Source of the DNA: Proteromonas lacertae
Taxonomy: Eukaryota; Sar; Bigyra; Opalinata; Proteromonadidae
Length of the DNA: 64,000 nucleotides
NCBI GenBank assembly: GCA_002245135.1
Contig: NGBS01000302.1
Span: forward strand, 103,018-167,017
Reading direction: 5' to 3'
Every line of letters starts with the position of its first letter. The stretch's first letter is position 1. A program made the position numbers and the translations under genes. Below the pieces are notes generated by a model, which was not told the DNA's origin, did no database searches, and saw only the letters and a program-made list of their open reading frames with translations. Below are positions 1 to 64,000 of the stretch, piece by piece.

Positions 1-1822
1 TGTAGCTTTTGAAAGTAAAACACTTTCTAATAAATTACAAAATGATACTGTATATAATGTGGATGGAATAACAGTAAAAGCAGCAGGAATCCATGTGAAA
101 TATTCCATCTTTGGAACATACATTGTTAATATATATTTCAAAATACCACTGAAAAAAGGAAACAGAGGATATAAAGCAAATATTAAACCACTTCTAATAC
201 CATGTAACACTGACAATTAAAATGACAAAATTGATAATAAATGCATTTGTGAAATATAACATTATTTCTAAATCTACACCTGAATAACCTAATTTCTTAA
301 TTGCTCTACGATAAGCTGTTGTTAAATATAACATTAACTATATTAATAATAATAATTATATATATATATATATACGCAATAACCAGGAGGAATATAAACC
401 ATATAAGCTAACCAAGTATGTATATTCCAATACATATTAAAGAATGGAATTAAACTCATAATCACACAAATGAAAAATGAAAAAACAACACCAGCAATAA
501 ATATACCAATAGAAGCAGCTACAGTAATCCAATAAATGAATATATTAAATAGAAAATGAGGAATAACCAAAGTAAATAACAATAAAAATCCCAATAATAC
601 AATAAGATCCAACCATATTTACAAGCCATAAAGTATGTAGTAATAAATCATGATATACCATTTCATCACCTTCTTCTTTCCAAGGGTAATTCCTTACATA
701 ATCACTCTCTAATATATCTTTAGATAATTTGAATAAAGATTCACCTAAATATTGAACACTTCCTCTTTCTATAAATACATCACTTGTATATGGATTGTTA
801 TATAAATAACTATTCTTTATACTACTTAATATTAAACCTGGAATTTTTCTACTTTCATTATAACTTGACATATCATAATCATTTGCAGATTCATATTCAT
901 TTCCTAATACATTCTCTTTTAATTCTTTATATATTACACTTGAATATGGTCTTAACATGGAAGAATAATATTTCTTTAATAACCATGAAGACTGTTTGTG
1001 ATGTTGATATGCTAATGTTGGTCCTCCTACTCCATTATATTCGAGTAATATATATGATAAAACATCTTTAGACCAAGGATGATAATGCATAAAATGATAA
1101 GCACCAATATTACCTGTAACTCCTGAAGCTGTAAATGCAATTATTACTCTTGTTTTATCAATATCAATTTGTGTTTTTAAAAATGTTTGAATTAAATCTA
1201 ATAATACTGACACTCCTAATAAACTACGAGTTGTTCCTATTGAATTGGGTAAATCATCATAATTTGTAGCTATTAGTATAGCAGGTAAACCATTTTGATT
1301 ATCTTCATTCCAAGTTTGAACATATTTGGGAGTTAAACTTACATAAATATTGGTTAAATCTTGATATACATAAAATACATCACCCATTTTCTTTTCACCT
1401 GATATTTTGTCTGTTACTATTGTCATATTCCAAGCAGATTTCTTACCAAATTCTTCATCTAATTCACTTAAATAATAATCTATATATTCAGGCAAACCTA
1501 TTGAACAAGCATAAGATCCTAAAAATAGAAATATTATTTATGCTTAAAATATACCAGTAGGATGTGCACCATAATCGTCTACATCTGTAAGCATTTTTTC
1601 TACTCTCTTTTCAGAGAACTTTCTATAATTACCATCACTTGTAGGTTGTGGTAAAACTGTCAACCAAAGACATCCATACAAAGTAGACATTCCCAACTCT
1701 ATTTTTAGTATATAATTTTTATTGTAAATATACAGAATTACCATCATAACCAGCCATGCAAACCAGTGTTCACTCCATCTCTTTTTTAGGAAGAACCTTC
1801 GTATTTTATTTAGAAAACGCAT
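1..1822 (-). CDS. ERMP1/Fxna-like M28-family membrane protein, probable pseudopeptidase (3' end outside window)
   Basis: The window opens inside this gene, so its C-terminus is missing. It resembles ER-membrane members of peptidase family M28: a basic N-terminus with one membrane helix (1822-1555), a luminal M28-like domain (about 1518-700), then several hydrophobic helices. A 36-nt intron (1519-1554) joins 'DDYGAHPTG' to 'SYACSIGLPEY'; a second lies at 338-375. Fold landmarks such as 'HPWSKDVLSYILLEYNG' are clear, but residues that bind zinc or catalyse in the family are replaced: 'IATNYDDLP' where an A-H-x-D-S block is expected, 'GTTRS' for G-A-x-D-D, and 'TASGVTGN' for the Glu-Glu pair. 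Two frame breaks, near 613 and near 205-215, are either indel errors or real damage. The ATG at 1822 starts the only hydrophobic leader. The family assignment is inferred from block similarity. Confidence 0.65.
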
Positions 1823-1946
1823 TTTATTTTACTTACAAACTCATACAAGAGAAGAAAATTAATTTTGAAAGACAGATATACGTTGTACAAGCTTTTGGTT
1901 TGATTCTCATTTTATTTATTTGCTTTTTTCTCATTATATACAGAAT

Positions 1947-3440
1947 ATGAAGAACTTATTACGAATTGGTCTAGAAATACACGCACAGATATTATCGAAA
2001 AGCAAACTATTTGCTAGATCAGCTGCTGTTTATTGGATTGATAGACCAAATCAATATGTTAGTCTATTTGATATAGCTATTCCTGGAACATTACCCACTT
2101 TGAATAGGTTTTGTGTGGAGCAAGCAATAAAATTAGGTTTAGCTTTAAATGGTCAAATTAATAAAGTATCAGAATTTGAAAGAAAGCATTACTTTTATTG
2201 CGATCTACCGCTTGGCTATCAAATAACACAACAAAAGCATCCTATAATATCAAAAGCTTTTATAGACACAATTATTCCTAATAAATCAAACACATCCATT
2301 CCATTATATACAAAAAGAGTATATATTGATAGAATTCAATTAGAACAAGACTCTGGTAAAAGCTTAACAGATATATCACCTAATAATACATATGTAGATT
2401 ATAATAGAGCTAATATTGGTTTATTAGAAATAGTCACAACTCCTTGCTTTAATACATCCATAGAAGTAACTGCATTTTTGAAATCACTCCAACAGATACT
2501 TCGATGTTTGAATGTATGTAATGGAAATATGGAAGAAGGATCATTAAGATGTGATATTAATGTTTCAGTTCATAAACCAATCAAAACTAAGGATGAGAAT
2601 AATAATAAAGAAATTGAATATGAAAAGAGTAATAGAGTTGAAATTAAGAATTTAAATTCTTTTAAAAATATAGAAAAAGCAATTAATTATGAATATAAAA
2701 GACAGAATGAATTAATAAAAGCAAATATAAAGATAAATCAAGAAACAAGAAAATGGAATACAATCAAAAACATTACAGAAGTAACAAGAACAAAAGAAAC
2801 ACAAGTTGATTATCGATTTATGTCAGATCCTGATTTACCATTATTACAAATCTCAGATGGATGGATAAATGAAATAAAATCAAAATTACCTGAATTACCA
2901 AATCAAACATATAATAGGTTCTTAAAACAATATAAAATATCACCAGAACAAGTGTTGATATTGTTAGATAATGAAGGTGGAATAGAATTATATGAAGAAT
3001 TAGTGAAGAAATATGATTCGTCATTTTTATCCAGTTTTATAACTACTGATTATATTGGTAGATTGAGATTGTCTGATATGACAATAAATACAAGTAAAAT
3101 CAGTAAAGAGAAACTTTGTGAAATAATTGATTTGATTATTGAAAATAAAATATCAAGATTGAATGGAAAACATGTTATTGAGAAGATATTAAATGGTGAT
3201 AAGAGAAATCCATTGCAGATAGTGAAAGATGAGAATATGATTCAAGTGAGTGATAAGAATTCAATAAATGAGATAATTAAGAGTATAATAAACGAAAATC
3301 CAAAGGAAGTGGAATTTTATAAATCAGGAAATAAAAGAGTGTTTAAATATTTGATGGGACAAATAATGAAGAAGTCTAAAGGTAAATTAGATCCAAAATT
3401 ATCTTCAGAAGAATTAAGAAAGCAATTAGATAGTTTATAA
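1947..3440 (+). CDS. gatB: Glutamyl-tRNA(Gln)/Asp-tRNA(Asn) amidotransferase subunit B, probably mitochondrial
   Basis: A 497-residue intronless protein that collinearly matches GatB. It starts with the family signature 'RIGLEIHAQILSKSKLFAR' and 'SLFDIAIPGTLPTLN', has the central 'EEGSLRCDINVSV' and 'VEIKNLNSFKNIEKAINYE' blocks, and ends with a helical GatB/YqeY-type tail. GatB works with GatA and GatC to convert misacylated Glu-tRNA(Gln) to Gln-tRNA(Gln), which in eukaryotes happens in organelles, so the organism probably translates in its mitochondria. The first ATG (1947) leaves almost no room for a targeting peptide; the open frame extends upstream to a TTG at 1920, so an undetected 5' exon is possible. 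The gene diverges from the M28-like gene about 125 bp away. Base composition matches the neighbours, so nothing suggests recent bacterial transfer. Confidence 0.93.
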   Translation: MKNLLRIGLEIHAQILSKSKLFARSAAVYWIDRPNQYVSLFDIAIPGTLPTLNRFCVEQAIKLGLALNGQINKVSEFERKHYFYCDLPLGYQITQQKHPIISKAFIDTIIPNKSNTSIPLYTKRVYIDRIQLEQDSGKSLTDISPNNTYVDYNRANIGLLEIVTTPCFNTSIEVTAFLKSLQQILRCLNVCNGNMEEGSLRCDINVSVHKPIKTKDENNNKEIEYEKSNRVEIKNLNSFKNIEKAINYEYKRQNELIKANIKINQETRKWNTIKNITEVTRTKETQVDYRFMSDPDLPLLQISDGWINEIKSKLPELPNQTYNRFLKQYKISPEQVLILLDNEGGIELYEELVKKYDSSFLSSFITTDYIGRLRLSDMTINTSKISKEKLCEIIDLIIENKISRLNGKHVIEKILNGDKRNPLQIVKDENMIQVSDKNSINEIIKSIINENPKEVEFYKSGNKRVFKYLMGQIMKKSKGKLDPKLSSEELRKQLDSL

Positions 3441-3520
3441 TCGTTTAGTATGTTGATTTTATAATATACTGCATTATTTTCACAATCGAAATATAAAAAA
3501 TAAAACATTAATTGAAAGGA

Positions 3521-5748
3521 TTAATAAGATTTAGCAACTATTTGTTCTTTCATCTTCTTCTGCTGATCTCTATATATACATACATGTAAATAAATAATAG
3601 AATATTATACATATCAATATTCTGGAATTTCCAATTCAACATTGTCATAGGTAATATATTATCTTCTATTCTTTCCTTTCTATCTACACGATTATATAAA
3701 TAATTTTGATAATTAGCTAATTTTTCTAAGTCTTCTTCTATCTTTGATAATCTCACTTTATATCTGTTCAAAGAATCTCCTCCTAAATTTCTCAATTGTA
3801 TTGAATATTCATTTAACGAGTTATTCTTCTTTCCCCAATAAGGTTGTAACTATTGTAAAGATATTAATAAATAAAAATATAAAATATATACATTATTCAT
3901 TTTATCATTTAATTCACCAATAATCTGTGTTATTATTGCTTTCTCATTCTTCAATTCATTAATCCTCAGATTTATTTCACTTAATTTCTCTTTACTTATT
4001 ATATTATCTAACAATAAATCAGTTACTTGAGAATTTAATCTTGAAGTATCATCACCATTCATCTTCGTTTGTGTTCCAATATTGTGTAAAAGTGGTTTAA
4101 CTATTATACTTTCATCTCTACTCTTTGGCTTTCTCTATAATAACAAAATAAAAAAAATTATTATTATTATTAGTATATATACAGATGCAATTGCTAGTTT
4201 ATTTCTATATTGTTCATTTTCTCTCTTCAATTTATTAAGCACAAAAATATATTGTTCATATGGTAATCTTCGTTCTATATCATTTACTTCACTTTGTACA
4301 TATAACAGATCTTGAACTTGCAATGGAGGTAATAATTGTCTTTGTAATGTTTGTTTTTCTTCGGATAATTTATTAATTTTGTTTTCATATTCCAATTTCA
4401 TTTTACTTATATTGTTATTGATGTTATTGATATTTGATTCATTTTGTAATTGAATTTCTTTTATATTATTCTTATTCTTAGCATCTAATTGTTGGATATA
4501 GAGTTTATATTTTGATTTTGTTTCTTCTATTACCTTTGAATAATCCATTTTCATTTTCTCTATTGTATTGTTATGGTCAATATTTATATTACTAATTTGA
4601 TTTTTGAAATTCTCTTGTAATTGGTTTATTGTACCATTTAACTCCATTACTTTCTTATTTAATTCAATTGAATTAGATTTGTGTTTATTTTTATTCACTA
4701 TTTCTGTATTATATTGATTTGTAAGACTTGTTAATTCTGATTTTTGTTGCTTTGTTAGATTTGTTAATTGTTGAATATTCTCTTCATTTTCATTCAACAT
4801 TTCTTTCATTCTAAATATAAATATAAATTACAATAAATATACTTTTCTATTGTTGAATTTAACTCTGTTATCTTACTATCTTTATTCTCATTTTCAATTT
4901 CTAAATTATTCACATTTCTTGTTAATTCTGTTATTGCATTTTTATTATCTTTTATTGTATTTTCATAATCCAATATCTTTGTATGATACTGCTCATTCTG
5001 TTCATAGGCTTGAGTAAGCTTGGTCTTATAATCAGAAATCATTTTGGTATATGTTTTACTCTTCTCCTCTATTTCTGCTTTATATGTATTTTCTAACTCT
5101 ACTAATGTGTTTTTATTATTGCCAGACTATTTGAATACATTCATTATTAATATTATACTAAAGATTCTATTTTGGTTTGATATGACTTCTTTAAATCTGC
5201 AATTGTCTTTTCTAAGTTTGTATTTTGTAATTTTAATTCGGTAATTTCATCAGATGAAGTTGTTTGAAGATCATTGAGAGATTTTTGAAGTGATTCTATT
5301 GTAGATTGATATTCTTTGATTTGTTGATTTGTCTATAAAACATATATAAATATTTTAAATATACTTCAGAGTTATAGCTCTCATACTTCTGTTTATATAA
5401 AGTGATTTGATCTTTCAGATCTAAATTTTCTTACAAAATTAAAGAAAATAGAATTTTAAATGTCGAACTTAAAAGATATAGCTTGTAATTTCTGATTATC
5501 CATTGATAATTCATCATTTTCTTCTTCTCTTTCTTTTAAAACCACATTATAATTATAATCAAAATCTTCTTTAAGTCTATCATAACGATTTTTCATATCT
5601 GTCAATGCTTGATTCTTTTTCTTTAGTTCATTGTCTAATTTAGCAATTGTCTGTTGATTTTTTTCAGTTATAGCTTTTTCATTCTTGTTGATAAATTCTA
5701 TAATATCAATATTATTCCCATACCTATTAAAGATTCGTTTAAATTCAT
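3521..5748 (-). CDS. Long coiled-coil protein of unknown function
   Basis: Nine exons joined by eight introns give an exact reading frame of 642 codons including the stop. Nearly the whole product is heptad-rich, Asn/Lys/Glu-rich helix (for example 'KIEEDLEKLANYQNYLYNRV' near the C-terminus), with no membrane segment or signal peptide. The start at 5748 is the first ATG and follows an in-frame stop. Seven introns are 26-48 nt GTAT...TAG types (5698-5723 is only 26 nt). One, at about 5431-5479, has no usable GT donor and looks like a minor-spliceosome intron (listed separately). A filament, centrosomal or motor-cargo scaffold is possible, but the sequence only supports 'coiled coil'. It converges with gatB, whose stop lies 80 bp away. 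Confidence 0.75.
5431..5479 (-). other. Candidate U12-type (AT-AA or TAT-AAG) intron in the coiled-coil gene
   Basis: The intron runs from ATATCTTTT (5' end at 5479) to ...GTAA with the next exon base G at 5430. No GT donor with the right phase exists between the two coding blocks. Removing 49 nt makes the whole gene an exact multiple of three. It contains TATTTTCTTTAAT about 10 nt before the 3' end, close to the U12 branch-point consensus TTCCTTAAC. The exact boundary is uncertain by one base. Confidence 0.5.
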
Positions 5749-5903
5749 CAAACAGATTTTTTGAAAATATGGTGTATCAAAATATTTTCAATAACCATTT
5801 CTTTTAAAAACCTTTTATATGGCTATATAATCATATAATCCCAATAAAAATCATTCTTATAGATATTCTTTTAAATTTTAAAAACAGAAAAGTCACATAA
5901 AAC

Positions 5904-8547
5904 TCAAGGAAATCCAAAAAGCATCTTAAAAATCACTTCAGATTCACCAGTCAAAAACTTAGGAAATTGTACAGTCTCAGCCAACAATGATTTCTTTGTA
6001 TCAGGATTAACAATAATCAAAGGAGGGAACCATCTCTTATAAAAACTATGTAAAGTATAAAACACATTCACATCTTTATTCATTTCTACTAATTCACAAA
6101 CACTCTTGAAGAAATCAGCTCCATTACTTGGAATCAATAATCTATTCTTCTTACACTGTAATGCAATAGACATAGCTTCATTTACTCGGTGTAATTTCAA
6201 TAGAGATGATATTAATATTCTGTATTCTTTCAACAATTTGAATATACTAATACCTTCATCTTGTATTTGAGTATTATTATAACTTATTAATAATTTAGCT
6301 AAGTTCGTGGTTGGCTTGAATAATGGCAATTGTAATAGAGTTATAAGTTCTTTTATATTGTTGGATTTATAGTATGAATCAATGACAAGTTTGATTATTC
6401 CTTCTTCTTCATCAATTCCTAAGATTTGTAAACTTCTCAAATATTCAACATAAATGGATATTGTTAATTTTGAATATTTCACTTCATCAGGTATTTTGTT
6501 GAATACTTAAAAATAACATTAAAGAAAATAAATGAAAAATATATGTATAATAAAAATGATATTTCTTTCAATATTTCATTTTGACATACAATAAACTTAG
6601 AATTATCTCCAAACACAGTTGTTAAAGTTCCATCTAAATATTTCTTCTCAAATTGATTCATAATATAATTATTATCTCTACATGTCTGTAAATAGATTCT
6701 ATTAATATAATGAAATTGAACAGATAAAAAAGAAATATTATTACTATGATTAGTTATTCTATCAATCAACAAATTGAATAATATTTTCTTATTTTCTAAA
6801 TTTTCTGGTCTTCTTCTTCTTAACAAATAACTCGTAATAACATTAGGAGCTGTAATATGTTGAGATACACCTTCAATATTAATATCTATTGAATAAATAA
6901 ATCCATTCCCTTTGTCTAGAATATAAGAATTCCATAAATATAACCAATTTGGACTGTATATTGAATCTATTTTTGCTTCATCTTTACAATCAACAGACTA
7001 AATTAAATAATAAATAAAAATATATATTAAATACAATTAAAGGTGAACTAACAACATAATTATTTTCTTCATTCTTTACTACACCTTTACTAAACTTAAT
7101 AATCACTGGTCTTACTGCTTTTCTTATCAACATTAATGTAGTTTGAAATGTACAATTCAATGTACTTTGACCATTGATTGCGATTATATAACATCCTGGT
7201 GTGATTTTTCCTGATTTCTGAGCTTGACTTGGTTCGCCATTAATACTGACAGTTCCTTTAACTAATGCTGAACAATCAAAGGAATTGTGTTTTCTTCCAT
7301 CAAAATTACCATTCATCAAACTATTCAATAATAATAATAATAACTTTATATACGCTTGATGAGTTGATTCTAAATCTAATCCTAATGGACCATCATTAAA
7401 TACTTCCTCAAACTCTTGATATTCAGATTCACTATTCTTATCATTACTGTTATATGGAATAATTGTATTATCTATTAATAATGGCTCAGGTGGAATTAAT
7501 GAAGAATTCTATTCAATAATAAATAAATAAATATATATATATATATATATATACAGTCTCATCATCAACTCTTAAATCATATAAATATGTTTGTTTACTG
7601 TCAGTATTGTGAATAACAATTATATTATCTACAATATTCAATTTGTATTGTCCTACTTCAGATCTATATATTTATAAATATAATAATACAATTTATATCT
7701 TTTATATCTTAATTCTTCATCATTTCCTAATCTTGTCACTGTTAATTCAGCTTTATTTCCATTCAATTGAATACAATAGAAATTATTATAAATCTGCTTA
7801 ATAAATATCTCATACTCTTCAATTGGTCCATTCGTCATTATTGATTTGTATTTCTGTGGAATTAATTCATTGAAATAAAATTGATATATTTCATTAGATG
7901 TACTGGAGGAGGATATTAATAAATATCTACTCTTTGAAGAAAACCAACATGAATGGACTTTTATTGCTAAAGATCTTTTCTTATCACATTTGCAGTTAAT
8001 ATCATCAAACACATAGAATCTTAGTCCATTTTGCATTACTATGGTGAGGCTTTGTGATATTCTCATTCTATTGTCAGTATTCGTTACATTCATCCAGAAG
8101 AAACCATTCTCTACTATCTGATTGGTTGGATCTTTCTCACCAAGTGGATAAATACTATTATTCAATATAAAATTTATATATTATACTGTGCTGTTGATAG
8201 ATCTATTACATCTACATGGTTCGCTGATCTTTGTAAAGCAATATAATGTCTATCTAGCGACACATTTGCACTCAATACTTCTCCTGGATTAATAAAGTTA
8301 ATTGGAGCAGATAAAGTTATTTTAGAAAGTCCACTTTCATTAGGTAATGTCAAAGCATATAATCTATAAATTGGAGTAATACAAAATAATATATACATAT
8401 TACCTAATTTATTAATCAATATAAGTTGTTGGTTAGCCTCATCAATGTATATCTATTTGGAATAGTCTTAATAGGCAATACTCTAAAGTCTGAGAATGAA
8501 AATTTTATAGCTGACCTTTTCAACAAAGTATTCATTGAAGAACTCAT
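5904..8547 (-). CDS. RMC1-like (C18orf8/Mic1) regulator of the MON1-CCZ1 Rab7 exchange factor, with an inserted PDZ domain
   Basis: Seven introns removed, the gene is exactly 795 codons including the stop. The N-terminal half is a beta-propeller resembling RMC1: 'IYIDEANQQLILI', 'VDNIIVIHNTDSKQTYLYD'. The C-terminal half is the helical Mic1 domain: 'TISIYVEYLRSLQ', 'LQLPLFKPTTNLAKLLIS', ending 'EVIFKMLFGFP'. RMC1 binds MON1-CCZ1 on late endosomes/lysosomes and supports Rab7 activation in other eukaryotes. Between propeller and Mic1 lies an extra module that looks like a PDZ domain (about 7425-7090): carboxylate loop 'DGPLGLDLE', then 'SGKITPGCYIIAINGQ' and 'LIRKAVRPVIIKF'; known RMC1 proteins lack this. 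The first intron (29 nt, GTATTG...AATAG) joins 'FSFSDFR' to 'IYIDEANQ'. The intron at about 6507-6562 is non-canonical. The RMC1 call is by motif order, not by a search. Confidence 0.75.
6507..6562 (-). other. Candidate U12-type (AT-AA or TAT-AAG) intron in the RMC1-like gene
   Basis: The intron begins ATATCATTTT at 6562 and ends ...TTTTTAA before exon base G at 6506. It separates 'CQNEILKE' from 'FNKIPDEVKYSK', both of which align to the Mic1 region, so a GT donor further upstream would delete conserved sequence. Removing 56 nt restores an exact frame. It carries the same 13-nt TATTTTCTTTAAT as the 5431-5479 intron. Confidence 0.5.
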
Positions 8548-8885
8548 TGTAAACACTTTTAATATTTGAATTCAAGAGAAACAGAAGATATTTGTATTCC
8601 AAAAATAATATCCGTTTCAAATGATTTTTAAATTTTGTCCTTTAATAGTAAAGATAATACAAACTTACTGTATTATTAAATTAGATTAAATTGCTTATTA
8701 CTATTGTTCAGATATAGCATTAATGATTTTCTTGATTAGAATTTCAAAACTATTAATCTTCATAAAATTTGGAATTTTCTTCTTATGGAGAAAACTGCAA
8801 AGTCATTTAGACATTCATACAGCTGTATCTGGTTCAAAACAACACATTTCAAGCTACAATACCAATTTAATAGAAGACAATTAAA
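8548..8885. other. Intergenic, promoter side of the RMC1-like gene
   Basis: AT-rich spacer between two minus-strand genes. It holds the AACG-TATA element at 8601-8617 and a 34-codon plus-strand ORF with no recognisable feature. No RNA gene seen. Confidence 0.6.
8601..8617 (-). promoter_or_regulatory. AACG-NN-TAT promoter-like element upstream of the RMC1-like gene
   Basis: Reads GAAACGGATATTATTTT in gene direction, about 54-70 nt before the ATG at 8547. It matches elements at 38578, 39762, 42138 and 49760 (GAAACG or CAACG, two variable bases, TAT[AT], T-run). Confidence 0.35.
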
Positions 8886-9703
8886 TTAATTTACTATTTT
8901 ATCATGAATGCTTTTGCACATAGAGGCTATTAATTGGATGTGGCTATGAGATTGTTGAGAAGCTTGAATTGCATTTAATAAAGATTCTTTACTCAATGCT
9001 AAGTTTGGATATTGTATTTTATCAAAAAATTGTAATAAATTCTCTTTTAATTCTGTATCAGGTGAAAATAACATATTAACTAAAAATGCCATAAATTGTT
9101 CATCAATTAACTTTATTTGTTCTTCATCGAGATTAATTAATGATTCAGTTCCTTTACGGCGATTTTTAATATTTATTGAACGGCATAACTTTTGTATTTG
9201 GGGAATGGATAATGTTTCATTATTTACATTATTCATTTTGGGGATTGGGGAAGTGGATTGAAGGTAAGTTTTAAGATATGCGCAAATGTTCTTGTAATGC
9301 AATTGAGGACCTGATAACCAGTTGATACTATAAGAATTATCACTGTTTAACTTGATAGTAAAATCTACTTTTTCATCAAGGTGACTAAAAGGTTGATAAT
9401 GGCACATAAACTAGTAACCGATAATTACAAAATATATACCATATTTTTATCACTATCAAAGTCTTTTTCTATTGGATATTGACGTAATTCAGATAATTGT
9501 TTATTAAGATTAGATATAATGCTATCATAAACTACAGGGGCTTCTTTTTTAATTTCCGGTTTATTAAATGTAAAGGAACTACCAAAACTGTCAACTAAAC
9601 CAACATGATTATCGATTGTTGCAACTGAGCGAGTACCATCACTAGAATCAGCTAATCTGGTCTTCTCAAATTTCTGATTCTTTATTTCTTTATTATCACT
9701 CAT
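8886..9703 (-). CDS. Protein of unknown function, two exons
   Basis: A 29-nt intron (GTATATATTTTG...ACTAG, near 9408-9436) joins 'DSDKNM' to 'FMCHYQPFSHLDEK', giving roughly 260 residues. The N-terminal third is polar and probably disordered ('FGSSFTFNKPEIKK'). A short beta-rich stretch ('KVDFTIKLNSDNSYSINWL') follows, then amphipathic helices to the end ('LLNAIQASQQSHSHIQLIAS'). No signal peptide, membrane helix or catalytic motif is visible. The ATG at 9703 faces the PPR gene start across about 100 bp, a divergent promoter arrangement. I do not recognise the family. Confidence 0.65.
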
Positions 9704-9806
9704 TTTATCTTTAAACTACTAAGAGGATGTAGTTATAGAAAATTGGAATAATGTATAATTAATTTCTATTTACAATGCTGATAATTCCAGAACCCCCTGT
9801 CAGCCA

Positions 9807-11776
9807 ATGAATGGTTTTAAATTTTGTAAACTCGTTAAAGAAATAACAAAATTTCGGAATATTAACAGAATATATTTGTTAAATCACACAAATAGCATTG
9901 GAAGGTTTATTTATAGCCCCTTGAGACAGATCAACACGTATTGAATTGAACCATCATAAAACGTAGATTGAGCTTCATAGATGATGAGCAAAATGGCAAG
10001 TTAATGAAAATTAAAGCTTTGGGAGGTTTTAATACTGATGTTGAGCGAAATCAGACTATTCTTGATATTGTTCGTTCTTATGATATTAAATATGATGAAG
10101 TACTTCAATTTAGTCGATATACAAAAGATAAAGATGTAATAACTGAGCTTTATAATAAATTTGAAAATACTATAACTTACGATAGAATTGGTCTTACATT
10201 ATTCATAAATCGTTATATTGTTGCTGGTGATAAAGCTAAAGCAATGGAGCTTATGCAACAATTTCTAACTATTTTTGAAATGAAAGAAGATTTATGTATT
10301 CACATTCTTTCTGCTTATGCTGAGATTGGTGATTATGAATCAGCAAAGCAATTACTTACTGAAATGAAAAGTAAATATAAAATAGCTTACACAATAAACT
10401 CTTTAAATTTGTATTTGCGATCTTTATATAATGATCCACCTAAAGTATTTGCCGTTTATAAAGAGATTGTATCTCATGGATTTAAACCTAATTCAGACAC
10501 TTGTGATCTATTATTACAAGTTTCTACAGCAAATTATCCTCATTTCTCAATCATACAGAAATTACTCAATGAATCGCTAGAGAGTCATGTATATCCATCA
10601 TACGAAACATTAAATCAATTAATAATCAGATTGACCGAAAATACGACATTATTTTCCAATGATTCTCACAATGATAGTAAGAGTGATAAAACGTTAAGAG
10701 TATCTTCATCTGTACCATTAAGAACAACACTAAAACATCAATTGACAGTATTATATTATCTTCGTAAAATGAATTGCAAACCATCTCTACCATGTTATAC
10801 AAATTTGTTAAAAACATGTTCGTTATTAAATGAAACTGAATTAGCGTTATCTCTATTCGATGATTTATTAAAGAAAGGATTACATCCAAATACATACTCT
10901 TATACTGCTTTAATGAGTTGTTTAGCACAAAATACTGAAAGATTTGATTTGGCAGTAAAACTATTCAGTGAAATGCAAGTAAGAGGATTACAACCCAATT
11001 TAATCACTTGTAATACATTGTTATTAGCCTGTGCAAAGACTGGATTGATTGATTCAGTGAAGTTGATATTAAATAAGATGAAAGAAGTGAATATAATGCC
11101 AAATATGTCAACTCATTGTAGAGTAATATTAGCCTATGCTGAATCTGGTAGATTTAATGAAGGATATGAATATATAAATGAAGTATTGAAAGATAAAACT
11201 AATCATGAACATTATTTATTCAAATGTATTATGTATTTGTGTAGTAAAAGTGGTAATATGAATAAAGTATGTGAATATATTGATATAATGGTTAATAATT
11301 GTGGTATTAAGTTAAATGGAAGGGAGTTATTTTCTCCAATGTTATATGTAGTTAAAAATAGGCAATTAGATATGTTGGATGTGTTTTTATCAATCTATGA
11401 ACATAATCATTTGACTTTACCTAATAAGTTGCAAATACAATTATTGCAATCTTTATATGAGGATAGAGATTATAAGAATGTGATTAAATATGCCAATATA
11501 ATGATTAATAAGTTAGGAGTTGTTGTTACTTCTGCATTGTCTACTGTTATATTGAAAGCTGAGAGTGAATTGAGGAAGGTTGATAATGAATATAATGATT
11601 CTTTGTTGAATAAAGTGGATCATCACCAAAATATGAAATCTTTCAAATATCAAGAGAATCAACCTTCGGAAACTGATGAACGTGATATATTTGAAGAAGA
11701 GGAGGAAGAAGAAAAGATTCAAGAAGTATTAACACCTGTTTTTGATGGTGTTAATCTCAATTTTGTAAAACAATAG
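9807..11776 (+). CDS. Pentatricopeptide repeat (PPR) protein, mitochondrial
   Basis: Two exons give 646 residues. Exon 1 (9807-9937) encodes an Arg/Lys-rich, acid-free leader ('KFRNINRIYLLNHTNSIGRF') typical of a mitochondrial presequence; a 29-nt intron (9938-9966) joins it to the long exon. The body has tandem 35-residue helical-hairpin repeats, clearest at 'TYSYTALMSCLAQNTERFD' and 'NLITCNTLLLACAKTGLID', so it should bind organellar RNA. No E, DYW or MutS-related tail is present; the protein ends in an acidic run. Without exon 1 the first in-frame ATG (10004) would remove the leader, so 9807 is preferred. PPR proteins act in organellar RNA processing, stability or translation; the target cannot be inferred here. 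Confidence 0.88.
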
Positions 11777-11922
11777 TTGAATTTTTATAATTAAGTTGTG
11801 TTAATGTTTTGTGTGTTAGTGTAATGGTTATAATCTATCTTATTAATGAATAAAGCAATTAAAATAAAAAGAGGCGTTACAAACATTTTTGAATTTAAAC
11901 GTCTAAAAACTAAACAACTAGA

Positions 11923-14574
11923 ATGATAAAAACAAATAAAAGATCAGCTTTTTTTCCTGATCAAGATGAAGATTCAACAGATACATCGATTTCAGTTCCA
12001 ATTACTAACAGAAGCAATTATCGTTCAAGCAACACAACTGTATCAAAAGTTCCATATTATCCAACACCAACAACAAGGATAGTAAAGTCAAAAATATACA
12101 ATAACACTGCTTTTAGCTTTCCCGCTGTTGATACAATCTTGTACAATACAGAACCAATTGTATAATAGAAATCTTATAAAATTGTATAGTCATCCAGATT
12201 CGTAATAAAATACAAAGATTATATCCCAGATGTACAAATAGAGCCAATTCTTTTCTCACATCTTATGAATTACAGTTCAAAGAACAAATTTTATATGTCT
12301 GCAACAATTCAAGTAAATAGTATCTTATATTATTGTATCTATCTTAAAATATAGAAAAGCCATCTGTTAATTTCACTGCATACAAAGAAAGAAAAGAAAA
12401 TAATAACAGTTCAATACTTTGTAGTGTCTATAAAGTAGGAGGTATATATATATCAATAATAATAATAATAATCAATAGAATATGCCAATATAAATGATAT
12501 ACTATTCTCAAAAGAAGAATTTGAAGAATCTTTAAAATCCGTAAGTAGTAACATCATCAATAGTGATTTAAAATATCCTTATGGTTTACCTTATTATTAT
12601 ACATTATTAAAAGTAAGTCATACTACTAACAAACTATGGTTACATTTCAATATAATCTATCCATCTTATACATTCTCTTATACACAAATTAAACCATTGA
12701 AATTGTACGATTGTCCATTATCTTCACAGTTATTAAAGAATAGTGTGTTTAATAATAGATCTGAGGAGTTATTTAATGGATATTTAACTATGGATGCATC
12801 TAGACAAGTTGTTCCATTGAAGTATGATTCACCAACTACCTATGATTATCCATTAATTGGTATATGGATTGCTGTTACTGATTCTTCCATTATGACAAAT
12901 TTATCACATCCATTTATAGCTAGTTTGTGTATAAAATACTTACAAGATACTAAAATTAAAGTATTATTATTGTTTTTATATTATTATTATATATATATAT
13001 ATATATATAGGATAGAAGATTTACTAATAATTCTCACTTTTTAATGATTTTATTCAATTGTATTACAGGTAAGAAATCATATAAATGTTATGAGTGTATT
13101 CCATCAATGCAAGAATATGGATCAGATGCAATTCCCATGCAATATACACATTCAATTTATAATGTAGAAATAGACTACGATTCTATTAAAAACAATAATT
13201 ATTATGATGATAATAAAAGCATAAAGTGTATTTGGGAAGAAAATAAGAATTATAGAGAAAGAGAATATTTTAGAGATACTCTATTTAGATTACAAAATAA
13301 TGATAAAATATTACCACCTTTACCTTATAATAATTCATTAGAAAATGATCATTATATATCACCAGCAATGATGGTAGAATTACAGAAGAAGAAAATTCCA
13401 TGTAAAGAAGAATTATCAATTGAAAGATATGAGAAATTAATAAGGAAAGAAAATGGATTAAAATCTAAATCAAACAGTGATTTGTATGGTGAAGATGAAG
13501 AATTAAACTTATCAATGAGTGAATCAATACCAAAACGAATAATGACAATATCTCCTGAAACTATATACAATGACAATAATAATAATAATAATAATCCATT
13601 TAAGAATGCAAATGTAATCACAAAGATTAATGAAGAATCTACCTCTTTAAAATCACCAACATCACCACCTAAATCTGATATTAATATGATAAGAACAATG
13701 GTTCAACATATGACTCCAGATACATCACCAACACGAAAGGAACAACAGAAGGAGAAGAAGAAGAAGAAGGATAAGGATGAAGAACAATATGAAACACCAT
13801 TTATACCAATAGAAACAAAGGAAGAAGAAGAAGAAGATGGTGATGAAGAAGATGATGGTGATGATGGTGATGAAATATATGGTATTATAAATAATAATAA
13901 AAATATTGAAAATGATATAAATAAATCACCTCCATATGTTATTAATAATAAGAATGATAAAAATAGTCATAATCCTGAATCTTATTATTTGGATTTGTTA
14001 AAGAAGAAAGATGAACAAATAGCACAAATTACAAGAGAATAATGAGAAGTTAATATCAGTAATATTAGGAAAGAAAGATATTGGATGTTTGGATATTAAT
14101 ACATTACAGACATTATTGAATAAAATGTTGGAGAAGAATATGAAGAAAGAGGATGAGAATAATGTTAGAATATTGAAAGAAGAATCAATTCAAACTGATA
14201 ATAATATCAATAGTGAAAAAGAGAATGTAAAAGAAGAAGAAGAAAAAGATGAGAATGAGGAAAAGAAGAAGAAGAAGTAGAAGATAAAGTAAATAATACA
14301 AGTTCATTTTCATCAACATTTATATCTGAAGATAAATCACCTACAACTAAAGCATCAATAATTACACCACAATATCAATCACCTATCAGATTTTCAAAGC
14401 CAATTGTTCCATTGCCAATACAAAGAAGTAGTCCAGAAACAAGATCAGTTCATTTACAGTATATATTTATTATTATAATTATATTATTATAGAATTCCTA
14501 TTGATGATGATATTAGTGATACACCATCCTCTGGTGAAAGTTATTTACAAAGTGTATTGAATGAAGATATTTAA
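11923..14574 (+). CDS. STIL/Ana2/SAS-5-like centriole duplication protein
   Basis: Several short introns split this gene; the N-terminal exons join to a STIL-like globular region containing 'TYDYPLIGIWIAV' and, across an intron ending at 13010, 'DRRFTNNSHFLMILFNC' and 'KKSYKCYECIPS'. These match the 'LPLVGIW' and 'YECFP' landmarks of the STIL N-terminal domain. After a long disordered, Asp/Glu/Asn-rich stretch comes 'YYLDLLKKKDEQIAQI', resembling the short STIL coiled coil that oligomerises the protein, then a C-terminal 'IPIDDDISDTPSSGESYL' tail where the STAN motif would be expected. STIL recruits SAS-6 under PLK4 control to build the centriole cartwheel. Two frame breaks (near 14040 and in the A/G-rich run near 14265) interrupt the tail and look like indels. 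Homology rests on motif order, so medium confidence. Confidence 0.6.
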
Positions 14575-14680
14575 TATGTTTAATGATTTATTTATTTTTT
14601 TATTTCAAAAAAAAAAAAAATAGAAAATCATTTAATAAAATCAGAAAAATTAACACATAATATCTTACATACTTTTTATT

Positions 14681-15561
14681 TCAATCATTATGAGGATGTT
14701 CATTTCCTACATTTATCTCAACTCCTTCTTCTTCTTCTGGTATTGCTTGACCAAATAATTTCTTTACAAATCTCGGAGTTGGAATAAACTCAGTAGTTTT
14801 CCATTTTCTTATTTTTGCCACTTTAGGTAATACATCCACAAAATAGTAATATATATGACCAGCACATATACCTACAATATCTGATATAGCAGCACTGAAA
14901 CTATATAATAAATAATATAAACATATGTATAATCAATACTTTCCTCCTGACATTATATAATCCATTAATATGAAAAACCATACTAAATATGGAGCTGTAA
15001 ATGTTAATACACCGAAGAAATTCAATCTTACCCATGGATTTCTCCTCCCCCACACATATCTATTGATATATAATAAGAAAATTGAGAACATACATAATCA
15101 TCTCGATTAAACATGGACCCATGAATAATAATCCTTTTATATATCCACATATCTATAAGATGATATGAATGATCAATATATACTGAGATAAATATCATTC
15201 CTAGAAAGATCATATAAACAAAATCACCAGTTTTACCTAAGAATGAACTTTCTTCAAGATATCGGAAATGACGAACTAGATAATACATTTGAAATAAATA
15301 ATTCAATCCAAAATCACCAAAATAGCAAAAGTTAGTGATTAACCTCCAAAACTACAAATTATCATAACAATAAATACTTCATAGTTATGTATTATCCTAT
15401 CTGGATTGAAATAAACGGTATATGGAGTGATTATTTGAGCTAATTACATATTAAGAGAATAACATACCTGTACATAGCGCAGTTACTAGTAGAGATGCAG
15501 AAAAATACGTCCTCGTAACAACAGGAATATCATAGTAAAATTCTAGTGGATTAGCATTCAT
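14681..15561 (-). CDS. Derlin-family ER membrane protein
   Basis: Five introns of 26-39 nt removed, the gene is exactly 241 codons (240 residues), the usual Derlin length. Family landmarks appear in order: '[17 protein letters not shown]', '[20 protein letters not shown]', '[20 protein letters not shown]', '[18 protein letters not shown]', '[16 protein letters not shown]' and '[17 protein letters not shown]'. Derlins are rhomboid-fold pseudoproteases that thin the ER membrane and help retrotranslocate misfolded proteins to p97/Cdc48; as expected no serine-histidine dyad is seen. The C-terminus '[18 protein letters not shown]' lacks an obvious p97-binding SHP box. It converges with the STIL-like gene. 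Confidence 0.93.
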
Positions 15562-15920
15562 TTTTGAGAAAAAAAAAATAAAAGAAGTCGAGCTTTATAT
15601 CGAGCTTTTACATAATTTAAGAAATTTAAGTGGAACAAGCGTTTTTATTATAAAATAAAACCTTTGTTGAATTTTGATTTTTTCATATGCATTTGTCACA
15701 ATAATGTTGACTTATTGTACACCAAATCTTTAAGCTTTAAAGAAAAAATCCAACCATATGAAAAATAATCGCAATTTATGAATAATTAAAATATTATCAT
15801 TCTATATCAACTATTAAATCACTTTTTTGAAAATTATGCCACGATCTGAGTCAAGTATACATTTTGCTAATTTCAAAATAGATTCAAATTTCATTTTTAA
15901 AAAATCTTTATTTTTCCAGT
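15562..15920. other. Intergenic region between divergent Derlin and pseudokinase-LRR genes
   Basis: AT-rich shared promoter region with poly-A/T runs near both starts. No ORF, RNA gene or repeat seen. Confidence 0.6.
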
Positions 15921-18030
15921 ATGCCGTCTGTCCTGTGCTTATCTGTTGGTGATAATTTAGTATATAATCACATTATAATACTTTTTTAAAATAGACTGAA
16001 ATTAGCCCTGACGTGCCATATATTGTATTATTTGAAGTTATATTCAATAGGTGACAGGAATAATTCCTAGTGATAGGAACAGTTATACAATTCGTGGTAT
16101 AAACAACAACTATAATAGCTACATGAAAGTAATTAGCTTAAAAGGCATTCCAAGTGATAATATTGAGAGATTTGTATAACTTTTGCACAATCATATTTTT
16201 TTAAATTTATATAGAACTATGATCATACGAAATACTTGAGTGATTTAAATCATTTTGATGAAGAAAGAGCATATCATTTAGCATCATTGCAAGTAATGTT
16301 CCTTATAATTCCTCACTATTGCCCTACGTTAAGAAACATGAATTTCGATTACATTCACAATAGAAGAAATGAGATATTACAAGGAGTTGCAGAATGTATT
16401 ATGGAATTAAATTGTCAAAATTTATGTCATGGAAGATTAAATCTCAACAATATAACTATACATGAAGAAAACAACAATCATTATTACAAATTAAAGAATT
16501 ATGGTTTAAACACAATATGTTATATTGATGATCTAAACTACGATGATTATACATTCTTAGCACCTGAAGTAATATTTGGTAAAGAATACAATATATGTGG
16601 TGATATATGGAGTTTTGGATGTTTATTTTACACTTTAATTACAGGTAGAAGGTTATTCCATTCTGCATCAATTCAGAGGGTTGGTATATAAAATATCAAA
16701 GTGCGATTATGCTATTTCACCGAATGAATGTAATGAAAAAGAAAAACGATTTATAGAAATGACAGTAAGAAAGCATACAAATGAAAGATTAGACTGTGAA
16801 AAAATAATGGAAGAATTAGAGAAATTGAAGGTAGAGAAATTTGAAGCTGATAGTGATGATATAACTATCGATTATATTAAACAAATGGCTGAACATAATG
16901 TACCAATCACTGATTATAAAAGACTAGCCGTTATAGGTCAAACCAAAGATTTGTTAGAAGAAGTAATATCTCTATTTAACAGTATTGAAGATGATGATGA
17001 TAGTGTAAAGAGATATTTATTATTTTTGTTAATTAACATGTCATTATTACCTATTTATTATGATAATATTGTGAAATCGATTAAATTGAATGATGAAACA
17101 ACTTCTCAAGTGTTATTCAACTCAGTGGAAACTATTACTTCTAAGAAGAATAATGATGGTACTCAATACATAAGTCCAGCAACAATAACGTTAAACTGTA
17201 AAGAAAGAGAAAATGGTTTACAGTTATTAAAAGTATTTTGCAATGGTTTACCTTCCTGCAGTAATCTCCAATCATTAGAAGTGAGTAGTAATGATATATC
17301 AGATCCAATATTGAAATATATTGGTGCAAGTTTAGATTGGGAAAAATTGAGAAAATTACGAGAAATTAACTTGAAAGGTAATCAAATCAGTAGTTCAGCT
17401 ATGAAGATATTCTGTGATTATTTAATACCTCGTCCATCTAAACATAATCCAGGTGAAAAACCAGAACCAACATACATTGATGAGTTAAAGACATTATATT
17501 TAGAAATGAACAACATTGGTGATTTAGGCGTACAATATTTAACCTCACGATTCCCAGTATTAATTAACTTAGAAGAATTATTATTAGGAAATAATAATAT
17601 TACTGATATTGGTTTACATTCAATCTCTAAGAATTTGAAGTATTTAATTCACTTAACAAAACTCACTATTGGCTGTAATAGTCAGATTACGAATAATGGA
17701 GTAATTAATTTATTAAACCATTTACATCACTGTCCATATATTAACACTCTCTTCTTAAATGGACAATCTTTAAATGATGTTGTTATTGATAATTTGGTTG
17801 AACATTTGATTAGTAGAGTTAATGCATTTTTAAGTTATTTGATATTGAATAATAATGGTATTACTGATACTGGTGCTATGAAATTGATTAAATGTTTAGG
17901 TGATACAAGACAGAAGAGTTGTTGTGATAGATTAGCCATATTGGATTTGAATCAGAATAAGATTAATAAGAAAGATGATATTTTGAGTTATTTTAATGAT
18001 GGTAAAGCTTGGTATCAATTGACTTTGTAA
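15921..18030 (+). CDS. Pseudokinase fused to C-terminal leucine-rich repeats
   Basis: Short introns at 15960-15994, 16025-16050 and 16174-16214 assemble an N-terminal protein-kinase fold: 'NSYMKVISLKG' (beta-3 lysine strand), 'FDEERAYHLASLQ' (alpha-C), 'LCHGRLNLNNITI' (catalytic loop), 'LKNYGLNTI' (activation segment), 'FLAPEVIFGKEYNICGDIWSFG' region (APE and helix F). The HRD aspartate is replaced (HGR), the loop lysine is Asn, and DFG is NYG, so phosphotransfer is unlikely. From about 17200 onward come ribonuclease-inhibitor-type leucine-rich repeats ('LKTLYLEMNNIGDLGVQYL', 'LEELLLGNNNITDIGLHSI', 'LSYLILNNNGITDTGAMKL'). One frame break lies in a GGG at about 16678; deleting one G gives 'IQRLVYKISKC'. 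Kinase first and repeats last is the reverse of plant LRR kinases; no membrane helix is present. Confidence 0.75.
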
Positions 18031-18139
18031 AGGGAAATGATACATATATTATATTATACTTATATTATTATTAATTTGTTTTGTTTTTGTTTTAAAACAG
18101 TAAAATAATAGGAAAAAACACTCTTAATAATTAGTTAGA

Positions 18140-18759
18140 TTAGATAGGTTCTGTTAATTTCATAGTTTTCAACATTTTCTTCAAATCATTCTCATTCTTT
18201 GTCTCTAGAATGAGCTCCTTTATTTTTGGATAATTCTCTGGACTTTGCTTAATACATTCTCTCTATTCAACATTATATATAACAATACAAGTAATAAGCT
18301 CAACGCTTTTTCACTAATTAAGTCTAATCCAATTTCCTTGTTGGTTAATTCTTTCACTATGTCTTTTTGTTTGTCTGTTTGTACTATTCTTTGGTAAAAT
18401 AAATACGTCAAAGTCTCTGGTTGTTTAATTGTTCCTTTTAATGAAACTTCCTTTCAATTTATTTATATTTTCTTCTACATTGTTACTAAATAATAAATAT
18501 AACAATATCAATTGAAATACTTCAACAAATATTCAAAAATAAATCTTCTTCTTGGCTGCGGATCTGGTAGTTTGATTTTTGAATCAAATAATGATTGGTA
18601 CTATTTTATTGTATATAACATAAATCAAATACTCTGCTAGTTTCTTTAATCTTTGGTTGAATTGATTGTTCTGCAATTTCAGATGCAAAATAACGCAAAT
18701 TTGATTTTGTTACACATAACAATTTATTTATTCTATTTCACTTTTGATATAAAATTCAT
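18140..18759 (-). CDS. Small protein of unknown function, possibly mitochondrial
   Basis: Three 26-36 nt introns link blocks 'NLRYFASEIAEQSIQPKIKE', 'YQSLFDSKIKLPDPQPRRRF', 'NNNVEENINKLKGSFI', 'KGTIKQPETLTYLFYQRIV' and 'NYPKIKELILETKNENDLKK'. The N-terminus is basic and ends in R-Y-F-A-S, consistent with a cleaved presequence. Two frame breaks are needed (just after the ATG at 18759 and in an AAAA near 18440), so the model is tentative. The protein is helical, under 200 residues, without recognisable catalytic motifs. It lies tail to tail with the pseudokinase-LRR gene. Confidence 0.5.
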
Positions 18760-18825
18760 CTGTTCCAATTTAAAATAAAAAATATTCGTTTAGTTTTGAA
18801 AAAGTATCGTTTTTAGTTTTTCTAA

Positions 18826-20230
18826 ATGTCTAAAAGAAATCAAGGATATGGGGAAGTTGGAACAGGTTCAAGACCATATGTACAAACTGGACAAAGAGGT
18901 ACTCCAACTTCAAGGTCATTTACAAGTCAATCTACTCACAATTCCCCTAGTTCTTTAAATTCAGCAAATTCTATCTATTTAAATGCCCCTTACAAAGTTA
19001 AACAAATGCCAAAACCAGATTCAAAGTGTATTTCCATTTATAGCGACTCAGAGCCAGTAACTCAGCCAAATGAATATGGAGTGATATGCGATAGTAGAGT
19101 TTGCGAAAATGGTTTTTCATTGAAAGATCAACATGAAGAAGTAAAAGCTGAGAATGAAGAAGCAAATGAAAAATCAGAATATTCATATTATACAAATGGT
19201 AAAGTATCAGGTTTGGATTGTGAAATTCATTGTCATATTCGAACTACATTAGGTTTATTTATTAAAGTAAATGTTTGTCCAAATAGAACAAAGATAATTC
19301 ACGAATTACTATTAGCACCATCAGATTTAGATCATTTACGAATATTAGATAAATGCATGAAAGAAGAAAGTGATGAAGAAGAAAATGGAGGAAATAATAA
19401 TAATAATAATAATGAAAATGAAAATAGTAATAGAAATAGTGAAACAAAGAATAATCGGGTTGATTTTGCTGTACAAACTGGAATGGAGGAGGAAGAAGAT
19501 AAAGAAGAAAATGAAGAAAGAAGGAAAGATAATAACAATGATGAAATAGCACCAACAGTAGAAACAGAAGAACAAGAAGAAGAAAGAGAAAGAAGTGAAG
19601 AAGAAAATAATCAAAATCAAAATCAGAATCAGAAATTAGATTATGATAAATTATGTGAATATATATCAAAGTGTTTAGTATTTAATGCAAAAGGACATCT
19701 TGTATGTGTTGCTTATTCAGATGAAGTTAGTGAAACGGTATAATTTGTATTATTTTTATTCTTAAAAATAGAGAAAAAGACAAGAAGCTTTAATGAATGA
19801 AGTTGAACCAATTAAACAATTAACAGTAAAGACGAAAAAGACAACTACTACTAGAACAACTTCAAAACAATTATATAATACACTTTCTTCTACTAAATTG
19901 TATGATGATCCAAAACCAAAGAAGAAAGATAAATCTCAATTCTTTTTTGCTGGTAGTAAATGTAGTCCAACTAAAAGATTTTTGGATGAATTTCAATATC
20001 AGTATGATCGTTTAGATTATATCATGAATGCACCACATCCTGTTGCACAGAAAGATGAAGCTTTGAATATGAAAAGAGAAGCACCAGGACCTGCCTTTAA
20101 AATATATTCAACAAAAAACACAGGTAGAAAGAGTAAAATGTCTACAGTTGCCAGTAGAAGGAGTAGTATTCTTGAAAGAAGAGAAAGTACAATGAAGAAT
20201 CAAAGTGTTAGTTCATTACCGCCTATTTAA
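18826..20230 (+). CDS. Unknown protein with long acidic disordered linker
   Basis: Two exons (intron 19738-19771, 34 nt) give 456 residues. The N-terminal 80 residues are Ser/Thr/Gln-rich and disordered. A compact region ('GLDCEIHCHIRTTLGLFIKV') is followed by an Asn/Glu-rich low-complexity linker (about 19370-19630), then a second compact block ('YDKLCEYISKCLVFNAKGHL'). The second exon contains 'SQFFFAGSKCSPTKRFLDEF' and a basic, serine-rich tail. No domain is recognised; the pattern suits a cytoskeletal or signalling scaffold but that is speculation. An inverted copy of the AACG-TAT element lies about 40 nt before the ATG. Confidence 0.75.
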
Positions 20231-20387
20231 TTTAGTTCTTTGTTTTTAACATATTTTTGGTATTTAATAATCAATGGTTGATTCAAAAAATTATAAAAAA
20301 GAAAAAAGAATGAGCTTGAACATCCAAGCCTGTCAATTACATAGATTACCAACCAATAATTTTTTTCAAAAACAACGTAAGTCAAAT

Positions 20388-21741
20388 ATGAAGGTTATAC
20401 TGTTATCTGTGTTCATATATATTGTTTCTACTTCATGTCCAAATCTATGTAGTCGTCATGGAAGCTGTTCTTCCAATGGTTTGTGTAATTGTTACCCAGG
20501 ATGGACTGAAGGCGATTGTTCAGGTCGTATATAGTTTCAAAAATTCTATTTTGCTAGGTACATGTCCTTTTGGTGAACCATATGCTGATACACAAGAACA
20601 TAGTGAAGATCGTTACATTGAGTGTAGTGGTCAAGGAAACTGTGATAGAACAACAGGCTTATGTGAATGCTTTGATGGATTTGGAGGAAGTGCATGTCAT
20701 CGTACTTTATGTGAAAATAACTGTAATGGTCATGGTTTATGTTTACCAGTTAATCATATCGGAATTAACAATGACAATTATTTAAACAACTATTATTATT
20801 ACACAGGTAAAATGGTTAATGCTAAATATGAGAGTTGGGACAAAGATCAAAGTTATCAATGTGTATGTGATGAAGAATATACAGGATATGATTGCAGTTT
20901 AAAGAAATGTGCAACAGGATATAAACAAACAAGTGATTGTGATGCTCCAGCTGAATATTATCAAAAAATTGCATTTATGGGAAAAGAAAATCCAACATGT
21001 CCAAACACTGATAATAATAAAGGTTCAGGTGATGATAAAGCTTCCTTTTTAATGTCTGGTTGCTTAGCTTATGCCAAATATATGGATCAATTCAATAGAA
21101 CATGGATAACTAAACCATTTAATATATTTAAAGGATTTAAAAGTAATGATTTAGAAAATTATGTTAATAGAATATGTGCTGATAAAGATGAAACATGGAA
21201 TAAAGAATTAAAAGATTTCCCATCATTAGAACAAGCATTAAAGATGTTACCACCAGGTACAATTGATGTAAAATCAGTTAAAGTTCAACCACCAGAAACT
21301 GTAAAAACATCATTTACAATAACAATAGAATATGGAAAACAACAAACAGGAAGACAACAACCAATACAAATATTAACAAGAAAAGACTTAACATTTGATT
21401 GTATAAAGAATCTATTAGAACCAATTCCATCATACTTCACAGATAAAGAAGATAAGTGTATTTCAGATAATTGTAAAGATACAGATAAATGTGAAGAAAT
21501 AACAGTTGATAAATCTGATGATCAGTCTTGGTGGAAAAGAAATATAAAAACACCATTGACTGATAACAAATCTGATTATATAACCTATTTAGAGAATGTA
21601 ATATTTAATAATGTAGATACTGTATATGTTCCTCCATTAGAATGTGCTAATAATGGATTATGCAATAGAGAGACAGGATTATGTGAATGTTTCACTGGAT
21701 ATTATGGATTAGCCTGTACTGAAGCTTCTCCAATTCAGTAA
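20388..21741 (+). CDS. Secreted EGF-repeat (tenascin-like) protein A
   Basis: A signal peptide ('MKVILLSVFIYIVSTSC') starts at the fourth in-frame ATG; the longer upstream reading would bury it. Cysteine-rich EGF-like units follow: 'CSRHGSCSSNGLCNCYPGW', 'CSGQGNCDRTTGLCECFDGF', 'CNGHGLC' continuing to 'YQCVCDEEYTGYDCS', and at the C-terminus 'CNRETGLCECFTGYYGLAC'. Between the third and fourth lies a roughly 230-residue non-repeat domain. An intron near 20524-20560 precedes 'TCPFGEPYADTQ'. The same architecture and intron position occur in the gene at 24117-25238, so the two are paralogues. Tenascin-like EGF proteins are extracellular or decorate flagella in some protists; which applies here is unknown. 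Confidence 0.85.
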
Positions 21742-21874
21742 TTAATCTTAATTATATATTATTATTTTTAAATTTTTGATTATTTGAGAATAATAACATC
21801 AACATTAGTTAATTATATAATATTTAATCCTATTTATTAACCATTCTATTATATTAATTAATTAATCTATCAAA

Positions 21875-22994
21875 TTAAGTATCATTTTCAAAAGGAGATG
21901 AATTATGAGGAGATTTCACTTCATTTGAACTGTATTTTTCATTCCTAATCGATCCATAACTACTAATATTTACATCAATTGGAAAACTATTACAAGATGG
22001 AGGATTACATATAATCTTTTTATATGTAAATAATATTGATGAATTCTTATTATTTATTGTATTATGATTACTCAATATCGTATTTTCACCTTTACTATTT
22101 CTCATCGTATAACTTCGTTCACTTAAATTAATAGGAAGTAAAGAAGAGTGTGATCTTTGAGAATATCCATATTTCTGTCTAATCATAAACACTACATCTT
22201 CTATATCTTTATTCTTAGGATGTAATAGTGTATAATCGGCATAATAATAAGGTGGTCTATGTAAGATGTGTTTATCATAAAATCGAGTCATACATGACTC
22301 TGTATAATTCACTGTATCTTCATGATTAGAACTATTGTGATAATAATAATACATCTTCTTCTTGATTATATTGTGATTTTTAGCACCTATTATCTTATTG
22401 ATAAATTCACATCTTAAGAGTGTTAATGTGTTAGTGAAATATGGTGAATGTTGCATAAATTGTATAAATACTTTTATCTGATATGTATCTGATTTGCAGT
22501 TTGGAATTGCATTTTGTGAATTCTTTAATAATAATAACAATGTGTTCATATCCTTTCTGTCTATATTAAAACTTCGATAAAATGATTCTATTTGTGCCTA
22601 TTAATTTTATATATAATATTGTATATATATACTCTAGTAATGATTAAATGACTATGAATATGGCACAGAGATAAAAGTAATGACAATATATGCGAATCAT
22701 CAATAAACAGGAAGAAACATGAAAATAAAAAGAAACTATCAAAACTAATACAATCTATAACAGAATAAATGAATTGTGTATAATCTATATACTTTCTCTC
22801 TGAAAATAACTTCTCACAAAACCAGTAAAAGATGAATCTATTAAAGCTTCTAAATTACTTCTCGAAACATAAGCCACTGTTGTATCATTACTCCACAACA
22901 TCAGATATGTTGCCTGAAATATTTTCACTTCGTATATATTCACTATTGTTATTATAGATATTAGTTTATTTATACAAAATAAGGTGGAAGCCAT
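21875..22994 (-). CDS. EF-hand-like protein, paralogue of the gene at 50901-52359
   Basis: Three introns (33, 38 and 35 nt) removed, the frame is exactly 338 codons. 'LFLNIYEVKIFQATYLM' near the start matches 'LFLNHYEVFLVQNSFIS' in the second paralogue, with an intron of the same position and phase just before it. Later 'FIQFMQHSPYFTNTLTLLRC' and 'PPYYYADYTLLHPK' to 'VVFMIRQKYGYSQR' also match. The region corresponding to the paralogue's recognisable EF loop lacks the acidic ligands here, so calcium binding is doubtful. The C-terminus is disordered, Ser/Asn-rich. No signal peptide. Function unknown. Confidence 0.75.
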
Positions 22995-23437
22995 TTTTGT
23001 TGATTCAGTAGACTAGCACTAAGAATAATTTATTTCTATTATTCCTGTTTGGATGCATCATCTGGTAATATGCATTATTCTAAGAATGTATATAGTGTAA
23101 ATATACTAACACTTCTACTGTTTCATCAGAAGTTAACCTTCCAGGGGGATACAGATGGACTATTCATTGATTGTATAATCACCGAAAGGTGAGTGGTGTG
23201 CTTATTAACACAGAAAAAAGTAAAACCAAAATTTCAAAAAAATACTCGGCTTGTCTTTTTTATGAAACGTTTAAGAAATGCCTTATTTGAAATAATGGTT
23301 ATTAATGCAAATTTGAGTATAAAAATGTGATTTATTGTCTGAAAATATGTATTTGTTTGTATATATGGATGAAGTTAAAAATTTCCAGAAAAATGATTTG
23401 GGTGTTTGAAAAATAATTAAATTGGTTTTTGAAAAAA
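22995..23437. other. Intergenic region between divergent genes, with a possible small gene
   Basis: Promoter side of the EF-hand-like gene and of the nucleoredoxin-like gene. On the minus strand a spliceable stretch encodes 'LYPPGRLTSDETVEVL' and, after a 27-nt GTATAT...TTAG intron, 'NNAYYQMMHPNRNNRNKL' (about 23190-23037). I could not find a convincing start codon, so it is not called as a gene. No repeat or RNA gene seen. Confidence 0.4.
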
Positions 23438-24020
23438 ATGACATCTTTTCAACTATTTTTCTCGCCTGATACTAAGATAATCAACCCAAAAGGTGATTTA
23501 CTTTACAGTTGATGTTGCTTTAGAAGGTGTTGATGTGCTTGCATTCTATTTCTCAGCTCATTGGTATTATTTTCATATTAATTGGTAATGTAGGTGTCCT
23601 CCCTGTAGAAAATTTACACCTAAATTTGCTGAATATTACAAAAAGCTGAAAATCAATAATCCACGATTTGAAGTAGTTTTTATTTCTTGTGATCAATCTG
23701 AGAATGAGTTTAAGGAGTATTATCAGACAATGCCATGGTTAGCACTTCCTTTTGATTGTAAAGATAGAGATAAATTATGGTATTTTCTTATTTATAAAAA
23801 TTTAGTCGAAAATATGCTACTTACATTCCCTACTTGTATTTTTTTCGATAGAGAATGTAATATTCTTACAAAAGATGGTGTAGCAGCTATTGCATCTGAT
23901 CCCAATGCCATTGCATTCCCTTACAAAGGATATAAAGCTCCAGCTTCATTATTACAAAATCCAACATTCATAATAATCGTCATTGCACTTGTTATATACT
24001 TAATAAAGAGATTTGGTTGA
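23438..24020 (+). CDS. Nucleoredoxin/tryparedoxin-like protein with C-terminal membrane anchor
   Basis: The thioredoxin-fold core carries the intact redox motif in 'FYFSAHWCPPCRKFTPKFA' (W codon split by a 30-nt intron), then 'FEVVFISCDQSENEFKEYY', 'MPWLALPFDCKDRDKL' and 'KYATYIP' plus 'TCIFFDRECNILTKDG'. These are the nucleoredoxin/tryparedoxin landmarks, including the cis-Pro region. Such enzymes reduce protein disulfides in the cytosol. The C-terminus ends in one hydrophobic helix ('FIIIVIALVIYLIKRFG'), so this copy is probably tail-anchored, which is unusual for the family. One extra base in a CCC near 23833 breaks the frame; upstream, 'GTGATTTACTTTACAG' (about 23493-23508) is either a 16-nt intron or another indel. 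No signal peptide. Confidence 0.78.
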
Positions 24021-24116
24021 AATTATTATGATTAAATTCAGTTATAATTATTATCTTTATTAATAAAAACATTTATTTTAAAATAATATATATATAATAA
24101 TTATTATATGTATTAA

Positions 24117-25238
24117 TTACATAACTTCTGAAGCTTGATCACAGCTTGGTCCATAATAACCTCTAAAACATGTACATAATCCAGTATTAGTATCACAAAT
24201 ACCATTATTACTACAGGATGCAGGTGGTCTAATATAAGATACAGCATATGATATATCTGCTACTAAATTATCATCTATCATCTATTCTTGTCATTCCATG
24301 ATATCCTGTTGGGAAATTATGATTTGAATATTCTGGTACAGTCTTTAATACTTCATTATTTATTAATTCTACTTCATGTTGTCTTCCTGATATACCTACT
24401 CCAAACCAAATTGATATTGTAACTTCCAGTTAAATTCATCTTTATCTGTTGCACAATCTGTTGTAGTTTTACCATCTTCATTTTTACATTCAACTTGTAC
24501 ATCTTTTAAATTAATAACTGAATATGGTAATTTATTAATTGCTTCTTTCCATTCTGCTACATCTAAAGCATTCAAACTTATCAGTAAACCATTCTCTTCC
24601 AAATAAATCTCTAAATTTAGCATAAACCACATTACCTTTAATATATCACCATCTTTTACTGGTTTTAATGTAATAACTTGTGGTCCTTGTGTATCCAAAT
24701 CACAATCACTAGTAGGATAATAACCATAGGGACATTTCCTATATGAGCAATCTGGTCCAAAATAATTACTATCACATACACACACAAATGAGTAATCACT
24801 ATCTTGTTTTTGATCATTATAATAATTTAAATAAAATTTATCGGAATGAGCAACATCAACATATTGTACTGATGTGCATATACCATGATTAGAACAGTCG
24901 TTTGGACAGGATGTTCTTTGACAAGCTGTACCTTCAAATCCTGGATAACATTCACATAAACCAGTTTGTCTATTGCAGTTACCCTGACCTGAACATTCTT
25001 TGTGGATTGGTTCTCCATCTGGATTTACTCCTGAAGCAAATGTCACATCATAAGGACAAGTTCCTATTTTAAAAATATAATGATAAATAGCTAGAATACT
25101 TTGTGAACAGTCTCCAGCTATATAACCAGGATAACAAGTACAAGCTCCATTAGCACCACAAGTTCCATGTCCTGAACAAGAATTTGGACATGCGAATATT
25201 AGTGGGAGTATAACTAAAGCCAAGTATATATACTTCAT
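24117..25238 (-). CDS. Secreted EGF-repeat (tenascin-like) protein B
   Basis: Paralogue of the gene at 20388-21741. A signal peptide ('MKYIYLALVILPLIFAC') leads into EGF-like units 'CSGHGTCGANGACTCYPGY', 'CSGQGNCNRQTGLCECYPGF', 'CSNHGIC' to 'SFVCVCDSNYFGPDC', a middle domain, and a final 'CDTNTGLCTCFRGYYGPSC'. The first intron is 36 nt with no stop, so unspliced RNA stays in frame; splicing yields 'CSQRTCPYD', matching 'CSGRTCPFG' in protein A. Frame breaks occur near 24423 (one base in GG) and near 24287. It lies tail to tail with the nucleoredoxin-like gene. Probably extracellular or surface-bound; ligand unknown. Confidence 0.78.
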
Positions 25239-25414
25239 ATAAAAAAGTTATAATAAAAATTTGTTACGTTGCTTGTTTGGCTTGAGTAGGTAATTTACGC
25301 AAAATTACATTAAATGTGTAATTGGGATTTTAACAACAATAGAATGATGATTTTTATTTATATAATTCATTTTCAACATCAACAATTGGAAAATTATAAC
25401 AATTCTAAATTAAA

Positions 25415-26245
25415 TTATATCTGATACTTACTTAACCAATTTAAATCACAATCTTCTTTAATATTATTTGCTTCTATCAATATTTTATCCATATCAACTT
25501 CAGGTAATTTCTGTAAAAATGTAAATTGGGGAGTCTCTAATTCCATTAATTGATCTTTAAAATGGTCAATTAAAGCCAAACAGACAAACACATGCAATAC
25601 AATCACATCCTCCCAATTTGGTATTGAAAAATATGAATCAAATAATCTCAATATACAATTCAAAGGTAATTCTTTACATAATAAATACTTTAACCAACCA
25701 ACAATCCAGAATGAATCAACCATTTCTTCATCAAAATGATTGTATAGTTCAGGTTGTCTTGTTGGAAATAATACTGTGAAATAAGCTAACATTCTTTTAC
25801 CATATTTTTGAAATTCTTGGATTCTATCCATCAGTTCATTATAACATAATTCTATATTCATTGGATCTTGCATGCATTTTATAAATGGACAAGCTATATA
25901 TACTAAGTGAGGATTATAATCTAACTCAGAGTGTGAATTTAAATATTTCAATGCAACTTTTTCAATTATTAAATCACTACCAATTGGTAAATCATATAGT
26001 TTTTGGCATTTTTGAGCTTCTTTAATACAATTCAGTGTAATATCAAAATCTAAATCCAAATTTTCCAAATCATAATTTGGCACAACCTCATTTGCAGATT
26101 GCGTTGTTATTCCTAACAGTAACTTCCACACATTGCTTCTCAAACCTTCTGGAACTCCAAAATAGGATAATTCACGAAGTTTAGTAATGTTTATAAATGA
26201 ATCACCCTCTAACAAATACTGAAACTCTTCAGATGTTGCAGTCAT
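25415..26245 (-). CDS. TBC-domain protein without visible GAP catalytic residues
   Basis: An intronless 276-residue protein from the first ATG (26245). The TBC fold is indicated by 'FGVPEGLRSNVWKLLLGI' at the N-terminus, 'FWIVGWLKYLLCKELPLNC' and 'LRLFDSYFSIPNWEDV'. TBC proteins are usually GAPs for Rab GTPases, using an Arg in IxxDxxR and a Gln in YxQ. Here the corresponding stretches ('FDITLNCIKEAQK' and 'NPHLVYIACPFIKCM') lack both, so it is probably a non-catalytic or scaffolding TBC protein, as with TBC1D7 or TBC1D23. A specific orthologue cannot be named from sequence alone. Confidence 0.72.
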   Translation of the reverse strand: MTATSEEFQYLLEGDSFINITKLRELSYFGVPEGLRSNVWKLLLGITTQSANEVVPNYDLENLDLDFDITLNCIKEAQKCQKLYDLPIGSDLIIEKVALKYLNSHSELDYNPHLVYIACPFIKCMQDPMNIELCYNELMDRIQEFQKYGKRMLAYFTVLFPTRQPELYNHFDEEMVDSFWIVGWLKYLLCKELPLNCILRLFDSYFSIPNWEDVIVLHVFVCLALIDHFKDQLMELETPQFTFLQKLPEVDMDKILIEANNIKEDCDLNWLSKYQI

Positions 26246-26323
26246 CTCAATAAAAGAAAAAACATCTAACAATTGTTAATTGTCTAGAACTGTTTTTTAA
26301 TAAAAAGATATTTTTAGGAAGAA

Positions 26324-27203
26324 ATGAGTACAACTTTGAGCTCATCACAAGAGTATCTTGGAGATTTACAACCTACTCAACCATTATTGCAATACGAAAC
26401 AAGACATAGAGATAATCCTGGACCTGGATCATATGATATTCCTAGTTCAATTGCCAATAGAGAAGTATTAAGTCCTAGAAGAACAGAGGTATATTTTTTA
26501 ATATTTAATAATTCAATTTAGCCACAATGGAGTCATGAAAAAGCCAATAAAGATGATTATGAGAAAACATACATAGATAAGTTGCATCAAGACCATATGC
26601 CAAACAAAACAACCAAAAATTGTGATTTTCTACCAGAAAAAGCAGCTGATAGTTGTGCTCCTCAGAAAATATCCACAAAGAACAGTGAACCAATTTGGTC
26701 AATGGGGAAGGAAAGAAGAGAAGCAGTAGACAATAGATATCTATCACCAGATCAACAAAAACATATGGCAACAAGAAACACATCAAATGTAGATTATTTA
26801 CCTGAAATTAGTTCAATGGATAAGCAATGTTTAAGCACACTAGTAACAGAACCACGATTTAAACTAAACCATGCAGATAGATATGAATATGAAAATGTAT
26901 ATTTTTATTGTTTTATTTATCAAAATTCAATAGAGTTATATATCACCAGTTCATCAAGAAAAAATGCCAAAGAAAACTACAAAGAATGTTGATTTCATCT
27001 TAAAACCAGGTATAGGTAAGATGGTAGAAAGCAATAGGAAGACTTTACCTTGTTATGGTTTTGGTACTGCTAGACGTGATGCTAATAGTGCAATTCCTTT
27101 ACCTAGAATTAGATCACCAAGATCTTCGCCAAGATCTTCACCTCGTTCTTCACCGAAAGGATCTCCTCGATCTGCAAGGAATAATAATTCACCTAGAAAA
27201 TAA
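26324..27203 (+). CDS. Axonemal-type protein with repeated Y..P..Q..M..TTKNVDF motif
   Basis: Three exons (introns near 26488-26520 and 26898-26934). The N-terminus has a PG-rich unit ('DNPGPGSYDIPSS') like sperm-tail PG-rich repeats of microtubule-associated flagellar proteins. The body repeats one module three times: 'YIDKLHQDHMPNKTTKNCDF', 'YLSPDQQKHMATRNTSNVDY' and 'YISPVHQEKMPKKTTKNVDF'. The C-terminus is a basic 'RSSPRSSPRSSPKGSP' tail, possibly a phosphorylated microtubule-binding segment. It lies next to a second PG-rich protein in the same orientation. A microtubule inner or axonemal-surface role is inference from PG repeats and context. Confidence 0.68.
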
Positions 27204-27498
27204 ATGTATTTATTAAAAATATTGTTTTTATATGCTTTTGGTGTTGTTTAATCTTGAAATGAATAATGATTATCATTAATAATATTAAAAATGAAAATAT
27301 ATTGATAATAAAGCATGAATATAAATACTAGTAACCATTTATATAACCCAAATATCAACATATAAGCATAAAAACAAAAAAGAGTATTTTTGTCAATTTG
27401 ACCATTTTGACATGTTCGTTACTGTAATTTTAGGTAATTTATTAAAATGTTGAGAACTACAGGAAGCAAGTATATGGCTCCATATCTGAAATGAAGAA

Positions 27499-29257
27499 AT
27501 GGCTAATAGTACTCGACCTAGTAGTCCCAGTTGGAGTTTTGGAGGAGATGGAATAGATCGTAGTTTATGTGATGGTAAAGGCAGAGTATCATCATATTTG
27601 TATTATATCGCTAAATAGGCGCCTGGACCAGGACTATACTACAATGAAGAGAAACAAAACAGTCTTAATAAAAGCCCAAGTTACAGTCATCTAGGAGGCA
27701 AAGGTGATCGTGACAAGGCAGAAAGACTATACATGGGTAAATTAGCATTTGTTCCCTCCAAAGGACATTCCAGGTCCAAAGTATGATGTAAGTCTAAAAA
27801 ATGAAACACCATCTTTTTCATTTGGACCAAACACAAATACATCAAAAGAATTACTCACAAATAATAATATTAATAGTGATAAAGGAATTGGTGACAAAAT
27901 CGGACCAGGCAGTTATTATAGTAAAGCTGACTGTAGTTTTGGCAAATTACCACTTTCAACGAAGAAATATGATGGAACCTATGCATTTGGCAAAGATCCT
28001 AAACTAAAAGGACCAAGGAAAGAAGTCAATCCGGGATTTAGTCATAGTTATTATGATATTACTGTGAGTGTGAAAAAAGCACCAGGTTTTTCATTTGGAC
28101 CAAGCCCCAATAAAAGTAAAACAGAAATTAGAAAGCCATTAGATAGAATAAGGAAATATAGTCCAGCAGGTGAAGAATATATAAATAAACAGAAGAATTT
28201 AGGAAGACCAGTTTCCGCACCAGAGTTAAATAGAACAGGTAAATCAACAACCACCACAACTATAATAAATGATGATGATTTTGATGGTGTAAATTTACCA
28301 GAAAGAACAGGTAAAGAATATATTCCAAAATTCAAATTCGGTAGTGGAAAAAGATTTGAAGAAGACAGTTATCAACCACAAACTAAACAATTACCAAGAT
28401 TTACACCAGGACCCAAATATAATGTTCGTAAAGATTATAGAGAATTTAGTAATAAAACATTCAAATTTGGTACAGCAGAAGATAGATATTTAGATACTCA
28501 ATTAAAGAAAGTGAAAAGAGACAATTATCCATCTCCAGCTGACTATGATATAAATCATATTGAAAGAATTTATGAAGAAGATATGGAGAGATTAAGTAAA
28601 AATAATAGTCGAAGTAATAGCCGTAGTGGTAGTAGATCTAAGAGCAGAAAAGGAAGTCCAAACAAAGAAGAATATAAATCAACTTTAACAAGCAAAGAAC
28701 ATGCTGAAAAAGCAGGTGATCCATTTAATAATTTATTGTCCTTCAAATTAGGAAGTGGAACGAGAGATAGTTTTAGTCGATTATATTTCCCAGGTCCTTT
28801 GAATAATGCTGAACCTGTATCACCTGGACCACAATATAAACTACCAGATGATCCACAATCACCAAGCTGGAGCTTTGGTGGATTAGGAATTGACAGATCT
28901 ATGATAATGAAGACAGCTGATAAGAATGGACCTATCTACGATACTGCTAAGTATTCCACAATGTCTGAACATGAGAAAGGTGATGTGAATCGTCTTGCAT
29001 ATATACCTGGTGGTGATTTTACTAAAGGTAGTAATAATGCTGGGATTTATACACCTGGACCACTTAATCAAGTTGAACCTTGTAAATTTAGTCCTGGTCC
29101 TCTTTATAATCCTGGTCCTATCAGAGATACTCGAACATTTGTCTTTGGTACTGGACCGAAGACAATTCCATGGAAATTAGATCCTACTGTTGGTACTAGG
29201 ATTGATACTCCTGGACCTGCCAGTTATGATATTGAAAGATATCGAAAATGGCCTTAA
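27499..29257 (+). CDS. Sperm-tail PG-rich repeat (STPGR/ODF3-type) protein
   Basis: Starts 'MANSTRPSSPSWSFGGDGID', then a 33-nt intron and about ten P-G-P-x-Y/F units: 'APGPGLYY', 'IPGPKYDV', 'KIGPGSYYS', 'TPGPKYNV', 'SPGPQYKLP', 'YTPGPLNQ', 'SPGPLYNPGP', 'DTPGPASYDI', many followed by 'FSFG' or 'FKFG'. This is the STPGR pattern of ciliary proteins such as ODF3/CIMAP, which bind doublet or cortical microtubules. The 'SPSWSFGG.GIDRS' opening recurs inside the protein near 28861, indicating internal duplication. One frame break lies between 'LYMGKL' and 'LFPPKDIPGPKYD' (about 27738-27750). Roughly 570 residues if joined. Confidence 0.8.
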
Positions 29258-29443
29258 AGAATTTAATTTACTTATGTTTTTAATACCATATTTATACAAG
29301 CGTAAATCATATTTATATATTATTATAATATAAGTTTGTTTGTGTTAGAATTAAAAAAAATCTACAAATTGGGGGTTTCAGACAATTGATCGAAAATTTT
29401 CAATCAAAATCTATAACTGAATTTTATTTTAAATGTTAATGGA

Positions 29444-30522
29444 ATGAGTATAATAAATCCTTCAACGTCTATTCACTACAGCTCTATAAAATCGAATAAT
29501 GTGTTGGAGCACCTAGGCTCCAATACAGTAATTACATTATCTAAGAATTTCTTCCCTTTAAAAGAATTGACACCAGTCATATTAACTCCAGCAGATCAGA
29601 AACGCAGCAGTAAGAAAAACAAATCTGTCAATAGCGGATCGCAACTATATAATGATTTAACCCATTCATCGGTGTATAAAAGAGTATTAATCAATAACGG
29701 AAACAGTATTACAAAGAATAAACGAACTGGATCTATGACTAAGATAGAGGCTGTGGTAAGACTTCAATCTTTTTTTAGAATGGTTAGAGTAATTAGAAAA
29801 TTCGAAGATAGAATAGCTCAATATACATCCGTTAGACATTTATTAATAATAGACACATTATCTCGGAGAGGAGACTGGCCTAAGACTGTCAAAACATTGG
29901 ATTACTTTAAAAGAAGTAGAATTAAAAAAGAGATAATGTCTTTATATCCTTTAGTAGAAATGTACAATAGTTTTGGAACTTTTAAAAAGCAAAAAGTAGT
30001 AATAATTAAATTCTTATTCTTATGTTTATTAAAGCAAGGTAGAGATACTATAACAGCTCATGATATTAGAATTTTATTAATTGATATTTTATGTACAGAT
30101 ATTCCTTATACAGATATTGAAGGAGCTCATGGTATTTTTTCAAGACCTCCTTATAATGGACAAGTGGATTTTCTACAATTTTATTCATGGTATGATCAAT
30201 TCTCTACTCAAATGGGTAAGAAAGTGTCAACATTTCAAATGGTATGTTTATATATTCAATTTTTTACAAATGTTCTAATAATTTATAGAAAATGAGAAAA
30301 TATCTAGGTTTCAATTTGCCAGATTACTTTATCATCAATTTTATACAATTGAAAAGTGCTTTTTATGATGTAGTTATTCAATTACACAAATATGATTCAA
30401 TTAGTAACGATATATTAAAATGCAAAGAATGCGGAATTATATTGAAGACATTTCGTTCTCTTATTAAACATACAGTTCAATGCCAGAAAAAAGCGCAATT
30501 AATTAAGAAAATAGTTACATAG
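29444..30522 (+). CDS. IQ/EF-like/C2HC family member 1
   Basis: First of eight paralogues. One 47-nt intron (30242-30288) leaves 343 residues. Order: disordered N-terminus, motif 'SQLYNDLTHSSVYKRVLINN', an IQ-like helix ('VVRLQSFFRMVRVIRKFEDR') predicted to bind calmodulin, 'SRRGDWPKTVKTL', a helical region 'FLFLCLLKQGRDTITAHDIR' and 'PPYNGQVDFLQFYSWYDQF' resembling a degenerate EF-hand pair, and a C-terminal C-x2-C-x12-H-x3-C knuckle ('LKCKECGIILKTFRSLIKH' then T-V-Q-C). EF loops lack the acidic ligands expected for calcium. No signal or membrane segment. Function unknown; calmodulin and zinc binding are inferred from motifs. Confidence 0.8.
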
Positions 30523-30707
30523 AATATTTATGTGTTAGATTAACTTATTTGTATATTAAATAGTCTGTCTGCTATGTTTTTGTTGTTGAAATTGTTTAAA
30601 AACAATCGAGAAACAGTGCTTTCTATTTTTTACGTTTTTAAAACCATTCACACTCAAGCCAAGTTTAGGATTTTTTTTATTTAAAAAAATAAGTGTTGTT
30701 TGATGTT

Positions 30708-31820
30708 ATGAAAAGTAAAATATCTGTAGATTCTAAAGTTTCACGGAGTGACGACCCTCAGTCAGGTTCTAAGACCCTTAGATCCATGTTTAGCAATAGA
30801 GTTATTCCTTTAACTTCTCCAAAGTCTCAGCAGTCACTGATGGAACGTCCTCCAGATAGTCCTAATCTCACCTGTGTTATGTCCCCACATGACGTGAAAG
30901 CCATTTATTGTCTTTCTCCTCAGTCACACACCAATTCTTTGTATAATGAATTAACAAGTCCAAAAACGTTCAGAAGACAGCTTTTGAGTATTGGTTCTCA
31001 ATCTTGTAGTAAGAGTACTATAATACCCAGAATGCCAAGAGATGTGGCTGTAGTAAAAATCCAGTCATATTGGAGAATGTGTTTGGTCATATTAGCAAGT
31101 AAGAAAAAGGAGTCTGATAGAGTGGTATGTTAATTATGATTAATTTATTGTAATAGGCTTTACGACACCAAATATTAGAAGATTGTTTGGCTAGAAAAGG
31201 TGATTGGCCAAATTTCATAGAAAATCCGAAGAAATATCTTTACTATTTTGGTAATAACCTCTCTAAAGAAATATATTTATTAGTAAAACATTTTTATGGT
31301 GAAAAAGTAACAGAAAAAGAAGAGCAAACGATTCTAAAGTTCTTTTTTAACTGTTTTTGTAAGAATAATTCCGATTCTTTAAGTGCTACCTCAATTAAGA
31401 AGTTATTGACAGGCGTGTTGTGTTTAACAGTACCTAATATCGATATTGATGGTCATAAATGGCATATTCTGCATGTCTCCTTACAACAATCATGTAGATT
31501 ATTTACAATTTTATAATTGGTTTATTAATTATAAGAAAAACACTCCGTTAAAACCAATGAAATGGGAATTAAAAATTTCTCGATTTTTTGGTTTTAATAT
31601 TGATGAAATATTCATGAATAATTTTCTAAAGTCAAAAAGTGCCTGTTATGATGCAATTGTTCAACTTAGAAAATATGATGAGTTAAATCCATCTGAAGTG
31701 AAATGTCCCGTGTGTAAAAAGAAAGGAAGAAATATAAGACATTTGATTAAACATATAAGTAGATGTAGAAGAAGAAAAGAAGATAATATTACTAAAATAT
31801 TTTCAAAAGGGATGATTTAG
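30708..31820 (+). CDS. IQ/EF-like/C2HC family member 2
   Basis: Same order as member 1: Ser/Pro-rich N-terminus, 'NSLYNELTSPKTFRRQLLSI', IQ-like 'VVKIQSYWRMCLVILASKKK', then a 32-nt intron immediately before 'ALRHQILEDCLARKGDWP', 'FFFNCFCKNNSDSLSATSIK', 'SPYNNHVDYLQFYNWF' and the knuckle 'VKCPVCKKKGRNIRHLIKH' plus I-S-R-C. One extra base in an AAA near 31456-31458 breaks the frame inside the conserved 'DGHNGIFCMSPYNN' block; exon lengths total one more than a multiple of three, consistent with a single-base insertion. Nothing else is damaged, so a sequencing indel is as likely as a pseudogene. Confidence 0.72.
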
Positions 31821-31987
31821 TGTTATGTATATAATAATGTGTATAAATATAGTGATAAGGATAATGGTATATATTTATTAATGATTAGTATAATTTATTG
31901 TATATTTTTAAGTTTAATTCATATAATCTTATTAATTTTAATTATAATGATATATATATTACTATTGGAACTGTTTTCTATGAATGG

Positions 31988-32006
31988 TATGCATGGAGCA
32001 TGCATA
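31988..32006. repeat. Inverted repeat TATGCATG-GAG-CATGCATA
   Basis: Perfect 8-bp arms around a 3-bp centre, downstream of member 2. It could be a protein-binding site or a small hair-pin; nothing else identifies it. Confidence 0.5.
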
Positions 32007-32089
32007 ATAAGAACATATAAAGAATTAAATGAGCTATTCATAATAACATATTGATTGTAATGAAAAAATTCAAAAAATGTAACTGACAA

Positions 32090-32109
32090 GGTTTGATGAT
32101 CATCAAACC
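32090..32109. promoter_or_regulatory. Perfect 20-bp palindrome upstream of family member 3
   Basis: GGTTTGATGATCATCAAACC is fully self-complementary and ends 23 bp before the ATG at 32133. A dimeric DNA-binding protein site is the simplest reading. No copy was noticed upstream of the other family members. Confidence 0.4.
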
Positions 32110-32132
32110 AAAAACCAAAAAATAACTACAAG

Positions 32133-33236
32133 ATGGAGATGCCTTGCCTAAACACTCCAGACTATGTAGAAAAAGAAATGTCATCGACGCATATGATCAA
32201 AAAATTATCAGGACTAAACATCGCTCTTTCTAGTACATCACTTCACAGAGTACCATCAAATCGATTCTGCACAAGCACATTATCTTTTGTATCGAATGGA
32301 TTGATAGCAGGATCTTCTTCAAATATTCCAACAGCACTTGTATCACCCAATAGCTTGCATTCAGCAGCTAGTTATAAAGATATGTGTAATCCTTTAGCAT
32401 GTCGTGCAGCATTGATGAGTTATGGAATACAAAGGGAAGTAGTTAAACATCATATTTTTACTCCAGAATACGCAGCTACAATGATTCAAAAGTGTTACAG
32501 GAGATATATTTTGAATTATCACATACGAAAGATGGAGAATGAGCGAATTAATACTCGACATGCTTTGAGTGAAGAAATCCTTCAAAGAAAAGGTGATTTT
32601 CCTTGTCCTGAAATATCAATACGTTATGTATTGCGATATAGAGAAAAAGTTAGACCTTTTATTGTAAAATTAGTTCGTCTTTTATTCACAAAGAATGTAT
32701 TATTATTATTATTTATATTAATTTTTAATTAGATTCGAATGACTGATGAAATGAGATTATTAAAATTCTTTTACAGTTGTTTTCTGAGTAACCGTGACAC
32801 ATTAGTAGATGATGAAATAGCTACATTATTAGTAGATATATTCTGCGTAAAAGGCAGTAGAAATAAATTTGTTGGTTCAAGTGGTATATTCAGTAATGAT
32901 CCATTTAATGGTGATAAAGTTGATTTTCAAAGTTTTTTTGGTTGGTTTAATAGACATAAATGTATGGCTGATATGCAATTATCCAATTTTAAACTGTGGA
33001 GGTTTGAAAGATTTGGTTGTTTTGGTGTTCCAACATTCTTTTTCGATAATTGTGTATTGTTAAGAGCAAGTTATTTTGATTTGGTTTTGCAGTTGAAGAA
33101 ATATGATGAAGTTAATCCAGGAATTTTCAACTGTGATATTTGTGGTTTAACGTTTTTGAAAATAAGAGATGCTATTAGACATCGGATATATTGTAGAGAG
33201 AAACATAAAACATGTAAACCAAAACCAAAAGAATAA
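32133..33236 (+). CDS. IQ/EF-like/C2HC family member 3
   Basis: One 36-nt intron (32697-32732) leaves exactly 356 codons. Motifs in order: 'AASYKDMCNPLACRAALMSY', a good IQ motif 'AATMIQKCYRRYILNYHIRK', 'LQRKGDFPCPEIS', 'FFYSCFLSNRDTLVDDEIAT', 'NDPFNGDKVDFQSFFGWF', 'CFGVPTFFFDNC' and the knuckle 'FNCDICGLTFLKIRDAIRH' plus R-I-Y-C. Ends in a Lys/Pro tail. Its intron position differs from that of member 2. Convergent with member 4 (145 bp apart). Confidence 0.82.
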
Positions 33237-33381
33237 TAGCATGTGTATAATAATTATTATGTAAATAATTTATTGACATTTTTTAGTTTTTATTTATATT
33301 ATTATTTGGTATGGGTTGATTATATAAAATAAAAATAAAAATAATGATAAAGAATAAAAGATTACTTAAATGATATTTTAT

Positions 33382-34490
33382 TTAATATTCTATTCTTTTA
33401 TTATTATTATTCCTGTGAAGATTTATAATATGCTTAGCAACATTCAATACTTTATAATCATTATAACTACAATAGGGACATTGGAAATCAGCAGGATTGA
33501 CTTTATCATATATATGTAATTGAAATACAACATCATACAATACACTTCTTAATTCAATGTAATTGTTAAAGAAATAAGGTGGAAAATTTGAATTTAAATA
33601 TTTCATTTTCATCTATTTATAATAATAATAAGTAATATATATATATATACAATTCTATATTTTGATATTTGTAAATTATGCGTAGTTTTATGTATTCTAA
33701 ACCAACCATAAAAATCCTGAAATGTGATTCTATTGAAATATGGAGATGCTATAAACTTATTGATTATTCCAATTTCATTATATTCACAACATAAAACATT
33801 TGATATAAAATTACTCACTTCATAAGCTGTTAAAGTATCTCTTTTCTTTGGTAATATACAACGAAATAAAAAGAATAAAATATTATATTCGTTTTCACAA
33901 TTATCATCACAGATTGATTCTATTAAATGTGCTAATTCACTTCTTAAGTCTTTATTATACAATTTTACTAAGAAAGGTAAATGAATATAACCTGGTTTAT
34001 CACCTTTACGAAGATACAATTCACTATTTAACGCTTTACGATAACTTTCTCGCTGTAAATACCTCATTTGAAAAATTCTATTTACTAAATGACGTCTAAC
34101 CACACTTTGCACTTTCACTATTTTTGGATCAGTTGTCTGAAGAATGTTTCGTATAGAATTCCTTTCTAGCCCTATTTGAAGCAATATTGGACGAAAATTC
34201 TTAGGATCAGTCATATAATCATATCCCGATTGTCTTACTCTGGGAGTTGACATAATACGACGAGAGCTCTGCCTAATTGACCTTAAAGGACTATTTATAA
34301 CAGTTTTTGGTACAGAATATGCTCTTCTGGGTGAACTTTCGCATTTTAATATACTGATAGCTCTATCTCGAGGTTCTAATTGGGAACTGCAAAGAGAAGT
34401 AAAATTATTCTTCATGGAGCTATTTTTGGTTTCATTAATAGGGACAGAGCCTGGAAGAACTGATGAATCATTTTCAATTGACCTACTCAT
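33382..34490 (-). CDS. IQ/EF-like/C2HC family member 4
   Basis: One 38-nt intron (about 33613-33650), placed like that of member 1, leaves 356 residues. Motifs: 'QSGYDYMTDPKNFRPILLQI', degenerate IQ 'KIVKVQSVVRRHLVNRIFQM', 'YLRKGDKPGYIHLP', 'FLFRCILPKKRDTLTAYEVS', 'SPYFNRITFQDFYGWF', 'NFPPYFFNNYIELRSVLYDV' and a zinc finger whose last ligand shifted: 'FQCPYCSYNDYKVLNVAKH' followed by I-I-N-L-H, i.e. C2H2 rather than C2HC. Reading frame intact. Confidence 0.8.
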
Positions 34491-34634
34491 CGCTTTACCA
34501 TCAAATTTAATTTTAAAATTAATCTATTTAGCTTGTGCAAAGTTTGAGTAATTCAGTTATTTTTTTTTATTTTGACAAAAATAGTAAAAGTATATAAAAT
34601 GTACTATACATATTAAAATTAAAAAAAAATCATC

Positions 34635-35735
34635 CTATTTACAAGGTATGAGGAAGTATGGATTATTCTTCTTCTTACATTGAATAATATGCTTTACAAG
34701 TTTCTTTACATTTGTAGAACTTGCAGTACATACAGGACACTGAAACAGAGGAGGATTACACATATCAAATTTCAACAAAGTAATAGCCACATCAGATAAA
34801 GAACTTCTTTTATATATAAAATTAGGAATAAATTGTTCTGGTAAATTATATCCAAAAATCATTGTTGAGAATAATGAAGATTTTGATCTGACCATATATC
34901 TAGTATGCTTCAACAATGCAAACCAATTATAAAATAATGAAAAATCAACATCATCACAATATGGAGGTATAAAAAACACTCCAGAATAACCTTCTAAATC
35001 AGTCTTTTTGAGATTTAATCTCATTACATCAACCACTAATTGAGCTAAATCATGAGCATGTAAAGTTTCATTGGGAGGAATTAGAAAGCATGAAAATAGG
35101 AAATGTAATATATTCACTTCCTCTGATATAGCAATACAAGGTTGAAATAGACGAGATAGTAAGTAAGTCAATTCTTTTGTTACATTACCAATAAAATCAA
35201 TATAAAATCTACTATTTGTTGGTAAATATCCAGGCCAACATCCTTTACCATTCATCGATTCGTGATATAATACTTCTCTTTCTATTGTTCGATTCTGTTC
35301 GTAAATTCTATACCTTCTGTTTACTATATACCCACGAAATACTTTTTGTATTAATATTGCAGCTGTGATTGGCGTAAATGACTTTTTGTGTTTTGACTTT
35401 ATTTGATGATCTGAAGCATAATTCAGCAAAGCGTTTCTATATTGTGAAGGATTCCTTAATTCATCATAAACTGAGCTAGATCTTTGACTTAACGAACTTC
35501 TGTGAGGTATTGGAGTAATGTTAGTCAACGATGAACGAATGCTTCGAGGTGGCTTTATTTCTGAATTTAAATTAGATCTACACAATGAACCATATTTGTT
35601 TACTCTCACAGAAGAAGATGAGCCTCTATATGAGTTATATTGTCCAAGATAATCTTCATCTTGATTCTCAGGAGTATTCAGTTGTAATTTAACAATTATA
35701 TTTTTTACTCCACTTGAATTTGTTGATACATACAT
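34635..35735 (-). CDS. IQ/EF-like/C2HC family member 5 (intronless)
   Basis: The only intronless member and the clearest: 366 residues in one frame. Motifs: 'SSVYDELRNPSQYRNALLNY', IQ 'AAILIQKVFRGYIVNRRYRI', 'MNGKGCWPGYLPTN', 'FLFSCFLIPPNETLHAHDLA', 'EGYSGVFFIPPYCDDVDFSL', 'GYNLPEQFIPNFIYKRSSLS', and the knuckle 'FQCPVCTASSTNVKKLVKH' plus I-I-Q-C. The N-terminal 90 residues are Ser/Arg-rich and disordered. The EF-like loops contain Asp/Asn at few ligand positions, so calcium binding is doubtful. Confidence 0.85.
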   Translation of the reverse strand: MYVSTNSSGVKNIIVKLQLNTPENQDEDYLGQYNSYRGSSSSVRVNKYGSLCRSNLNSEIKPPRSIRSSLTNITPIPHRSSLSQRSSSVYDELRNPSQYRNALLNYASDHQIKSKHKKSFTPITAAILIQKVFRGYIVNRRYRIYEQNRTIEREVLYHESMNGKGCWPGYLPTNSRFYIDFIGNVTKELTYLLSRLFQPCIAISEEVNILHFLFSCFLIPPNETLHAHDLAQLVVDVMRLNLKKTDLEGYSGVFFIPPYCDDVDFSLFYNWFALLKHTRYMVRSKSSLFSTMIFGYNLPEQFIPNFIYKRSSLSDVAITLLKFDMCNPPLFQCPVCTASSTNVKKLVKHIIQCKKKNNPYFLIPCK

Positions 35736-35938
35736 GATTTGCTAACTACGTTTTGTTTTAAAAATTAATATATAAATTTAAAGTAACAATTTGTCCGTTT
35801 TGCAAGATTCTGCAAATTTCTTGAATTAAACATAAAAAATATCAATAATATAAATTCCACAACAACAATTATAAATAAATTAAATTCTATTAGATAATAA
35901 AATATAAAAAATAAAAAATCACACTATACTCCACAATA

Positions 35939-37046
35939 TCAATTATGCCTCTTTTTACAAATAACAATATGTTTTACAGCATATTGTAAATTATAAAACA
36001 CTTTTTTACATACAGGACAGGAGAATCCATATGTATTTACTTCATCATATTTATATAAATTCAATGCCACATCAAACAACGCAGCACGATATTTAATGAA
36101 ATTTTTAGTAAATCTCTTCGGATATTCACATCCAAACACTTTTGACATTAATCTGTTGAATTTGGATATTTGAAACATATTTTGTGATTTCGCTAATATA
36201 ATATGACATAATATAATATATATACCTTTAGTATACCAAATATAAAAACCATTAAAATCAATTTCATCATTGAAAGGAGGAATCATAAATAATCCTCCAC
36301 TTCCTTCTAAATCATTTTTATTACAATTATAATGGAATATATCCACTAATAATATCGCTATATCATGTGCACAAACACTTTCACTATTTTTCTTTAAGAA
36401 ACAGGAAAAAAGGAAATGAAGAGTGTTTAACTCCAGTTTAGGATGTACATGTGGTTCTAGTAACCTTGCTACTAAATAATCCAATTCAGTATTTACAGAT
36501 TGGAAATAATTTCTATAAAAATCTGATTCATATGTTATGAATTTAGGCCAATCACCTTTTCTATCACTAATTTCTGCTAATAAGATATTTCTGACATACT
36601 AATAATACAATAAAAATGAGATATTATACTAATGTGTTAATACTCTTTTCTTCTTGATGTCTTATTGTGTGATATCTTCTGTAATGCTTTTGAATAGTTG
36701 TAGCTGCTTCATCTCTTGATATTCTGTGTGCTACTAAATGATGAGCTGTTCTATTACCCATTGTCAATAATGTCTGTCGATATGTAGAAGGTTTTGTTAA
36801 TTCGTTATATATAGACGATGCAGATTCTCTTCGAGATGAACAACAAGAATGAAGCGCAGCTGGTATGCTTGTTAAAGTATCTCTACCAAATTTGAGAGGA
36901 CCAACTAGAACTGGATTTGATGGAGCATCTGATTCAGTATCATTGTATGAAGTACCAAAACTTTCTCTGTTAGAGGAATTAGGTGTTTCAAGGTCGCTAC
37001 TAATTGCTGGTACTACAGCTATTTTCTTAACGTTGATTAGACTCAT
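35939..37046 (-). CDS. IQ/EF-like/C2HC family member 6
   Basis: Two introns (31 nt near 36599-36629; 33 nt near 36193-36225, the latter stop-free and a multiple of three) leave 347 residues. Motifs: 'SSIYNELTKPSTYRQTLLTM', IQ 'AATTIQKHYRRYHTIRHQEE', 'EISDRKGDWPKFITYE', 'FLFSCFLKKNSESVCAHDIA', 'EGSGGLFMIPPFNDEIDFNG' and the knuckle 'FSCPVCKKVFYNLQYAVKH' plus I-V-I-C. Both introns keep the frame exactly. Retention of the second would insert eleven hydrophobic residues near the EF-like module. Confidence 0.82.
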
Positions 37047-37245
37047 AATGCGATATTAGTTATACATACTTCACAAAATTAGATTTTCAAAAAAACGCAA
37101 TTTGGGGATATCTTTTGGCTATTTTGGAAACACCACATTTCATTTTAATGAAAAGATCAAAAACCAAACACATTTAAAGAATCCATACATAATATTATAT
37201 TAAATTACATTAAAACAACTATCTACATAAAAATAAATTAATATC

Positions 37246-38538
37246 TCACTTTTCTTCTGTTTGACAACGATTACAGTGTACTCTATGCTTAGCAATAACC
37301 TTCAAATCAGTAGATATAAAACTACATCTATTACATGGATATGCGATTGGAAAAATGGAATCATATTTATATAATTGATAAAACAAATCATAATAAGAGG
37401 ATTTCAACTGAAGAAACGTCCTATTAATTATAATATAATAAAAAATAATATATACAGCACAAACTGTTCATTAAATTTAAAACCTTTTAATTTTCTAAAT
37501 TTCATCACAATTCTAGAGGGAGAGATAATTTCAGCGATTTTGCTACTCCAATACCAACTGTAAAACGACTGAAAATCAACTCTATTATGAAAAGGATATT
37601 TATTGAAAATGCCAAAAGATCCTTCAATTTCATTTCTTTTATATACAGTTAAACCTAATATATCTATTATTAATATAGCTATCTGATGTGCAGTGACTAT
37701 TTCACACTTTATATTGCTTCTAGGGGATGAATAACAAGAATGAAGTGTATTTTCATTATTATCTTCTAGTGGAGCGACTTTGGCTGTATTCTTGTCTTTA
37801 TTACTCTCTCCTGGAGATTGAACAGTATTTTCATTTTCTATTTCCGATTCACTATTGGAATATGCTGATTTAATTAAACATTGGAATAACATATGCAGAA
37901 TTGATTTCTCTTCATTTATCGTTAGATGTTTATTAAAAAGTAAATAATAAACTACTTCATACAACTCTTTATTAGCTTTTGCAATTAAATTTTTGATTGA
38001 AGGATTATTATATGTTATAAAACCAGGCCAATCACCTCTACGATCTTGTGTTTCCAAAATTAAAAGATTTCTATCATTCTACAAATGAATATAAAATTAA
38101 TGGAAATACTTTTCTGTACATCTCATAAGATTCTATCCTTCTTCTTGTCATATATCTTCTAAATGCTGATTGTATCATTACAGCAGCAGATTGAGGAGAA
38201 TACAAAACCTTTTTTAATTTTCTTCTTTCTGTTCCTACACTTAACAACACTTTTTTATAATTAGTAGGATCTCTTAATATATCGTATAAAGAATGATGTT
38301 TAGGAAGTGGTGAGTTCTTCTTTGTATTTATTCTAGTGACTAAAGAATGTGATCTAGGAGGAGACATTTCACATCTTAGCACTGATTTAATCGACTGACG
38401 TTCTTCCCTGGATCTGCGAAGTATATCTGAACTATATTTGACTGATAAGTGTCCACTAAATGGTACTGATAATTCTTTATCAAGGTATTGACCTGGCAAT
38501 GATAATTCCGATACTCTGTTAGGAGTCTTGACTTGCAT
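37246..38538 (-). CDS. IQ/EF-like/C2HC family member 7
   Basis: Two introns (31 nt near 38079-38109; 35 nt near 37421-37455) leave 408 residues, the longest member. Motifs: 'HSLYDILRDPTNYKKVLLSV', IQ 'AAVMIQSAFRRYMTRRRIES', 'TQDRRGDWPGFITYN', 'HMLFQCLIKSAYSNSESE', then an extra acidic/Ser-rich insert of about 50 residues splitting the EF-like module, 'KCEIVTAHQIAILIIDIL', 'KYPFHNRVDFQSFYSWYWSS' and the knuckle 'YPCNRCSFISTDLKVIAKH' plus R-V-H-C. An AACG-TATA element sits about 40 nt upstream. Confidence 0.82.
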
Positions 38539-38577
38539 CTGTGAAAAGAAAAAAATAACGATTTAAATCCCAATTAT

Positions 38578-38594
38578 AAAAATTATATTCGTTG
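38578..38594 (-). promoter_or_regulatory. AACG-NN-TATA promoter-like element upstream of family member 7
   Basis: Reads CAACGAATATAATTTTT in gene direction, about 40 nt before the ATG at 38538. Same pattern as at 8601, 39762, 42138 and 49760. Confidence 0.35.
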
Positions 38595-38675
38595 TGTAAT
38601 ATAAATGAAAAATGATGAATATAGTGCTATTTATACTAAAACACAAATAATATTACAGGAAAAAAAACAATAAAA

Positions 38676-39746
38676 TTATACTGATAATGAGTAAATTAAG
38701 TCTGACAACAGAGATTCATCATTTTTGATTGATTTAAACTGAGGCATTAATATTTTACAATAAGCATCTTTATTTTTGTGACACATAGCAATAACACAAT
38801 CTATAATCATTCTTAATCTATTCTTACTTTCTACACTCTGTTTTTCATTACTACTTAATATATCAAATACCTTTACAAATAATGATGGATTATGTAATAT
38901 AACAATTGAAATTAACGGAATTGGAGCATTTTCAATAACATAATAAATATAAGTAATAACAAATGGAGTTAATTTTTGAAATAACAACATATCTTCATTG
39001 TTATTAACATAATTATTTGTATGATAATAACTCCATAACACTATTTCTATACAATCATTATCATTACAAATATATTTCTTTAAATAATCTTCTAATTTAT
39101 CATTATTATGTAGCAATAATTGTTTTAAATGGTTATAAAGTAATTTACCATAACTTCGCAATAATATTGTATGTGGATTTAATAAATAATTAAATATTTC
39201 TGTGTTTGTATGTATTGTTGAATTTGATTTTATTATTCTATTTGATATTGTTGTAAGGATTTGAATTTGATTGTTATAATATAGATTCTGTGACAAACAT
39301 TTAATCAAGCATTGTCTTATATACTTCACTTCATTTGCATTGGTTAAAACATTTCTGAAAGAAAAAAAGAGAAATGAATCAGTTGATGTTTGAAGTGTTG
39401 ATAAATAATATGATTTGAGAATGTGTTCAAATAAATAATGACTTGCTTCTGATAATGAAGGCACTGATATTATAAATTTTAAATGTCTTTGTTTTGATAG
39501 GAAGGTTAGGTGTTTTTGTAATTGTCTTTTTGATTCACTATCCATTTCTGTTATTATCTATTTTTATATAATTTTATACTATTCAATTTATACACTTTTA
39601 AAGTATTTAGCCCATCCAAATGCTTTATTAAATGTAGTTTCATTCCATTGAAGGAAACTAGGTGTCCAAACTGTAGTCAAAATATCAATAAATGATGATG
39701 AATTTTTAATAACAGCATTTACATCATATTTATTCTGTATTGACAT
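38676..39746 (-). CDS. FANCF-like protein (Fanconi anaemia core complex subunit F)
   Basis: Two exons joined by an intron near 39557-39592 (GTATAA...ATAG) make about 344 residues. The first exon encodes 'ILTTVWTPSFLQWNETTFNK' followed by 'AFGWAKYFKS', close to the FANCF N-terminal helix-turn that carries the W-x-P...ALQWARYL block used for binding FANCG/C. The rest is a helical-repeat protein; near the C-terminus 'IPLISIVILHNPSLFVKVFD' corresponds to the 'LLTLVTSRHPALSPVYLGLL' helix of FANCF. FANCF is an adaptor in the core ligase that monoubiquitinates FANCD2 during crosslink repair. FANCF evolves fast, so this is a cautious call; a divergent unrelated helical protein remains possible. Confidence 0.5.
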
Positions 39747-39761
39747 TTTTAAATTATGAAA

Positions 39762-39778
39762 GAAACGACTATATTTTC
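39762..39778 (+). promoter_or_regulatory. AACG-NN-TATA promoter-like element in the FANCF-like/TRAPPC13 divergent promoter
   Basis: GAAACGACTATATTTTC starts 37 nt before the TRAPPC13 ATG and 16 nt upstream of the FANCF-like ATG on the other strand. The gap between the two starts is only 52 bp. Confidence 0.4.
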
Positions 39779-39798
39779 ACAAAATCTTTTTTTTTAAA

Positions 39799-41168
39799 AT
39801 GGATTATTCCAAAGTGCCTTTTGAAATTAAGTGTATATATAACATTAATCAAATTTTAGTGATGAGGTTAACTCATGAAGCACTAAAATCTGATGAGCCT
39901 TCACTTCAATCAATTTCTGATAGTAATTTAGGTCGTGATGTTATTTTAACTCCATCTAAAGATTTACCAAAGAGATTTGGGTATGTTTTAATATAAATAT
40001 TTCTTAGTACTATGTTTAATGGACAGACTTGTAGTTTTATAGTGTCAATAATAAGTAAAAGTTCATCTCCAGTAAAAGATTTAACTTATACATGTGAGAT
40101 CCAAACACCATCAGAGACAATAACATTAGAAGAAGAAGAAAACCAAAATGAGAATCACGTTGTATTAATCGCTTATCTTTAAAGAATTAAAATAGAAATC
40201 CTCTGAAAAACAAACACTAGAAGAGAATAAATGCATTAATTCAATATATAAGTATTTAATCAATGAAATAGGAGTTTATTCAATCAATATCAATGTCAAA
40301 TTCTATGATGTAATAAAAGGAAAGAAAACAACAACATCAAAACTATTCAAATTTCAAGTTGAAGATCCAATCAAAGTCGTATTACAAGCGAAGAGTGTAA
40401 AAGATCATGTATTTATAGAAACAACATTAAAAAACATATCATCAGTTCCATTTCAACACGAAGTAACATTTGTTCCATATACTAATACTGATTGGAGTGT
40501 TAAAAGTTTAGATATTCCAACTAAAAATACAAATATTTCACCACAGACATCTGTATTTAGAGTAACTCCTTTGAAGAATAAACATTTACTTCAAGGTGCA
40601 AGTAGGAAATATTTATATTTAGTTTATAATACATCAGATTCAACAAAAGTACCAATTGTATTTTTTTAATTCTTTTAATTTTTATTTTTAATAGACGGAA
40701 GAGATAATTGGTCATCTTAAAATACAATGGTGGACATTAGGAGGAGAAACTGGAATAATTGAAACTGATGATATTAAAACTGAAGTATAAATTATTATTA
40801 TTATATATTTATTTATAATTGAATAGTCTAAAGAGAATGAAATGTTGATTATTTCCAATTCACCAGATGTTATTCATATCCATAAGCCATTTACTGTTAC
40901 TTTGACAATAACCAATAGTTCAGAAAATGATATAACTGCGAATATTAACTACAGTAATAACAATCCAAATTATACTAACAATAATGGTATTATACTTGAA
41001 ACAAATCTTCATGAAGATATTATAATTAAATCAAATGAAACTATCACAAAAGATTTGAAGTTTATTCCTACTTTGAAAGGCTTCTTTACAATTAATAATA
41101 TTAATATAATGGATAAAAGTGGTAAAACTTATAATATAGATCCACTTCCAACTCTATTAGTTCAGTAA
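39799..41168 (+). CDS. TRAPPC13-like subunit of the TRAPP complex
   Basis: Four introns (27, 34, 37 and 42 nt) removed, the frame is exactly 410 codons. Landmarks match TRAPPC13 in order: 'VMRLTHEALKSDEP' at the start, 'LPKRFGTMFNGQTCSFIV' (split by the first intron), a first immunoglobulin-like beta domain 'SPVKDLTYTCEIQTPSETI', 'FKFQVEDPIKVVLQAKSV', 'YLYLVYNTSD', 'GHLKIQWWTLGGETG' and the last beta domain 'IHIHKPFTVTLTITNSSEND'. TRAPPC13 belongs to the TRAPPIII complex, a Rab1 exchange factor in ER-Golgi traffic and autophagy. Reading frame intact; the start follows a 52-bp divergent promoter shared with the FANCF-like gene. Confidence 0.85.
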
Positions 41169-41277
41169 TTAACGTCTATACATATAATTAATTAATAACC
41201 TTTATATATTAATATAATATTTTAGTTATTATCAATAAAAAGCAAAACATATAGAGAAAGAAAGAGAGTAAATATGA

Positions 41278-42119
41278 TTAAATATCAAATTTGGTGTTAT
41301 TTATTCTTGTTTCTTCGAACAATTTATCATAAATAGCACTTAATGGTCCTTGGTATGGCAAAATGACTGTATTAGTAGGTAATTTCATCAACTTTTCTTT
41401 AATGTTATCAATATTGTTCTTATCTTGTTCAGCAACTCCTCGAGTAAGTGTCTTCATATAATAATCCAACACATTTCCTGAAAATAAGAAATTACCAATT
41501 TGATAACAACTACTACCTTTTGTATAACTTGGACAGTGAATTAATTTTCCTTTTCTACAACCAATTGTTATTTCAGCATCATCTTCTAAGGGGGTAATCT
41601 TCATATTTGGTTTAAGTTGACAGTTAGTTGTAGATTGTTTAACTAGATGATCTGCACATAATGTAAGATCATCTTTATGAATATAAATTGGAATATCAAA
41701 ATTACGATATAATGCATCAGATTCACTCATAGTAAACATTTGTCCACTGGTTAAATGGATAGAAGTGACTTCTACTTGACATTGTTCAGCTGCTCTCAAT
41801 ATTGCATCATAAGAACAACTTGGATCAATTATAGTGCCTAAATACAATACATAAAAATAATTAATATATGCCTTGACAAGTATCTGGAGTATAAACCAAC
41901 CAAGTATTCAATTTCCTTTTATTTTGGATCATGAATGATTGTAATACTGGTAACTATGTTTAAACAGTAAATAAATTTAAACAATACTTTCTTCTGAGCA
42001 TTTTCTTCTTCAGGTGCTTTTTTCATATTCTTTGTTAAATTAACATGTCTACCACCTCTACCGCAACTACAAATACCACCAAAGAATCTCTTAGGAAGCT
42101 TAACAAATGAACGAAGCAT
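41278..42119 (-). CDS. Metallo-beta-lactamase-fold (glyoxalase II-like) mitochondrial pseudoenzyme
   Basis: A presequence-like leader ('MLRSFVKLPKRFFGGICSC') precedes a complete MBL fold. Collinear landmarks are present with the metal ligands replaced: 'GTIIDPSCSYDAIL', 'SIHLTSGQMF' where THxHxDH is expected, 'IPIYIHKDDLTLC', 'LIHCPSYTKGSSCYQIG' for HTPGHTPGS, 'FLFSGNVLD' for LFSGDTLF, 'VILPYQGPLSAIYDK' for LPGHGP. All histidines and the bridging aspartate are lost, so hydrolysis is unlikely. Introns: 34 nt after 'ENAQKK' and another ending at 41838, which may use a GC donor (34 nt) or a GTCAAG donor (40 nt); both keep frame. 255-257 residues. Likely a binding or structural protein in mitochondria. 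Confidence 0.78.
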
Positions 42120-42137
42120 GAATGAATTATGATGTTC

Positions 42138-42154
42138 AAAAATATATCCGTTTC
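42138..42154 (-). promoter_or_regulatory. AACG-NN-TATA promoter-like element upstream of the MBL-fold gene
   Basis: GAAACGGATATATTTTT in gene direction, starting about 35 nt before the ATG at 42119. Confidence 0.4.
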
Positions 42155-42368
42155 AACTAATTAAAAAAGTTAAATAAAGGTCATAGGAATTAAAGAATAC
42201 AACATCATTTGATAATTAAAGTCCATCTCCACAACATTACATTTAAACGTGTTTATCTTTTCAATCAGTTGTAATGGATTTAAAAATCGGTTTTCGGATC
42301 ATTTCGTTGTTATTTTAAAATTATCAACAACGGGTGTATTAATTTAATAACTTTTAAAATTAAAACTT

Positions 42369-43620
42369 ATGATTCAGACATCCCTTACCAAATTCTGTTA
42401 ATGTAGAACTTCCTACCTACTATTCAATCGAAAATAATATCATTTCTCCATCAAATTTGGCCAAAATAAGTATACCTGAAGAACCACAAAAATCATCAAG
42501 TTATGACACTTCTACAATCAATACTTTAAAGTTACATGTTAAGAGTAATTTAGTAATAACCACCCCTCCAGCATTAATGATATCTACATCTGACACATAC
42601 AAAAGATTAACCACAAAATCATCAGCCTCAAATATGTTAATTGGGTATGCAAAGAGAAAATCAGGCCACATACCTATAGTAACACCTCCATTTACTCCAA
42701 CTAGTCGCTCTAATTTACCAATAATGCCTATAACACCTACAGCTGCTCAACTTTCTTCAGAAGTGCAAAGTCCATTCATACGAAGAATGTGTGACTGTTA
42801 CAGATTCTGAACATTTATTTGATTTTAATTTTACAAGTCCTGTTTGTACATCATCTCAGAGAGACAAAAAGAATATGGCAGCAATAAAAATACAAAAAAC
42901 GTTTAGATCTTGGGTTGTAAGGTTGAAATATAGAATAGAAGAACAAAAAAGAATTGTATATATAAATTAAGCACATATATATTTATTAAATAGAATACTT
43001 TCTTCACAGTTTGTAGAGAATGTATTAATGTTGAAGAAATTAACTTTAAATACCTAAAAGAAATGTGTCCCTGTGCTTATCAGAAAGTATACAAAGTAAA
43101 TGAACAATTATTATTGCGAATAAAGAAACAATTCATTGAAGCAAAGGAAGAATCAGAAAAAGAAGAGTTATTCTACTTTTTCTTTAAAATATGTAATTCT
43201 TCAGATGAAGATGATTATATATCACATAGACTGTCAGAATTACTGTTTGTTAGTTTTACTGATGTGAAAATCTCTTCCAAGAAATTATATCAGAAATTCC
43301 ATGAAATTGATCCACATTATCACAATAAATTGAAATGTAAAGATTTATTTAATTTATATACGAATCTTTGTAAAGAGAAGAATTCAGTAGGTGATATGAT
43401 AACATCTTCTTTTAGGAAGTGTATTCCTTCTAAGAACAGAATATGTAGGACTTTTGTTGATCATTTTATAAAAATGAGAATTGAAAGTTTCAGTCTAATG
43501 ACCAATGGGGGAAAGTATCTCATTTGCAATTCAGGAAAGTTTGCATGTAATAAATGTCACAGTTTTGTTGGTAATTCTATCTTACAGTTGGCCAAACACA
43601 AAAGATTGTGTAATTGTTAG
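42369..43620 (+). CDS. IQ/EF-like/C2HC family member 8 (divergent)
   Basis: Separated from the other members by three unrelated genes. It keeps the family order with weaker motifs: 'SDTYKRLTTKSSASNMLIGY' (family Y-motif), a long Thr/Pro-rich insert, an IQ motif 'AAIKIQKTFRSWVVRLKYRI', a 37-nt intron at the place used in members 2, 6 and 7, a cysteine-bearing replacement of R[KR]GDWP ('KEMCPCAYQKVYK'), helical segment 'EELFYFFFKICNSSDEDDYI' and the terminal knuckle 'FACNKCHSFVGNSILQLAKH' plus K-R-L-C. Two frame breaks (just after the ATG and near 42800) make the N-terminal model tentative. Basal or fast-evolving copy. Confidence 0.65.
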
Positions 43621-43704
43621 TATATTCCATTTTTCTCAAAGCTTTTATGAATAATAGTTATTTATAATATATAATATTTTTTGTGATTTTTTGTTACAAA
43701 AAAC

Positions 43705-45380
43705 ATATTCGTTACATTTTGACACACAATTAAAAGAATGAAATATATTTCTTTATTTCTCATCGTATTTGTATCTGTTTCATTGGCCGTTCCTCCTGCT
43801 TCTGAATTGAAGGTACATATATGGCCTGAGCCAAAAGAAATGAAAAGTGGTGATAAAACTGTTTATATCGACCATAAATCTTTCAAATTCGAGACATCTT
43901 GTATTGGTGATGATGTGAGAGACGCAATTAAACGGTATTATTTAGATATAATGATGTTATAGATATACAGAGTTGTTTTTCTACAGTGAAGCTGAAGTAA
44001 ATGATCATGATGGTATTAGACTATGTAAGATAAAGTGTGTTGAATGAGAATGCTAGTTTAGTTCATGGAGTAGATGAAAGTTACAGTTTATCAGTATCTG
44101 AAGATAATTCTCCAATAATAATAAGTGCCAATACTCAATTTGGATTATACCATGCATTGGAGACGTTGAGTCAAATGATAGTATATGATTATGATGAAAG
44201 AGTGTATTTAATAACTGGAGCTCCCTATTCAATATCTGATTCCCCTGCTTATCCTTATCGATTATTGATGATCGATACAAGTCGTCACTTCTTACCCTTA
44301 AGATTTCTATATAAGATTATAGACAGTTTAACTTACAACAAATTGAATGTATTACATTGGCATTTGACTGATCATGAATCTTGGCCAATCGAGATCAAAT
44401 CTAAACCTGAATTATGGAAATCATCTTTTACAAAATATGAAAGATATAGTCAAGTTGAAATTCGAAAAGTGATAGAATATGGAAGAAAACGAGGAATTCG
44501 AGTAATTGCTGAGATAGATACACCTGGTCATGCATCAGCATTTTGTACTGGATGTATATATATATAAATAAATATTTATTTATGAATGATTTGAAATAGA
44601 TCCTGAAGTTTGTCCATCTGCAACTTGTCATTCTCCATTAGATCCAACCAAAAATGCCACATTTGAAATTTTAGAATCAATCTGGAATGAATTATTAAAT
44701 GAGAAAGATGGAATGTTCTTTGATAAATATTTCCATGTAGGTGGAGATGAAGTAGATATGAGTTGTTGGAATAAAGCTGATCAAATAATTGAATGGAAGA
44801 AAGAACATAACTATACCAATAAAGATGTTTACAAATACATGATTGACAAAGTGAGTGAATTATCATTGAAATATAATAAAAAGCCAATCGTTTGGGAAGA
44901 AGTATATAATAATTTTGGTAAATCAATGATAAAAGATACAATAGTTCATGTTTGGTTAGGAAATGCCAACAAATTAAAATCTATAGTAAATGATGGATAT
45001 TATGGAATATTGAGTGGAGTTAACCCATGGTACTTGCCTCAAAAGTATGGTTGGAAAAAGATATATAATGTTACAATCGATCGAAAATATCGATGAAGAT
45101 AAAGCGACATTTAGTATTAGGAGGTGGAAATGCGATGTGGGGTGAATGGGTTGATTTATCTGATTTTATGTTTACGGTTTATCCTCGTACATCAGCTGGA
45201 GCTGAAAGATTATGGACTCCAAAGAATAAATTAGATATAAATAAAGCTGAAAATCGATTACATTGGTTCCGAGGTTTATTACATCGACGAGGTATAGAAT
45301 GTGAGATAGTAAAAGCTGATGAAGGAAGAATAACTCCTCCTGGTCCAGGAAGTATATATGGCCAATAAGAACATCTTGTC
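43705..45380 (+). repeat. Tandem duplication unit 1 (hexosaminidase and its promoter)
   Basis: Nearly identical to 45624-47297. The shared block begins at ATATTCGTTACATTTTGAC, about 30 bp before each ATG, and ends a few bases after each stop. A divergent island lies at about 45019-45075. Confidence 0.85.
43738..45368 (+). pseudogene. GH20 beta-hexosaminidase copy 1, frame-broken
   Basis: Same gene as 45657-47285 with signal peptide 'MKYISLFLIVFVSVSLAVPP' and both introns (43935-43962, 44554-44599). Relative to copy 2 it carries three single-base insertions: G at about 44035, T at about 45081, G at about 45104. The first shifts the frame about 100 codons into the protein, so only a fragment would be made; the last two lie close together and with the first total three bases. 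They are not in homopolymers, so real decay or a mixed consensus of the two copies is as likely as read error. The catalytic 'YFHVGGDEVDMSCW' block itself is preserved. Confidence 0.6.
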
Positions 45381-45623
45381 CTTTATTCTTTGTGTTTATG
45401 TTGATTTTTTTTTTGATTTTATTAAATTCAATCTTATTATCATAACATATTGAATTTCAATGAATTATTTAATTATATAAGTCAAAAGAACACAATAATT
45501 CTACAAAATAAAAAAACACATTACAAAATGATATAATGTTCTTTGTGGTTCTATTTAATAGTTGGGCAAAAAACAAAAAACGCTCATTACTCTTATTTAT
45601 CGCTTTTTATAATTTTCTTAAAA

Positions 45624-47297
45624 ATATTCGTTACATTTTGACACACAATTAAAAGAATGAAATATATTTCTTTATTTCTCATCGTATTTGTATCTGTTTC
45701 ATTGGCCGTTCCTCCTGCTTCTGAATTGAAGGTACATATATGGCCTGAGCCAAAAGAAATGAAAAGTGGTGATAAAACTGTTTATATCGACCATAAATCT
45801 TTCAAATTCGAGACATCTTGTATTGGTGATGATGTGAGAGACGCAATTAGACGGTATTATTTAGATATAATGATGTTATAGATATACAGAGTTGTTTTTC
45901 TACAGTGAAGCTGAAGTAAATGATCATGATGGTATTAGATTATGTAAGATAAATGTGTTGAATGAGAATGCTAGTTTAGTTCATGGAGTAGATGAAAGTT
46001 ACAGTTTATCAGTATCTGAAGATAATTCTCCAATAATAATAAGTGCCAGTACTCAATTTGGATTATACCATGCATTGGAGACGTTGAGTCAAATGATAGT
46101 ATATGATTATGATGAAAGAGTGTATTTAATAACTGGAGCTCCCTATTCAATATCTGATTCCCCTGCTTATCCTTATCGATTATTGATGATCGATACAAGT
46201 CGTCACTTCTTACCCTTAAGATTTCTATATAAGATTATAGACAGTTTAACTTACAACAAATTGAATGTATTACATTGGCATTTGACTGATCATGAATCTT
46301 GGCCAATCGAGATCAAATCTAAACCTGAATTATGGAAATCATCTTTTACAAAATATGAAAGATATAGTCAAGTTGAAATTCGAAAAGTGATAGAATATGG
46401 AAGAAAACGAGGAATTCGAGTAATTGCTGAGATAGATACACCTGGTCATGCATCAGCATTTTGTACTGGATGTATATATATATAATATAAATATTTATTT
46501 ATGAATGATTTGAAATAGATCCTGAAGTTTGTCCATCTGCAACTTGTCATTCTCCATTAGATCCAACCAAAAATGCCACATTTGAAATTTTAGAATCAAT
46601 CTGGAATGAATTATTAAATGAGAAAGATGGAATGTTCTTTGATAAATATTTCCATGTAGGTGGAGATGAAGTAGATATGAGTTGTTGGAATAAAGCTGAT
46701 CAAATAATTGAATGGAAGAAAGAACATAACTATACCAATAAAGATGTTTACAAATACATGATTGACAAAGTGAGTGAATTATCATTGAAATACAATAAAA
46801 AGCCAATCGTTTGGGAAGAAGTATATAATAATTTTGGTAAATCAATGATAAAAGATACAATAGTTCATGTTTGGTTAGGAAATGCCAACAAATTAAAATC
46901 TATAGTAAATGATGGATATTATGGAATATTAAGTGGTGCAAATCCTTGGTATTTACCTAGAAAATATAGTTGGAAGAATATTTATAATGTTACAATCGAC
47001 GAAAATATCGATGAAGATAAACGACATTTAGTATTAGGAGGTGGAAATGCAATGTGGGGTGAATGGGTTGATTTATCTGATTTTATGTTTACGGTTTATC
47101 CTCGTACATCAGCTGGAGCTGAAAGATTATGGACTCCAAAGAATAAATTAGATATAAACAAAGCTGAAAATCGATTACATTGGTTCCGAGGTTTATTACA
47201 TCGACGAGGTATAGAATGTGAGATAGTAAAAGCTGATGAAGGAAGAATAACTCCTCCTGGTCCAGGAAGTATATATGGCCAATAAGAATATCTTATA
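45624..47297 (+). repeat. Tandem duplication unit 2 (hexosaminidase and its promoter)
   Basis: Second copy of 43705-45380; direct orientation, offset about 1,919 bp, separated by about 245 bp of unrelated AT-rich sequence. Confidence 0.85.
45657..47285 (+). CDS. Secreted/lysosomal beta-hexosaminidase, glycoside hydrolase family 20 (copy 2, intact)
   Basis: Two introns, 45854-45881 (28 nt) and 46472-46518 (47 nt), leave exactly 517 residues. A signal peptide is followed by the GH20 N-terminal beta domain, then the barrel: 'DTSRHFLPLRFLYKIIDSL', 'NVLHWHLTDHESWPIEIKS', 'IRVIAEIDTPGHASAFCTGY', 'YFHVGGDEVDMSCW' with the catalytic Asp-Glu pair, 'KPIVWEEVYNN', and 'YPRTSAGAERLWTPKNKLD'. The enzyme removes terminal N-acetylhexosamine from chitin oligomers or glycans by substrate-assisted catalysis. 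The first intron splits an Arg codon in 'DAIRRYTELFF', aligning with animal HEXA/HEXB. Probably secreted or lysosomal. Confidence 0.94.
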
Positions 47298-47417
47298 CTT
47301 CTTTGATATGCTGTTATAATAATATGTTGTTTTAGATTTTACAAAATAATAAATGAAAATAAAATGAAAATTGATCATATATTTACAAAACACTAAATTA
47401 CTTTAGTTACTTACTTT

Positions 47418-49660
47418 TTAATAGGATTTAATCACTTTTACATGTCCATTATTGGTAATAGCAATTATTGTATTACATAATTTCTGTTTATTTGTATTTT
47501 CATCACTTTCAACTTCATTCTCTTCTTCACTTCCTGAATATGGAATGTAATTACTATTCCAATACTGTAAACTCTATATACAATAAAATAAAAATATACA
47601 TTATCAGGTACAAACATAGCTTGACTAATTGGATCATTAATATCAAAAGATTCAAATGAATAATTTCTATTTGTTGCACACATTCTAAAACAATTACTAT
47701 AACCATTTGATATTTCAGGTTTTGTATTTAATATCAATACAGTATTAGTATTAGATGCAGAAATTACATATTTCATATTATTATTGAATGTAGAGATAAA
47801 GGTATTATAATGCTGTTGTAATTGTAAAAGATGTGGAGTTGACATTAAATTTGTATTTCTATTCATCATTTCATTAGGAATTTTCACCAAATTTTTAAAT
47901 TGATATAATAATTTATAATCTGTCATATCATAACATCTTATTAGGTTATCAATTGTTGATATTAACATACAATAACGACTAATAGACTGGAAGAATGATA
48001 TTCCTATTACATCTTCATTATCCTCTTTCTTACTCTTCTTCTTCTTCTTTTTAATTTCTGGATATTCTATTCGTGTTACATACTTTAGATTTTGTGACAT
48101 ATAAATCAATACATCACCATTCTTTAATCCAATGCAACACATTTTACCATTTTTAGTATATTTACAATAAGTAATCATATTAGGTAGTTGAATCCAATGA
48201 ATTGTTATTGCATCTGGCAATTGCCAAAGTTTCAAAGTTCCATCTATACTTCCTGATATAAAATATTGATCTTCATTCGGTTGAAAATCTAAACATATAT
48301 TCAATATATTTGATCGAAAAGTGTGTAAACAATTAGGAAGTTTTATATTCCATAGTTTCATTGTATTATCTTTACTGGATGATAACAGAAATAGACTATG
48401 ACTCCAACTGATTGAGATTATTGTTCCAGTATGACCAGTATAAACTCTAGTTGGATTACTATCATAGAATAATTGTGAATTATTATTTTCATTATTATTT
48501 TTTAATATTGAAAATACATAAATTACACTATTCTGACAGCCAAAGGCAGTATAATGACCATCTTCTGAAAATGACATACAAGTTATTGAACCATCTAATA
48601 TCTCTAAATCTTGAATGATTTTCATATTATTAAACTCTTTATGACTTTTATTGTTTGATTTATAATTCCTAATACACTTTGATAGATTCTCACTATCAGT
48701 ATTTTCTATTATTGTTGAACTACGTTGTCTTATTAATGTTCTATTATTATTATAATTTCTCATCGTATTATTATTATTATTATCTTCATTATTCAATTCT
48801 TGTTCACTTCCACCACTTGCACTTGTCGTTCTTATTGAATTTTTATCTTCATTTATTGTATTTACTGCATTTATATTGTTCATATTGGCACTTCTTGGAG
48901 TTGGCAGAGGAAAATTGTTAGATAATGAAATTGATGTTTTATGTGCATTTGTAGTAACATAATCAATCATTTCTACTGATTTAACTCTGTCATTGAAATT
49001 AAAGTAGTTTTTATTACTGTTATTACTGTCAAATGTGTTAGACATAGGTAATGAGATATCTAATGATTTTTGAGTGACAATTTTTGCATCTACAGAGGAA
49101 GAACGTGTTCTATTCCTTACTGATAATGGCTCAAATATATTATGAGAAATATTGATGGATCTGTTGAGAGGAAGTTGAAAATGTTGAGATGTTGCTGAAC
49201 TGAATGATTCTAATTGATCTGCATTGGTTGGTTCTCTTTTTCTTAGTAATAAAGGATGAACAGGTTTAACTAAATTCTTCGGTTCTTCAGAATTTGTCAC
49301 AATTCCAGGAATTGTGATTTCAATTTGACCTTCTTCAACAGGTGATGATTCTGAAGATATTGGCGTTTTTGTGTCAGTTGAATTAGTAATTGACTTAGTG
49401 GAGGATGAAATGATTGGTTTGTTTACACTAGATATTGATCGATTCACTCTACTTTTTGGTAATGAAGGAATTGTCTAGATGTTTTATTAATATTAATAAT
49501 ATACAGTTGAAGATGTCATTTCTTTGATTTGTGGATTTTCTTCTTTTTCAGTAGAATGTATATTGGCATCTGAATCCTCTATTTCATTTTCTTCCTCCGT
49601 TACTATTGGTGTACTGTTATTCTTTAAAGGATCTTGTATATCTGTTGTACAAGTGCTCAT
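47418..49660 (-). CDS. WDR44-like WD40-repeat protein
   Basis: Introns of 30 nt (near 49477-49506) and 26 nt (near 47575-47600) leave exactly 728 residues. The first half is disordered, Ser/Thr/Asn-rich. WD40 blades follow: 'GSITCMSFSEDGHYTAFGCQ', 'YTGHTGTIISISWSHSLFLL', 'SSSKDNTMKLWNIKLPNCLH', 'FQPNEDQYFISGSIDGTLKL', 'YCKYTKNGKMCCIGLKNGDV', with 'NLKYVTRIEYPEIKKKKKK' matching the lysine-rich loop after the 'HLKYHTQI' strand of WDR44. WDR44 is a Rab11 effector on recycling endosomes and regulates ciliogenesis in animals. The start at 49660 adds an acidic leader and makes the gene open in frame. An AACG-TATA element lies 100 nt upstream. Confidence 0.8.
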
Positions 49661-49759
49661 TAGAATATATATTGAAAAATGAGTGAATTAATAAATAAAA
49701 TATTGGTAACAGAATGTAGAAGAAAACAGGAAACTTAAAATTCTTTCTAAGAAATTATT

Positions 49760-49776
49760 GAAACGATTATATTTTT
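49760..49776 (+). promoter_or_regulatory. AACG-NN-TATA promoter-like element between WDR44-like and helical-repeat genes
   Basis: GAAACGATTATATTTTT lies between divergent starts (49660 minus, 49939 plus). It fits the same pattern as four other upstream elements in this window. Confidence 0.35.
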
Positions 49777-49938
49777 ATTAACAACCCAAAAGGTTGGACA
49801 AAATCATTTCGCACATTTATATCATAAATAAGCTACAATAAGTAAAATACCCTACTTATTGTTAATAATAACACATATACTGATGAATTAAGCCATAAAA
49901 TTTCTTTTCAATTTTAACGACTCTTTTTTCAATAATAA

Positions 49939-50762
49939 ATGGAACTAAAAGTTCTTTTATCAATAGCTGCTGTTATTATTATCTTCATAATTTTTCTATC
50001 TATCATTGTATGATGCCAAATGTTATGTTTAGCTATTCTCAGACTCTACTCTTAACGGAATTCAAAGAGAGCTTCAGGATTGGAGAGATTACAATGAAGA
50101 TCATTTATTAAATTCAATACAACGTTTATTAAGATATTTAAATTCAAAGTATGACAGATTGTTATTCAAATTTGGTCTAGATCAATAAATGAGAGTGATA
50201 ATCCTCTTCATTTGGATTGTATAAACAATATAACACAAATAATAACCAAGTATACATATAATGAAGATATTCAACTTTGGTCTTTAAGTTGTTTTAAAAT
50301 CTACCTCAAAAGTGAATTATTGTCTGGATATATATTAGATGTATCAATAATGCAAGATCATTTTATTTATCTAATTGAAAGTATTTTTTCTATTTAATTA
50401 TCATTAATAGCTTATCCTGATAATCAAGAATTAATGTCAATAGTCGTTTATTTGTTAGGAAGAGTAATTGATAGAAAAGAAGATATTCATATTGGTATAA
50501 CTCCCACAATCGTTGATAAAATTTATTTTAAATCTTTTATTTGTTTAGTGATCATCCTTTTATTATTAGATATGGAATAACTATACTGTATGTTTGTCTA
50601 AGAACTGAAAATGATAAAGAAAAAAGAAGACAGTATTTATCTCCTGAATTAAAATCTAAGGTGAGGAAATTAATGTTAGCTAATCCTCTCGATGAGTTTA
50701 AATTATACTCTACAATGTTTGATGATGATGATGATGATGATGATGTTAATGATAATAAATAA
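49939..50762 (+). CDS. Membrane-anchored helical-repeat protein of unknown function
   Basis: Starts with one membrane helix ('LLSIAAVIIIFIIFLSII'), exactly ended by a 25-nt intron, so the anchor is its own exon. Further short introns (32, 30 and about 37 nt) link helical pairs: 'STLNGIQRELQDWRDYNEDH', 'NNITQIITKYTYNEDIQLWS', 'NQELMSIVVYLLGRVIDRKE', 'FIIRYGITILYVCLRTENDK', ending in an Asp run. Armadillo-like folding is a guess. One extra base in CCC near 50502 explains a remaining frame discrepancy. No known family recognised. Confidence 0.6.
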
Positions 50763-50900
50763 CTATAAATTAATAAATTATGTTTAATTTTGGTTAGTTC
50801 AGGATTAAAACACACACACACAATAATATAGTAATGTAATATACTTATATACATAAACATATATAAATAAAATGCTATAAATAATAACTCACATAATAAA

Positions 50901-52359
50901 TCAACTATTTGTTGGAACAATTTTCACACCTTGAAAAATAGGAATAGCTCTTGATTTCATAATAGTCGCATTAGTGGAATCTCTAAAACTCGAACCAACA
51001 GGAGATACTGAAACAGATGTTTTATTTTTACTAGTATTATTAGAATTAGCTAATGTATTAATAGCTGTATTTTCTTCAGTAGTTGTACTACTTGTATAAT
51101 TATATTCATCTTCATCATTATAATTATTACTCAAACTATTTGCATCTTTTAAACTATTACTATGGTTTATACTTACAGATACACTTGTAGAATCACGATT
51201 TACATTTGTATTGTTACTGATATTATTATTATAACTAAATCTATTAACACCACCACCATTATCTTCATTTCCTATTGTTCTTTTGGTGTTATTATTACGC
51301 AATGAATGAGATAATGGAGAAGTTGAACTACGTCTATCTACACGATTTCCAACTGTAAATAACTTGGGAAATGAATAACTTTCACCATCGATTTGAATAG
51401 ATTTGATTCTCAAGCTTTGAGCTCTAGCACTATATTGTAAACCATATTTTGTCCTTAATAACGATATTACTGTATTTAGACTTTCACCTACAAATGTTGG
51501 GAAATAATCACAATAATATGGATCTGGTTGATTTTTTATTAAATTATTCAATTTCTTAAAACAGGAGGTTGTTTTTGGAAAATATAATTTCTTAATAATA
51601 TCACGACTGAAATACAAATGACCTGTATTTCGATAGAATTTATAACGTGTTTGGATTTCTTGTATTTTATTCACACTAAATATATGATTGGATATTTTGT
51701 GTTTTAATAATATAATTGGATTGATTAATGATGGATAATGATTGATGAATTGGATTAAATCATTTATATCAATTTTACCATCCATATTATGTGGACATTT
51801 TGATATAAAATCATTTAATGTGTTTAAATTATCACTATCTATTCCGATTATGTTAAAAAATATTAATAATTTGGATGGAGGAATTGCGATTGAATAATGT
51901 AAATTACAGCAGGATAATAGGATTAGTACTAGATCATCCATTTCTAATAAACCGAATGATACTATGAATTGGAAGAAAATATTGTAAGTTACATCCACGT
52001 TTTGATTATTCTCACGAAAAAATAAATTGTAAATCTCATGTGGTGGAATATGTAGATAGTTGTAAATAGAAAAGGGAGGAAGTTTAGTTATACCTTCACT
52101 TTTACATATCGATATAAAAGAATTTTGTACTAGAAACACTTCATAGTGATTTACTAGTATATTCAATAATATTAAATATAATTATACAAAATAGTACTTT
52201 GGCTAAATGCTCAGATAATACATTTAACTGCAATAATGGTCCATTCTTAAATCTCAGTTGCTTGTGAGGATTTACATATAATTTCATCTATATTCAATAT
52301 ATATTAATTACTTATACTAATTCATCAAATGGCATATTCTCATCATCATTCTCTGTCAT
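50901..52359 (-). CDS. EF-hand-like protein, paralogue of the gene at 21875-22994
   Basis: Two introns (30 and 34 nt) leave exactly 464 residues from the ATG at 52359. An EF-like loop is visible in 'CPHNMDGKIDINDLIQFI' (D-x-x-G-x-I-x-x-x-D pattern), preceded by a helical pair 'LVLILLSCCNLHYSIAIPPS'. The second half is disordered, Ser/Asn/Thr-rich. It shares with the other paralogue the 'LFLNxYEV' block with an intron of the same phase, and the 'YYxDYxP.....IxxLRxKYG' block. At most one calcium site appears usable. Function unknown. Confidence 0.75.
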
Positions 52360-52534
52360 TCTATTAAAAATTTTAGTCAATCGTTATTTTTTTCAAGCCA
52401 TCACTCAAGCTTATTTTTTTAAATTTATATTCTAAATAAAGAAAAAATTATAATGATGTGAAATATAATGAGCATTAAATGGCAGAGTATAATTCATAAT
52501 AAAAAAATCAAATACGAAGTTAATTACTCTTCAT

Positions 52535-55500
52535 CTAATGAAAGAACTTACCTCTAAATTCATATACAGAATATAATTCACTTATAAATTTCACCATTAT
52601 TTCATCCATTATTGGAACTGGCATTGTTAAATCATTGATTGAACCATCTTCAAATGGATATGGACACTTTTGTAAATCCCCTTTCTCTTTTATGATTGGA
52701 TTACTCATTGAAGATATTACTTTGTCTAAATTATCAGGATTATAACTCCATAAATAATGAGGGAATAAATTCTTCATATTATCAACATATAAATTATATC
52801 CAACTCCCATTCCGATTATATTACAATCAGTTGATTTTATCACTTCTTTCAATCTTATCTTCATTTCTTTATTCATGACACAATTATTGGTTAATACAAA
52901 TACTATTGGACTATATGGTCTGGATGTACAAGTTGCTATTGAATATTGTAATGTTTCACATAAACAAGTCACTTCAATTGGATGATCTTTACATGTTTCT
53001 ACTATTTGATTTATTGAACTCATAATTATTGGACTCCAAGCATCAGTTGAGTTTAAACCTGTTCCTATTTTGTTTATTTGATCAGTTGCAATCCAAATAT
53101 CTATGGCTGGAACATTCACTTCACATATTCCTCTTAATAAGGTATAAAATGTCTTTAATGTATGAGATATATTGATTGGACTCATTGTAAATGAAGATGC
53201 ATCTAATACTATTGATAAACTATAAGATCTTATCTTATTTCCTGTTTTCTTTTTGAATAATTTCCCATCACTTATTCCTGTTATTATGAACTTTATGAAA
53301 TTCTGAAAATGAATTGATGTTCCAGATACACTAGCTATCCATGTTGTTGGTTTGTTTGGAATTGTTAAAGAAGAATTCAATGGATAAAATAACAAATTAC
53401 TCTTTATATTCTCTGTCAAATATTTATGTAATACAACATTACCATTTCCATGACTTATGAAATCTAAATCTTTATCACCAACAGCTGGTAGTTTTATTGT
53501 ATTTCCATGATATTTACTATCATCAATTAAAACTGCATATATATCTTTTTCTTTTACTTCATATAATCCTATTGCTATTGATTTTGAATTATCATTTATA
53601 TTTGGATTGGATTGAGGTTTTATATCTTTTGGTATATTATATTCTATTACTCTTTCAGAATAGAAGAAAGGATATAATTTCACAAAATATTTCATATCTT
53701 CAAAACATCTTTCATTATCAATCATTATATTGTTATTTGATGTAAAATTAGATTCTATATACTGATTTATCTTATTGGTATTTTCTGGTGATAATAATTC
53801 ATCTTGATAATCATTATTTCCATTAATTCTCATCAAAAATAATACTTTCAAATTACTTCTTATGAAATTACATACATCATCATTGGAAGTTAATAATTGT
53901 TCTGAAAAACAATCACTTACTATTATATACATATGATCATGGTTTGGATTATTTGTTGGTGTATCTTCAGGATATGAAAATACATCTAATGGAGTTGAAG
54001 GCATTTTCTCTACTCCTTCTAAATCAAATATTCGACTCATTTTTATATATAAATCTTCTTTATATTCAGCTATTGATATACATTGACCATGTGATAATGA
54101 TGCTAATATTTGGGTTGATATATTCAACTCTTTACAAATCAATAATAATATACATGCTGTTAATGATCTTAATCTGGCTTTGTATTTCTTATGAGTAAAT
54201 GATGTATCAATTATTATTGTCATTGTTTGAATCAGTTGTAATGGGTTTTCTCTCTTTGAATTTAGATTTCTTATTTCATTTGTCATATAATAAACATATT
54301 TCAATAATGATTTTCTATATTCTTTCATCATATTAGTATCAATTTCATTGATTAGTTTAAATTCTAATGATGGAATTCTATTCTCTTCTTCTTTCAATTT
54401 CATTATCTTTGTTGCATCTTTATCATTTCTTCTTTCATCTATTGATTTGAAATATTCATCTAATGTCATAGTTTTGAAATGTTTTAATATATCTCTTACA
54501 TTCATATCTCTCAAATTTCCTTTCTGTCTTTCTACATATTCTTCATTCTGATGAATATCTAAATCATTTATTACTTCATTTCCTAATTCTCGTTTGTCTT
54601 TCCATATTAATGGATGATTTTGAGTGTTTATGTATTGAAGATTATCATTTACTAATTTGAATATACTATTCAAATAATCTTCTTTGTTAACTGATATATG
54701 ATATAAATAGAAAATTATTTGATCTACTTTATCACTTACATCTTCATTATTTGATAGTTTTGATAAAAATATATTCTTTAAACCATTAACATATTCTGTT
54801 AAACTATTCTTTTGTTGTATTTGATTTAATTTTTCATCTACATCAACTATATCTTTTGGCAAACCAACAATATCATTTAATGGAGATTCTTTATCAGGAT
54901 TATATAATTCCCATTTTCCTTTTTTCTTAATAAATTTAAAACCTAATGGCTGGTTTAAATAATTAACATAATAAACAGAATAATGATTATCAACTTCCAT
55001 TTTAGAGGAATAATAACATCTATTGTGTTGTTTTGTATGTTTTCCTTTTTCATCAAACCATGTTAATTCAAATGGAGGATCACCATATCTACATGTATAA
55101 ATTAATCTATTTGGATGACTTAAATCAATTCCACATAGATAATTTGTGAAGAAAACATCGTCATATTCTTTCACTTCAAATTTCACTTTCATCTCAACTG
55201 ATTTGTTTGGAATTGATATTTTTATTGGTATTTCTATTTTTCCTACTTCTGGATTATGAATCAATATTTCTAATTCACTTGATGGTGTTATTCTAACATG
55301 ACATTTCTTTGATTCAACAAATATATTGATGTTGGATGGATTGATTATTGGAATTGTTATAATTGGATTAGATCTGGATTTGACTAATGGAGGTAATTCA
55401 ATATAATCATCTTCAGGAAGAATAAATTCATGATCTTTGATATTCGTAATAAAAATTACATTTGCTAAATTCATTTTATCTTTTTTTGACTTTGAATTAT

Positions 55501-58500
55501 CTCTTTTATATACATATCCTTCTGGAATAAACACTTTTGATTGCATTGGTTTTGGTTTTATAATTCTCTGTTTTTCTTTCTTAGTATTTTCTAATTCTTG
55601 AAGCTTTATTGAATATATTCTTTCAATTTCATTAATCTCCTTTTGACAATTATTAATATCATCTATTATGCCTCCAAAATCATTTCTTATTCCTTTTTGA
55701 TATTTCTTGGAATATGAAATATATGAATAATAATCATTTACAGAAGCAAATAATTTTTTCATAAATATTTTATATATATCTTCTGTTAATCTACTCATTT
55801 CAACTTCATTTGCTTTTGGTGCATTCCTTGGTATTGAAATACAATTTGAAAGTTTAAAGTAAGTGAACATTTGATTAATAGGAAAGATGTTTATATCTGA
55901 ATCAAAATATGAATTATGTAGATTAATTCCATTATATCCATAATTATTATCAAATAAATATAATCTATAATCTTTATTTGAACTTCCAGATTTATTTCCA
56001 CCTTTAAGTAAGAATGAATATTCATTAAACAATTCTTTATTAAAATCAGTTGCAAATCTAATCTCATTTTCTTTACAGAATTTTATCATATTTAACATCA
56101 AAGAACGAGAAAAATAATCATTTGTATTATCTGAATTAAATGGATGATATTTATATTCAATTTCCACAGCACCATATTTCTTTGTTATTTCAACATTCAC
56201 ATCATAAGTTGATAATGGCAAAACAACATATAATTCTTTTCTTTCATTACTTAAACCAAATTCATTCCTTATCCAATCTCCCCATCCTTCTTTAGAAGAA
56301 ATATATATTTCATGATTTGTAAATCCCAATATAGAATCATCACCACAATGAAGTTTAAATTTGAATCTAGAATTCTTATTATATCTGAAAATAACAACTT
56401 TGAAATAAATAGAATCTGGTTCTATATTGTTTAATTTTGACTTGATAAAATCTGCTAAATTTGATTCATATGAATTAGTCTTTTCAATCATATGATTTAT
56501 TGATTCATGATGATATAATGTCAAAATATAATTCTTAGCTCTCTCTATTGATTCTATTGATCCATATTTCTTTTCAAATTCTTTATTATCTCTTTCAACA
56601 GCTTTTTTAGCATCTCTTTTTAATTTATCTTCCATTTGTTTATAATTATTTTCTAATTTGTTTTTATTATTCTTCAATTCATTATACTCTTTTTCTAATC
56701 TCTTTATCTTCTGATCTATTCCTTCTATTCCATTTTTATATTCATTTTGAAGATATTCATCTGCTTTTGGAATTATATCATCTATTGATTTTAGAATAGG
56801 ATTTGTTTTAAAGAAATCTTTCAATGATATTTCACTCAATATTTCTAACACAATATCTGATAATTCATTGTGTAATAATGGACATATTAAAACTAATTTA
56901 TCATGAAATGGCAGTGAAGAATTATATATTCCTTCATAGATATAAAACAAAGGTTCACTTTTCATATTATAATTTCTAATTTGATATTCATACTTTAAAT
57001 CAGATGATGATACTATTGTTCCTGGTTCACATTTACTTGTGTAATTATATGGTTCTAATGATAATATTTTATGTAAATCCAATTCTCTTTCATTTTCTTC
57101 TTCTACATATCTAATGATTCTCAATGCTTGTAATTCTAATTTATCTTCATAATAATCTATATTACATTTATCAATTATATGTGATAAATCATAATCAACT
57201 CTCCCATTGATAAATCTTTGTTTCGATTTAATCCATTCACTTTCTAATAAAGTATTTATAGCATTATCTAATTGTTCTTGAGTTATTTTTCTATGAATAT
57301 AAAATGGAGCTTCTTTTATAATGGAATAATAATGATTCAAATCTACAGTTTTAGCATAATAATTGATTCTAGCTGTCACATATATTTCTAAAGATTTTTT
57401 CATTCCTTCAAAATTCTCAAAATCATGAATTAACCTATCTTTTGATATCTCTAATTCTATCAATAATTCATAATATTGAACTATTGCTGATGCTGTATTT
57501 GACACTTCTAAAGCATATAAGAAATGACTACACTCTAAATATAATCTTGCATTATTATCTTGAATCTGACTATAATCAATTATTGTATCTTTTATTTGTT
57601 TTATATCTTTTAATAAATCATAAGCATCATCATCTATTCCTTCTATATTATTCTCTTCTTCAAAATCATTAACAAATTCACTCTTTATATTTGCTAATTC
57701 TCTTTTGATTTTGTTATAATTCATTTGTCTTTGTCTTTTCTTTTCATCTCTTATCATTGATAATGCTTTTAAATCTTTCATTTCAGTATAAAATGATGAA
57801 TATTCTTCAAAATATTTATCCATTCCATAGAATCTATTCAGTTTTAAAGTTGTATCTTTCATTGTTTCATTAAATTCATCATATATTCTTTCAATATCAT
57901 TAAATAATAAATCAGTCATTCCTGTGTTTTCTTTTGGTCTTCTTGATATATTTGATGAATAACTTTTCAATAATCGAAGTGTTTTGTTTATTATATTCTC
58001 TATTACTTCTATTGGACCTAATTCATCTATCTTTTCAATTATATCACTAAACACATTTTGATATTTATTCCATTGAGAATCTTTATTATTCAATAATACT
58101 TTATCTTTACCTATTATATAACATAACAACAATTCATCTGAATCTTTTTTCAATTCATAATATTCTTTTAATTTACATATTTCATTATCTTTGATATTAA
58201 TCAAAGGGCATTTGTGCATTGACTTTAACTTTTCTGATGAAGATAGTTTGAAATATTTGAATAAAATCCATCTTTGAAGATTTGGATTACATTCAATTAT
58301 TGTAGTATTTTTACCAAAATTCTTATTCACTGTTGAATATATCTGATAAAGTGGATAATATAATAATGATGATGTGTAGTTAGAATTGATTATTTGGTAT
58401 ATTTGGGAATGTTCACTATTACTTCCTTTCCTGTTAAACATCAATATACTATCATTCATTACTTGTTCTATCAAATCTTCAATTTTATCAACATTCTTAT

Positions 58501-61500
58501 CTTTCAATCTTTTGATTAATATACTTATATTTGATGTATTAATTTCTGGAGGTTTTACTAATATTGGGTATTTTGATTCTCTTCTCATATGAAATTCAAA
58601 TTCATAACTTTCATCATTTGGATTATTCAAATATCTCAGTATATTTCTGAAATTGATTGGAATTTCTTTTCCAAAACATTTCACTTCATTTTCTCTCTCT
58701 TTTATATAACACAATTCTTGAGCAGATTCTATTGTGTTTAATGGATTAGCATATATCTCTATACAACGACTTAACAATGGAGCTGGAATTGTTGCTAGAT
58801 TGGTTGTTGAAAAAGAGAAATAAATTCGGAAATTATCATGAATTCTATATTCAGCTTTGGGATTATCTCTTGTATATCTTATTTCTTCATCTCCATTTTC
58901 ACCATTATATTCAGTTATTTTCAATTCTGGATTTTCTTCACATAATGAGTTTAATCTTTCCAAAATATCACCACTTGCTAGATTTATATCTTCTATTACT
59001 ATCCAACATCCTTTTTCTATAGCTGTTAATAATGGACCTTTCTTAAATTCAAATGAAGTTTTCTTTTCTTCTCCACATGAAACTAATTCCATTCTACCTA
59101 TTAATAAAGAACTTGTACTTTCACTATTCAATGGAACAACTATCAATGTCTGATTATATAATTGTGCTAATCTTCTTAATACATAACTTTTGCCAGATGG
59201 AGATGGACCATATAATATCACTGCTCTTTTGGATATATATGATAAAGCTATTTTATAAGCTAAGGATTTTTCTGAGGTTGTAAATTGATTAAAATCAAAT
59301 CCACAAGATTCTTTTGAGAATGGAATTGACCAAGGACCTGTTAATAATGTATTTTCTTCTTTACCTATCAGTTTTATATCCATCTTATTATTGATTGATA
59401 AAACTTTCTCAATTTCTTGAATATCATACTGATTGTATTTACATCCAAATGTCAACCATAAAGCTGCTTTTATATCAGCTTTTATATTAAAACTTCTCCA
59501 CACTTCTATTGCTTTGATTGGTTCTCTCAATGTAAATCCAATACCTATTTGTTTCCCGAGTCTTAAGGATTGTTCAAATAATTGATTGATTATTTGATTG
59601 AACTTTTCTATATCTTCAGCTCCATCTTCTGGATTTTCACTTTGCTTTAATATTTGTTTGCCTATTGTCAATAATTCAGATAATTGATATGATATATCAT
59701 TATGGTATAAACTAATTGTTAATAAATTACTTGATAAAGAAGATCTGTTACTTGTCATTGAAGCAGGATTTAAAGTACAAATTATATGAACTTTCTTTGG
59801 CAATTCTATTGTTCCATAACCATGAGCATCAAATGTTGTTTTATTCTTATCAGTACAACATTTTATAAATGTGTAAAACTCATCCAAGACATCAGATGGA
59901 GCTAAATTCAATTCATCAAATAGAAATCCTATTTCTTCATCATCTTTATGATTTTCTAATTCTGTTGTTATTATACCTGGTTTTCTTTCTTGATTTTGAT
60001 CAGATCCAATTGTTAAACTACCAAATAATTCTTGAATTGTTATATTTGGTGATAAATTAAATCTGAATATTGGAATATCCAAAGCATTATAAACATGTTG
60101 AGCTGTTACTGATTTACCAACACCTGGATCACCTTCTAATATCACTGGTAAATTCGATTGTATTCCCAATAATAATGTCAATATCATATGAACTGTGGTT
60201 GGAACTATATAAAATGATTCTTGAATATTCTTATTCAAATAATCTTGAATCTTATCATACACATCCATAAAATTAACACTAAATATTTCTTTCAATAATC
60301 CATCAACATCCAAATTCGCTGATACTTCTTCAGAATTCTTATTATCTAATTTGAATAGTCTTTGTAATGGTTGAGAAACAGATTTGGCTTTCTTAGATCT
60401 TAGTAATTCATATCTTGATTGATGATTTCTTGATATATAATCTAAATAAAACATTGAATCAATTGGATTTCTAAAATACTTCTGTATTCTATTCTCTAAT
60501 GTGTAAAAGTGTAATGAATATCTAATTATATCTTTACATAATGGAAATCTTCTGATTAATTCTGTTTCTGTTGGATTTGGACAATAGATTGGCAAGAATA
60601 AAGATTTATCATTAATTCTATTAAAATCACTATCACTTATTACTCCTATCATCTTGGGTGGAACATAACTTCTTATATTCTTTATTTGATTCATTATATC
60701 TTCATAAACTGAATAAACATATTGATTGTCAATATTCTCCTGATATTTCATTGAACCTTTATATAATTCCAATAATCCTGTTATTCTGGGTAAAACAGAT
60801 TCACTTATAAGATCAAAATGATTTAATATCAATGTTTCATCAGTTATAAAACTTGTCATTATCAAACCAGGTTTGAAGAATAAACAAGATTCTTCATTAT
60901 ATTTCATTATTTCCTCCATATTATTCTTCCATTTAACAAATGAATTACTTGGATTTCCTTTATTGTAATTGTTATATGATGTTGCTATTTGATTCATTGT
61001 TGTTAATAACTCAGATGGACTGGAAATTAAAGTACTTCCTATCAAATAAGAAGAATCATAAGATCTTGATAATTCGATAAATCTTCCATTATCTTCATAT
61101 AAATCATTCATTAAAGACATTTGGAATGATTCACATGTGATATATAAAACTGGTGCTTGAAAATCACTTGATGATAATAACGATAATCGAAATAGACTTT
61201 CCAAATACCAATTATCTTGATTGTTAAACAATTCTTTTAATTCACATGTTGTTGATATGTTATACTTTGATAGAGTATAATGATTCTTTTCTTTTGTGAT
61301 TTGAATTTTACTTTTCAAAAATGTTTCTATTGTTACTTTTTTGATTATATCTTTGAATATTTCATCTAATAATGATATTTTACTTTCATCACAAAATAAA
61401 CCAAGCAAATAAGGGAACTTATCTTTATATATTGATTTTAATGGAATTAAATAATGAAGTTGAGTCATTGAGAATAAATCATTTTCAAATATTTCTTTTG

Positions 61501-64000
61501 GTAAGTCAAATATCTTACTCTTTTCTTCATTAGTATATTCTTTTATTTCAAAACTTGGACAATAACAAGGTATTGATTGAGTTGGTTTTTTATCACCAGA
61601 TGTTGTGAAATTGAATATCACTCTGAAGGATGGATGTATTTTGAAGGTTTTATTCATATATTCAAATTCATTAGTGGTTGGATCAATAAATGTTTCAAAC
61701 AATTGTAATATATCACTTGATAATAAATGAGAATGTTCAATCACCAATACTACACCTTCTTCCATTGCAGATATAACTACACCTCGATGAAATTCTCTAT
61801 CATCTGTGAAAAATCCTAACAATTGATCAATTTCAGTTTCTGGAGAGATATATAATGCTAGAGATTTTATTGGATTATAACTTCCATTCAATAGTTGTTC
61901 TATTAAATAACTTTTACCACTTTCTTTATGTCCAAATAAAGCTATTGATCTGTGTGTGATTAATGATATTAATATTTCACTTAATAACTCTCTTCTTTCT
62001 TCAACTCCTTCAAATAATCCTTCATAACATTCTAAATATCTTGAGGGTTCTTCATAATATTTTGTTAATTCATTTATATGTTTCTTTGTTTCTTCTTTGA
62101 AGAATGATTCACAGAAAGTTTTTATCATCTCTTTTTTATTTTCATCACTTTCTTCAAATGCATTTTCTATTTTTTCATCTGGTAAAGTAACTAATATAAA
62201 TCTATTAATCAAAGCAGGAGAGAATTTCATTAAACCATTTTTTGAAACACTTGCAATTATTCTGAAATTTGGATGAATATCAATTTCTGGTTCTTCAATT
62301 CTTTCATCAAATCTCACTTTCTGTTTACATCCATCATTTGGTATTATTTCTAACAAAGAATTCAATCTTTCGATTGAATTAGATTTCATATTATCTAATG
62401 ATTGAAGAAAACAAGTTTCTCCATTGATTATACTTTTTACTAAAGGAGAATCATGCCATTTTGGGGCTATTTTAATATCATTTCCACTTTCTTCATTATT
62501 ATTATTTCCTTCTAATTGAAACATTCCAACCAAATTCTCAGTTGTTGTTCCACTTGTACATCTTATAATATTGAGTTTTTCATTATCATGAATAGATTGG
62601 AGATATGATAATACATACTTTCTAGCTGTAAATTCATTCTCACTACATAATAAAATATGACAACCTGATTTAAATATTGCTTTTATGTATTGACAAAGAT
62701 TATTCCAAATAGTTTCATTCAATGGAAATAAAGTAGATTTACTAATTTCAAATGGTTTAGATAAATTCAGTTTATTTGTTGGTAATATATCGCCATAAAC
62801 AATCTCTGTAGCTATTTTTGAAGAACATTTAGCTGATGTTATTAGAGTATTTGCTCTAATACAATCTCTCAATGTATAAACTCTATCTGGATGATTGGCT
62901 AATGCATTTTGATGAGAATTTAAAATATCATTCACATTACTTTTTGAGATTTTTCCAATTGATTCTAATATCTTGTTTAATTCTTCTCTTGTTATTTCTG
63001 GGAAGAATCTTGAATCAATATATCTGAATCTAGACATCATTGTTTCATCAATTTTGGTTCTTTTGTATATTGAAGCAGCTTGATTTTGAGTTGCTATTAT
63101 TCTGAAACTTGGATTCATATCATATTTGTATAACCACTTCCTATTGAATCAACATATAATTCATGAGAATCTAAAACATTCATTATTGCTTGAACTACTT
63201 CAGCATTTGTTAATGACAATTCATCCAATAATATCACTTTTCCTTCAATAAAAGCTTCAGAAAATGGACCTAATTGGAATATTGGAGTTGATTTACCATC
63301 TATTGTTTTTATTATCACATTTCCTATCAATTCATCAATTATTGAATGATGGACTGAAATTATATCGAATTAACGGAATTTGACCATTCATACACACTTG
63401 TTCAACTGTGAATGTTTTGGCACTTGAAGTTTTACCTTCAACTAATAATGGAGTATTCTTTTCTATTCCATCTTCTATGATTTTCATTCTTTTTAATGCA
63501 TTTTCAGTTAAAACAGCTTGAGATCTTTTATTTATAGCTGTTACATCTCTATATGGTTCACAGATTATTTTCTTTCCTGTATCTTCATCAATTACTTCCA
63601 ATGATTCATCTGGAGAATGAATAATCATTATATCACTATGACAAGTAACAGATTTATTTCTTAATAATGGAAAACGATAGGATTTTTCTTTACATTCACA
63701 TATTTGATGGAAATATATCTTTTCAGGAATAATGTTATTATCACTTCTTGTTTCTAATAACGGTAATGTGAAATTGTTTCTTTTATTTTCTTGTCTATAT
63801 TGAAAACCAATTTAGAATCTTTTACTACATAATCTAATCCACAAATTAATGTTGATGGTAAAGATGAATATACTTTTCCTTCATTATTCTTAATGTATAA
63901 ATTATCCAATAAATACAATCAATTTCTTTAGTATCATTATATTGAATCAAAATAGAACGCTTCACAAATGGATGATAATGAATTACATCTTCAATGGTAA
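52535..64000 (-). CDS. Giant midasin-like multi-AAA+ ATPase with two C-terminal VWA-like domains (5' end outside window)
   Basis: A single uninterrupted frame of over 3,500 codons (52535-63118) plus upstream exon sequence to the window edge. AAA+ modules in order: 'PLLVEGKTSSAKTFTVEQV' with Walker B 'VILLDELSLTN' and 'FRIIATQNQ' (63.1-63.6 kb); a decayed module ('HILLCSENEFTARKYVL'); 'IALFGHKESGKSYLIEQL' (about 61933); another decayed one; 'PVILEGDPGVGKSVTAQHV' (about 60133) with 'IGFLFDELNLAP'; 'AVILYGPSPSGKSYVLRRL' (about 59209) with 'WIVIEDINLASGD'. Then a long linker with coiled coil, and two VWA-like domains, 'TIIIDTSFTHKKYKARL' (about 54220) and 'SIVLDASSFTMSP' (about 53220), with imperfect MIDAS. 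This is the dynein-related AAA_5/midasin layout, but no Asp/Glu-rich tether is seen. Several one-base frame breaks cluster between 63.1 and 64 kb. The 3' end may have a 17-nt intron. Confidence 0.78.

Follow-up and report, generated by a model that had tools for sequence, protein, structure and literature searches.

Several described protein systems resemble parts of the family presented here. The IQ motif (PF00612) is found in myosins and at the C-terminus of Nav channels, whose tail joins an EF-like domain and an IQ motif. Paired EF-hands form the calmodulin/centrin-type lobe (PF13499). Dystrophin and dystrobrevin are scaffold proteins in which an EF pair is followed by a ZZ domain, and the C2HC fingers of FOG proteins, a variant of the classical C2H2 finger, bind proteins.

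Here, we describe a protist family that combines an IQ motif, an EF-hand pair and a single C2HC/C2H2 finger. Each of these modules is known; their combination is met in no library that we searched, and a literature search of open-licence PMC papers found no description of a family with this architecture. Relative to the Nav channel tail, the order is reversed (IQ precedes EF) and a zinc finger is added, with no channel or motor domain found among the members scanned. Compared with calmodulin and centrin, the family has a single lobe, fused between the IQ helix and the zinc finger, and in seven of the genes studied most closely (M1-M7) its loops are degenerate. The dystrophin/dystrobrevin Cys-rich region likewise has a zinc module behind a degenerate EF pair; those proteins have ZZ and WW domains, whereas this family has a C2HC finger and an IQ motif, and no ZZ match was seen among the families listed in Pfam scans of members. 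With classical C2H2 fingers and their FOG-type C2HC variant the family shares the spacing, a helix that comes after a strand bridge, and a profile match in the PDB, and it differs from them in having one finger and a fourth ligand that is mostly Cys.

We propose, at about an even chance, that the family is a genome-wide, apparently lineage-restricted set of intracellular adaptors, probably acting as internal scaffolds. The anatomy is a Ser-rich N-terminus, an IQ helix, an EF pair of calmodulin-lobe type, further helices and one C-terminal C2HC/C2H2 finger. The module order, the EF fold, the type of zinc site and the absence of Ca2+ ligands in M1-M7 are strongly supported, as is selection on the family core.

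The window, the whole stretch of 64,000 nucleotides that was analysed, comprises positions 103018-167017 of contig C377 in an assembly of 50.2 Mb and 1181 contigs, and has a GC content of about 27%. The initial annotation had reported eight related genes in it, and all eight were found in place (Table 1). Their relatedness is far above chance, with a translated search from M5 reaching M6 at E = 3.4e-46 and M3 at E = 3.3e-31. All of M1-M7 except M5 contain short introns of 31-47 bp, bounded by GTA...TAG. Six of the eight window genes (M1, M3, M4, M5, M6 and M7) give intact spliced models of 343-408 residues. In M7, the first EF loop holds an insertion of about 50 residues rich in Ser, Asn and Glu (within window 37456-38078) that is unique to this gene among 39 rows.

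Table 1. Genes and modules of the family within the window (positions are those of the window)
Feature	Position	Strand	Description
M1	29444..30522	+	Exons 29444-30241, 30289-30522; intact spliced model, 343 aa
M1 modules			IQ, EF pair, CX2CX12HX3C
M2	30708..31821	+	Exons 30708-31124, 31157-31821
M3	32133..33236	+	Exons 32133-32696, 32733-33236; intact model, 355 aa
M4	33382..34490	-	Exons 34490-33651, 33612-33382; finger CX2CX12HX4H
M5	34635..35735	-	Intronless, 366 aa; reference member for structure model; orthologues P0001, P0002
M5 IQ motif	35307..35363	-	Residues 125-143, containing IQKVFRGYIVNRR
M5 EF-hand pair	34890..35138	-	Residues 200-282; degenerate Ca2+ loops
M5 zinc finger	34683..34745	-	Residues 331-351; ligands C331, C334, H347, C351
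M6	35939..37046	-	Exons 37046-36630, 36598-36226, 36192-35939
M7	37246..38538	-	Exons 38538-38110, 38078-37456, 37420-37246
M8	42369..43620	+	Remote member; inferred introns 42679-42859, 42956-42993

The shared succession of IQ, EF-like and zinc modules does run in a fixed order, as had been claimed, and the consensus strings in which that order was first written proved idealised. The string S.Y[ND].L..P occurs exactly in four of the eight genes and in relaxed form in six (M1 and M8 do without it). For the other three, the relaxed form is present in 7/8, M8 being the one without, and the exact form is rarer: R[KR]GDWP in 4/8, P[PY][FY]N..[VI]DF in 2/8 and [KY].YD..NP in 1/8. Pfam scans and sequence searches of the PDB match single modules only, in keeping with the original view that no described family has the whole architecture; nor did our searches place the whole segment in a known family, which the initial annotation had said would refute its reading.

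The window cluster makes up roughly a fifth of the family. The genome was searched with M5 and four other members, and with a purpose-written spliced-profile aligner, yielding 46 modelled copies, of which eight are those of the window. Leaving out seven near-identical copies (those on C702, C817, C266, C495, C1170 and C1160, and one on C1092), there are at least 39 loci on 23 contigs, the genome search scoring best candidates only. Among 24 non-member 4-kb window strands used as a control, the top spliced-profile score was 61 with profile P2 and 72 with P3. With P2, applied to 23 copies of which some had served to train it, every score was 151 or more; with P3, applied to 15 copies all absent from its training, every score was 215 or more. 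P2 was built without M8 and gave it a score of 182, under intron settings slightly looser than those of the control. When the 39 loci were placed in a quick maximum-likelihood tree, M1-M7 formed one clade (SH-aLRT 97), which may have arisen by local duplication, and M8 lay outside it on a long branch; 17 of the 36 inner branches are open, so that the deeper branching order is unsure. Thus, the picture of eight paralogues in one cluster holds for M1-M7 and has to be widened for the rest, M8 being distant and the family genome-wide.

Profile searches of 5.8 billion proteins, three in all, yielded four, two and two relatives, all from one source (lgn); because this type of search depends on 5-residue words in common, it may pass over distant relatives. 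The family is apparently restricted to one protist lineage. Two full-length orthologues of M5 from one source (P0001 and P0002) are 80% and 77% identical to it, whereas the window paralogues, compared exon by exon, are only 23-44% identical to M5; the duplications therefore predate that species split. Identity of M5 to the two orthologues is 64/61% in the N-terminus, 76/78% in the IQ helix, 73/70% in the next stretch, 95/89% in the EF pair, 84/82% in the following helices and 84/74% in the finger. The EF pair is thus the best kept of the six segments despite its degenerate Ca2+ loops, which suggests that it is a protein interface. Substitution rates were obtained for pairs elsewhere in the family, namely C291 vs C842 (dS 0.82, dN 0.20; dN/dS ~0.25), the two C352 copies (dS 1.29, dN 0.59; dN/dS ~0.45) and C1092 vs C618 (dS 1.65, dN 0.44; dN/dS ~0.27), as well as for the near-identical C362/C702 pair (dS 0.019, dN 0.003). 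The early impression that the cluster is old but maintained is borne out by the orthologue identities and by the first three of these pairs.

Two of the window genes give a less orderly picture. In M2, the reading frame breaks by one base near 31454-31460, within the EF pair; past the break, the conserved sequence resumes in the next frame and continues through to the zinc finger. In M8, the ATG at 42369 is followed by a stop codon 10 codons later, and the open model from an ATG at ~42577 is unproven, requiring an inferred 181-bp intron (the first listed in Table 1). The break in M2, the lack of a simple intact model for M8 and the loss of EF-loop ligands could be taken to indicate a decaying or fast-diversifying family without conserved function, in effect a pseudogene array. 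We consider this highly improbable, given that six of the eight genes are intact, that the M5 orthologues are so similar, with the core best kept, and that dN/dS is ~0.25 to 0.45 in three pairs. The M2 break may, moreover, be an error of consensus or sequence, because near-identical copies in the assembly differ mainly by indels. The redundant contigs C104, C817 and C266 (loci L016, L021 and L023) differ almost solely by small indels, with no mismatches and 20 gap bases over 3.2 kb, and one mismatch and 28 gap bases over 4.5 kb; the excess of indels over mismatches is less marked in other near-identical copies. As a point about the assembly itself, consensus indel errors in it can mimic frame breaks.

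The IQ motif reported for the window genes is present in all eight as [ILV]QxxxR. Across the 39 loci, which follow the core [I/L/V]QxxxRGxxx[R/K], Q is kept in 37 and R in all 39, and the G position is usually occupied by another residue, often R. The Pfam IQ family matched 9/10, 6/7 and 5/9 rows in three member sets (E up to 1 for the first and up to 0.1 for the other two), with listed bit scores of 18.6-19.2 (19.0 for M5) that fall just below the curated cut-off of 20.3; IQ_SCN5A_C gave a weak match. The core is common to known IQ-motif proteins, and here it sits in a long helix, predicted to span 41 residues (122-162) in the M5 structure model. This helix would recruit calmodulin or a centrin/light-chain relative, and calmodulin bound to it could be the only route left by which calcium reaches M1-M7.

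The module first described as EF-like is an EF-hand pair. Predicted structures of M5 (residues ~200-282) and M4 (residues 196-272) have the paired helix-loop-helix fold of the superfamily and match a calmodulin-type lobe, and an EF-hand match also comes from the sequence profile of relatives. In both members modelled (M5, and M4 through its exon 1), the module falls on the same lobe, consistent with the superposition that the initial annotation expected; a fold family absent from the fold-match lists is not thereby excluded. Calcium binding through this module, by contrast, finds no support in the cluster. The canonical loop (12 residues with acidic ligands and Gly at position 6) is kept in none of M1-M7, as judged by eye on the first loop, and D1 plus G6 are kept in 6/39 members, none of them M1-M7. 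From its sequence, the pair is an EF-hand by descent and no evident Ca2+ binder in M1-M7. It would serve as a built-in protein-docking lobe, Ca2+-independent in M1-M7 and many other members, and direct Ca2+ sensing may persist in a minority of members at other loci of the genome.

What might such a lobe dock? One option is that it clasps the IQ helix of its own chain or of a neighbour, giving a closed or polymeric scaffold without calmodulin. In support of this, one chain contains both an IQ helix and the fold of a calmodulin lobe, the lobe is the best-kept segment though its Ca2+ loops are gone, and its fold matches include calmodulins from IQ complexes (5wsu, 8zlx and 7yv9). We nevertheless hold such self-docking to be quite unlikely, as the two structure models (pTM 0.60 and 0.40) leave the packing of the domains unfixed. 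Also improbable is the broader form of the idea, in which EF lobes clasp IQ helices within or between molecules and the ~40 paralogues can build closed or chain-like scaffolds, a calmodulin-independent IQ system in one protist lineage; there, members with canonical loops would be Ca2+-switched and the others, such as M1-M7, constitutively locked.

The zinc site was spaced as the initial annotation had described, with CX2CX12HX3C in M1, M2, M3, M5, M6 and M7, x13 in M8 and a His ending in M4. Its label as a zinc knuckle does not stand. A CCHC knuckle is spaced CX2CX4HX4C and is ruled out, since CX2CX11-13HX3-5[C/H] is present in 35/39 loci; by spacing, the site is a single classical C2HC/C2H2 finger. 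The misses are L014, L015 and L020, whose models stop before or inside the site, and L037_1733, which has an altered ending. Of the 35 complete sites, 30 use Cys as the fourth ligand and five use His (taking the nearest candidate; two sites can be read both ways), and the spacer is x12 in 30, x13 in three and x11 in two (the last two readable as x12 with HH). The M5 model has single-residue strand bridges near 332 and 339 and then a helix at 343-357 (pLDDT ~80), in line with the beta-beta-alpha fold and CX2CX12HX3-5[C/H] spacing of classical fingers. The zf-C2HC_2/ZC2HC1 profile (PF13913) was absent at E up to 1 from the families listed, which for the member group were the best 25 of 34, in scans where HMMER filters may drop weak matches.

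These fingers could suggest Ca2+-regulated nucleic-acid binders, with a lone finger whose binding to DNA or RNA is gated by IQ/calmodulin. The finger profile matches DNA-binding C2H2 fingers: profile A1 against the PDB gave 1mey at 1.6e-5 (over a whole multi-finger chain with repeated fingers) and 7mc1 at 0.0071 (the best row with a stretch passing alone), and Pfam zf-C2H2 reached E = 3.9e-4, the best among the matches listed for the member group (14.4-15.3 bits for M5 against a cut-off of 25.2). In addition, basic residues follow the finger in several members. However, canonical C2H2 DNA recognition usually requires at least two fingers, and one per protein was seen in Pfam scans of the window pieces and of the member sets from past their N-termini; the Cys at the fourth position in 30/35 sites further recalls the protein-binding C2HC fingers of FOG. 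The suggestion of nucleic-acid binders made at the outset is thereby weakened, and we regard it as unlikely. In an adaptor, the finger would instead dock a protein partner and not read DNA, given that each protein shows a single finger.

A reading as a surface or antigen family was set aside. The N-termini are Ser-rich and of low predicted order in both models, and those listed have, by eye, no look of a secretion signal. Their variability may provide phosphorylation-type variation. A candidate shared N-terminal motif of the [LIV][KR]C..SP.R type was rejected, being present in only 4/30 rows, two of them near-copies.

The surroundings bear on a further explanation, in which an IQ motif joined to a centrin/calmodulin-type lobe marks a structural part of the axoneme or basal body. 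An ORF adjoining M1 (27749-29257) has PGPxxY-type repeats that resemble SHIPPO by eye (with no Pfam match at E up to 0.01), three SHIPPO-repeat matches over cut-off occur in the genome (none on this contig), and several axonemal entries are among the fold matches. Such fold rows may merely reflect the calmodulin-like lobes present in axonemes, the neighbouring genes are otherwise mixed, and relatives found in one source group only argue against a core axonemal part, so that we find this explanation distinctly unlikely. The genome has no Pfam match to alveolin. Other genes in the window encode GatB, PPR, LRR, RabGAP-TBC and WD40 proteins, two teneurin-like EGF proteins (20422-21741 and 24396-25238; EGF_TEN, EGF_2), and a 3527-residue protein in an intronless ORF (52535-63118) with three AAA_5 stretches. 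A GH20 (hexosaminidase) tandem of two near-identical copies occupies 43738-47285, its ORFs 44037-44567 and 45892-46485 having nearly the same translation.

One protist lineage has multiplied this domain combination to ~40 genes. Versions that look Ca2+-competent coexist in the family with ligand-free ones, a natural series on EF lobes retained as protein-binding modules. The family also poses the question of whether an IQ helix may be served by a lobe of its own chain.
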